Assembly (NCBI GenBank): GCA_013215375.1
Contig: JABSRB010000047.1
Location: forward strand, 1-42,615
Length of the DNA: 42,615 nucleotides
Direction: 5' to 3'
DNA from: Oceanospirillaceae bacterium
GTDB lineage: Bacteria > Pseudomonadota > Gammaproteobacteria > Pseudomonadales > Balneatricaceae
Shown here: in pieces, positions 1-42,615 of the stretch
How positions within the stretch are numbered: position 1 is the first letter of the stretch
How the letters are laid out: the number at the start of each line of letters is the position of its first letter
Translations under genes and position numbers: made by a program
The notes under the pieces: model-generated
What the model saw: only the letters and a program-made list of their open reading frames with translations
Told to the model about the DNA's origin: nothing
Database searches by the model: none

Positions 1-187
1 AAGCAGAGACGGACTTCACCCCCACCCCCGTCAATACATTTGTTGCGCTCTTAGCTTAAATTTTTAAATATTGCCTCCGTGTTCTCTGTGCCCTCTGTGG
101 TGAAAAAATCTTTTAAAAACTATTCACCACAGAGAGCACAGAGGCGCTTCGCTACACAGAGAAAACCTGAGACACTTTAGCTTTGAG
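1..187. repeat. Dispersed repeat E, copy 1 (without MITE-A)
   Basis: This stretch is closely matched by 33320-33672: the same opening, the same ctctgtgccctctgtggtga segment and the same tail cgcttcgctacacagagaaa. Its middle can fold, because the ctctgtg..ggtga arm is complementary to the ttcaccacagag..cacagag arm downstream. Copy 2 carries an extra 162-bp element after TTAG, and this copy has the uninterrupted TTAG at 51-54. The repeat may extend left of the window. It lies between the map stop codon and the window edge and has no coding potential I can support. Confidence 0.85.
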
Positions 188-219
188 CTTTGAGCTTTGA
201 GCTTTGAGCTTTGAGCTTT
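181..219. repeat. Tandem repeat of 7 bp (ctttgag), about 5.6 copies
   Basis: Five perfect head-to-tail copies of ctttgag are followed by cttt. The matching position of the sister repeat (about 33664-33672) has a single unit, so the array arose by local expansion. It ends 13 bp before the map stop codon and is a candidate variable-number locus. Confidence 0.9.
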
Positions 220-232
220 CTAACTTCTAGCT

Positions 233-1012
233 CTATCGTTCTTCATCTCTTAAGGTCAGCACTTCAAAACCTGTCGGCGTGACTAGTATGGTGTGCTCCC
301 ACTGCGCCGATAACTTCTTGTCTTTAGTCACGACGGTCCAGCCATCTTTCTTAGTTTTTATCTGCGCTTTTCCCTGGTTGATCATCGGCTCTATAGTAAA
401 GATCATTCCCGGCTGCAACACCAGACTCGCACCGCGTTTGCCGTAGTGCAAGACATTGGGCGCCTCGTGCATATCACGACCAATACCATGACCACAATAC
501 TCACGCACGACTGAATATCCCTCGCCTTGCGCGCTCTTTGCTACTGCGTAACCAATGTCGCCTAAAGTCGCTCCAGGTTTAACTACCTTTATGCCACACC
601 ACATTGCCGCATAGGTTTTTTTCACTAATACTCGCGCTGCTTGGCTGGCACCACTCAAAACATACATCTTGCTGGAATCTGCAATGAAACCATTTTTCTC
701 TAAAGTGATATCAATATTAATGATGTCGCTACTGGATAAATATCGTTCAGCATGGGGCATGCCATGGCAAACCTCTTCGTTAATTGAGGTGTTTAAGCTG
801 TATTTATAATCGTATTGGCCTTTACTCGCCGGGCGCGCCTGCAGTTCATTAACAATATAGCTCTCAACTACATCATTAATCTGCATGGTACTAACCCCCT
901 CTTTAACAAACTGGTCGAGCATGTTAAAAACTTGGGTCAACAGCTTTCCAGAGTGACGCATCAACTCAATCTCAGCTGCGTTTTTAATGATGACTTGTTT
1001 AGCGAGACTCAA
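233..1012 (-). CDS. map: Type I methionine aminopeptidase
   Basis: A metalloprotease that removes the initiator methionine from nascent proteins. The 259-aa product has the complete pita-bread-fold catalytic set: His83 (VCHG), metal ligands Asp101 and Asp112, His175 (CGHGIGR), Glu208 (TIEP) and Glu239 (WEH). The start is TTG, preceded at 7 bp by the strong ribosome site GAGGAG, and it lies inside the upstream ParD-like gene (14-base overlap), so translation is probably coupled. This copy is not next to rpsB or glnD, the usual places for the essential map. With its ParD-like partner it is more likely a second, accessory aminopeptidase. The function is certain; the biological role of the pairing is inference. 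Confidence 0.95.
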   Translation of the reverse strand: MSLAKQVIIKNAAEIELMRHSGKLLTQVFNMLDQFVKEGVSTMQINDVVESYIVNELQARPASKGQYDYKYSLNTSINEEVCHGMPHAERYLSSSDIINIDITLEKNGFIADSSKMYVLSGASQAARVLVKKTYAAMWCGIKVVKPGATLGDIGYAVAKSAQGEGYSVVREYCGHGIGRDMHEAPNVLHYGKRGASLVLQPGMIFTIEPMINQGKAQIKTKKDGWTVVTKDKKLSAQWEHTILVTPTGFEVLTLRDEER

Positions 1013-1211
1013 TGAGCAACTCCTCTAACTGCACTTTTTCTTTGCGCAACTGCTGTTGGATAATCTCGCTGTAACTCAACTGAGGGTTCAGCTCTGCCAA
1101 CATGCCCGTTTTAATCCAAAACTCAGCCTGCGCGTTGATAGAACGCGACATCACCTGACTCGATTTTCTAAGCTCCTCGTGGAGCTGATCCGATATTTTT
1201 ACTATGCCCAT
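999..1211 (-). CDS. ParD-like antitoxin-family protein
   Basis: A 70-aa protein starting MGIVKISDQLHEELRKSS, resembling the ParD-like antitoxin family (ribbon-helix-helix N-terminus, then a short helical region). The start was placed at the internal ATG at 1209-1211 because it has a GGAA ribosome site 6 bp upstream; the longer 80-aa reading starts inside the putative operator. The gene overlaps map by 14 bases, where an antitoxin would overlap its toxin, yet the partner is an aminopeptidase and no RelE/ParE toxin is nearby. It probably binds the inverted repeat at 1240-1266 as an autoregulator (inference). Confidence 0.75.
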   Translation of the reverse strand: MGIVKISDQLHEELRKSSQVMSRSINAQAEFWIKTGMLAELNPQLSYSEIIQQQLRKEKVQLEELLIESR

Positions 1212-1239
1212 AAGAATTCCTATATGATTACGGGCAAGC

Positions 1240-1266
1240 ATATACGTTTTATTACGAAACGTATAT
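1240..1266. promoter_or_regulatory. Perfect inverted repeat, candidate operator of the parD-like/map pair
   Basis: Arms atatacgttt and aaacgtatat are perfect 10-bp inverted repeats with a 7-bp AT-rich spacer (tattacg), 28 bp upstream of the ParD-like start codon. Ribbon-helix-helix antitoxins usually bind such palindromes over their own promoter. No T-tract follows, so a terminator is unlikely. Confidence 0.6.
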
Positions 1267-1269
1267 ACA

Positions 1270-1513
1270 TCATATGTAATTTTTGGGCTGGTGTTGTATG
1301 GTTGAGGAGTAAAGCTTCATATTAGGTAGCTAGTGTATGTGCTGATGAAAAGTCCGTTGATGACACGAAGTGGGGCTTTTTTGTTCATGGTTCACGTTTT
1401 CTAGTAAACCAATTTGGGATATCTAGCTTTAAACTAGTGGGTGTTTTTAACCTCCGAATTAGAACGCTATAGAACGTAACTGATTTATTTTTTAATGTTT
1501 AAGATCAAGGGAT
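1270..1513. other. Intergenic region without a recognised gene
   Basis: No convincing ORF was found. The only notable structure is 1348-1382, where aaaagtcc and ggggctttttt could form a weak terminator-like stem reading rightwards, although no gene runs into it from the left. It may be a remnant or the end of an unrecognised transcript. Confidence 0.4.
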
Positions 1514-1520
1514 TTTAAGT

Positions 1521-1747
1521 GCAGTTTCGACTGCGTCGAGTTCATTTCTTTTTGCGAAAAAAAGAAACCGAACCAAAGAAAATTTCGCCCTACTATTGCC
1601 GAAAACCCCTACGCAATTCAATAAATTGACGGCCGCTCAGATAGGCCATCCATGGCCTAGCTTCGCTCTTCGCGACATCCTGTCGCTGCGCCCGTCCATT
1701 TAGCGAACAGCTCCGGCGGCAATACAAGGGGGTTGATGGCTCCGTAG
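1521..1747. repeat. Dispersed repeat F, copy 1 (inverted relative to copy 2)
   Basis: It runs from gcagtttcgactgcgtcgag to ggctccgtag and matches the reverse complement of 4370-4600 over its whole length with scattered differences. Shared landmarks are the poly-T/aaa stretch with ttctttggttc, ggccgctcag, cgacatcctgtcgctgcgc and the ggcggcaatacaaggggg end. Spurious ORFs through this sequence are common in gammaproteobacterial genomes (from memory). It forms the left boundary of the 1.5-4.6 kb island. Confidence 0.85.
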
Positions 1748-1855
1748 GGAATATGGACAGACTGGTATACCTCACTATAAACCACCCATTAATACAGTGA
1801 AAACCACTCGAATTATCGGTTTTAACAGTTATTAAAAGTGAGTGTCCCATATTGG

Positions 1856-2206
1856 TCATTTCGACAACTTTTCGCCTGCAATAAAGCGCTGAATAATATC
1901 TGGGCCTTTATAAATTTTTCGCCAACGTTCTATGACTTCAAGATCTGTCAGATTATCTACTTGGCTTTTATTGATAAACAAAACAAGATGATAGTGGTTA
2001 GACATAATCGCATAGGAACAAACGTCAATACAAAAAACAGCATCAATTTCAGCTAATCGATCAAGCATCCATTGGCGGCGATGTTCAAAATTTTGCTGAG
2101 TCATTTGATCAAAACCACAAAGGAAAGCCCTTCTAACCACTCTAGATATACAGGGATAATAGGGTGAATCTTGACAGCAGAATTGCTGCGAACGGGCACG
2201 AGTCAT
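1856..2206 (-). pseudogene. REP-associated tyrosine transposase (RAYT), C-terminally truncated
   Basis: The 116-aa N-terminal part of a Y1/IS200-like REP-associated transposase. The HUH-type metal-binding motif is at residues 71-73 (NHYHLV), preceded by the family block SRVVRRAFLCG and EHRRQWMLDRL. Full members of this long subfamily have about 300 residues; here the frame stops right after GEKLSK, so the catalytic tyrosine helix is absent. The start is good (aggaggt then ATG). The truncation point is 3 bp from an atatgggacac motif (1840-1852) that also follows the truncated IS4 transposase at 4046-4058. The gene is non-functional for transposition. Confidence 0.85.
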
Positions 2207-2218
2207 AGCACCTCCTGT

Positions 2219-2236
2219 TCAGAGTAAACTCTGAAT
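2219..2236. repeat. 18-bp palindrome upstream of the RAYT gene
   Basis: Sequence ttcagagtaaactctgaa: two 8-bp arms around a 2-bp centre, just upstream of the RAYT ribosome site. Subterminal hairpins of this kind are typical recognition structures of Y1 transposases. That assignment is inference from position. Confidence 0.5.
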
Positions 2237-2329
2237 TAAATATTTCATGACATTATTCTACGCTTATCATGTCTATATTCAATTAATCTATGACTGTCCT
2301 AAATTAACCGCTTTCGATGGTTTACCCAC

Positions 2330-3271
2330 CTACTTCCTTATGCTTTTTTGTTTTAATACAGCTAGAGCCTCCATAACAAGAGGGCAGTAATTAATCTCTA
2401 TAGTTTCATGATAATTATTACAGAACATGAATGAAGTAACCTCACTTTCAATTATCCGCTTTGTTGGTGGACCAAAAAAACTCATTGCCTGTTGAAAATC
2501 ACCATTTCTAGTACTGATTGTGATTCTAAACTGATAATCCTCGCTGATTGACAGTTCCGCTACAGCAAGGGGATGAGTTATTCTAGGTAAAGCCCCTACC
2601 ATATTTTGGCTGAGGATAGTCTTTTCTTGACCTTGTTTGTCTTGGCTAACTTTAAAGATAGCTATAACCAAATCGTGGAGTGGATATGTCCCGTTATTTT
2701 TCACACCCCAATACCATTTATCCTCATCTTTCTGAAGCTTTATTTCTGGGAAGCTATTTCCGCCAGTAATCTGGTTCATCATTTCTTCGCTTGATTCTTG
2801 GATTTTATCAACCATATTCTTACTAGAGATTTCAATTTCTTTAACTGTGTTTTTGAAATCCTTTGTTAACTCGTCCCGCTCTTTTCTCTGAGCCTCTTCG
2901 CTATGCTGATGAGATAACGCGTTCAAAAATAGACCAATGAGTCCTACACCAACAATTGAATGAGTTCCTGTTAAAAGCATTGCAGGAAGGTTGGTCGGAG
3001 TGATATCCCCATACCCTAAAGTAGTAATTGTTACTGCACTAAAATACAAAAACTGGAAATACCCTTCTACTCTATCTTTCCCATTATAAAGCTCAAACAA
3101 AGGAACCCAATAAAAAGCTGCGAACAACGGTATTGATAGCAGATACCATTTACCATAATACCCAGGCAATTGTTTGGCTAATGTCTTACTACTGTTTCGG
3201 TATGGGGCAAGACCTTCAATAAATGAATTTGCGATTTTATCAACAATTTCATTCCATATTCCTTTAATCAC
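2330..3271 (-). CDS. Two-TM potassium channel (ion_trans_2 family)
   Basis: A 313-aa inner-membrane ion channel. Transmembrane helix 1 is at about residues 42-62, the pore helix with the selectivity filter TLGYGD at 84-89 (potassium signature), and helix 2 at about 96-119. The cytoplasmic part begins with a charged coiled coil (about 122-165), followed by a roughly 140-residue domain of unknown type that is not a recognisable RCK domain. The start is GTG with AAGGAG 7 bp upstream. It sits alone, more AT-rich than its surroundings, between two truncated transposase genes and inside the F-repeat bracket, which suggests an acquired cargo gene. Channel identity is secure; gating signal and role are unknown. 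Confidence 0.85.
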   Translation of the reverse strand: MIKGIWNEIVDKIANSFIEGLAPYRNSSKTLAKQLPGYYGKWYLLSIPLFAAFYWVPLFELYNGKDRVEGYFQFLYFSAVTITTLGYGDITPTNLPAMLLTGTHSIVGVGLIGLFLNALSHQHSEEAQRKERDELTKDFKNTVKEIEISSKNMVDKIQESSEEMMNQITGGNSFPEIKLQKDEDKWYWGVKNNGTYPLHDLVIAIFKVSQDKQGQEKTILSQNMVGALPRITHPLAVAELSISEDYQFRITISTRNGDFQQAMSFFGPPTKRIIESEVTSFMFCNNYHETIEINYCPLVMEALAVLKQKSIRK

Positions 3272-3423
3272 TTATTCTCCTTAGTATCTGTAATCTGTTG
3301 TACGTAGGTTCATTTTTTTGCTTGGTAAAGAAAATCTATAGCTCATTGATTTTCGTCTGATTTGATTTAGATTTTTTGATACTATTTGATTCTTTATGAA
3401 CCTTTCATTCTTAATGAGCTAGA

Positions 3424-3621
3424 CTACTCTTGCTTGCTACTAGAGCTAGTACTAGAAAAATTCGTCTTGAAATCCATTTTCTCTACTAGCTTCATCATTA
3501 ACTCGCCTGAATTTATTGGATAATTTTCTGATGCACCACCATTTACACCTATTCCTACTGGATTGTTGAATAGTTTATCACTAGTGTCCGGTTTAAAAAT
3601 AGAGAACAGCTTGTAGAGCAT
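3424..3621 (-). CDS. Small hypothetical protein (65 aa)
   Basis: A short ORF with a plausible start (gagg 4 bp before ATG). The product has a hydrophobic N-terminus, a Gly/Asn-rich middle (GIGVNGGASENYP) and a Ser-rich tail. No family is recognised. It is divergent from the truncated IS4 transposase and lies inside the island, so it may be accessory or a chance ORF. Confidence 0.35.
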   Translation of the reverse strand: MLYKLFSIFKPDTSDKLFNNPVGIGVNGGASENYPINSGELMMKLVEKMDFKTNFSSTSSSSKQE

Positions 3622-3687
3622 TAACCTCGGGGTCTACGGTAGAATTGTTGTTATCGAGACACCAATTTTCACTACCTGAGGCTAAGC

Positions 3688-4119
3688 GTGAAACATTCTA
3701 ACAGCATTTTCTGCCAACTATTAAAATTTATTCCCCGTCACTCCTTCCAAAAAGTGGTTGATCGACATAAGGGCGATCACCGAGTAAGAACTCTTTCATG
3801 CTGGGATCAATTGGTCGTCTTGCTCTTTTCTCAGCTAAATAGTCAGACTTCATTGAGAGGAATTGAAACGACCTTTAATAGCCAAAAATCTAAGCTTTAT
3901 CATTTAGGCGCCAGTCGTATCAGCCGCTCATCTCTAGCTGACGCAAACGGAAACCGGCCAGCCGCAATTTTCTCAGAAACGTTTTATTATTTGCTCGGCA
4001 AAGTACGTTCTAAACTACCCAAAGGCGATGAAAGCCAAAGAAAGAATATGGGACACCCATATATTTTACTGTGCAAAGCCTTTTATATTCAGACATTTAG
4101 CCTATTCTATCCACGGTAA
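3688..4119 (+). pseudogene. IS4-family transposase, N-terminal fragment
   Basis: The first ~115 residues match the DUF4372-type N-terminal domain of IS4-family transposases (FCQLLKFIPRHSFQKVV..., CWDQLVVLLFSQLNSQTSLRGIE..., GASRISRSSLADANGNRP). The DDE catalytic core that should follow is missing. From about 4046 the reading frame enters unrelated sequence starting atatgggacaccc and ends at 4119. The start is GTG after a weak ribosome site. A full member has 370-400 residues, so this is a dead remnant. Confidence 0.85.
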
Positions 4120-4369
4120 GTTAACTTATACTGAATAATATTTCAGCGTTATTAGCTTGGGTATACCATCTTTTATCGGGAGTATTTTTTTCCAGCGAGG
4201 CATCTGATGGATACGAAAAACATGTATCAAAAGACTTGGCCTGCATGACTTATTTCAGTAATTAGAACAGAGTAGGATGGCCGTTTTGGCTGTTAACCGA
4301 CTTATAGAAATTAACTTGAGTAAGACAGGTTTAAATCTCTTTATAAGCTTAGCAACACCTCAAACTACA
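4120..4369. other. Intergenic, no gene recognised
   Basis: About 250 bp between the IS4 fragment and repeat F copy 2. It has no supportable ORF, tRNA or terminator. With 4046-4119 it forms the inner part of the right arm of the bracketed island. Confidence 0.5.
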
Positions 4370-4600
4370 CTACGGAGCCACCAATCCCCTTGTATTGCCG
4401 CCGGAGCGATTTGCAAAATTGGCGAGTGGAGCGACAGGATGTCGCGCAAAGCGAAGTTGAGCCAGGGATGGCGCATCTGAGCGGCCGTCAATTTTGTAAA
4501 TCGCGGAGGAGCCTTACGGCAATATTGGGGCGAAATTTTTCTTTGGTTCCGTTTCTTTTTTTTCGCAAAAAAGAAATGAACTCGACGCAGTCGAAACTGC
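4370..4600. repeat. Dispersed repeat F, copy 2
   Basis: Reverse complement of the 1521-1747 repeat, opening ctacggagccacc and ending cgacgcagtcgaaactgc. The ORFs crossing it in several frames are not credible genes. With copy 1 it brackets 1748-4369 as an inverted-repeat pair. Confidence 0.85.
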
Positions 4601-4854
4601 ATTTAATCTGTTGACCTAAACCTCAAAAAACAAATCTGTTAAAGCCTTTAAGTTTTAAACAATGAGATGCTCATTAAACTCTCTTTATCGATAGACAGTC
4701 TACATTAGCGATTAAATCGAGACAAAAAAGGCTGAAATTGGCCGCTAACGGCCTCCATCAACACCTTATAACCTGGGAACCTTGTTGATTTTTAGTAATC
4801 AGCTTTAAAACTCGATTATAAGTAAACGTATAGCTCATAGCGCATAGCTCACCG

Positions 4855-6036
4855 CTAAAAGCTCCCCCTCCTTCCCCACAGCACCATGAACACTAAAACG
4901 CCAATGAGAATGGCCACAGCCACCACTGCCAACACCACTGACTGCACAGCATAAACACTGGCATACAGTGCCACTGCTAGGCCTGCAAGTGGCTGGGAGA
5001 TATTATTAAATAACACGATGAGGCCGGTGGTTTTACCAAAATCTTTAGCGGGTATTATCTGTTTGCGCAAGCTGCGTAAAAAGACATTAAACATTTTATC
5101 AAAACCGACTATGAGTAAAAATCCCAGCATGTAAACCCAGGCATTATCACTGAGTGCGGTGATTAATCCGCCAGCGCACAGCGCCACAAAACTTGTTGCC
5201 CCCAGCACAGTTAAGGTCAAAACAGTGCGGGCGATATAAAGCAAGATAAGTACGGTTGCGACAGCACCTAACGCTTGTAGCAACGCATAACTGTTTTGGC
5301 TTTGACCAAGCCCACCGGTATAAATGGCGACACTAGTGGCCAGCAATACCCCGACAATGAGATTAACCGCAAAAGCCAGCCAGATAACCGCTAGTAAGTT
5401 GGGCAACTGCAGTATGTTGAGGCCGGCTTGTTTAAGGGATTTTGTAATATTCAGTGAATCTGTGGTCAATTTACTCCAATGTGGGCGTAACTTAGATAGC
5501 CAAACATGCAGGGAGATATCGGCGCTTAAAAAAAGCACCGCCACGACCACTAACACGAATTGCCATTGACCTATAGCCAACAGCAAAGCCGCCACTAAAG
5601 GGCCTAACACGGTTGCGACTTGATCGACCATTTGTGTGTGGGCAAGTACTTTTTCAAAGCGAATGTGTTTGAATACCAGTGGCAGTATAGCCTCGCGAGC
5701 CATCATGCCCTGCGTGGTTAGCACCCCAACTACAGCGGCAACGGCTACCAGCCAATAAACACTGGGATAACAGTAATAACCTAATGAAGTAAGCAGCACA
5801 GCGAAAAAACGTGTTAGCTGGCTGCGCATTAGCAACCGATAGGGAGAATAGAAATCCGTTAATATTCCACAGATAGGAAAGGCGATAAATCTAGGCAAAG
5901 TCTCGACAAAAAAAGCAAAACCGGAAAGCGCCGCATCAGCGGTTATTTGAAAGATAACAAGGGGGACTAAAAACAACAGTATTTGATCGGCGAGTCTCGA
6001 TAAAAACAACGAGCTCATAAAGCCTACGTGTAGCAA
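4855..6036 (-). CDS. Major facilitator superfamily transporter (exporter-like)
   Basis: A 393-aa polytopic inner-membrane protein with about 10-12 predicted helices. The MFS_3/enterobactin-exporter-like layout is visible: an N-terminal SRLADQILLFLVPLVIF, a loop after helix 2 with ILTDFYSPYRLL, and the central helix pair with GPLVAALLL. The start is TTG at 6034-6036, chosen because GGAGAGG lies 8 bp upstream; an in-frame ATG 6 codons later has only a weak site. Substrate unknown. It is downstream of pgi on the same strand, separated by a strong hairpin, so probably an independent unit. Confidence 0.8.
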   Translation of the reverse strand: MLHVGFMSSLFLSRLADQILLFLVPLVIFQITADAALSGFAFFVETLPRFIAFPICGILTDFYSPYRLLMRSQLTRFFAVLLTSLGYYCYPSVYWLVAVAAVVGVLTTQGMMAREAILPLVFKHIRFEKVLAHTQMVDQVATVLGPLVAALLLAIGQWQFVLVVVAVLFLSADISLHVWLSKLRPHWSKLTTDSLNITKSLKQAGLNILQLPNLLAVIWLAFAVNLIVGVLLATSVAIYTGGLGQSQNSYALLQALGAVATVLILLYIARTVLTLTVLGATSFVALCAGGLITALSDNAWVYMLGFLLIVGFDKMFNVFLRSLRKQIIPAKDFGKTTGLIVLFNNISQPLAGLAVALYASVYAVQSVVLAVVAVAILIGVLVFMVLWGRRGSF

Positions 6037-6069
6037 AAGTTAGCCTCTCCTTGGCGCTCTAGATAGATC

Positions 6070-6100
6070 AGGCCTTTACTGCATAGGCAAGTAAAGGCCT
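6070..6100. terminator. Perfect 11-bp hairpin between pgi and the MFS gene
   Basis: Arms aggcctttact and agtaaaggcct pair perfectly around a 9-bp loop, directly after the pgi stop codon. No strong U-tract follows on the minus strand, so it may be an mRNA 3' end stabiliser or a factor-assisted terminator rather than a classical one. Confidence 0.6.
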
Positions 6101-6108
6101 CTCTGATT

Positions 6109-7692
6109 TTAACTAATATGTTCTTTGATTAGATTCATCAAACCTTGGGTTGAGGGATCAAAATCCGCACTTTTGCTTTTGATATCGCTACTGATTTCAG
6201 TGGCTAAGCGTTTACCTAGCTGTACGCCCCACTGATCAAATGAGTTGATATTCCAAATGGCTCCCTGCACAAACACTTTGTGCTCGTAGAGTGCAATTAA
6301 CGCGCCTAAGTTACGTGGCGTCATCTCATCTAATAACAATACGTTGCTTGGGCGATTACCCGGACAATTGACATGCGCTTGCGTATCGTTGCCTTGATCT
6401 CCGATCATGAAAGCATTGGCTTGCGCTAGCATGTTGGTTAGCAGCGCAAAATGGTGGTCGGTGTTATTACCACCCACATTGAGCGTGGCTATAAAATCAA
6501 CGGGAACAAATCTATTGCCTTGATGCAACAATTGGAAAAATGCGTGCTGCCCGTTTGAGCCTGTTTGCCCCCAAACAATAGGACCCGTTTTGTAATCCAG
6601 TAACCGGCCGTCAACATCCACCGACTTACCGTTACTCTCCATATCTAGCTGTTGCAAAAATGCAGGTAGTTGATGCAATGCTTGATCGTAGGGGATGACT
6701 GCTTGAGTTTCAGCGCCTAAGAAATTGATGTACCAAATACCGATAAGCGCCATCAATACCGGCATGTTTTTTTCAAGCGGTGCATTGATGAAGTGCTGAT
6801 CCATCTCATAAGCGCCTTCAAGCAACTCGATAAACCCTTCATAGCCGATAGACAACGCAATAGGCAAGCCTATGCTTGACCACAATGAGTAACGACCGCC
6901 GACCCAATCCCAGAAGCCAAAGATGTTCTCTTGTTTGATGCCAAATGCCATGGCCGCTTCTTGGTTAGTGGATACTGCGACAAAATGCTTGGCGACGTCT
7001 TGCTCTGATGCCTGCTTTAAAAACCAGGTTTTAGAGCTGTTGGCGTTGAGTAGTGTTTCTTGAGTGGAGAATGTTTTAGTAGAGATGATAAACAAGGTTG
7101 TTTCTGGATTTAAAGAATTTAGTACCTTGGTAACATGCAAACCATCAACGTTGGAGACAAAATGCACTCTTAAACGCTCGTGACGCTGTTCTAACAGCGC
7201 TCTACAAACCATGTTTGGTCCTAAGTCAGAGCCGCCGATGCCGATATTAACCACATCGGTGATCTTTTTCCCTGTATGACCTAGCCAGCTGCCATCGCGT
7301 ACTTCATCGGTGAAAACTTTAAGCTTTTCTAAACTGGCACGTACTTCAGGCATCACATCTTCGCCGTCAACTTTTACCGGATCATTGCTACGATTGCGAA
7401 GAGCAGTGTGCAATACCGGGCGTTGCTCGGTGATATTGACAATATCGCCTGAGAACATCTGAGCGCGACGCTGACGCAGTGGCGAGTGCTCAGCCAGCTC
7501 CAGCAAACTTGTTAACACTTCTTCGGATAGCAAATTTTTAGAGTAATCTAAAAATAACCCATCGAGGCGCAAACTCATCTGCTCAAATCTTTTAGGATTT
7601 TTAACAAAAGCATCTGAAATACGATCATCGGCCGATGATTGTGCTAATTGTTGCAGTTTTTTCCATGTGACAGACTGACTGAGGTTATACAT
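6109..7692 (-). CDS. pgi: Glucose-6-phosphate isomerase
   Basis: Interconverts glucose-6-phosphate and fructose-6-phosphate in the cytoplasm (glycolysis/gluconeogenesis). The 527-aa product carries the SIS-fold family blocks: IGIGGSDLGPNMV, STKTFSTQET, WDWVGGRYSLWSSIGLPIAL and VWGQTGSNGQHAFFQLLHQG with the catalytic Glu/His regions intact. Length is slightly short of the usual ~550, but both family signatures are complete. Single-gene unit with a palindromic region upstream (7730-7756). Confidence 0.97.
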   Translation of the reverse strand: MYNLSQSVTWKKLQQLAQSSADDRISDAFVKNPKRFEQMSLRLDGLFLDYSKNLLSEEVLTSLLELAEHSPLRQRRAQMFSGDIVNITEQRPVLHTALRNRSNDPVKVDGEDVMPEVRASLEKLKVFTDEVRDGSWLGHTGKKITDVVNIGIGGSDLGPNMVCRALLEQRHERLRVHFVSNVDGLHVTKVLNSLNPETTLFIISTKTFSTQETLLNANSSKTWFLKQASEQDVAKHFVAVSTNQEAAMAFGIKQENIFGFWDWVGGRYSLWSSIGLPIALSIGYEGFIELLEGAYEMDQHFINAPLEKNMPVLMALIGIWYINFLGAETQAVIPYDQALHQLPAFLQQLDMESNGKSVDVDGRLLDYKTGPIVWGQTGSNGQHAFFQLLHQGNRFVPVDFIATLNVGGNNTDHHFALLTNMLAQANAFMIGDQGNDTQAHVNCPGNRPSNVLLLDEMTPRNLGALIALYEHKVFVQGAIWNINSFDQWGVQLGKRLATEISSDIKSKSADFDPSTQGLMNLIKEHIS

Positions 7693-7729
7693 ATTAAAAC
7701 TCGCTACTCTCGCTACTAAAACTAGTTAC

Positions 7730-7756
7730 TGTTTATTACGTAATAATACGTAAACA
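7730..7756. promoter_or_regulatory. Inverted repeat upstream of pgi, candidate operator
   Basis: TGTTTA and TAAACA flank a 15-bp AT-rich core that itself contains ttacgtaa, 38 bp upstream of the pgi start codon. The geometry suits a dimeric regulator; sugar regulators such as HexR are candidates, but the sequence does not match a consensus I can assert. Confidence 0.35.
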
Positions 7757-7975
7757 AGATTGATTTATCACCTTAAAAACGCAAAAAATAACGAATATCT
7801 CGGATACTTACTAACAAAACCACAATGACATTCATATTAATTTTCACAAGAAACCTAAAGCTTCGCTAAAACATCATTAATAAAGATCCCCGAGGCAAGC
7901 CCTCTCGCGTCGCGAGCCTTCACTTACGGATGCGGGGTATTCCTAGTTTCTTTTGGTTCTTACAACACGCCCCAA

Positions 7976-8116
7976 GGAGGGTGTCGCAAAAGTACTGCAC
8001 TCGATAATTCGGCGTTAAAAACTGGCTAAAAATGCTCATTTATAACTATAAACTCCGCTATTTCGCCAGTTTTTGCCTTGCCTTATCATCGTTCGCTACC
8101 TTTTGCGACAGCCTCC
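7976..8116. mobile_element. 141-bp palindromic element C (MITE-like)
   Basis: Terminal inverted repeats ggagggtgtcgcaaaa and the complement of ttttgcgacagcctcc match at 15 of 16 positions. The element is flanked by AA on both sides and sits exactly inside a GC-rich palindrome: removing it with one AA rejoins cgcccc-aa-ggggcg. No ORF. It resembles element D (19151-19310) in end structure and some internal sequence, so both are probably non-autonomous relatives of one IS type. Confidence 0.75.
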
Positions 8117-8175
8117 AAGGGGCGGGGAATTAAACCCTTATGATTTAAGATGTTTTTTCAAGGGAAGTTGAAATC

Positions 8176-8910
8176 TTATGCACTGTTTTTACAGATCTGC
8201 AGGTATTGCGCAATAACACTTTGCATACCTTGCTCAATACACTCAATCGTTAGAACGTGACCTATAGAGACCTCTAACACCCCTGAAATAGTAAGAAAGG
8301 TGGGTAGGTTTTGTAAATCTAGATCGTGCCCTGCATTCACTTCAATACCCAATTCTATAGCACGCGCTACCGCTTGTTTATACTGCGTTAGTATAGACTC
8401 ACCCTGCTCGGTATTAAATGACTGTGCAAAAGATTCGGTATAAAACTCAACGCGATCACAACCTGACTTAGCGGCAAGTTCGACATGTTGTACATCTGGG
8501 TCTAAGAAGATGGCGGCACGTACGCCGGCCTTTTTCAGCCTCGCGCAAGTGTCTTGGACTAACTGCATATCCTGTTGCAAATCCCAACCATGGTCAGAGG
8601 TCAGTTGATCGGGCGCATCAGGTACTAAAGTGCACTGGGTGGGTTTGATTTTTTCAACTAATAATAAAAAATCTTCGCTGGGATAGCCTTCAATGTTGTA
8701 CTCAACAGCAGCGTTTTCTGCTAACAGATCACCTAGATCGTAGGCATCTTGCTGCGTAATGTGACGCTCATCTTGCCTGGGGTGAACCGTAATTCCCTCA
8801 ACACCAAGCGCCATAAATTTATTGGCAAAATTGACTACACTAGGAAAATCACGCCCTCTTGAGTTTCTCAGCAGGGCGATTTTATTTAAATTCACACTTA
8901 ATTTGGTCAT
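8176..8910 (-). CDS. pdxJ: Pyridoxine 5'-phosphate synthase, Bacteroidetes-like type
   Basis: Final ring-closing enzyme of DXP-dependent vitamin B6 synthesis, a TIM-barrel condensing 1-deoxyxylulose-5-phosphate with 3-amino-2-oxopropyl phosphate. The 244-aa product has family blocks VNLNKIALLRNSRG, GITVHPRQDERHI, EYNIEGYPS, TLVPDAP, DRVEFYTESFA, NAGHDLDL and VSIGHVL. Several are the Bacteroidetes form rather than the common proteobacterial form (VNIDHVATLRQARG, TVHLREDRRHI, NLEMA), from memory of the family. The gene is solitary rather than in the usual rnc-era-recO-pdxJ operon, which fits acquisition or an extra copy. Enzyme identity is secure; the transfer is inference. Confidence 0.93.
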   Translation of the reverse strand: MTKLSVNLNKIALLRNSRGRDFPSVVNFANKFMALGVEGITVHPRQDERHITQQDAYDLGDLLAENAAVEYNIEGYPSEDFLLLVEKIKPTQCTLVPDAPDQLTSDHGWDLQQDMQLVQDTCARLKKAGVRAAIFLDPDVQHVELAAKSGCDRVEFYTESFAQSFNTEQGESILTQYKQAVARAIELGIEVNAGHDLDLQNLPTFLTISGVLEVSIGHVLTIECIEQGMQSVIAQYLQICKNSA

Positions 8911-9065
8911 TCATTGCACTCAATATATTCAGCTAGTTATATAAAGCAAAGCTTAACAAAACTCACACGCTTGGAACATATTAATAAAGAATATATCGAG
9001 TTTTTGCTCGAATCTGCTAAAAAACCTCCCCTACCCTAAGATTCAATGCCGAAAATAAGCGCTCG

Positions 9066-10490
9066 CTATTGAGCGGCAACTTTGGCAGTCATCTTTTTAA
9101 CAAAGAAATAGGTGTAAATACCGATGATGATTGAAGCCAGCAAATCTATCACTGGAAATGTCCACCATATTCCCATTACACCGTATTGTGTGGCTAGCAA
9201 CCACAACATAGGCAATAACAAGACATAGGTTCTAAAGGCATTAAGCAAAGCGGCCGGCTTTGCATAGCCCAACGCTTGAAACAACGCCGGACACATCATG
9301 CCGACACCCACGGTAAAGAAGCCGATAAAAGCAATGCTAGAGATCTCTGACGCGGCGCTGATTAACGCTTGATCACTGGTAAAGAGCATGAATAACCACT
9401 GCGGCTTTAATATCATTAACACTGACCAGAGGATGGCATAAATGCCACTGGTCAAAATCGATACTTTTAAAACTTCCGCGACGCGATGGTATTTTTTGGC
9501 CCCATAGTTAAAACCAGCAAAGGTCTGAAAGGCAATCATCATTCCCAATACTGGTAGAAAGATCAGCATAAAAGTACGGTTAAAAATACCGTTACCACTA
9601 ATTAATATTTCCGCATCTGTGGTCGCTACTGAGACGATGGCAAAGTTAACTGCGCTTAACATCACCGCATAACCTGTGTATGACAGAAATACCGGCACGC
9701 CTAAACTCAATGCTTCCCTGTGCAATTGTGGCTCAAAGCGACACTTAGACCATTCAAATTTTATCAGATGGTCAGACACTTTTAGGACATAAGCTCCATA
9801 AATTAGGGACACCATCATAGAGATAACAGTCGCCCATGCAGCGCCTGGCACCCCCCAGTCAAACACAAACAAAAACAGCCAATCTAAGAAAATATTAAGC
9901 AGCGAGGCGATGGCCAACATTTTCATCATCTGCATCGATTTTCCTTCAGCACGAAATGCATCGCTCACCACGCCTGAGACAAAGCTTACGGCAGTAAACA
10001 AGGCGATTGGAGTGATATACTGATCAGCAAAGGGCTGTAACGCCAACGGCATTGCCAACAAGTTAAATATGCTCGTTTTAAAGATGAGTACTAGTACCGC
10101 AAAAACGACACCGACAATGAAGGCTAAAAAAACGGCACTGCTAAAAATTGTATTGGCAAGTTCACTATCTCCAGCACCTAATTTTCTAGAGAGAATCGAC
10201 GCCATACCACCCGCCATCATCCCCGAGACACTAATTAAAATCATATGTAAGGGGAATACCGCTGTCACCCCGCCAATTGCATGCGTCCCTACTGCCCGCG
10301 CGATAAAAATCGCATCGACAAAGTTGTATAACCCGTTGACCAACAAACCTATAATAATAGGTGCAGCCATCCGCAAAAACAGCCCAAACACTGGGGCAGT
10401 TAACATTTCATGGCTTTGATGATTACTCTTGTCGCGCCTATCGTCCTCAAATTGAGCATCATCTGAGGAGAGGGCTTCTGTATTTGACAC
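9066..10490 (-). CDS. MATE-family multidrug/toxin efflux transporter
   Basis: A 474-aa inner-membrane protein with about 12 transmembrane helices in two related halves. The N-terminal half carries the MATE features APVFGLFLRMAAPIIIGLLVNGLYNFVDAIFIARAVG and a Gly-rich stretch after it; the second half repeats the pattern from about residue 255. MATE pumps export cationic drugs or metabolites against sodium or protons. The start is GTG with AAGGAA upstream. Monocistronic. Substrate cannot be deduced; it resembles NorM/DinF-type proteins only in general. Confidence 0.88.
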   Translation of the reverse strand: MSNTEALSSDDAQFEDDRRDKSNHQSHEMLTAPVFGLFLRMAAPIIIGLLVNGLYNFVDAIFIARAVGTHAIGGVTAVFPLHMILISVSGMMAGGMASILSRKLGAGDSELANTIFSSAVFLAFIVGVVFAVLVLIFKTSIFNLLAMPLALQPFADQYITPIALFTAVSFVSGVVSDAFRAEGKSMQMMKMLAIASLLNIFLDWLFLFVFDWGVPGAAWATVISMMVSLIYGAYVLKVSDHLIKFEWSKCRFEPQLHREALSLGVPVFLSYTGYAVMLSAVNFAIVSVATTDAEILISGNGIFNRTFMLIFLPVLGMMIAFQTFAGFNYGAKKYHRVAEVLKVSILTSGIYAILWSVLMILKPQWLFMLFTSDQALISAASEISSIAFIGFFTVGVGMMCPALFQALGYAKPAALLNAFRTYVLLLPMLWLLATQYGVMGIWWTFPVIDLLASIIIGIYTYFFVKKMTAKVAAQ

Positions 10491-10639
10491 AATTTTTCCT
10501 TGTCTATTATGAATAATTTACGACTAACTTCATTTAACGATTGCACAGTTTAACGGCTTAACCAGCATCTTCCTGACCAAAATTGCTTTATTTATTCTAT
10601 TTTACAAAGACAATAATAGAGATTAATTAGTTCTGATCC

Positions 10640-11328
10640 AGAAACGGGGCCGGAACAAGAGCGCAGCCCTTAGGCGGTTTATTATTTGTATGAGAAGGCA
10701 ATGATACACTAATAATAACAATCGCTGGAGGATGCCTTCAAGGCGCAATATAGACCTATAGTATTGTTTTAAACTTATAATAATCACGCGCAACGCGCCA
10801 ATTATGGCGGCTATTATTTCTTTAACAATACCGTTATTGACGCGCAACAAGCACTTACTATGGGCGCTAAAAAAGTGGCTATATTCGATGTGGTTTTTCT
10901 TCATGATAATGATACTCAAGGAATATTTTATCAGTGAAGTGAAGCGATTTAATCCACATTGCTATTCATGTGATATTAACACCCGTTTCCCTATTTTTTG
11001 GGATATTGTAAAGAGACAGCTGAAGGAGGAAGCCTGGGCTACAATCTAAATCTACTCTTAGTTGATGGCTCGGACATGACAACTTAGAAATAGGCGTTTT
11101 ATAACACCAGCAATCATTGATTTTCTGCTGATATATTAATAGTACCTTTAGGCGTAGAAACTCATATGGACGGCCCTATTTCAAGACTCTCTCTAAAATA
11201 ACACTCGGCTATACCGTCACAGGTGCCCTCACAGAAAACCTGATATCGCCCAGCGTATTTGTAATAAAGGGAGGTAAGACCCATCGGGAAAAACATCAAC
11301 TAAGTGCTGACAGGTTTTGGCGAGTCTA
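10640..11328 (+). pseudogene. Decayed acetylpolyamine amidohydrolase / histone-deacetylase-family gene
   Basis: No long ORF, but the three forward frames in turn give a recognisable deacetylase-family protein in correct order: LEDAFKAQ (about 10723), NNHAQRANYGGYYFFNN with GAKKVAIFDV and NDTQGIFYQ (about 10775-10935, matching family HHA...GGYCFFNN...AILDVDYHHGNGTQDIFY), SCDINTRFPIF (about 10967), GGSLGYNLNLLLVDGSD (about 11026-11075), FSADILIVPLGVETHMDGPISRLSL (about 11120-11195), SPSVFVIKGGK (about 11245) and VLTGFGE (about 11305). Frameshifts and stops separate these blocks, and metal-binding His/Asp residues are substituted. It runs up to the 3' end of the convergent gene. Family assignment is by recalled motifs. 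Confidence 0.8.
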
Positions 11329-12831
11329 CCAAAGTTTGAATTCAGACACCGACAACGTTCTAAAAGCATCATTGGCACGAAAGCTATAAAACAGTTCTTT
11401 ATCTTCACTTTCAAATTGTGTTTTAAAACGTATCTGTAACTTATACGTAAAGCTTTTAGCCTCTCTCGCCTCTTCAAAATAAAGATTTATTCTCTTTGAG
11501 ACTCGGACAGTCCCAGAGTCTAGCTTATATTTGTATTTAGTAGTGACACGTTTCACTTCGGGCTCATCGGGATCTTGAGGATTTAAACCTGTCACTATGG
11601 CTTTGTCAATTGAGCCGAACTCATTGGCATGACGGCGTAAGTCCAGAAAATAAATACCGCTACCAATGGGAAACCGGCCCATCATAGCCAGTAGCGTATC
11701 GGTAAAGAGCCTATTGAGTTTATTTTCTTTAGCCTGCTTTTGCATAACATCGTAGGCTTTAATATTTAATTCTTTATCGACATTGCCTTTTACCGACAAC
11801 ATAAATGAAGTATAGACCTGGCAGACTTTGAGCAACTCATCTATTTCACTGAGTTCCTCCGGATGGCTATCCATCACATCTTTTATAAAAGCAAAGCGTG
11901 CCGCTTGCATCATTTGCGCAGTTCGTTCAGCTTTAATCACTTCAGCTTGGTATCTCTGCTGACGCTTCTCTTCCATCGCCTTAACCTGGGAGGTAGGTAG
12001 TTTTTTCTCAGCACTGCTCGTAGCCACAACTGGTTTTACCTTGTTGGGCTTAATCGTTAACGCGCCCACTCCATAATGGTGAAACGCTTTAGAATCAATC
12101 ACACTTTGCGCTCGCAGCACATCGCGATTTTGTTGATCTAACAAATCATTTTCGCCACTTCTAGTCAGAACTTCTAAGGATTTAGGTGAACAAAAACCCA
12201 TTTCTTTAAGGTAGATAATCTCTACCATCAATTTTTGTAGCGCTATCAATGCCTGCTCTTGCTCTTCCTCGCTGTTATCACTGCCTTTAAAGGGTAACAA
12301 TAAGTCCGCTAAAAAATCAGACTTAAAGCTAAAACCTTCCAGTAATAACTTTTCAACCAGCAATGACATTAAGGCACTTTGATAAATAGGGCGCAGCACT
12401 TTATTGATCTCGTTGCGCTTATCGAAATTTATATCCTTTTTATCAATCGGATAATTTAACAATAAGGTACCGAGAATGATTTCAAAATGACGACGGGTGT
12501 TTTTACTTTCAATAAGTAGATCCACGACATTATCCAATATGGCGCGGTTACCTTCTTGGTGCGGTTTAATTAACTGATCTAGTTCATCTTTTTCAAGACT
12601 CAGTTCTCTAATAGCCGCTGAGTTTGGATCTCTTTTGGTGTGCAATAAAATTTTCGAATCGAGTTTTGCTGACTCCACATATTTGGTATCGATCTCTTCT
12701 TCGTAAAATTCCTGCACTTTTTCAGCAAGACTCAACGTGAGTTTCTCCACCATAACAATTTGTCGTGTCACTGTTTTTGTCAGTGCTTGTTTCGCTGAGG
12801 AAACGCCTAAATTATTTTTAGAAAAGTCCAA
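11326..12831 (-). CDS. Unrecognised 501-aa protein, signalling-like
   Basis: A soluble, largely helical, charged protein with no signal peptide or membrane segment. It has a charged region with heptad-like character at about residues 285-320 (KAMEEKRQQRYQAEVIKAERTAQ). The segment MGRFPIGSGIYFLD near residue 390, followed by IVTGLNPQDPDEPEVKR, resembles the tail seen after HD-GYP phosphodiesterase domains, but no HD or GYP motif is present, so this may be a degenerate relative or coincidence. Start TTG with TAGGAG 6 bp upstream. Monocistronic; it converges on the deacetylase pseudogene and touches its last bases. No function is claimed. Confidence 0.7.
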   Translation of the reverse strand: MDFSKNNLGVSSAKQALTKTVTRQIVMVEKLTLSLAEKVQEFYEEEIDTKYVESAKLDSKILLHTKRDPNSAAIRELSLEKDELDQLIKPHQEGNRAILDNVVDLLIESKNTRRHFEIILGTLLLNYPIDKKDINFDKRNEINKVLRPIYQSALMSLLVEKLLLEGFSFKSDFLADLLLPFKGSDNSEEEQEQALIALQKLMVEIIYLKEMGFCSPKSLEVLTRSGENDLLDQQNRDVLRAQSVIDSKAFHHYGVGALTIKPNKVKPVVATSSAEKKLPTSQVKAMEEKRQQRYQAEVIKAERTAQMMQAARFAFIKDVMDSHPEELSEIDELLKVCQVYTSFMLSVKGNVDKELNIKAYDVMQKQAKENKLNRLFTDTLLAMMGRFPIGSGIYFLDLRRHANEFGSIDKAIVTGLNPQDPDEPEVKRVTTKYKYKLDSGTVRVSKRINLYFEEAREAKSFTYKLQIRFKTQFESEDKELFYSFRANDAFRTLSVSEFKLW

Positions 12832-13250
12832 ACCAACTCCTAATAAAGCGATAAATCGCTGAAAGTGCGATATATATAAAGCTTTACAATCATCATTTTC
12901 AAACCACTTTCACATTTTTGGTGATTTTATGCAATGCTATTAGAGCTGTATCTTAAAATAGTTAGTTTTAAAAAAAACCTTTAATACTCGATAGTTAAAT
13001 TTTATTTAATAATAAATTTATTCATACTTGCAGGTGTTTATTTTTGCTTTTAATGGGTAATTTTCAAACAAAATAAAATATAAATCTGTCTACATCCGCA
13101 GACTCTAAATTAACTAATAACTTAAAAGCACCGAGTAAACAATCAGGGATAACGGATAAATTAACATTTTTAAAGCGCAGCGAACAACTGCAAATTGACT
13201 CACCTACAGACTTGAGGTGAAGGTATTCTTTACTAATACTTTTAGCTAAA
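12832..13250. other. AT-rich intergenic region, no gene seen
   Basis: About 420 bp of strongly AT-rich sequence between the 501-aa gene start and the ppiC terminator. No ORF with a ribosome site, no tRNA, no repeat copy found. Promoters for the 501-aa gene should lie in its left part. Confidence 0.5.
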
Positions 13251-13253
13251 TTA

Positions 13254-13273
13254 AGGCGCAGCTCGCTGCGCCT
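13254..13273 (-). terminator. Terminator of ppiC
   Basis: Perfect 9-bp stem aggcgcagc / gctgcgcct with a 2-bp centre, 10 bp past the ppiC stop codon. On the minus strand it is followed by a T-rich stretch (ttaatttagct). Confidence 0.65.
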
Positions 13274-13282
13274 AACAACAAC

Positions 13283-13564
13283 TTAGTCTTGACGCTCAGT
13301 TGTCTCTAACAAATGGTAACCAAATTGTGTTTTTACTGGACCGTGTACAACATTGATCTCTTGTTCAAATACAACTTTATCAAACTCAGGTACCATTTGG
13401 CCTTTGCTGAAATTTCCTAGATCGCCACCGCTACGCCCTGATGGGCAAGAAGAATGCTCCTTTGCCATATCAGCAAAACTGGCGCCGGCTGCTATCTGTT
13501 CTTTAATGTCATTACATAATTCTTCTGTTGCCACTAATAGGTGGCGAGCGCTTGCTGTTGGCAT
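13283..13564 (-). CDS. ppiC: Peptidyl-prolyl cis-trans isomerase C (parvulin)
   Basis: A 93-aa single-domain parvulin that isomerises Xaa-Pro bonds in the cytoplasm. Hallmarks are the initial ARHLLVATEE, FADMAKEHSSCPSGRSGGDLGNFSKGQMVPEFD and the end VKTQFGYHLLETTER, all in family order; length is normal for PpiC. The ribosome site agga precedes ATG. Monocistronic, with its own terminator. Confidence 0.95.
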   Translation of the reverse strand: MPTASARHLLVATEELCNDIKEQIAAGASFADMAKEHSSCPSGRSGGDLGNFSKGQMVPEFDKVVFEQEINVVHGPVKTQFGYHLLETTERQD

Positions 13565-13832
13565 AACGTTTATCCTTTGGATTAAATTTGCGGGGTTATC
13601 TGACCTACCAGTAAAAGCTATATCAGACGTTATCCCGATGAGAAAATTTTGGATGCGAATAATAACCAGCTATCGGTTAAAAAGCTAGTATTGCGCAAAA
13701 TTCTAGCAAAAAACAGGATCAAATCCCAACAGCATCAGCATTCATTGTTATGGCTAACTCTAAAGGAGTCGCCACAATGGCCATTTTCAATCGCTAGCTT
13801 ATTTACACTCCTGTGTCTTTGCCCCTTTCTTC
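13565..13832. other. Intergenic region with an unassigned ORF remnant
   Basis: A forward frame reads SYIRRYPDEKILDANNNQLSV (about 13612-13675) and onward to 13951, where it has run into MITE-A copy 1. The first part has protein-like composition but matches no family I know, and has no convincing start. It may be a fragment of a lost gene. Confidence 0.3.
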
Positions 13833-14002
13833 CTAGCCCGGATATTGCGTGCAATACCGTGATGATAGCGTCGCTAATTGTTTTTACAGGCTTTTTTTCG
13901 ATTGAGCACCATACTGGTGTGTCCGGTCGATTGAGAAAGAAAAGTCTGTAAAATCAAGGAGCAAGTTAGAACACGAGCTGTTGCATGCAATATTCGGGCT
14001 AG
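13833..14002. mobile_element. MITE-A copy 1 (162 bp) with CTAG target duplications
   Basis: The element occupies 13837-13998, in reverse orientation to copies 2 and 3, and is flanked by CTAG at 13833-13836 and 13999-14002. Ends are inverted repeats (cccggatattg and caatattcggg), and inside is a long imperfect hairpin around tttttacaggctttttttcgattgag. No transposase. It lies 9 bp beyond the yegD stop codon, so it could alter that transcript's 3' end. Confidence 0.9.
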
Positions 14003-14010
14003 CTTCTCGC

Positions 14011-15387
14011 TTATCTATAAATCTTATCTGCCCACAGTGTAAGACCATTAGCAACACTGCCAAAGTGGTCTCCATCAACAACCGGGATATTACCTATCTT
14101 TTGTTCTATTGCCTGCCTGACCAAGGGCGACTTTGCGGAACCACCGGTAATATATATCAAATCAGGCGTGACCGCTGCCTGGGCAATAGTCTCGTCCATC
14201 AGCTTCATCATTTTATTGAGCGGCCTATGTAGCGCTGCTCGTAACTGTTCAATACTGGCACTACATGACAGCTCCCGCTCGATAAAATCTAAAGCTACTT
14301 GGGTCTGCTCGTGGCTAGAGAGCTCTATTTTAGCTTGCTCAGCCAGCCTTACTAGCTGCTGATTTTGACGGTTATCTCGCATGTGCACAAATCGCTGCAA
14401 CAATTTAGGCTCTGTCGTTTCAATCAGTAATCTATCCAGCGCCAAGCTCGTTTCGAGTTTATTAAAAGCCTGCTGCGCCCCGACATCATTAGTCGATACC
14501 GCATCCCAAAACATTTGTGTGGGCATCGGCAAGCCACTTTTTAGCATTGAGCCCATGCCAAAGACAGGCAGCAGAATTTTTGCGGCCATTTGGATATCAA
14601 AGTCATTACCGCCGATACGCTCCCCTGCATGACCGATAAAATCCATGCGCCTATCAACATTATCCCGATGATTAGGCCCCATACAGACCATCGCGCAGTC
14701 AGTAGTACCGCCTCCAATGTCGACAACCAATACTTTTTTATCTGCCGTTAGCTGTTTTTCGAAATCAACACCTGCGGCGATAGGCTCGTATAAAAACTCA
14801 ACCGATTTAAAACCTGCCCGCTTCGCAGACACTTCCAATATTTTGAGCGCTTGAATATTGCTTAACTGCGCATTAGCACCCTGAAAATTCACTGGTTTAC
14901 CAATCACTGTATGACTGAGCTCAGTCTGACTGTGTTGCTCGGCACGGGTTTTAATGTGCACCATCATTGCCGTAACAATATCTTCAAAAAAATCGATGTA
15001 CTGGACTCTTAATCCACTAACGCCTAAAAAGGACTTTACCGATTTAACAAAATAGCCCTCTCCTGGTAACGCAAAATACTCCGAAAAAGCTTCACGTCCA
15101 AAATAAAGTGACTGCTCATCTGTGCTAATACTTTCCTGCGCGCGAAACCTCGCTGCTAAATTGAGATTAGCCGCTCTTGATTGGCGATAGCTATCCTGAT
15201 CACTACCTGAGGGAATACTCTTCACCACACTTTCGCAAATAAGCTCTCTACCTAACGCATATAACGAGGAGGGTAAAAAGACCTGATCGCCTTCTAGTGG
15301 TAATAGCTGCGCTTTATCTGTGGTTTGATCCATCACACCAATTGCACAATTAGAGGTTCCATAATCAAACCCAGAAATCATCGACAT
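14011..15387 (-). CDS. yegD: YegD-type Hsp70-family chaperone-like protein
   Basis: A 458-aa actin/Hsp70-fold ATPase of the YegD type. Phosphate-1 motif GFDYGTSNCAIGV at the N-terminus, phosphate-2 VVDIGGGTTDCAMV near residue 220, and adenosine motif YITGGSAKSPLVRQAI near residue 420. It has the nucleotide-binding domain but lacks a normal substrate-binding domain and lid, as expected for YegD. The cellular role is not well defined. Monocistronic; the 3' end abuts MITE-A copy 1, and the last codons run to 14011, only 9 bp from the target duplication. Confidence 0.93.
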   Translation of the reverse strand: MSMISGFDYGTSNCAIGVMDQTTDKAQLLPLEGDQVFLPSSLYALGRELICESVVKSIPSGSDQDSYRQSRAANLNLAARFRAQESISTDEQSLYFGREAFSEYFALPGEGYFVKSVKSFLGVSGLRVQYIDFFEDIVTAMMVHIKTRAEQHSQTELSHTVIGKPVNFQGANAQLSNIQALKILEVSAKRAGFKSVEFLYEPIAAGVDFEKQLTADKKVLVVDIGGGTTDCAMVCMGPNHRDNVDRRMDFIGHAGERIGGNDFDIQMAAKILLPVFGMGSMLKSGLPMPTQMFWDAVSTNDVGAQQAFNKLETSLALDRLLIETTEPKLLQRFVHMRDNRQNQQLVRLAEQAKIELSSHEQTQVALDFIERELSCSASIEQLRAALHRPLNKMMKLMDETIAQAAVTPDLIYITGGSAKSPLVRQAIEQKIGNIPVVDGDHFGSVANGLTLWADKIYR

Positions 15388-15568
15388 ACCTATTTATTAA
15401 CAACAAAACGCAGCAAAATAGCACACCCGCCAAGCATTACACTAAAAACATCCAATATTTTCATGTATTTTGTGCTGATAGCCAAAACAGCCCAAATAGC
15501 ACTCGACCTCAACTTGATTTGCAGGTAATTTAACATTCCAAAATATCATTTATCGCTTCGGAGCATCA

Positions 15569-16852
15569 ATGCAAAGCCTAACGCTAGAGCCAATTGCCAA
15601 GGTGGATGGAAACGTTCAAATCCCCGGGTCTAAAAGCTTATCTAATCGAATTTTACTACTCGCCGCCATGGCCAGCGGTGAAACTACTATCACCAATCTT
15701 TTAGACAGTGATGACATTCGCAGAATGCTTGAATCTCTGACTGCACTTGGCGTCAGCTATCAACTTAGTGATAACAATACCCGCTGCACTGTACAGGGCT
15801 TAGGAAGCAGTTTTAATACCGACAATGCACAACTGTTTCTCGGTAATGCCGGCACAGCCATGCGCCCTATCACCGCAGCGCTTTGTGTTGGCGGTGGCGA
15901 CTATGAATTGACTGGCGATCCGCGCATGTACGAGCGTCCCATCGGCGATTTAGTCGATGCATTGCGCCAGCTAGGCGCAGACGTTACCTACTTAAAAGAT
16001 GAAAACTACCCGCCACTTAAAATAGTGGGTACCGGCTTAAAAGGCGGTGAAGTATCTATTAAAGGCAGTATCTCCAGCCAATTTTTAACAGCACTGTTAA
16101 TGGCCGCTCCCTTTGCCGCTGATGATTTAACCATTGTCGTGGATGGCGAACTAGTCTCTAAGCCTTACATTGATATCACCATTGATGTCATGCGCTCATT
16201 TGGGGTGCAGGTAATCAATGATAACTATCAGCGCCTAAGCATTAAAGCCGGACAAACATACCAAGCCCCTGGCAGCATAATGGTTGAGGGCGATGCCTCC
16301 TCTGCATCCTACTTTCTTGCTGCAGCGGCAATTAAGGGCGGAAAAGTACGTGTTGATGGTGTTGGTAGCGAAAGCGTACAAGGCGACAAGTTATTCGCTA
16401 AAGTCCTAGAGAAAATGGGCGCAACGGTACACTACGGCCCCACCTATATTGAAGTGACTAGAAACGGCCCGCTAACGGCGGTTGATTTAGATTTAAATCA
16501 TATCCCAGATGCGGCAATGACCATTGCAACGACGGCACTTTTTGCCAGCGGCACTACCGCGATTCGCAATATTTACAACTGGAGAGTTAAAGAGACTGAC
16601 AGATTGTACGCGATGGCAACAGAGCTTCGAAAAGTGGGGGCAGAGGTTGTTGAAGGCAAAGACTTTATTGAAATAACGCCGCCAGCACAAATCAAGCATG
16701 CTAACATTGATACTTACGATGATCACCGTATTGCTATGTGTTTTGCATTGGTAGCACTCAGCGATACTGCTGTGACTATTAATGATCCAGGCTGCACTGC
16801 AAAAACATTGCCTAACTTTTTTGAGCTTTTCGCCAGTATTAGCCAGAAATAG
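15569..16852 (+). CDS. aroA: 3-phosphoshikimate 1-carboxyvinyltransferase (EPSP synthase)
   Basis: Sixth step of the shikimate pathway: transfers enolpyruvyl from PEP to shikimate-3-phosphate. The 427-aa product has the two-domain inside-out barrel family blocks: [15 protein letters not shown] near residue 20, [10 protein letters not shown] near 90 (class I signature), [13 protein letters not shown], and [15 protein letters not shown] with [12 protein letters not shown] at the end. Divergent from yegD and convergent with ppiD, with its own terminator. In many relatives aroA sits in serC-hisC-aroA-cmk-rpsA clusters; here it is alone. Confidence 0.97.
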
Positions 16853-16863
16853 TAGAGCTTGAT

Positions 16864-16896
16864 AGCCTGTAGGAGCCCGTCCTGCAGGCTGTTTTA
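16864..16896 (+). terminator. Terminator of aroA
   Basis: Stem agcctgtagga / tcctgcaggct (10 Watson-Crick pairs plus one G-T) with a 5-bp loop, followed by gttttatt, 11 bp after the aroA stop codon. Confidence 0.85.
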
Positions 16897-17137
16897 TTGG
16901 ACAAACACAGCACACTGCACACTGCACAATCCTTTTATACCCCTCTCAGCTCACCACATCACTGCTAAAGATATTTAACAGCTGATACAACACATTATTA
17001 TCCTCTTATTACTCACGCATTGCGTACATCCTGTACCCTATACGCTCTTTGGCATTGCTCACAGTGATATGAGTACTTGTGATTTGTCAGGAACAAAATC
17101 GCGCCTTACCACTTACGCTTACCGCACATCCCGACAT

Positions 17138-17169
17138 AAAAAAGCCCCAGTAGAGACTGAGGCTTTTTA
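17138..17169. terminator. Bidirectional-type terminator of ppiD
   Basis: aaaaaagcc...agt and act..ggcttttt form a stem with A-tract before and T-tract after, 22 bp beyond the ppiD stop codon. It can end transcripts from either side. Confidence 0.85.
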
Positions 17170-17190
17170 TTAACAACGTTTGAGGAGAAC

Positions 17191-19077
17191 CTACAGGCGC
17201 TCTACCTCAGCCGCTTCACGTACCTGACTGACAAATATATCGTAAGTTGCACGCCCAGTACGCTCAGACAACGCCGCGGCAATTGCTTGCATTTCCTGTT
17301 CACTGATTTTAGACAAATCAGCGGCAATTATTTTATCGACAATTACAATTGCCAAGCTACTATCGGCCAAAGTGACCGTATCTACCGATACTTTACCCGC
17401 TTCAGGATGCGCTAAAGCAAACGCTTTTCTCAGCACTTCCCTAGGCACTTCAGCACTGTATCGAGCTGCGTTTAATTGTGTTTTAAGCTCAAAATCTGCT
17501 GCGACAACACTGGCATCACCACTGTTTTTAATTTCTTCAACAGCCAATTTAGCGCGTTCAGTTAAAGCCTTAGAAGCTTTTGCAGTGAGTAGAGACAACT
17601 CTATCAGCGCTGATACTTCTTCAAAGGTTTTAGATCGAACTGGCAAGTGCTCTACGACTCTTAATACGATCGCACTGGTTCTACTCAGCTCGACAGGGGC
17701 ACTGTTAAGCTCGTCTTTGATCAGCTCATCGCTGAAAGCTTCACGAACAATCTTAGTACTTTGCAGTTCAGACTCAGTAGCTCCCGCTCTGGAGAAAGCC
17801 GCTGAAGTTTTGATTTCAAGCTCTAGCTCTGCAGCCAAGTCCGTTAGATCACCACTGATAAACGCCAAGTCTGTTAATTTTTCCAGTTTTTCCAAATACA
17901 GCTGCTCAGCTTCACTCTCAGTAAGCTCAGCGATTATCTGCGCTTTAGAATCTTCAAGAGAAGGCGCTGCTGTTTCAGTGATACTCACTACTTTAATTAA
18001 ATGATAACCACTTTCAGATTTAACCGGCTCAGAGACAACTCCCTGCTCTAATGAAAACAGCTCATCTTCAAATGCCGCTTCAAAGGTACCTTTATCTACA
18101 ACCCCTAGGTCACCACCGCTATCGGCACTACCAAAGTCATTTGATGTCTCTTTAGCAACACTGGCAAAGTCTTCACCGGCCGCTAAACGCGCTTTGATTT
18201 GAATGATTTTCTCAAGTGCTGCTGCATCATTAACCTCATCAGTGACTTCAATCAAGATGTGTGAAACCTGACGCTGAGCTTTGGCCTCAAAGCTGGCCAC
18301 GATTTGCTGATATTGCTCATCGATTTTATCGGCGCTGATATCGACGCCACTGATCAAATCTTCTTTCGCTAATCGTACATACTTAACAATCACTTCTTCT
18401 TCAGTATTTAAGCTGTTCTTGGTCGCTTCAAATTCTGCTTTGACTTCATCATCAGTCACTGAGGTTAACGCTCTTACTGTTTCAATAGGCATTGAAAAAT
18501 AACGAATATCTCTGGCTTGACGCTCAAGAGCGACTACCTGCTTCAAACTAGAAGGCAGAACATAACTAGAAAGTGATAATCCAGCGCGCTGCTGGCTAAT
18601 CACCAACTGCTTGCGAATAGACTCTCGGTAAGACAAACGTGTAAAACCTATATTCCTGATCGCTGAATCAAACTGTAAAGCGCTAAACTTGCCATCTACT
18701 TGAAAAGCTGGGGTACTGGCTATTATTTTATCGATCATCTTGTTCGAGACAAGCATGTCGTTTTGGTCGGCTTCGACGAGTAGTGCTTTTTCTTGAATCA
18801 ATGATTCTAGCACCATGCCTCTGAGCAAATTATCATCTAAGCTGCTCGGATCTGCGTTCGCGCCCATTTGCGCAAGAATAGAACGTCTTTGTAATTGTGT
18901 GGCTTGATAAAGATCTTGCTCACTTATATCTTCACCGTTAACACTCGCGGGTGCATTAGAACCCTGCGTCAATCCAACCAGCGAATCAATACCAAACATA
19001 GCAAAGGTTAATACGATAAAACCTACGATAACTTTGGCTACTAACCCTTTAGAATTATCTCTAATGCCTTGCAGCAT
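17191..19077 (-). CDS. ppiD: Periplasmic folding chaperone / parvulin PpiD
   Basis: A 628-aa membrane-anchored periplasmic chaperone that assists outer-membrane protein folding near the Sec translocon. One N-terminal transmembrane segment (about residues 12-32, GLVAKVIVGFIVLTFAMFGIDSL), a SurA-like N-terminal chaperone region, one parvulin domain (about 265-365: QRQVSHILIEV ... FGSADSGGDLGVVDKGTF ... ESGYHLIKV) and a C-terminal chaperone region. Length and order are normal. It follows hupB and tRNA-Asp on the same strand, the canonical lon-hupB-ppiD neighbourhood, with element D and a terminator between. Confidence 0.95.
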   Translation of the reverse strand: MLQGIRDNSKGLVAKVIVGFIVLTFAMFGIDSLVGLTQGSNAPASVNGEDISEQDLYQATQLQRRSILAQMGANADPSSLDDNLLRGMVLESLIQEKALLVEADQNDMLVSNKMIDKIIASTPAFQVDGKFSALQFDSAIRNIGFTRLSYRESIRKQLVISQQRAGLSLSSYVLPSSLKQVVALERQARDIRYFSMPIETVRALTSVTDDEVKAEFEATKNSLNTEEEVIVKYVRLAKEDLISGVDISADKIDEQYQQIVASFEAKAQRQVSHILIEVTDEVNDAAALEKIIQIKARLAAGEDFASVAKETSNDFGSADSGGDLGVVDKGTFEAAFEDELFSLEQGVVSEPVKSESGYHLIKVVSITETAAPSLEDSKAQIIAELTESEAEQLYLEKLEKLTDLAFISGDLTDLAAELELEIKTSAAFSRAGATESELQSTKIVREAFSDELIKDELNSAPVELSRTSAIVLRVVEHLPVRSKTFEEVSALIELSLLTAKASKALTERAKLAVEEIKNSGDASVVAADFELKTQLNAARYSAEVPREVLRKAFALAHPEAGKVSVDTVTLADSSLAIVIVDKIIAADLSKISEQEMQAIAAALSERTGRATYDIFVSQVREAAEVERL

Positions 19078-19150
19078 AACTACACCTCAAAACCTAAAAA
19101 AGTAACTACTCGACTAATGGGTGGCAATACCCTTACTCATCACCCGACTA

Positions 19151-19310
19151 GGGGGCTGTCCGAGAACTGCGATCGTAGCGAGAGCAAGACTGTTTGAGGA
19201 AAAACCAGGGGACATTTGAGGCAAATAGCGTGCTATTTAACGAAAATGAGCGTTGATTTTAACCAAATAAGCTTGGTCGCAGTAGATTAGTCTGTTCTCG
19301 GACAGCCTCC
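19151..19310. mobile_element. 160-bp palindromic element D (MITE-like)
   Basis: Ends gggggctgtccgagaa and ttctcggacagcctcc are inverted repeats (15 of 16), flanked by TA on both sides (19149-19150, 19311-19312). No ORF. The inner region shares blocks such as gctcatttt/aaatagc..gctattt with element C. It lies between the ppiD start and the tRNA terminators. Confidence 0.75.
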
Positions 19311-19336
19311 TATTCACTAATCAGCCGTAATACTTA

Positions 19337-19366
19337 AAAAAAAAGGCGTATTCTAACGAATACGCC
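19337..19366 (-). terminator. Strong intrinsic terminator downstream of tRNA-Asp
   Basis: Stem aggcgtattc / gaataCgcct around a short loop, with a run of nine A on the + strand that becomes a U-tract on the minus strand. It ends the hupB/tRNA-Asp direction of transcription. Confidence 0.85.
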
Positions 19367-19381
19367 TATCGAATATAAACT

Positions 19382-19407
19382 TCCCAGCGCCTTTAAAGGC
19401 ACTGGGA
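19382..19407 (-). terminator. Hairpin 3' of tRNA-Asp
   Basis: tcccag(c)gccttt / aaaggc(a)ctggga folds into a near-perfect stem 11 bp after the tRNA 3' end. It is probably a first terminator or a tRNA-processing structure ahead of the stronger one at 19337. Confidence 0.7.
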
Positions 19408-19417
19408 GATTTCTATT

Positions 19418-19494
19418 TGGCGGAATGGACGGGACTCGAACCCGCGACCCCCTGCGTGACAGGCAGGTATTCTAACCAACTGAACTACCACTCC
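19418..19494 (-). tRNA. tRNA-Asp (anticodon GTC)
   Basis: A 77-nt cloverleaf reading ggagtggtagttcagttggt...ending with an encoded CCA. Anticodon loop cctGTCacg gives GUC (Asp); T-loop ggttcgagtcc and the acceptor stem ggagtgg / ccattcc pair correctly. Closely matches E. coli tRNA-Asp. Confidence 0.98.
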
Positions 19495-19519
19495 TTAATC
19501 TTACTTTAGTGCAAACTTC

Positions 19520-19795
19520 TTACTTATTTACCGCATCCTTCAGAGCCTTACCAGGCTTGAAAGTAGGCAATGTAGCAGCTTTGATCTGGATCGGCTCACC
19601 CGTTTGTGGGTTACGACCTGTACGTGCAGCACGCTCTTTAACAGAGAATGTACCAAAACCTACTAATGCAACAGATTCACCTTTTGTTAAAGTGTCTGTT
19701 ACCGCTGCCATAGTTGCGTCTAGAGCGCGACCTGCTGCAGCCTTTGGAATGTCAGCAGATGCTGCTATTGCGTCAATTAATTCAGACTTGTTCAC
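19520..19795 (-). CDS. hupB: DNA-binding protein HU-beta
   Basis: A 91-aa nucleoid-associated protein that bends DNA. Full-length HU with the N-terminal [11 protein letters not shown] dimerisation helices, [24 protein letters not shown] in the DNA-binding arm, and the C-terminal [12 protein letters not shown] helix. Located directly downstream of lon as in most gammaproteobacteria, with its own promoter. Confidence 0.98.
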
Positions 19796-19852
19796 AGTTT
19801 TCCCCTTTGTATAATCGAGTCAATTATTATGGTGTACTATTTTTCTGGGCTC

Positions 19853-19881
19853 AGTATAAATACCAAGACACTTTATACCAA
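19853..19881 (-). promoter_or_regulatory. Sigma70-type promoter of hupB
   Basis: On the minus strand TTGGTA is followed by a 17-bp spacer and TATACT, leaving a leader of about 50 nt before the hupB start codon. Confidence 0.7.
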
Positions 19882-19934
19882 CTGATAGAAAGGGGTGTCA
19901 AGCGCTGAAGCCCTTATTCCGCCTAGTTTTCAGA

Positions 19935-22358
19935 TCAATGTGTATTTATTTGACCCGTTTGGTTTTTTGCTGCATCTTGATCTGTTGCTAGCGTTTTTTT
20001 TGTGCTAGGCAAAATAGGCTCTGGTGCGTAGGCCAATGCGATGTCTAATACCTCATCAATCCACTTAACAGGTACTATTTTCAAGTCTGCTTTTATGTTC
20101 TCAGGTATCTCTTTTAGATCCTTTTCGTTTTCACAGGGAATGATAACGGTTTTAATCCCGCCTCTGTGGGCCGCCAACAGTTTCTCTTTTAAGCCTCCTA
20201 TGGGAAGCACTTGACCACGCAGTGTAATTTCACCAGTCATTGCCACATCCGCTAATACAGGTATTTCAGTCAGCGCAGATACTAACGCCGTACACATACC
20301 AATACCCGCACTAGGGCCATCTTTAGGAGTAGCGCCTTCAGGTACGTGAATATGCACGTCCTGCTTCTCGTGGAACTCACTGTTAATACCCAGTGCCTGT
20401 GCACGTGAACGAACCACTGTCATGGCCGCCTGGATAGATTCTTTCATCACATCCCCAAGAGAACCCGTTGTCACTTGGCGTCCTTTACCGACCACCACAG
20501 AAGCCTCTATGCTTAGCAGCTCACCACCGACGGATGTCCAAGCTAGCCCTGTGACTTGTCCTACGAGATTTTCTTTCTCAGACAGACCAAAACTAAACTT
20601 GCGCACACCTGAATAATCTTCAATATTATCGCCATCGACAACATGTCCTGCACCAATCTTTTTAAGCGCTAGCTCTTTGACCACTTTACGGCAAATTTTA
20701 GCAATTTCACGTTCGAGAGATCGCACCCCTGCTTCACGGGTGTAATAATGGATTAAATCCATAATGACTTTAGGTTTAATAACCACTTCTTCTGGCTTTA
20801 ATCCATGTTGCTTTAACTGCTTAGGCAACAAATATTTAGTGGCTATATTAAGCTTCTCATCTTCTGTGTATCCAGGGATGCGAATCAGCTCCATACGGTC
20901 CAGTAGCGGACCCGGAATATTCATCGAGTTAGAGGTGCAGACAAACATCACGTCCGACAAGTCATAATCCACTTCTAAGTAATGATCGTTAAAACTAGAG
21001 TTCTGCTCTGGATCTAAAACTTCAAGCAGTGCCGATGCAGGATCACCACGCGAATCCATACCCATCTTATCTATTTCATCCAGCAAAAATAGCGGGTTCC
21101 TCACCCCTACCTTCGCCATTTTTTGTACTATTTTTCCCGGTAACGAGCCAATATAAGTACGGCGATGCCCACGCACCTCCGCTTCATCGCGAACCCCACC
21201 TAGCGCCATACGCACATATTTGCGATTGGTGGCCTTAGCGATAGATTTACCCAGTGAAGTTTTACCTACACCTGGCGGCCCTACTAGACAAAGAATAGGC
21301 CCTTTAAGCTTCTTAACACGCTGCTGCACGGCCAAATATTCTAATATGCGCTCTTTCACTTCTTCGAGGCCGAAGTGATCTTGGTTCAAGACCTCTTCTG
21401 CCTTGCTTATATTGTGACGTAATTTAGAGCGTTTAGACCAAGGTACTTGTAACATCCAATCTATATAACTGCGCACTACCGTCGCTTCAGCGGACATCGG
21501 AGACATCATCTTCAGCTTATCAAACTCGGAAATGGTTTTCTCTTTCGCCTCTTTAGGCATACCAGCTTTGTCGATCTTTTCTTTTAAATCGTCAATATCA
21601 TTGCTGGGATTGCCGTCAATATCACCAAGCTCTTTTTGAATGGCTTTCATTTGCTCATTCAAATAGTACTCGCGCTGACTTTTCTCCATCTGTTTTTTAA
21701 CCCGCCCACGGATTCGCTTCTCGACTTCAACTAAATCGATCTCGACTTCCATCAACGACATTAAATGCTCAAGGCGTACACCATCATCTAACATTTCCAG
21801 AATCTTTTGCTTTTCTGGTAATTTCAGTGACATATGCGCCGCAATGGTGTCAGCCAAACGACCAATATCATCGATATTTTGCAGCGAGGAGAGCACTTCT
21901 GAAGGGATCTTTTTATTCACTTGCACGAAGCGCTCAAACTGTTGCAGCGCGGTGCGTTTGTATATTTCGCTCTCGGAAGAATCTTGGGTAGTTACTCCCA
22001 ACGGATTCAGCTTGGCAGTAAAATAACCTTCTGTATCATAAACTTCACTAACGCTAGCTCTAAAATCACCCTCGACAAGTACTTTGACGGTACCATCCGG
22101 CAATTTCAGCATTTGTAAAATACTGGCGACCGTACCTATCGAGAATAAATCTTTAGCGACAGGTTCATCATCCGACGCTTTGCGCTGCGCCAATAATAGA
22201 ATTTCTTTACCGCCGGCCATCGCCGCTTCTAATGCCTCAATCGATTTTTCACGACCCACAAATAACGGGATAACCATATGCGGATATACAACGACATCCC
22301 TCAACGGCAATACAGGCAAGATCATTTCTTGCTCATTGGATGCTTCTAGCTGATCCAT
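19935..22358 (-). CDS. lon: ATP-dependent protease Lon
   Basis: Cytoplasmic AAA+ protease that degrades misfolded and regulatory proteins. The start was set at ATG 22356-22358 ([10 protein letters not shown]) because AAGAGGAA precedes it; a longer frame adds 25 unlikely residues. The 807-aa product has the N-terminal LON substrate domain (about 13-205), Walker [10 protein letters not shown] at 360-368, Walker [11 protein letters not shown], and the S16 peptidase domain with catalytic Ser in PKDGPSAG and Lys in [14 protein letters not shown]. Full length. Usually clpX lies upstream; here nfuA does. Confidence 0.97.
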
Positions 22359-22779
22359 AGTAATTCCTCTTGCAAACACCTCGTAAAGATAAAGAGGTGA
22401 CAAACATATAATGTGAAACCACCAGCACAACAACTCCGCTATACCGAGGTCTCAATGTAAATTTATTTAATGCTAATTTGAACGCTTGGCCATTTTACTG
22501 TTTATGACAGCGATGGATCCAAAGTGTTATCACTGATATTTCAATAAGAAACCTGCCAAAAAATCCAACCGTGACACTCTTACGAGTACAGTTTTTTTCG
22601 CACGTTCCCTATTACTGCAATAAATATGGGGGTAATATTTTTGATTACAACAGGTTTGATTTTTTATTCTGTTTTTGGACGCTGCTCAATACAACATTAA
22701 ATATAGCTGGGCATCGCGTTTTATACAACGAGCACCCAGAAAAACTGTTATAAATACAGCGCATCTGGGTGGATAAATA
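22359..22779. other. lon upstream region / nfuA downstream region
   Basis: About 420 bp with no supportable gene. The lon promoter must lie here. Near the nfuA end, ctgggcatcgcg...cgagcacccag (22709-22741) can form an imperfect stem followed by aaaaa, a possible weak terminator. No heat-shock promoter could be assigned with confidence. Confidence 0.45.
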
Positions 22780-23373
22780 TTATTGGTAATAGGCGTTGTC
22801 TGTTACGCTGTGATCGGTCTCATCTTTAACGGCAACCAAACCCGGGACTTTTTCCAGCAGCGTTTTTTCAACACCATCTTTTAAGGTCATATCTACCGCA
22901 CTGCAGCCTTGGCAACCACCGCCAAATTTGAGGACAGCGGTATGTCCCTCTTCACTTTCCAGTAATTCAACCAAACTAACTTCACCACCGTGAGAAGCCA
23001 ATCCTGGATTGATTTCGGTGTATAAAATATAATTCACTTGCTCTTCAAGCGGGCTATCCGATGACACTTTTGGCACTTTAGCATTAGGCGCTTTAATGGT
23101 TAGCTGCCCGCCCATTCTGTCCTCAGCGTAATCAACCGTTGCCTCTTCTAAATAAGGTAAGCTATTTTTTTCAAAGTAAAAACGCAGACGATCCAACTGT
23201 AAAATCACATCGTCTTCAATAATTTCCTCAGGCTTACAATATGCCAGACAAGTTTCAGCGTAAGGCGTCCCAGGCTGAGTGACGAACATGCGCACGGCCA
23301 TGCCATCAACTTCTTGTTTGTCGAGCAAATCAGCCAAATAAATTTCAGCGCCTTTAGTTACATCTATATTCAT
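22780..23373 (-). CDS. nfuA: Fe-S cluster biogenesis protein NfuA
   Basis: Carrier that delivers 4Fe-4S clusters to apo-proteins, important under oxidative stress or iron limitation. Start placed at ATG 23371-23373 ([10 protein letters not shown]) because GAAGGTG lies 7 bp upstream; a longer reading adds seven residues. The 197-aa product has an N-terminal A-type-like domain (about 1-95), with the degenerate cysteines TCLAYC, and a C-terminal Nfu domain with the cluster motif CQGC at 154-157. An IscR-type site lies upstream (23665-23689). Confidence 0.95.
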
Positions 23374-23664
23374 TAGTACACCTTCTGTGTTCATTACATG
23401 CTCGCCAAGATCCGTAAAAACCTAATCAATCAGGCCTTACACAGATGATTTTAATACATGATTTGTGTCATTTCACACTGGCATTAGCTTGTCAGTGTAT
23501 TCTCAGCCTCTGATGAGCTGATTATAATGGAGCATACGCGCTGCAGATATGTAAATTACGCGTTCTAGCATCGCCGGTGGTAAACCACTTAAACAGACAT
23601 AATGCGCAACTCGCGTTTATTCTATTCAAAATTAGTAATATAGAGACAAGAGTACACTGAATAA

Positions 23665-23689
23665 ATACCCCAGTAAATCACTCGGGTAT
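23665..23689. promoter_or_regulatory. IscR type-1-like binding site upstream of nfuA
   Basis: A 25-bp imperfect palindrome, atacccc...cgggtat, that fits the E. coli IscR type-1 consensus (recalled as ATASYYGACTRWWWYAGTCRRSTAT) at 22 of 25 positions. It is about 290 bp upstream of the nfuA start codon and 200 bp upstream of the divergent antiporter. nfuA is a known IscR target in E. coli. A tatatt hexamer about 30 bp downstream on the minus strand could be the nfuA -10. Confidence 0.6.
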
Positions 23690-23887
23690 CTATTTCATAT
23701 TATCATACTGTGATGTCTTCTATATTGAGGTTCTATTTGGTAATTTCAATTTCAGTGGCTAAATTTATTTCACCTACTTAATTTAATTTCATTTTTTCTT
23801 ACAACAACTGCACAATATAAATATTTAATATATTATCTTAGATAAAATCATACTTGGTATTTCAATACGCAATGGAGCTTTGCAACT

Positions 23888-25060
23888 TTGGCTGATCAAT
23901 CATTTGTCTTTTCCCTATTCCTTATTTTTACAGGCGCCGCCGTTCTGGCTTCCATCGCCCTCTACACAAAACAGCCATTACTGGTTGCCTATATCGTACT
24001 TGGAGCCCTCTTAGGTCCCTACGGATACAGTTTGATTTCTGATTTAAGCCTCATTCAAGACACCTCCCACATCGGCATCATCTTTTTATTATTTTTACTC
24101 GGCTTGGACATGCAACCATCACACCTTGTCGCCATGTTAAAAAAAGCAAGCTCAGTCGCAGCTGGCAGTTCAATTGCTTTCTTCAGCTTAGGGTTTTCAG
24201 TGAGTTGGCTCTTCGGTTTTACCCATACAGAGTCGATTGTGATTGGCTTATCTATGATGTTTTCAAGCACTATCATCGGCATAAAACTACTGCCTACCAC
24301 GGTATTACACCATCGCCACGTCGGAGAGCTAGTAGTGGGATTACTGCTACTGCAAGATATTATCGCCATTGTGGTGTTAATTCTTATCTATGCTAACCAA
24401 GGCAGTAATGAGGCTGGCACTTTAGAGATGATAAAGCCTTTAATAGCCATGCCAGTGCTTACTTATCTCGCTTTCAAAGCGATCAAATATATCATCCTGC
24501 CTCTTATCCAACGCTTTGACAAATTTCACGAATACATTTTTTTACTCGCTATTGGCTGGTGCCTAGGCATGGCAGAAGCAGCTCAACTTGTCGGATTATC
24601 CGCTGAGATGGGCGCATTTATCGCAGGGGTATCACTCGCTTCCAGCCCTATCTCACAATACATCGCCACCCACTTAAAACCGTTGCGTGATTTTTTCCTG
24701 ATTTTGTTTTTCTTCTCTATCGGCGCTAGTTTCAACTTAGGCTTAATTCCAGACATTGTATTGCCCGCTGTGGTTTTAGCCTTAGTTGTGGTCACTTTAA
24801 AACCTTTAATCTTTAGGTTTTTCTTGATGCGCATTAAAGAGGATAGCGCTATGTCTTGGGAGGTGGGGTTTAGACTGGGGCAAACAAGTGAGTTCTCATT
24901 GTTAATTGCTTACTTAGCAGCGAGCTCTTCGATGATTGGTATTAACGCCTCCCACATCATACAAGCCACTGCTATTTTAACTTTTTTACTCTCCTCTTAT
25001 ATCGTGCTGTTTAACTTCCCATCGCCCATTGCCATCAAAGATGAACTGCGCAGAGATTAA
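23888..25060 (+). CDS. CPA2-family cation/proton antiporter (KefB-like membrane domain)
   Basis: A 390-aa inner-membrane protein with about 12 helices, matching the Na+/H+ exchanger domain of KefB-type proteins: LVAYIVLGALLGPYG, LLFLLGLDMQPSHL, SSTIIGIKLLP, LLLLQDIIAIVVL and SAEMGAFIAGVSLA. No C-terminal RCK/TrkA-N domain, unlike KefB/KefC (about 600 aa), so it is not glutathione-gated in the known manner. The start is TTG with ggag about 10 bp upstream. The ion carried is unknown. Divergent from nfuA, convergent with selO (2 bp apart). Confidence 0.85.
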   Translation: MADQSFVFSLFLIFTGAAVLASIALYTKQPLLVAYIVLGALLGPYGYSLISDLSLIQDTSHIGIIFLLFLLGLDMQPSHLVAMLKKASSVAAGSSIAFFSLGFSVSWLFGFTHTESIVIGLSMMFSSTIIGIKLLPTTVLHHRHVGELVVGLLLLQDIIAIVVLILIYANQGSNEAGTLEMIKPLIAMPVLTYLAFKAIKYIILPLIQRFDKFHEYIFLLAIGWCLGMAEAAQLVGLSAEMGAFIAGVSLASSPISQYIATHLKPLRDFFLILFFFSIGASFNLGLIPDIVLPAVVLALVVVTLKPLIFRFFLMRIKEDSAMSWEVGFRLGQTSEFSLLIAYLAASSSMIGINASHIIQATAILTFLLSSYIVLFNFPSPIAIKDELRRD

Positions 25061-25062
25061 AC

Positions 25063-26556
25063 TTAAGTACCACAAAACGTTGCATAGTCTCCAAAGCTCT
25101 CGGGGGCTGCTTGAGCAAATCGACTTAACCCCTCTCGTTTTGTAAAAGGTTTATCCAATACCTCAAGCAGTTTCTCAAACGGTTTAAAGTCGCCCTCTTG
25201 TTCTGCTGCGCTAATAACCTCTTCTACCAAGTGATTACGGGGAATATACATAGGGTTAACGTTGCGCATTAAAAGGCTACGCTCATCGATAGCAATAGGC
25301 TCATCTGCCAGTCGCTCTAACCACAGCAGCTGCCACTGTTGAAAGGCCGCTTTGTTTTTAAACAAGTTAAGCGCGGTCTCGTTATCCACCAATAATCCAG
25401 AGAGCGCTCTAAATAAATGCGTGAAATCGACTTCATCTTCCACCATTAGCGTTAGCAATTTGTTAATCAAAGTAACATCGTCACTCTGCGCTGTCTGCAA
25501 GCCCAGCTTAGCCCGCATGCAGATCAACCACTGGCGCTGATAAGCCGCCTCAAAGTCATTTAATACCACCGTTACCAGTTCAACGGCACGCGTTTCATCC
25601 TGATCAATTAATGGCAATAATGTCTCTGCGAAACGGGTTAGCCCCCATAGCGCCATACTCGGTTGTTTTGCATAGGCGTAGCGCCTCTGTGTATCGATAG
25701 AACTAAAAGCGATGCTGGGATCAAACACATCCAAAAAGGCACAGGGACCATAATCAATAGTCTCGCCACTGATAGTGATGTTATCGGTGTTCATCACCCC
25801 ATGCACAAAACCTACACTCATCCACTTAGCCACTAAAAATGCCTGTCGCTCACACACTTGTGTTAGTAGTTTTAAATAGCGATTAGCTGTGTCTTGAATG
25901 TTAGGGAAGTGTCGAGCAAGGGTATATTCAGCCAGCGCTGTCAGCTTTTTTGTATTACCTCTGGCGGCTAAAAACTGAAAGCTACCTACCCGAATATGAC
26001 TTTTGGCAACCCGCGCTAGCACAGCGCCTGGCAATGGCTGAGTGCGCATAATTGTCTCGCCTGTCGATACAACCGCCAAAGCTCTGGTAGTAGGCACACC
26101 CAAACTATGCATGGCCTCTGCAAGTAGGTACTCGCGCAGTACCGGGCCCAATACTGCCTTACCGTCGCCTCCTCTTGAGAAGATAGTACGCCCAGAACCT
26201 TTTAAGTGAATATCACGACGCGCACTTTTTTTGTCTATCACTTCTGCCAACAACAGCGCCCTGCCATCACCAAGTTGCGGACTAAACCCACCAAATTGAT
26301 GGCCTGCGTACGCCTGTGCTAATGGTGCTCCTCCTAAAGGAACATTTCCGCCCGACAACAATGCTGCAAGCTGCGCCTCTTCCAGTTTATCCACTGCTAA
26401 ACCTAGTTCATCAGCAAGCGCGCGGTTCAATTTTACCAACTGTGGCTTAGGCGCCAAATCACCCTTAAAAGAGACGTACATCCCCTCCAGCGCATTGGCA
26501 TAACTACTGTCAATTTGTAACCCTGAATCAATGTTTGGCACTTCCACTTCCTTCAA
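25063..26556 (-). CDS. selO: Protein adenylyltransferase SelO (YdiU)
   Basis: Pseudokinase-fold enzyme that transfers AMP to Ser/Thr/Tyr of target proteins and is linked to redox homeostasis. The 497-aa product has the family blocks GGFSPQLGDGRA, HLKGSGRTIFSRGGDGKAVLGPVLREYLLAEAM, and VGFVHGVMNTDNITISGETIDYGPCAFLD with the metal-binding Asn/Asp. The C-terminus ends in ATFCGT, with one cysteine near the end as in many bacterial members, no selenocysteine. Located 39 bp downstream of msrB on the same strand, so probably one transcript. Confidence 0.95.
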   Translation of the reverse strand: MKEVEVPNIDSGLQIDSSYANALEGMYVSFKGDLAPKPQLVKLNRALADELGLAVDKLEEAQLAALLSGGNVPLGGAPLAQAYAGHQFGGFSPQLGDGRALLLAEVIDKKSARRDIHLKGSGRTIFSRGGDGKAVLGPVLREYLLAEAMHSLGVPTTRALAVVSTGETIMRTQPLPGAVLARVAKSHIRVGSFQFLAARGNTKKLTALAEYTLARHFPNIQDTANRYLKLLTQVCERQAFLVAKWMSVGFVHGVMNTDNITISGETIDYGPCAFLDVFDPSIAFSSIDTQRRYAYAKQPSMALWGLTRFAETLLPLIDQDETRAVELVTVVLNDFEAAYQRQWLICMRAKLGLQTAQSDDVTLINKLLTLMVEDEVDFTHLFRALSGLLVDNETALNLFKNKAAFQQWQLLWLERLADEPIAIDERSLLMRNVNPMYIPRNHLVEEVISAAEQEGDFKPFEKLLEVLDKPFTKREGLSRFAQAAPESFGDYATFCGT

Positions 26557-26595
26557 CTAATACATTCTTTTTATCAACCAGTTTGTAACGCCTCT

Positions 26596-27036
26596 TTACT
26601 CGACCAATTGAACGAACTCGCCATAGCCTTCGCTTTCCATATCTTCTAAGGCGATAAACCTAAGTGAAGCGGAGTTAATACAGTAACGCAAGCCGCCACT
26701 TTCCTGTGGACCATCATTAAACACATGACCTAAATGGCTATCACCCGCCAAAGAGCGCACTTCTGTGCGTTGCATGCCATGGCTCGTATCGGTTATTTCA
26801 TTGATATATTGACTGACAATAGGCTTAGAAAAACTGGGCCAGCCACAGCCTGATTCAAATTTACTGGAGGACGAAAACAGCGGTTCTGCTGACACTATAT
26901 CAACGTAAATCCCCGCCTGCCATTGATTGAGTAATTCACCACTTCCAGGTGCTTCAGTGCCGCTTTGTTGCGTCACTCGATATTGTTCTTGATTAAGCTG
27001 CGCCACTGCCTCGGCTGATTTTTGATACTTCTTCAT
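26596..27036 (-). CDS. msrB: Peptide-methionine (R)-S-oxide reductase
   Basis: Repairs R-sulfoxide methionine in oxidised proteins. The 146-aa product has CGWPSF at 64-69, the [21 protein letters not shown] core and the catalytic Cys119 in [11 protein letters not shown]. The two CxxC zinc pairs of many MsrB proteins are absent, so this is the zinc-free form with Cys64 as the likely resolving residue. Same strand as selO, 39 bp apart, a plausible redox-repair operon. Confidence 0.95.
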
Positions 27037-27174
27037 ATCTACCTCTTATTGCTCTTAATAATAACCAATCACTTGATTCCAACAGCATTATTTGAATTTA
27101 AATAATTTAGACAAATTCTATCACAGCGCATAAACTTAGTTTCTGTTCATCACACTACCCAACAAGGTTTCATT

Positions 27175-27633
27175 ATGAAAAAAATCCTAGCCATTATTTT
27201 GGTATTAATAACAGCTGTTTTAATATTTTTCTTTATCTTAGGCTATAAATCTCAGACGGGTGCAGCCCTTGGGCTTATGGATAACAAATTACAAGCTTGT
27301 CCCGACACACCTAACTGTGTGCTCAGTGAAGCAGATATAGTTGCTGAGTTTTATATTGATCCACTGGACATTGGCAATTATTCTACAGCGGCGGCCATAG
27401 AAAAAATTACTACGCTTATTTTGGCATCGGGTGGCGAAATCCATACAGATGAGCAATTATATATTGCCGTGACTTATCGCTCTAGTATTTTCAGTTTTGT
27501 CGATGATCTTGAAATCAGGATAGATGCGCAGCAGCAGAAAATTCACTTTCGATCAGCATCAAGAGTAGGTAAAAGTGACTTGGGGGCAAACCGCGCCCGG
27601 GTAGAAGCAATTAAAGAGGGTTACGCTAACTAG
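27175..27633 (+). CDS. DUF1499-family protein
   Basis: A 152-aa protein with one N-terminal transmembrane or lipoprotein-like signal segment (about 3-25), followed by the DUF1499 signature CPDTPNCVLSE and IHFRSASRVGKSDLGANRARVEAI, typical of the family. Function unknown. A good ribosome site (aaggttt) precedes ATG. Monocistronic. Confidence 0.85.
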   Translation: MKKILAIILVLITAVLIFFFILGYKSQTGAALGLMDNKLQACPDTPNCVLSEADIVAEFYIDPLDIGNYSTAAAIEKITTLILASGGEIHTDEQLYIAVTYRSSIFSFVDDLEIRIDAQQQKIHFRSASRVGKSDLGANRARVEAIKEGYAN

Positions 27634-27708
27634 GCGTTTAACATCTAACAATGAATACTGCCTATAAATTTGAAGATACTCAAAACAACAGACAGCAGTA
27701 TTCATTAT

Positions 27709-27894
27709 CCTAGATTCGGCGATTGAGCGCGAAAAAGGAGTGCAAGATATTGGTGTGCATAGGAAATTAAAAAATTTCGTGGTTACCAGGGATGAAATCT
27801 TGTTTCATCTTGATTGGTAATGAGAATATTTTCTGGTTTTCTAGGTATCTCAAGAGCTTGTGCTTACTTTCGTGATTCAACTGCCAAATTTTGG
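27709..27894. mobile_element. MITE-B copy 1 (186 bp)
   Basis: Matches the reverse complement of 41146-41308 along its length. Terminal repeats are cctagattcggcgattga and a more decayed right end tcaactgccaaattttgg. It carries about 23 bp not in copy 2, forming its own hairpin (gatgaaatcttgtttcatc). No ORF. Between a DUF1499 gene and the coiled-coil gene. Confidence 0.85.
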
Positions 27895-27905
27895 GTTACT
27901 AACAC

Positions 27906-28145
27906 TTAAACTTCTTCGATACGTCCAAGCAGTGCATTTACTTTAACCAACAACTCGCTCTGTTTTTCTTCCTGCTCTAATGACTCAAGCTGTAGTGTTT
28001 CACTTTCATCATTTAGCTGCGAAAGCTTCGCGCTAAGCTGTTCATTTTCTTCTTTAAGGGTAGCAATTATATCTGTTAAAGATGCATTTTTTTCTAACAG
28101 TTTATCGACAAGTTGTTCTATTTTCTGAAAAGCAGTTTCTAGCAT
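27906..28145 (-). CDS. Small coiled-coil protein (ZapB/TIGR02449-like)
   Basis: Start assigned to the internal ATG at 28143-28145, giving 79 aa beginning MLETAFQKIEQLVDK, since family members start here; the 94-aa reading adds an implausible Trp/Phe-rich leader. The whole protein is one predicted coiled coil with leucine heptads (KIEQLVDKLLEKNASLTDIIATLKEENEQL). Such proteins are usually near zapA and assist division-ring assembly, but no zapA is present here. Family assignment moderate. Confidence 0.7.
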   Translation of the reverse strand: MLETAFQKIEQLVDKLLEKNASLTDIIATLKEENEQLSAKLSQLNDESETLQLESLEQEEKQSELLVKVNALLGRIEEV

Positions 28146-28254
28146 GTGGAAATCCAAAGTATATAAAAAAGAGGGCCATTTTATCAGCATCTTTCAATAA
28201 TGCTAGAGAAGCTGCCCATAACTGACAAACCTTAGAAAGTAACGCGTGGATTTG

Positions 28255-28283
28255 GACAAAAAATTTAGCATAAAGCGCTAAAT
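28255..28283 (-). terminator. Terminator of the gloA2-like gene
   Basis: Stem atttagc / gctaaat, extended by a U-tract on the minus strand (attttttg), 17 bp beyond the stop codon of the VOC gene. Confidence 0.8.
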
Positions 28284-28299
28284 GTAAGGTTCAGTCCAA

Positions 28300-28683
28300 T
28301 CAGATTTGATAAATTTCTAGAGGTAACTGGTCGGGATCACTAAAAAAGGTAAATTTTTTCCCGGTATACTCATCGACACGAACCGGTTCTACCTCCACCC
28401 CATGCTTTAGCAGATGCTCAATAACAGAGTCGATACTTTCCACTGCAAAAGCCAAATGTCTCAGACCACAAGCTTCAGGATAGCTAGGCCTTGCCGGCAC
28501 GCCAGCAAAAGAGAATAACTCAACTTGGTTACCATTTGGCAAAGCTAAATCCAACTTGTATGAATCTCTTGCTTCACGGTAATTCTCAGCGAGAATTTCC
28601 AGACCCAGAATCTGTGTATAAAAATGTTTAGACTTTGCGTAGTCTGAGCAAATAATTGCCGCGTGATGAATACCTTTTAACAT
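28300..28683 (-). CDS. gloA2: VOC-family metalloprotein (GloA2/YaeR-like)
   Basis: A 127-aa glyoxalase/bleomycin-resistance-fold protein. Two beta-alpha-beta modules, with putative metal ligands His6-His7 (GIHHAAI), Glu in QVELFSF, His in GLRHLAFAV and Glu in LPLEIYQ. It most resembles YaeR/GloA2, whose substrate is not firmly established. Own terminator; preceded by the diguanylate cyclase gene. Confidence 0.85.
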   Translation of the reverse strand: MLKGIHHAAIICSDYAKSKHFYTQILGLEILAENYREARDSYKLDLALPNGNQVELFSFAGVPARPSYPEACGLRHLAFAVESIDSVIEHLLKHGVEVEPVRVDEYTGKKFTFFSDPDQLPLEIYQI

Positions 28684-28734
28684 CTATCCCCCTACAATTT
28701 ACTCAAAATTTTACCGGCACTAGCTAGCAGTAAT

Positions 28735-29922
28735 TTACTTACAGATCTGGTTACGCCCTTGGTCTTTCGCACGATACAAAGCAATATCAGCTGCTTTTAA
28801 GGGATTGGTTTTGGTTCTTGCGACCGCCAACCCACCACTGATAGTGACAGATACCGTCTCACCGCTACCGCCTTTACCCCTTAATCCGCGGCCTTTCTTA
28901 TTGTTTTTAGCACGTTTCTTACTGCGCACTTTCATACTGGCTTGCTCAACACTGATACGCACTTGCTCTAAGTACTCTTCAGCCATGTCCAAGTCAGTAC
29001 TTGGGAAAAGTACACAGAACTCTTCTCCGCCATAGCGGTATGCAGTGCCACCTTTTACCTGCCGAATCTTTTGCGCCACCATGCGCAGCACTTGATCGCC
29101 AACATCGTGACCATAAGTGTCATTAAAGTTTTTGAAAAAATCGATATCCAACATAGCCGCAGTGTAATTTTTACCCAGTTTAACCATTCTCTCGTTCAGG
29201 GCACGTCGACCCGGCAAACCCGTTAGTTCATCGATATAAGCCATGCTGAGTGAACGTTTAAACAACGCCATCACCAACAATAGCTGATTTAGGGACACCA
29301 ACAAACTTAAATGGATTTCGTTGCGCGGCGGCTCTATCAATAACCAGGCAGAAAACACTAAGCTAATTAACAGGTAAGCATCTATCAATAAATTCTGTAC
29401 AAACAACTTAATCAGTAAGTAAAAAAAGCACAGAGAAAAAACCGCCACTGCCGGGATAGAAACCGTTACCCCTTGGATATCGATATACGGCCAATTAATT
29501 AACTGGTGGAAATCATCAGCTTTAAAAACATAGGCCACGGCGAGAATACCGGGCTGACAGAAAATAAGCGCGATGCGAAACAAACCGGTAATACTATAAG
29601 TGCCACGCTCATTATAAAAAGCGATCAGCAGCATATTGACCGACATTAACACTAACGCCAACTGGGTATAATGTACGTTGGCAAAATCGAGTTTTAAAAA
29701 TGTCCACACCGACAAACTGACTAAGCCTGCAAACAAAATTCGGCTAAAGTTAAAAAATCCTACCACCAAAAATAGTACGCCGCTGAAAACTAAAGGTAGC
29801 CAGGGAATAAAGTACAACCATTGTTCAGGGATTGCAGCGCTAAAAGGCAGAGCGTAAACCGCGGCTGCTATAAACAGCATCGGCAAGAGTAATATATTTA
29901 TCGGTCTTACAAAATCAGGCAC
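28735..29922 (-). CDS. Membrane-bound diguanylate cyclase (GGDEF domain)
   Basis: Makes cyclic-di-GMP from two GTP. The 395-aa product has about eight N-terminal helices (residues 10-225) forming an unnamed membrane sensor, then a GGDEF domain: DELTGLPGRRAL at 231, LDIDFFKNFNDTYGHDVGD at 258, active site GGEEF at 298-302. The RxxD inhibitory site that normally precedes the active site is replaced by VKGG, so product inhibition may be absent. A 21-residue very basic loop at 331-351 (RSKKRAKNNKKGRGLRGKGG) interrupts the domain. Monocistronic. Confidence 0.93.
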   Translation of the reverse strand: MPDFVRPINILLLPMLFIAAAVYALPFSAAIPEQWLYFIPWLPLVFSGVLFLVVGFFNFSRILFAGLVSLSVWTFLKLDFANVHYTQLALVLMSVNMLLIAFYNERGTYSITGLFRIALIFCQPGILAVAYVFKADDFHQLINWPYIDIQGVTVSIPAVAVFSLCFFYLLIKLFVQNLLIDAYLLISLVFSAWLLIEPPRNEIHLSLLVSLNQLLLVMALFKRSLSMAYIDELTGLPGRRALNERMVKLGKNYTAAMLDIDFFKNFNDTYGHDVGDQVLRMVAQKIRQVKGGTAYRYGGEEFCVLFPSTDLDMAEEYLEQVRISVEQASMKVRSKKRAKNNKKGRGLRGKGGSGETVSVTISGGLAVARTKTNPLKAADIALYRAKDQGRNQICK

Positions 29923-30093
29923 AGGTTTTCCTTTATATAAACACGCATTTACCGCTAGGTTTAAAATACTTGGTGCTGCAAAGCGTTAATAAACAACTTT
30001 TTCACCTTAAGCAAAAATACAACATTAAAACAGGTTGTTCTATAAGTGAGCTAATCTTATGAAATTGCTGATAAAGAGGCCAGAATAAACCGC

Positions 30094-31077
30094 TTAAAAT
30101 CGCGTTTTATTACGGCTCTTCCACATATCTGATGCTTTGGTTTGCGCTGCATCAAACTCAACACACACACCTAACAATACTAATGTGGCTGCTAGCGTAC
30201 TGATAACCGCACCCTCACCATAGGCATGAGTTAATTCACCCCGCCACAGCTGTACCAAGTTTTCTACGTTTAATTCAGATTCACGTACTTCTCGCTTAGG
30301 GTAAATGCGTGGCCATTGCTGTTCCGATAATTGTTTGTTTTTGATCCAGCGAATCTCACAATTAGCATCCGGGCGTACTTCAGCCTCACCACCGTCCCCG
30401 CGAATCGTCAAGCTATTCTCCACCCCTAAAATGGCACTGGTCTGCTGATGCATCGGGGCATAAGCGGGATGAAACACGCCATCAACACTGCACTTTGATA
30501 GTAGTGGATTTAACATACGGCACAACGTATGCACTGGTGAACGCAGGCCAAAGATAGCACGCATCTGGATTATATCAGACACCTTTGGCGCCAGTGAGGC
30601 GATGCCCATGAATGCAAAGTTTTGTGAATCTAATGCCTCACTAACCTGCTGCCAATCCTCACAACTAGGTAAGTTAAACAGCGAAAGCACATCTTGGATA
30701 TAAATACGCCCTGCAGTGTGTCCACGCGCACCGTGCATGAAAACTTTATGGCCGTTTTCGGCCAGCAGCAGCGCCGTTAACAAAAACCACGGCAGCTGAC
30801 GTTTTTTTCCTGCGTAAGTAGACCAATCTAAATCGACATGTAAGTTGTCTGGCGCACTATTGCGCGCACGTACCGCTTGCACAAAGCCTGCTAACTCTTC
30901 AGGGGACTCCTCTTTCACGCGCAGCAACATTAAAAATGCGCCAAGTTGCTCCGGGCGAACAAGATCATCTAAAATCATGCCCATGGCACTTTGTGCCTCA
31001 TCTAAGGTTAAAGATCTAGACCCTTTTTTACCTTTCCCTAAGATTCTCACATATTGAGCAAACGGATGTTCCTGCAC
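30094..31077 (-). CDS. ybiB: YbiB/TrpD2-family glycosyltransferase-fold protein
   Basis: A 327-aa relative of anthranilate phosphoribosyltransferase. The N-terminal helical domain has GKGKKGSRSLTLDEAQSAMGMIL, and the nucleoside-phosphorylase-like core is present, but the diphosphate-binding GTGGD-like motif of true TrpD is absent. E. coli YbiB binds nucleic acids and is LexA-controlled (from memory), so a tryptophan-synthesis role is unlikely. Start GTG with AGGTG just upstream. Divergent from rlmD. Confidence 0.85.
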   Translation of the reverse strand: MQEHPFAQYVRILGKGKKGSRSLTLDEAQSAMGMILDDLVRPEQLGAFLMLLRVKEESPEELAGFVQAVRARNSAPDNLHVDLDWSTYAGKKRQLPWFLLTALLLAENGHKVFMHGARGHTAGRIYIQDVLSLFNLPSCEDWQQVSEALDSQNFAFMGIASLAPKVSDIIQMRAIFGLRSPVHTLCRMLNPLLSKCSVDGVFHPAYAPMHQQTSAILGVENSLTIRGDGGEAEVRPDANCEIRWIKNKQLSEQQWPRIYPKREVRESELNVENLVQLWRGELTHAYGEGAVISTLAATLVLLGVCVEFDAAQTKASDMWKSRNKTRF

Positions 31078-31191
31078 ACTGGCACCTACTGTCGATAAAA
31101 TCAGCGCCTATGATAAGCAGCTGATAATACGAAAGCAATTATTCAATCCAATACATTGACTCAGGCAATAACATTATTGGCCAGGAGTAGG

Positions 31192-31197
31192 TATAAT
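31192..31197 (+). promoter_or_regulatory. -10 hexamer TATAAT upstream of rlmD
   Basis: A perfect TATAAT preceded by gg, 79 bp before the rlmD start codon. No good -35 is seen at 17 bp. The next 12 bases (cctaaattcggc) equal the end of MITE-B. Confidence 0.45.
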
Positions 31198-31275
31198 CCT
31201 AAATTCGGCCGTAACTAACAGAGATTAGTACTCAGCCCAGCAATTTTTCAGACAAGACCACACAGGCAACACTTC

Positions 31276-32676
31276 ATGTCACGTAATAAGATTCAATATG
31301 GCCGCCCAAAAAAAGCCAAGCAAACTCCCTCACAATTTAACATCACCATTGACAACCTCTCACTTGAAGGGCGTGGTGTTGCTCGTAATAAGGGTAAAAC
31401 CGTGTTTGTCGAGGGCGCGATCCCCGGTGAAATGCTCACCGTTAAGATAGAAAAACAGCACAAACATTATGATGAGGCGAGCATCGTTGCCATAAACACC
31501 GCATCAGAACATCGAATAAGCCCACAATGTGAGCATTACAATGACTGCGGTGGCTGCCAGTTACAGCACATCGAAACCGATGCCCAGCTAAACTTCAAGC
31601 AACAAGCGGTACTCTCTTTACTGGCACGCGGCGCTAAGATTACACCAACTAAAATCGATACTCCACTGAGCTCTAGTGGCTTTCACTATCGACGCAGTGC
31701 CCGTATCGGCGTTAACTTTATTACGCAAACACAAACCGCCATTGTTGGCTTTAGACGCAGCAACAGTAATCAATTACTGCAAGTATCAAACTGCATGGTA
31801 CTGCCTGAGTATTTATCAGGGCTGTTCGATCAGTTGCGCAACACTTTAGAGAACATAGAAAACGCTAAAACCATTACCCATGTGGAATATTTACAAGGGG
31901 ATACCACCGGCGCACTGACCTTTCGCGCCATGAGCAAACTCAGCACGCAAACTTGCGCGATGCTTGAAAAATTACTGCAAAATTTTAAGCTTCAAGGGTT
32001 TATCAGATACGATGATCAGGTAGTGCCACTGGCCAACAATCCTGGCAGCTTAGACTATAACGTCAATCAGCTTTCACTTAGCTTTAAGCCGGGTGATTTT
32101 TTACAAGTCAATGCCGCCGTTAATCAGCAGATGATTAGCCGCGCAGTACAGTGGTTAGCGTTAAACAAAAAAGATCGTATCTTAGATCTATTCTGTGGTT
32201 TAGGTAACTTTTCACTGCCTATTGCCCAGCAAGTGAAAAGTTTAACCGGTGTTGAAGGCAGCACCACCATGGTAGAGCGCGCCACCGCGAACGCTGCACA
32301 AAATAACTTGGACAACGCCCAGTTTTTCAGCGCGGACTTGAGCCAAGATATCCAAGGTAAGAGCTGGTTCACAAATAGCTACAACAAGCTCATTATCGAT
32401 CCTCCCAGAAATGGTGCCAGTGAAGTCATCAGCCAATTACTGACAGCAAATGAAGAGGGGACGAGCATTAACCCAAGCCACATTTTGTATATTGCCTGTG
32501 ACCCGAGCTCCCTAGTGCGCGATGCTAAGCTGTTGCAAACGTTAGGCTATCAAATGGACAAGTTCTCAGTGATGGATATGTTCCCTAACACCACCCACAT
32601 TGAGTCGATGGCGCTGTTTGTTAAACGCACTAAACGCCCCAAGAAAAGCAATACGCAAAAGCTGTTCGGCCATTGA
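31276..32676 (+). CDS. rlmD: 23S rRNA (uracil-1939-C5)-methyltransferase
   Basis: SAM-dependent enzyme making m5U1939 in 23S rRNA. The 466-aa product has an N-terminal TRAM RNA-binding domain (about 20-75), the 4Fe-4S ligands CEHYNDCGGCQLQH near residue 85, and a Rossmann methyltransferase domain with LDLFCGLGNFSLP, the IDPPRNGA motif and the catalytic cysteine in YIACDPSSL. Its last four bases overlap the rluA start (TTGA), so the two rRNA-modifying enzymes are translationally coupled. Confidence 0.96.
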   Translation: MSRNKIQYGRPKKAKQTPSQFNITIDNLSLEGRGVARNKGKTVFVEGAIPGEMLTVKIEKQHKHYDEASIVAINTASEHRISPQCEHYNDCGGCQLQHIETDAQLNFKQQAVLSLLARGAKITPTKIDTPLSSSGFHYRRSARIGVNFITQTQTAIVGFRRSNSNQLLQVSNCMVLPEYLSGLFDQLRNTLENIENAKTITHVEYLQGDTTGALTFRAMSKLSTQTCAMLEKLLQNFKLQGFIRYDDQVVPLANNPGSLDYNVNQLSLSFKPGDFLQVNAAVNQQMISRAVQWLALNKKDRILDLFCGLGNFSLPIAQQVKSLTGVEGSTTMVERATANAAQNNLDNAQFFSADLSQDIQGKSWFTNSYNKLIIDPPRNGASEVISQLLTANEEGTSINPSHILYIACDPSSLVRDAKLLQTLGYQMDKFSVMDMFPNTTHIESMALFVKRTKRPKKSNTQKLFGH

Positions 32677-33296
32677 TTAATATCATCTTCCAAGATGCTG
32701 ATTTGATCATTGTTGAAAAGCCTCACGATGTATTATCAGTGCCCGGTAAAGGCCCCGAAAAACAAGACTGTTTAATCAGCAGGCTTGTTGAACAGGGCTT
32801 TCCCTCTGCCTTGATAGTGCATCGCTTAGATTTTGCCACCTCTGGGCTGATGGTCGTCGCGCTCAACAAAGCGATGCACAAAGCCTTGAGCATGTTATTC
32901 CAAAATCGTCAGATAAGTAAAAGGTACCACGCACTGCTCGGTGGCATCCCCACCACCGATAGCGGAGCGGTTCATCAACCGCTGCGCTGTGACTGGGAGA
33001 ATCGCCCGCTGCAAATCGTTGACTATCAATGGGGCAAGAAAGCCCTGACGCACTGGCAGATACTGCAGCGCTTTGAGGATTATGTAAGCGTACTATTGAG
33101 CCCTGAAACAGGGCGTTCTCATCAATTGCGGGTGCACATGCAGTGGCTGGGACACTCAATACTCGGGGATAGGTTTTATGCCCAAGGCGCTGCTTTAGCT
33201 AAATCTAACCGGCTTTGTTTGCACGCATCCCATTTAGGATTTATCCACCCAGGCACTGGTCAGCCATTAAATTTTGATTCAGCCAGCCCTTTTTAA
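32673..33296 (+). CDS. rluA: RluA-family RNA pseudouridine synthase
   Basis: Converts uridine to pseudouridine in RNA; RluA itself acts on 23S U746 and tRNA U32. The 207-aa product has no S4 domain, as for RluA. Catalytic motif HRLDFATSG near residue 50, then RYHALLGG and ETGRSHQLRVHMQWLGHSILGDRFY. Start TTG overlaps the rlmD stop in TTGA. Specificity inferred from size and motifs. Confidence 0.88.
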   Translation: MINIIFQDADLIIVEKPHDVLSVPGKGPEKQDCLISRLVEQGFPSALIVHRLDFATSGLMVVALNKAMHKALSMLFQNRQISKRYHALLGGIPTTDSGAVHQPLRCDWENRPLQIVDYQWGKKALTHWQILQRFEDYVSVLLSPETGRSHQLRVHMQWLGHSILGDRFYAQGAALAKSNRLCLHASHLGFIHPGTGQPLNFDSASPF

Positions 33297-33298
33297 AA

Positions 33299-33313
33299 TG
33301 AGAATGATTAGCT
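33299..33313. promoter_or_regulatory. Orphan Fur-box-like sequence
   Basis: tgagaatgattagct matches 11 of 14 informative positions of the 7-1-7 Fur consensus TGATAATNATTATCA. It starts 2 bp after the rluA stop codon and is followed by repeat E copy 2, with no iron gene next to it. A remnant of a lost promoter is possible, as is chance. Confidence 0.3.
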
Positions 33314-33319
33314 GTGAGC

Positions 33320-33672
33320 AAGCAGAGACTGATTTCACCCCCACCCTCCGTCAATACATTTGTTGTTCTCTTAGCCCGAATATTGCACCCAATTGCTCGT
33401 GCCCTAGCTTGCTCCTTGTTTTTACAGACTTTTCTTTCTCAATCAACCGGACGTACCAGTCCGGCGCTCAATCGAAAAAAAGCCCGTAAAAACAACTAGC
33501 GGCGCTATCATCACGGCATTGCATGCAATATCCGGCTTAGATTAATTTTTTAAATCTTACCTCCGTGTTCTCTGTGCCCTCTGTGGTGAAAAAATCTTTT
33601 AAAGACTTCTACCACCGAGGGCACAGAGGCGCTTCGCTACACAGAGAAAACCTAAGACACTTTAGCTTTGAG
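33320..33672. repeat. Dispersed repeat E, copy 2 (interrupted by MITE-A)
   Basis: Same sequence as 1-187, but with the 162-bp MITE-A and a second TTAG inserted at the TTAG target. The two flanks rejoin into the copy-1 sequence. It contains the accaccgagg..cacagaggcgcttcgctacaca segment and one ctttgag unit. It fills the gap between rluA and the LysE gene. Confidence 0.88.
33371..33540. mobile_element. MITE-A copy 2 (162 bp) with TTAG target duplications
   Basis: Element 33375-33536, flanked by TTAG at 33371-33374 and 33537-33540. Ends cccgaatattgca and tgcaatatccggc are inverted repeats; inside is an imperfect hairpin (gtttttacagacttttctttc pairing with gaaaaaaagcccgtaaaaac). The uninserted relative of its target is at 45-75 in the window. 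Confidence 0.93.
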
Positions 33673-33693
33673 TCCAAAGCTCGTCACTTATCC

Positions 33694-34314
33694 CTACTGC
33701 TTAGCGACCAACGCCCAGACTCCCGCAGTCGACATTAGGGATCCGCCACAGAGATTAAAAATGCGCTGCGCTTTGCCAGATGACAAAAGTTGTCGCGCCC
33801 TACCGGCAAACACTGCATAGAGGGTGGCATTTAACGCCGCTAAGGCTACAAACGTGACCGACAATACCCACAACTGGGCGCTGACATCACCTTGGGTATT
33901 AATGAATTGCGGTAAAAAAGCCACGAAGAAGATAATGCCTTTAGGATTTAAAGCCGTTACTAGATAAGTATTAACAAATAACTTCAAGCTTGATGCCGCA
34001 GGTTTATTCGCCTCTATAGTAGGCGCTTTAACCCCCGCCATGAGTAATTTAACGCCTAAATAAAGCAGGTACAATCCCCCTGCCCATTTCACTACTTGGA
34101 ACCAAAATACCGACTCCTCTAATAAAGCCCCCAAGCCCACCAACGAGAGCGCCAACGCCGTTGAATCCCCTAGCGCTACTGCTAACACTAGCGGTATTTT
34201 GGCTTTCAGTCCGTGTGACATTGAGTAACTTATCACGGTGAGAATAGTCGGACCCGGTATGATCAATAACACTATCGATGCCAAGCTAAACGCTAGCCAA
34301 ATTTCAATACTCAT
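33694..34314 (-). CDS. LysE/RhtB-family amino-acid exporter
   Basis: A 206-aa inner-membrane exporter with about six helices. Family signature PGPTILTVISYSMSHGLKAKIPLVLAVALGDS at residues 20-52, LKLFVNTYLVTALNPKGIIFFVAFLPQFI in the middle. Exports amino acids or homoserine-type compounds; exact substrate unknown. The ribosome site ggag precedes ATG. Monocistronic. Confidence 0.9.
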   Translation of the reverse strand: MSIEIWLAFSLASIVLLIIPGPTILTVISYSMSHGLKAKIPLVLAVALGDSTALALSLVGLGALLEESVFWFQVVKWAGGLYLLYLGVKLLMAGVKAPTIEANKPAASSLKLFVNTYLVTALNPKGIIFFVAFLPQFINTQGDVSAQLWVLSVTFVALAALNATLYAVFAGRARQLLSSGKAQRIFNLCGGSLMSTAGVWALVAKQ

Positions 34315-34378
34315 ATTTTCTCCAAAAATTATTGATATACAGTGATAAACGGTCCACTGGATCTAAAACTATCATGCT

Positions 34379-34849
34379 TTAATTTATAAACTCAGCAGCG
34401 CCATATTGGCTAACGACTTTAATACCGTGTTTTTCCAAGATGGCACAAGTAACGCCCTGGCCCTTTATTTTATCACCCGCAAATTTACCATTATAAATAG
34501 TGCCACTACCACAAGAAGGGCTAGATTCGGTTAATATTGCCCGCTTGATGTTATTCTCCTGACATATTTGTAACGCCAACTGCGCACCTTTAATAAACGG
34601 TGCTGTTACATCAGAGCCATCTTTCCCCATAATTTTCGCCTTGCCCTCTAATACATCGCTCCCGACACCGCCACAAATCTCTGCTGCAATACGTGGTGTC
34701 GACAATCCTCCTGCTACTTCCGGGCAAAAAGAGATGATCTCATGCGCTGCTATAACCTTTGTAAATGCATCATTATCGACAGGCAAATCATTGCCATCGT
34801 AGCGTACTTTACAGCCAAGCAAACAGGCACTAACCAATATTTTTGACAT
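34379..34849 (-). CDS. DUF523-family protein
   Basis: A 156-aa cysteine-rich cytoplasmic protein: MSKILVSACLLGCKVRYDG at the start, FCPEVAGGLSTPR, and ESSPSCGSGTIYNGKF, the conserved cysteine blocks of DUF523. Function unknown; the cysteines suggest a metal or redox role. Divergent from the iron ABC operon. Confidence 0.85.
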   Translation of the reverse strand: MSKILVSACLLGCKVRYDGNDLPVDNDAFTKVIAAHEIISFCPEVAGGLSTPRIAAEICGGVGSDVLEGKAKIMGKDGSDVTAPFIKGAQLALQICQENNIKRAILTESSPSCGSGTIYNGKFAGDKIKGQGVTCAILEKHGIKVVSQYGAAEFIN

Positions 34850-34978
34850 GATATTCTAAAAACTCAAGATAAAAAACACTGCCAAATTTTACCATTGTGC
34901 CCGAAAAAACATAGCTTAAGCACAACCTAACGACACTAAAAATAGCCAGATAAACCACCATATTTTTATGAATATAAA

Positions 34979-35015
34979 TGATAATGGTTTTGATTTAGAT
35001 TTACTAAGTTATACT
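34979..35015 (+). promoter_or_regulatory. Fur-box-like site and promoter of the iron-type ABC operon
   Basis: tgataatggttttga (34979-34993) fits 11 of 14 positions of the 7-1-7 Fur consensus and overlaps a TTTTGA -35; TATACT follows after 16 bp at 35010-35015. Iron-responsive repression is the likely meaning, since a FecB-like binding-protein gene follows. Confidence 0.55.
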
Positions 35016-35060
35016 TCTATTGTATCATCCAGTTTTCTCACGCAACTTAAGGAAACTAAA

Positions 35061-36200
35061 GTGTTTAATCTCAAGCTAACTAGCGTTAAAAACATTATCG
35101 CCCCTGTGCTCCTAGGATTATCCTGCCAGCTGTCCGCTGCTATTATAGAAGTCACTGATATCGCGGGACGCCAGGTAAATATTGACCCTGATAAAATCAA
35201 GCACATTGTACTGGGCGAAGGTCGATTGACCTACACCTTAGCGCTGTTGGATAAAAAGAATCCACTGGGCAGAGTAGTCGGCTGGAAAGACGATTTAATC
35301 AAATACGATCCTGATGCCTATCGTAAATATTTAGCGGCATTTCCTGAAATCAAAAACATCGAAAATTTAGGAAGCCCTTTTGGTGGAGATTTTAGCCTAG
35401 AAAAAATTATCGATTTAGACACCAATTTATTTATTCTAAATTTAGGCAATCTACTAAAGGCACAAGAGAGCGGCCTACTCACTAAACTTGATAAAGCCGG
35501 CATCAAGGTGGTCTTTGTCGATTTCCGTCAACGCCCTACGCAAAACACGGTTCCCAGCTTATTGATGTTAGGTAAAGTGCTGGGCAGAGAGAAAGAAGCG
35601 AACACCTTTATCGATTATTACGTGGCGCAAATGCGCGCAGTACGCTCTGTAGTTATCAATAAGAAGCTGGCTGATCGTCCTCTGGTCTTTATCGAAAAAG
35701 CCGCTGGATTTAATCCTGACAAATGCTGCAGTACCTTTGGCGCTGCAAACTTAGGGCGCTTAGTTGATGAAGCTGGCGGCATCAACTGGGGAAGTCGAAA
35801 GTTCCCAGGATTTTCTAGCAAGGTAAATCCAGAAGCGATCTTTAATGATGATCCCGATTTCATTATTGGCACTGGTGCCAACTGGGCCGAGGCAAAACCT
35901 AATACAGCTGCCGTTCTATTTGGTTATGAAGCGACACAAGAGTTAGCACAAGAGCGCCTTCAGGCACTGGCTAATCGCAAGGGATGGACAGAGCTAAAAT
36001 CGGTAAAAGAAAAGAACTTCTATTCTATTTACCATCAGTTCTACAACAGTCCCTACCACTTTATCGCACTGCAAGTTTTTGCTAAATGGTTCTACCCTGA
36101 AGATTTTTCAGAGCTAGATGTAGACGCTAATTTCAAAGAGCTTCACGATAAATTTCTTCCCATCGATGTTAGCGGCGTATTTTGGCAAAAGCTTAAATAG
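35061..36200 (+). CDS. Iron-siderophore/B12-type ABC transporter substrate-binding protein
   Basis: Periplasmic class III binding protein. Start set at GTG 35061-35063, which has AAGGAA upstream and gives a clean signal peptide (FNLKLTSVKNIIAPVLLGLS, cleavage near CQLSAA); a longer reading runs back through the promoter. The 379-aa product has the Peripla_BP_2 layout: ITDIAGRQV-like start, TNLFILNLGNL, VFVDFRQ, and a C-terminal lobe ending in a long helix with FAKWFYPEDF. Ligand not certain; the Fur-like site favours ferric siderophore or haem. Leads an operon with permease and ATPase. Confidence 0.88.
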   Translation: MFNLKLTSVKNIIAPVLLGLSCQLSAAIIEVTDIAGRQVNIDPDKIKHIVLGEGRLTYTLALLDKKNPLGRVVGWKDDLIKYDPDAYRKYLAAFPEIKNIENLGSPFGGDFSLEKIIDLDTNLFILNLGNLLKAQESGLLTKLDKAGIKVVFVDFRQRPTQNTVPSLLMLGKVLGREKEANTFIDYYVAQMRAVRSVVINKKLADRPLVFIEKAAGFNPDKCCSTFGAANLGRLVDEAGGINWGSRKFPGFSSKVNPEAIFNDDPDFIIGTGANWAEAKPNTAAVLFGYEATQELAQERLQALANRKGWTELKSVKEKNFYSIYHQFYNSPYHFIALQVFAKWFYPEDFSELDVDANFKELHDKFLPIDVSGVFWQKLK

Positions 36201-36207
36201 CCCCCTT

Positions 36208-36234
36208 GAGCGGATTACTGTTAGTAATCCGCTC
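36208..36234 (+). terminator. Intra-operon hairpin after the binding-protein gene
   Basis: Perfect 11-bp stem gagcggattac / gtaatccgctc with a tgtta loop, 8 bp after the stop codon. No U-tract follows, so it most likely stabilises the upstream mRNA end or attenuates the downstream genes, giving excess binding protein. Confidence 0.65.
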
Positions 36235-36298
36235 ACATCTTGACCCATATTTATTGGGTACTGTATCAATTACTAAACGCTAGGGTTTTAATAAATCG

Positions 36299-37402
36299 AT
36301 GATCAATTTAAAAGAAGTAAGCAAAGCTGATTTTGATAACGATAATACGGGGCAAGCAGTTTTTGCCAGTGCTTATCAATATCAAAAAAGAGCGTCAAAA
36401 AAGAATCAACTATTGGTCTTTATTACCTTGTTAGTCGTTTTGTGCCTGATATTGGATGTATCTATTGGCCCCTCCAACTTTCCACTGAGTACGGTATTAA
36501 CCGTATTGATGGATAAAGATGCGATGGGAGTAAAGCTCGAGGTTATTATCTGGGATTACAGGCTTCCTATTGCTGTTACAGCGGTTATTGTCGGCGCAAT
36601 GTTAGGCGTCGCAGGCGCTTTGATGCAAACCTTATTAAACAACCCACTGGCAGAACCTTTTACTTTAGGTGTGTCTTCTGCAGCAAGCTTTGGTGCAGCA
36701 TTGGCGATCGTCACAGGCATTGGTTTGGTCGGCAACATTGGCTCATTATTAGTCACCATAAACGCCTTTGTTTTTGCCTTGAGTACCTGCATGCTTTTAC
36801 TATTATTAATGCGTTTAAAAGGAATAGGCACCCAGGCGATCATTTTGTTTGGTATCGCTATCTTTTTCGCTTTTAACGCGATGTTGGCCATGATGGAATA
36901 TGGCGCTTCAGAAACTGAATTACAGCGCATCGTGTTTTGGATGCTAGGATCACTAGGTCGCGCCAGTTGGTTACAAATAGCCTGGGGCAGCACATTACTG
37001 GTGGTGGTATTACCTTTTTGCATGTCACGCACTTGGCGCCTCACAGCACTGCGCTTAGGCGAAGAAAGCGCCATGAGTATGGGCGTTAATATCCCCCGCC
37101 TGCGCATAGAAATTTTAGTTTGTATCTCTCTATTAGCGGCAACGGCAGTGGCCTTTGTCGGTACGATAGGTTTTGTAGGCTTAGTTGGCCCGCACATAGC
37201 CCGTTTATTAGTCGGCGAAGATCAACGTTATTTTATCCCGCTATCAGCGTTATTAGGCGCCTTAATGCTCAGCGTCACCTCCATTGTCAGTAAAACCATC
37301 ACTCCAGGTATTATCTATCCTATCGGCATTATTACTGCCCTAATAGGCGTGCCGGTATTTCTGGCGATTATTCTAAAGCATTCTAAGGAGCGTTCAGTAT
37401 GA
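36299..37402 (+). CDS. FecCD-family ABC transporter permease
   Basis: A 367-aa inner-membrane permease with about 9-10 helices for iron-siderophore or B12 uptake. Family blocks are WDYRLPIAVTAVIVGAMLGVAGALMQTLLNNPLAEPFTLGVSSAASFGAALAI, FWMLGSLGRASW, and the ATPase-contact FVGTIGFVGLVGPHIARLLVGEDQRYFIP. It has an N-terminal cytoplasmic extension of about 35 residues. Its stop overlaps the next gene by ATGA (4 bases). Confidence 0.93.
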   Translation: MINLKEVSKADFDNDNTGQAVFASAYQYQKRASKKNQLLVFITLLVVLCLILDVSIGPSNFPLSTVLTVLMDKDAMGVKLEVIIWDYRLPIAVTAVIVGAMLGVAGALMQTLLNNPLAEPFTLGVSSAASFGAALAIVTGIGLVGNIGSLLVTINAFVFALSTCMLLLLLMRLKGIGTQAIILFGIAIFFAFNAMLAMMEYGASETELQRIVFWMLGSLGRASWLQIAWGSTLLVVVLPFCMSRTWRLTALRLGEESAMSMGVNIPRLRIEILVCISLLAATAVAFVGTIGFVGLVGPHIARLLVGEDQRYFIPLSALLGALMLSVTSIVSKTITPGIIYPIGIITALIGVPVFLAIILKHSKERSV

Positions 37403-38178
37403 GCTTAAGTGTCAAGCAACTCACCGTCAATTACGGGACCAACACGGTATTAAACCAGCTGTGTTTTAACGACCTAAAGCCCGGTCAATTCACCGCTTTA
37501 CTGGGGCCTAACGCCGCGGGTAAGTCGACCTTATTTAAAGCTATCGCTGGATTACTCAAGATCAAAAACGGTGAAATCCACTTAAACGGCAGCGATGTGC
37601 AACGTTTTTCAAGAACGATGCGCGCCAAGCAAATTGCCTATTTGCCTCAGTCGTTTTATACCAGCTTGGCACTGTCTGTTTTTGAATCAGTATTACTCGC
37701 TTTGAAACAAGACTCGTCCTGGCGTGTCAGTGCTAAAGACACCCAGCAAGTTGCACAAATACTGACACAGCTAAACATCACCCACCTGGCAGACAAAGAT
37801 GTTAGCGAGCTCAGTGGCGGCCAAAAACAGCTAGTTGCTCTCGCGCGTATCTTGGTGATTAGCCCTAAGGTTATTCTGTTAGATGAACCCACCAGCGCAT
37901 TAGATTTACACCATCAACTGGCCATGCTGAGCCTTATTAAAGAACTGACACAAAAACGCGGCATCATCACCATCGCCGCCTTACACGATGTGAATTTAGC
38001 CGCGAAGTTTTGTGATCATTTAATCTTACTCGACAAAGGTAATATTCAAGCTCAGGGCACTCCTGCGCATGTATTAGCGATGGACCTGCTGGGTGAAACT
38101 TATAAGGTAGCGACCTCTTTGGAGTATTCAAAGCGTGGCGAGATGTATGTAGACGCTCAACTAATCGCCGCAATGTAA
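37399..38178 (+). CDS. ABC transporter ATP-binding protein (FepC/FecE-like)
   Basis: A 259-aa cytoplasmic ATPase. Walker A GPNAAGKST at 36-44, Q-loop YLPQS, signature LSGGQKQ, Walker B VILLDEPTSALD and H-loop AALHD are all intact. The ATGA overlap with the permease implies coupled translation; with 35061-36200 it forms a complete inner-membrane importer. The outer-membrane TonB-dependent receptor is not in the window. Confidence 0.95.
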   Translation: MSLSVKQLTVNYGTNTVLNQLCFNDLKPGQFTALLGPNAAGKSTLFKAIAGLLKIKNGEIHLNGSDVQRFSRTMRAKQIAYLPQSFYTSLALSVFESVLLALKQDSSWRVSAKDTQQVAQILTQLNITHLADKDVSELSGGQKQLVALARILVISPKVILLDEPTSALDLHHQLAMLSLIKELTQKRGIITIAALHDVNLAAKFCDHLILLDKGNIQAQGTPAHVLAMDLLGETYKVATSLEYSKRGEMYVDAQLIAAM

Positions 38179-38203
38179 GCGTTTAATTTTCGATGACTAT
38201 ACC

Positions 38204-38231
38204 CGCTATAGATGCAAAAACATCTATAGCG
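38204..38231 (+). terminator. Terminator of the iron ABC operon
   Basis: Perfect 11-bp stem cgctatagatg / catctatagcg with a caaaaa loop, 25 bp after the ATPase stop codon, followed by an AT-rich but not U-only tail. Confidence 0.65.
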
Positions 38232-38282
38232 ATATTGATTTAAGATAACGGTGAATTGATAATTTTCACTGTTCCCTTCACT

Positions 38283-38633
38283 TTAAAACTCCGGTTTAAA
38301 GCCTCTGCGAATAAATGCTTGCTTGGGTTTATGTACCAGAATGGCCCGCGGTGACAGTTTTCTGGCTTCAAACTCAATACCTAATAGCTGCAAGCTGATC
38401 ATACCCGTGGTGCCATTAACTATAAAATTCAGCACATAACCTCGTCTCACCAGCCCTGCCGCCGTTAAATCCATAACATCCCAGTCAATTGTTTCACCGG
38501 TTACCCCAGTGTACGGAGCTTCATAACCGCCATCCGTTTTATCCATTGCCTTAATATCTAAAAAAAGTGCGACAGAGAATAAGATCATTGCCACAAAACC
38601 GATAAACGCAAAAACTCTTAGTACAATAATCAC
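38283..38633 (-). CDS. Hypothetical membrane-anchored protein (116 aa)
   Basis: One N-terminal transmembrane helix (about 5-26), then a soluble domain with GETIDWDVMDLTAAGLVRRGYVLNFIVNGTTGMISLQLL. No family is recognised. Convergent with the ABC operon. Real-gene status is supported by its membrane segment and lack of overlapping genes, but not by homology. Confidence 0.6.
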   Translation of the reverse strand: MIIVLRVFAFIGFVAMILFSVALFLDIKAMDKTDGGYEAPYTGVTGETIDWDVMDLTAAGLVRRGYVLNFIVNGTTGMISLQLLGIEFEARKLSPRAILVHKPKQAFIRRGFKPEF

Positions 38634-38808
38634 TTAACACCCTCTTTTTAATATTTTTTCAAAATTGAAACTTCAACAGAATAATTTTTTGTGGGCATTT
38701 ATAAAGAGAATAAGGAGGAGCAAAAAGGGCAAGGCTAAAAGATCGATGACAGTCAAAGCAGTCAGTCATTGGCACGATAATCACCGATCAATTATTCTAG
38801 AAATATAT

Positions 38809-39294
38809 CTAATCAATAATATCAGCAGCATCTAATGCCGTATCAATGTTAACTGATGATTTTGGAAAAGCAGAGGGATCTGTTTCGCCATATTCGTTGG
38901 TTAAATCTCTAATATTTTTTTGCACAGTGATAACGGCAAATAGCGATAAAACAAAAGACATAGCATAGAAACCTTTTTCACTTAAAAACATATCAGCATT
39001 GACCAGACCAATCACTAACAACGCGATGGATGAGGAAAAAGCCACCCAGCACATGCCTACAAAAACTTTAGTCACCGGGAAACCCTCTTGTTTATCCCGT
39101 ACTGTCTTTTGCAGGGTGATCGCTGCAAACATCGAGAACAAAAACACCGTAAAATAATAGCCCTTCTCGTTTAGTGCTAAATCCGCGTTCCAAAGACCCA
39201 TTAAATAACCCAAAACACCGACCGCTAAAACACCCCAAGTAGCATATACATATGCTGGGGTAGGCCTGTTAAACTGATCATTACCTAATGACAT
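38809..39294 (-). CDS. yiaA: Inner membrane protein YiaA (tandem YiaA/B domains)
   Basis: Start set at ATG 39292-39294 (MSLGNDQFNRP) because AAGGAGG lies 8 bp upstream; a longer reading adds 33 residues. The 161-aa product has four helices in two repeats, each with GLWNA or GLVNA..L.EKG(Y/F)Y and LQK.VRD / VQKNIRD at its end, the YiaA/YiaB signature. Function unknown. Confidence 0.9.
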   Translation of the reverse strand: MSLGNDQFNRPTPAYVYATWGVLAVGVLGYLMGLWNADLALNEKGYYFTVFLFSMFAAITLQKTVRDKQEGFPVTKVFVGMCWVAFSSSIALLVIGLVNADMFLSEKGFYAMSFVLSLFAVITVQKNIRDLTNEYGETDPSAFPKSSVNIDTALDAADIID

Positions 39295-39558
39295 ACCTTC
39301 ATCCTCCTTAATATTAGTGAGTTTTATTCCCGCGCGGGTAGCTTTAGTCACATACCTAATAGCCGTTACATATATGCTACTGATAAAAAGCATTCATAAT
39401 CCTTTGAGTGCAGGAAAAATTAATTCTTGGTAAAGAAACCGCTGTAGAGCATAGCGAATAATCAAGCGTTACCGTATACGATTAACTCTTAAAAATAAAG
39501 CATTTACACTGCTCTTGAAACAGTCCATTACTCTTAGTCACGTGCTGTATCACAATAG

Positions 39559-39960
39559 TTAATTTTTAGGTTTATCTGTTAATTCAACGCTCTTCACTCC
39601 CTCATTAACTCCCACATGATCAGGCTCAATATATTCTGCGAATTTGACCACGTTGATTGTCTCCAAGCCAATCAGTTGGGCTTTACACACTCTGTGCATA
39701 CCATCCATCACCCTACCTTCATGACAGAGAATGATCGGATAAGATAAATCTGCTTTATTAATCAGCGCTGTGTGCTCAAGAACATTTCGACAGGTAGGTT
39801 TAGCACCTCCTAAGTCATACCAAAATTCTTCATCAAGCTCTTCAATGCTCGATAGCGCAACTTCGGTAACCGTTATATTTTGAGCTAACTTAATAAGCCT
39901 TGAAACGTCCCACATTAACAACCCTTGTACTGAATTTCTAAAGTGATATTGCTTTCTCAT
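39559..39960 (-). CDS. ParB-like-fold protein of unknown role
   Basis: A 133-aa soluble protein with LSYPIILCHEGRVMDGMHRVCKAQLIGLETINVVKF, a ParB/sulfiredoxin-type nuclease-like block where DGMHR stands in the position of the DG.HR motif. It has no helix-turn-helix, so it is not a partition ParB. Similar proteins are widespread in gammaproteobacteria as hypotheticals (from memory). Upstream of the amidohydrolase gene's 3' end, same strand. Confidence 0.7.
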   Translation of the reverse strand: MRKQYHFRNSVQGLLMWDVSRLIKLAQNITVTEVALSSIEELDEEFWYDLGGAKPTCRNVLEHTALINKADLSYPIILCHEGRVMDGMHRVCKAQLIGLETINVVKFAEYIEPDHVGVNEGVKSVELTDKPKN

Positions 39961-40026
39961 AAAACGCCTATTTTCATGTTTTCTATTTGTTCAATATTCT
40001 AACGATTTCATAGTTAACACATTAAG

Positions 40027-40791
40027 TTATATTTTAATGGGTTTATAAAACTCAATAGCATTGTCACTAAAGACCTTTAACGCTGCTCGCTCATCTAAAA
40101 TATCGGCGACCAATCTAAAATCATCATCAGCATACGCCCTTGGAGCCCGTGTCGATGGCAAGTCACTGCCGAACATTAGCACGTTTGGATTGGCGCAATA
40201 GAGTGACCTTATCGCAGCACCAACCTCAAAATCGACCCGGCTAAAACCAGTCGCTTTTATCCGCACCCCTTTTTCAGCAAGTTTTACTAACACCTTAAAA
40301 CCTGACTTGCTTAAACCAAGATGGTCGATACTGACAGAGGGCAAATTAATTAACGTTGTGTACAGTCCATGAAGATCTTTAGCATCGACATACAACTCGA
40401 CGTGCCAATTAGCTATTTCATAAACTCGCGCAGCCATCGATGCCAATTGTGTGATCTCTTCAGAGCCTCCGCGTTTTAAATTAAACCTAACAGCCCTAAC
40501 ACCCAGTGCGTTTAATCTGAGAATCTCTTCATCAGACACCGAAGCAGGTAGCTGTGTAACACCGACAAATGAACTGCCAAGATATTTTAAAGCATCCTCT
40601 AAATAGCGTTGATCAAAGGCTTGAAATGATCCAGAGACAACCACCCCGCCACTTAGTTGATAGGAGGACATTCGCGCCAAGTATGCGCTGCAATCAAACT
40701 CAGGGGGCAAATAGCCGTTGTTAGCTACCAGAGGAAATCTTTTGTCGATGATATGCATGTGGCTATCAAATATTGGGTACTCATTGAGCAT
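40027..40791 (-). CDS. Amidohydrolase-fold protein (LigI/COG3618-like)
   Basis: A 254-aa TIM-barrel hydrolase. The N-terminal metal motif FDSHMHI at 8-14, VRAVRFNLKRGG, SIDHLGL and the final catalytic Asp in MFGSDLPSTRA fit the 2-pyrone-4,6-dicarboxylate-lactonase-like group. Substrate unknown. Monocistronic or loosely linked to the ParB-like gene 66 bp away. Confidence 0.85.
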   Translation of the reverse strand: MLNEYPIFDSHMHIIDKRFPLVANNGYLPPEFDCSAYLARMSSYQLSGGVVVSGSFQAFDQRYLEDALKYLGSSFVGVTQLPASVSDEEILRLNALGVRAVRFNLKRGGSEEITQLASMAARVYEIANWHVELYVDAKDLHGLYTTLINLPSVSIDHLGLSKSGFKVLVKLAEKGVRIKATGFSRVDFEVGAAIRSLYCANPNVLMFGSDLPSTRAPRAYADDDFRLVADILDERAALKVFSDNAIEFYKPIKI

Positions 40792-40846
40792 TTATACTGA
40801 CCTCGATATAGGCGAGAACGGGACGAAGAGGTTTGGCTTTACTTCC

Positions 40847-41539
40847 CTACACCCCTACCCTGCTTTTAATATATTTTCCTGGGTCCAGGAAAAACATCTT
40901 TTTCCAACCTTGGCTTTCTGCGGTAGCTTTCCAGAAATAGGGGATCAAAGTGACGATAGAGTAGTGCACATGTGGCGGTTTACCTTTTGCGTTGCCAGAA
41001 TCTCCCACGGACCCTATTTCCTGGCCAGCAGACACAAAATTGAACCCAGCAACTTGTACGGTTTGAAGATGCGCGTAGTAATGCAGTCGCCATTTAGGAC
41101 CTAACACCAACACTACGTTGCCCCCTTTACTTAACTTGCCTCGAACCTAAATTCGGCAATTGAATCACGATAGTGAGCACAAGTTCTTGATGCACCTAGA
41201 AAACCAGAAAATATTTTCATCACCAATAAGGTGACCTCGAAATTTTCTAATTTCCTATGCACACAAATATCTTGCACTCCTTTTTCGCGCTCAATCGCCG
41301 AATCTAGGTTGATACAACACAAGGCCATTCGTTGTAGAGACTAACTCGTTTCCTTTTCTAGCAAATATATCAATGCCTTTATGCACACCAGAACTGCCCC
41401 AAGGCTCATACCAAAATGAGTCCTTATGCCAATCATTAGCAGTAGCGCCCGTTACTGGCACCATCGTTTTTTCTGGAAACACAAAACCTGCCAGTAGTAC
41501 GATAGAAAACACGATTAACAGCTTAGCCCTAAACTTCAT
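40847..41539 (-). pseudogene. M23 metallopeptidase gene split by MITE-B
   Basis: The 5' half (41539 to about 41309) encodes a signal peptide (MKFRAKLLIVFSIVLLAGFV) and the domain start with the zinc motif HKGIDIFA, then STTNGLVLYQ. The reading stops within MITE-B copy 2. The 3' half resumes at about 41146 with GKLSKGGNVVLVLGP, WRLHYYAHL and HVHYSI, the second metal motif, to a stop at 40847. Deleting 162 bp (41147-41308) joins the halves in frame. The intact product would be a ~175-residue periplasmic peptidoglycan endopeptidase. MITE-A copy 3 also sits 35 bp before its start. Confidence 0.88.
41146..41308. mobile_element. MITE-B copy 2 (163 bp), inside the M23 gene
   Basis: 18-bp terminal repeats cctagattcggcgattga and cctaaattcggcaattga agree at 16 positions in inverted orientation. 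Lengthwise match to 27709-27894 in the opposite orientation, without its extra 23-bp hairpin. No clear target duplication. No ORF of its own. Confidence 0.88.
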
Positions 41540-41569
41540 TTATACTCCAAAGATACTGTGTGTTCCGCT

Positions 41570-41739
41570 TTAGCCCGAAAATTGCACCCAACTGCTCGTG
41601 TCCTAGCTTGCTCCTTGTTTTTACAGGCTTTTCTTTCTCAATCAACCGGACGCACCAGTACGGCGTTCAATCGAAAAAAAGCCTGTAGAAACAACTAGCA
41701 GCGCTATCATCACGGCATTGCATGCAATATCCGGGTTAG
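41570..41739. mobile_element. MITE-A copy 3 (162 bp) with TTAG target duplications
   Basis: Element 41574-41735, flanked by TTAG at 41570-41573 and 41736-41739. Same orientation as copy 2, differing at scattered positions. It lies just upstream of the M23 gene, between its ribosome site and where its promoter should be. Confidence 0.93.
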
Positions 41740-41839
41740 AAAAAGAACAAAAGGTCATTCCCAAATTTTTAGTAGCAAACAAAGGTACCTATCACCCTAG
41801 AAACAGCAGTTTCGCCACAGCAGAAAACTAGCCTTTAGC

Positions 41840-42615
41840 TTATATTTTAAAATCATGGTGTAACTTTGACCAATGCTCCAGCAAGCTTCGCTGGTGCCTC
41901 TCATCCATTGGCAGCTCTACTAAAGCTGCTGGCCAACTTGTACGCGCTTTATCCATCACATCATCTAAATGTGGTTTTATAGCTCGCCAAGGTATTCCTG
42001 ATCGCTCGGCCCATGACTTAAAATGGTCCATACTAACGACATACCACTCTTTGTTCCTTGCCATATTCAAAGCATAATTTGTTTCATTCTCAATATACAC
42101 ATTAGTGGTGAGAATATCGTATGCAGGAGAGAGACGAGGCGTGATCATATCCGGGTAAATTAAACTCCAATTTTTTAGATGCGCATCGCCATTGGCCAGT
42201 AAAATATTGACTAGCAAACGTCGAGCAAATTGCTGTACATCCGCTAAAGCATCCCCTGAGTAGTCGTACAAAATTTTTCCAATATTCTCATAGTTAGCAC
42301 TGTTATATTTTTCATGAGGATACTTCACTAAAATTTGCGCAAAATCTTCCATGTGAATACGCTCATTACCATTACGATCAAATCTTTTAATGGCAAAGGC
42401 TAACCGCTCATCGGGAAGATTTATTTGTGGCAGATTATCCAAGGTATCTAAATTCACCAGCTTTATCTCAGGAATATCGACACCGACCAGTGCCGCGAGC
42501 GACATCGCCGTAAACTCATTTAAAGGTACATATTTGTGCTTTGTCGAAGGCGTTTTAATGATCCAGTCACCTAAATCACCACTATTGGATAAATTATAAC
42601 GTCCATCCTTCTCCT
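41840..42615 (-). CDS. HipA-family Ser/Thr kinase toxin (partial, 5' end outside window)
   Basis: The frame is open to the window's end (edge reads EKDGRYNLSNSGDLGDWIIKT), so the N-terminus lies beyond 42615. Visible HipA features are the nucleotide-binding WIIKTPS..NEFTAMSLA, FAIKRFDR, the catalytic loop NGDAHLKNWSLIY and the metal-binding APxYDI equivalent (SPAYDILTT). HipA kinases phosphorylate tRNA synthetases and cause growth arrest, normally paired with an HTH protein HipB, which would lie just upstream, off the window. Confidence 0.9.
   Translation of the reverse strand, partial: EKDGRYNLSNSGDLGDWIIKTPSTKHKYVPLNEFTAMSLAALVGVDIPEIKLVNLDTLDNLPQINLPDERLAFAIKRFDRNGNERIHMEDFAQILVKYPHEKYNSANYENIGKILYDYSGDALADVQQFARRLLVNILLANGDAHLKNWSLIYPDMITPRLSPAYDILTTNVYIENETNYALNMARNKEWYVVSMDHFKSWAERSGIPWRAIKPHLDDVMDKARTSWPAALVELPMDERHQRSLLEHWSKLHHDFKI

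Follow-up and report, generated by a model that had tools for sequence, protein, structure and literature searches.

What is the 162-bp sequence that recurs three times in the window (the whole 42,615-nt stretch of DNA analysed here), and which enzyme moves it? An earlier note, made from the sequence alone, had described three copies of this length flanked by CTAG, TTAG and TTAG repeats, and their positions were confirmed (Table 1). Copies 2 and 3 share an orientation and are 94% identical over 171 nt. Copy 1 lies the other way round, with 88% complementarity to either of them across 169-172 nt. Just one ORF of ≥100 aa, a mechanical one at 13649-13951, crosses any of the copies. We conclude that the sequence is very probably a non-autonomous, non-coding MITE with a standard length of 162 bp, moved in trans by a DDE transposase of the IS1380 family, which acts on CCCGRATATTGCA ends and a YTAR target, with a 4-bp duplication.

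Table 1. MITE copies and associated sites; positions refer to the window unless a locus is named.
Feature	Position	Strand	Remarks
MITE copy 1, subfamily A, 162 bp	13837..13998	+	95.7-100% identity with copy 1 among 8 of the 27 long copies of the genome
Left target duplication of copy 1, CTAG, 4 bp	13833..13836	+	
Right target duplication of copy 1, CTAG, 4 bp	13999..14002	+	
Left terminal inverted repeat of copy 1, CCCGGATATTGCGTGCAAT	13837..13855	+	
Right terminal inverted repeat of copy 1, CCCGAATATTGCATGCAAC	13980..13998	-	read outside-in on the minus strand
MITE copy 2, subfamily B, 162 bp	33375..33536	-	terminal base changed on one side
Left target duplication of copy 2, TTAG	33371..33374	+	
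Right target duplication of copy 2, TTAG	33537..33540	+	
MITE copy 3, subfamily B, 162 bp	41574..41735	-	
Left target duplication of copy 3, TTAG	41570..41573	+	
Right target duplication of copy 3, TTAG	41736..41739	+	
Paralogous empty site	1..190	+	homologous on both sides to the flanks of copy 2, with one TTAG where the MITE would lie
Two diverged, GC-richer MITE copies	L114 (G047) 3658-3842 and 4813-4982		about 1 kb apart, both strong hairpins

The window belongs to a 5.0 Mb draft genome in 96 contigs (G000). A search of this genome with the 162-bp sequence, as the earlier note had proposed, returned 35 matches, 27 of which are long copies; the other eight are short matches or second matches of copies already counted. 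All 27 were fitted to copy 1, after loci on the minus strand had been turned. They form two groups, subfamily A (8 copies, 95.7-100% identical to copy 1) and subfamily B (19 copies, about 73-89%). Exactly 162 bp is the length of 21 copies, the remainder measuring 152, 156, 160, 161, 163 and 164 bp. The identical length claimed from the window is thus true of the main class only, since shorter forms (70, 62, 56 and 54 bp) and 26-bp palindromes also exist. Tabulation of the flanks showed an exact 4-bp direct repeat at 15 of the 27 copies (14 YTAR and one TTTA) and none at the other 12, including one (L020) that has lost its left end. Nearly all long copies (24 of 27) overlap no ORF of ≥100 aa. 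With ≤3 mismatches, a 22-base end pattern matched the genome 44 times forward and 41 times in reverse; the backwards control gave no match. Scanned for as an exact pattern, the start of the MITE matched five stretches: four come from the marine MAG DT_74, one from the Osedax symbiont Rs1.

One copy preserves a record of its own insertion. The flanks of copy 2 are part of a repeat that is also present at window 1-190, where it lacks the MITE. When the MITE is removed and the flanks are joined via a single TTAG, they align to window 1-190 without a gap at the junction. This comparison reveals an insertion of 162 bp that duplicated a 4-bp TTAG. Given the multicopy 162-bp class, the 4-bp duplications and the paralogous empty site, the element represents a true MITE family in a genus of marine gammaproteobacteria, and the earlier reading of it as a MITE with a YTAR-type duplication is supported. 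A CACAGAG-rich repeat was noted at window 33589-33672 and 104-187; in the congeneric genome G003 this repeat occurs at dozens of dispersed places, with short runs of spaced copies in several contigs.

Orthologous empty sites were sought for window 31000-42615 and none was found in the congeneric species, whose alignments to this stretch (about 63-76% identity) fall mostly within genes and do not span the points of insertion. At the site orthologous to window 13837, the congeneric genome G004 has a strongly diverged MITE copy (L309) beside the same gene end as the subfamily A copy of G000, so that the site gives no clean empty allele; no MITE was seen at the equivalent site in G003. The G000 and G004 copies at this site may go back to a single old insertion, or else to conversion or a hot spot.

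Over its full length the element is an imperfect palindrome able to fold as a long hairpin. The alignment of the ends of the copies, together with folding against shuffled sequences, bears out the inverted-repeat ends and self-folding interior described before. Copies 1 and 3, when folded, each form a single hairpin. Copy 1 reaches -77.2 kcal/mol as RNA, compared with -38.45 (sd 4.07) for 200 dinucleotide shuffles (z -9.5), and copy 3 reaches -35.4 kcal/mol as DNA (z -6.4). For a consensus fold we excluded L020, reduced 45 copies to 39 distinct ones and dropped two incomplete ones (L111 and L097), which left 37 copies from four genomes. Their alignment has 43 consensus pairs with 96.4% of cells paired, compared with 39.5-51.1% when partners are slid by 1-3 positions. 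Two-sided changes occur at 15 of the 43 pairs against 4-8 with a slid partner, counts that are inflated by related copies. At the 23 interior pairs, 96.8% of cells are paired versus 94.8% (sd 0.26) with shuffled partners, an excess that is small in absolute terms. In the matched stretches, identity is 71-75% for the two copies in G047, which belongs to another genus. Both are still long hairpins, at -73.4 and -95.5 kcal/mol, where mononucleotide shuffles average -55.6 and -51.0. We considered whether this pair could be the ends of one longer element and rejected the idea, as no transposase-like ORF lies between them (read by eye). The persistence of the hairpin reflects either selection on the hairpin or mutual correction of its arms.

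To identify the enzyme, we searched for the ends in seven genomes of the genus and in G047. G003, which also carries the MITE, contains an IS 1719-1720 bp long; its transposase has 464 aa, and the gene is intact and present in four identical copies. The end scan recovered both ends with a TTAG or CTAG duplication in three copies. The transposase matches Pfam PF13701 (E 1.9e-140) and also the NCBIfam model for an 'IS1380 family transposase' (NF033539), for which the three IS scanned gave E values from 4.8e-114 to 5.8e-118. The G003 IS starts with CCCGCATATTGCATG and ends with CC(C/T)GCATGTTGCACC. Copy 3 (CCCGGATATTGCATG / CCCGAAAATTGCACC) has the same TG-versus-CC difference between left and right after position 13 and agrees with this IS at 16 of 18 end bases; subfamily B agrees with its left end at 12 of 13. 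Single ends that read YTARCCCGCATATTGCA are numerous among the matches listed for G003, and several of these lie at the edge of a contig. Another genome of the order contains an IS1380 element (L301) of 1574 bp with a CTAG duplication and CCCGGATATTGCACCG at both ends. Both of these ends are matched in full (13/13) by the opening 13 bases of copy 3, a subfamily B member (CCCGGATATTGCA), and at 12 of 13 bases by copy 1 (subfamily A). True IS1380 elements, one of them congeneric, therefore have ends and a target like those of the MITE.

The same ends and target recur across the order. IS1380 loci were drawn from a PF13701 survey of 77 genomes and from a search of 390 genomes of the order with an IS1380 protein, which was matched in 27 at E ≤ 1e-30. 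For the end scan we required a start with CC, inverted matches at 12 or more of 16 positions and an exact 4-bp repeat of whatever sequence, so that duplications of 5 bp or another length would escape it. Under these rules ends were found at 17 of 46 loci. The repeat is YTAR in 15 of the 17, which correspond to 14 distinct insertions in 11 genomes; the other two (AAAG and CTGG) look like chance. Three rounds of 3-base-block shuffles gave 2 hits in 138. No ends with exact 4-bp repeats were found at the other 29 loci, many of which are fragments. The ends of the elements with a YTAR repeat differ from CCCGGATATTGCA at 0-3 of 13 bases, and the 13-base tips of the MITE (CCCGGATATTGCA/G and CCCGAATATTGCA) lie within this range. 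The target agrees as well, given that YTAR makes up 14 of the 15 exact MITE duplications. Sharing between MITE and IS is confined to about 13-18 terminal bases: BLAST against 12 IS loci gave no interior similarity better than E 3, and end matches alone gave E 0.25-3. With a short end match and no interior match, the case for IS1380 rests on position and target as well. The MITE is also about a tenth as long as these IS and has no transposase gene. Its IS1380-type ends and four-base target duplication make an IS1380 rather than an IS5 enzyme the most likely mover, as judged from the sequences.

One further locus from the scan, L278 (G211), has perfect 16-bp inverted ends 1723 bp apart at 1340-3062, with a 5-bp ATGAC repeat. 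A 1574-bp IS1380 element with a CTAA duplication sits within this pair, and the 16-bp ends were therefore rejected as the ends of the IS itself. The arrangement looks as if the IS had jumped into another small palindromic element.

The MITE and IS1380 genes seldom occur in the same genome. In the 77-genome survey, in which the best 10 or fewer MITE candidates were scored per genome, MITE matches were found in seven genomes (only short weak ones in G006 and G052) and PF13701 matches in 18, 11 of them above the cut-off. Both were found just in G003 and G047, the latter with fragments, and 16 of the 70 genomes without a MITE match had a PF13701 match. The two genomes with the most MITE matches, G000 and G004, yielded no IS1380 gene in the PF13701 survey, nor did G000 in the search of the 390 genomes; both are drafts of 93-95% completeness. 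For an autonomous element in G000, we followed the 85 end-pattern matches (≤3 mismatches) through 20 fetched stretches and 10 single-ended loci, and no transposase-like ORF was seen by eye. Since the MITE's own draft genome yielded no IS1380 gene, we infer mobilisation in trans. The IS1380 partner may have been lost, overlooked in the drafts, or active only episodically after transfer.

The following course of events would account for the MITE and its short forms. An IS1380-family DDE transposase would recognise the CCCGRATATTGCA ends in trans and insert the element into YTAR (CTAG, TTAG/CTAA or TTAA), and the chemistry of the move would duplicate those 4 bp. Short TGCAAT direct repeats at the base of both arms would then let the hairpin be deleted in place, which would leave a 26-bp palindrome made of the left tip and the right tip.

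The YTAR duplication had led the earlier note to the IS5 group, a step that our results do not support, as the full-length elements that combine matching ends with a 4-bp YTAR duplication encode IS1380-family transposases. IS5-subgroup elements duplicate a YTAR target and the IS701 family a YTAG target, so the MITE resembles both in its 4-bp duplication. The YTAR duplication is not specific to IS5, because the IS1380 elements of the order do likewise. We sought IS5 elements through PF05598 (IS5/IS1182-type) with about 1.5 kb of flank, some loci being cut by contig ends. PF05598 matches are present in all eight genomes searched, but at none of the 20 loci examined was an end of this kind preceded by YTAR. 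Seven had a loose end-like match (≤2 substitutions), and at one (L118) two loose matches separated by about 2.6 kb point towards one another, their 4-mers being different. On the basis of these 20 loci we rejected the IS5 attribution. With both ends and target present in IS1380 elements, movement by a YTAR-specific IS5-type transposase is very unlikely. As the earlier note had stated for IS5, no IS5- or IS1380-type gene was recognised in the window (42 ORFs by eye, two via Pfam). The full-length IS with matching ends that it had expected in related genomes does exist, within the IS1380 family. It is also very unlikely that the element is mainly a functional hairpin, such as a transcribed RNA structure or a terminator-like one, maintained by selection and only secondarily a repeat. 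The fold retained in G047 at 71-75% identity, the two-sided changes and interior pairing, and the position of most long copies outside ORFs would fit this reading, but copying from arm to arm would likewise preserve the matching of the arms. At the gathering score, no Rfam family lies over any of the three window copies, and the exact target duplications, the empty site and the many genomic positions show insertion.

The 26-bp palindromes call for a similar weighing. With ≤3 mismatches, the palindrome CCCGRATATTGCATGCAATATYCGGG occurs nine times in G000, 20 times in G004, once in G003 and not at all in five other genomes; the backwards control gave none. It consists of the left tip abutting the right tip, between YTAR-like repeats. 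We tested the flanks of the 29 palindromes of G000 and G004; among 40 loci fetched, five contained no 26-mer at up to 6 substitutions. The paired 4-mers have 31 mismatches versus 46.6 in reshuffled pairs, and 9 are exact versus 3.5 (p 0.0016). The test is weakened by YTAR being close to a palindrome, and 3 of the 29 are exact palindromes as well. A uniform length at 29 places in two genomes, with flanks more alike than reshuffled ones, could suggest that the 26-mers are independently mobile units. We regard this as unlikely, for deletion between the TGCAAT repeats of a full element yields just such 26-mers, and ends spaced by a mere 26 bp would be difficult to pair. Both TGCAAT repeats are still present in 23 of 37 distinct full copies. 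The observed 26-mers equal the predicted deletion products in 4 of 29 cases and differ by 1-2 bases in 22, an agreement that is partly built in because the search pattern resembles the predicted product. One 26-mer (L258) is identical to the deletion product expected of copy 3. Remnants with other centres (L072 and L271) and intermediate forms of 70 bp (TTAA/TTAA), 62 bp (CTAG/CTGG), 56 bp (CTAG/TGAA) and 54 bp (TTAG/TTAG) also argue against mobile 26-mers. Unlikely as well is a broader reading, in which the back-to-back tips are themselves mobile or are an actively generated product of IS1380-type transposition; a transposase or hairpin nuclease, for example, would remove the stem and rejoin the tips as a defined end state. 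On that reading the conserved hairpin would serve the transposition pathway itself instead of being a by-product. The 26-bp palindromes are probably deletion remnants of the MITE, and the short forms are most simply explained by loss of the hairpin in place. A comparison of the flanks of the 26-bp forms with the other loci collected gave no informative match. As remnants, they would be a simple marker of the decay of hairpin MITEs.

As far as our searches show, the MITE family is new, and the kind of element is ordinary. Correia, RUP and ERIC are hairpin-forming bacterial MITEs that are likewise short, intergenic, palindromic and multicopy; the present family is probably set apart from them by its ends, partner family and host group. 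Its closest likeness is to IS1380 (NF033539, PF13701), to which family we assign it. The eukaryotic piggyBac elements may offer an analogy, with CCC-type ends and targets that include TTAA; they differ in that their target is mostly TTAA, while that of the MITE is mostly CTAG or TTAG. According to one study, piggyBac duplications are mostly TTAA and rarely TTAG or CTAA, most ends carry CCC-type motifs, and IS1380 transposases form the outgroup of the piggyBac tree (PMC10813416). The IS1380 members ISPme1 and ISEcp1 are described in another source as mobilising neighbouring DNA, including resistance genes in the case of ISEcp1 (PMC9330008). Of two further papers, one reports an IS1380 element from Pseudomonas (PMC4133298) and the other lists an IS1380 element and, separately, MITEs (PMC3542288). 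No description of an IS1380-type MITE or of a YTAR target for IS1380 was found in the titles, abstract openings and passages that made up our partial coverage of the literature. As IS1380 is the family of ISEcp1, a mobiliser of resistance genes, its ends and 4-bp target in a large bacterial order are useful to know.

The window holds other repeats as well. Two inverted copies of TwoAYGGAY (RF01731, a candidate RNA in Rfam) lie at 1579-1738 (minus strand) and 4390-4517 (plus strand). The genome has 23 matches to it at E ≤ 0.001, 14 of them above the gathering score, and 14 control genomes have none. TwoAYGGAY here resembles a mobile repeat in many copies more closely than it does a lone cis-regulatory RNA. 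Between the two copies is a pair of ORFs at 1856-2206 (minus strand) and 3688-4119 (plus strand). One contains an SNHYHLVL stretch and has no Pfam match; by eye, we take this stretch to be reminiscent of REP-associated tyrosine transposases. The other matches DUF4372 (PF14294), presumably a domain of transposases. A second inverted repeat pair was identified at 27704-27894 and 41146-41313. In G004, the copy at 41143-41315 is matched by at least eight relatives, about 165-175 bp long and 80-95% identical, and the pair is possibly another MITE family.
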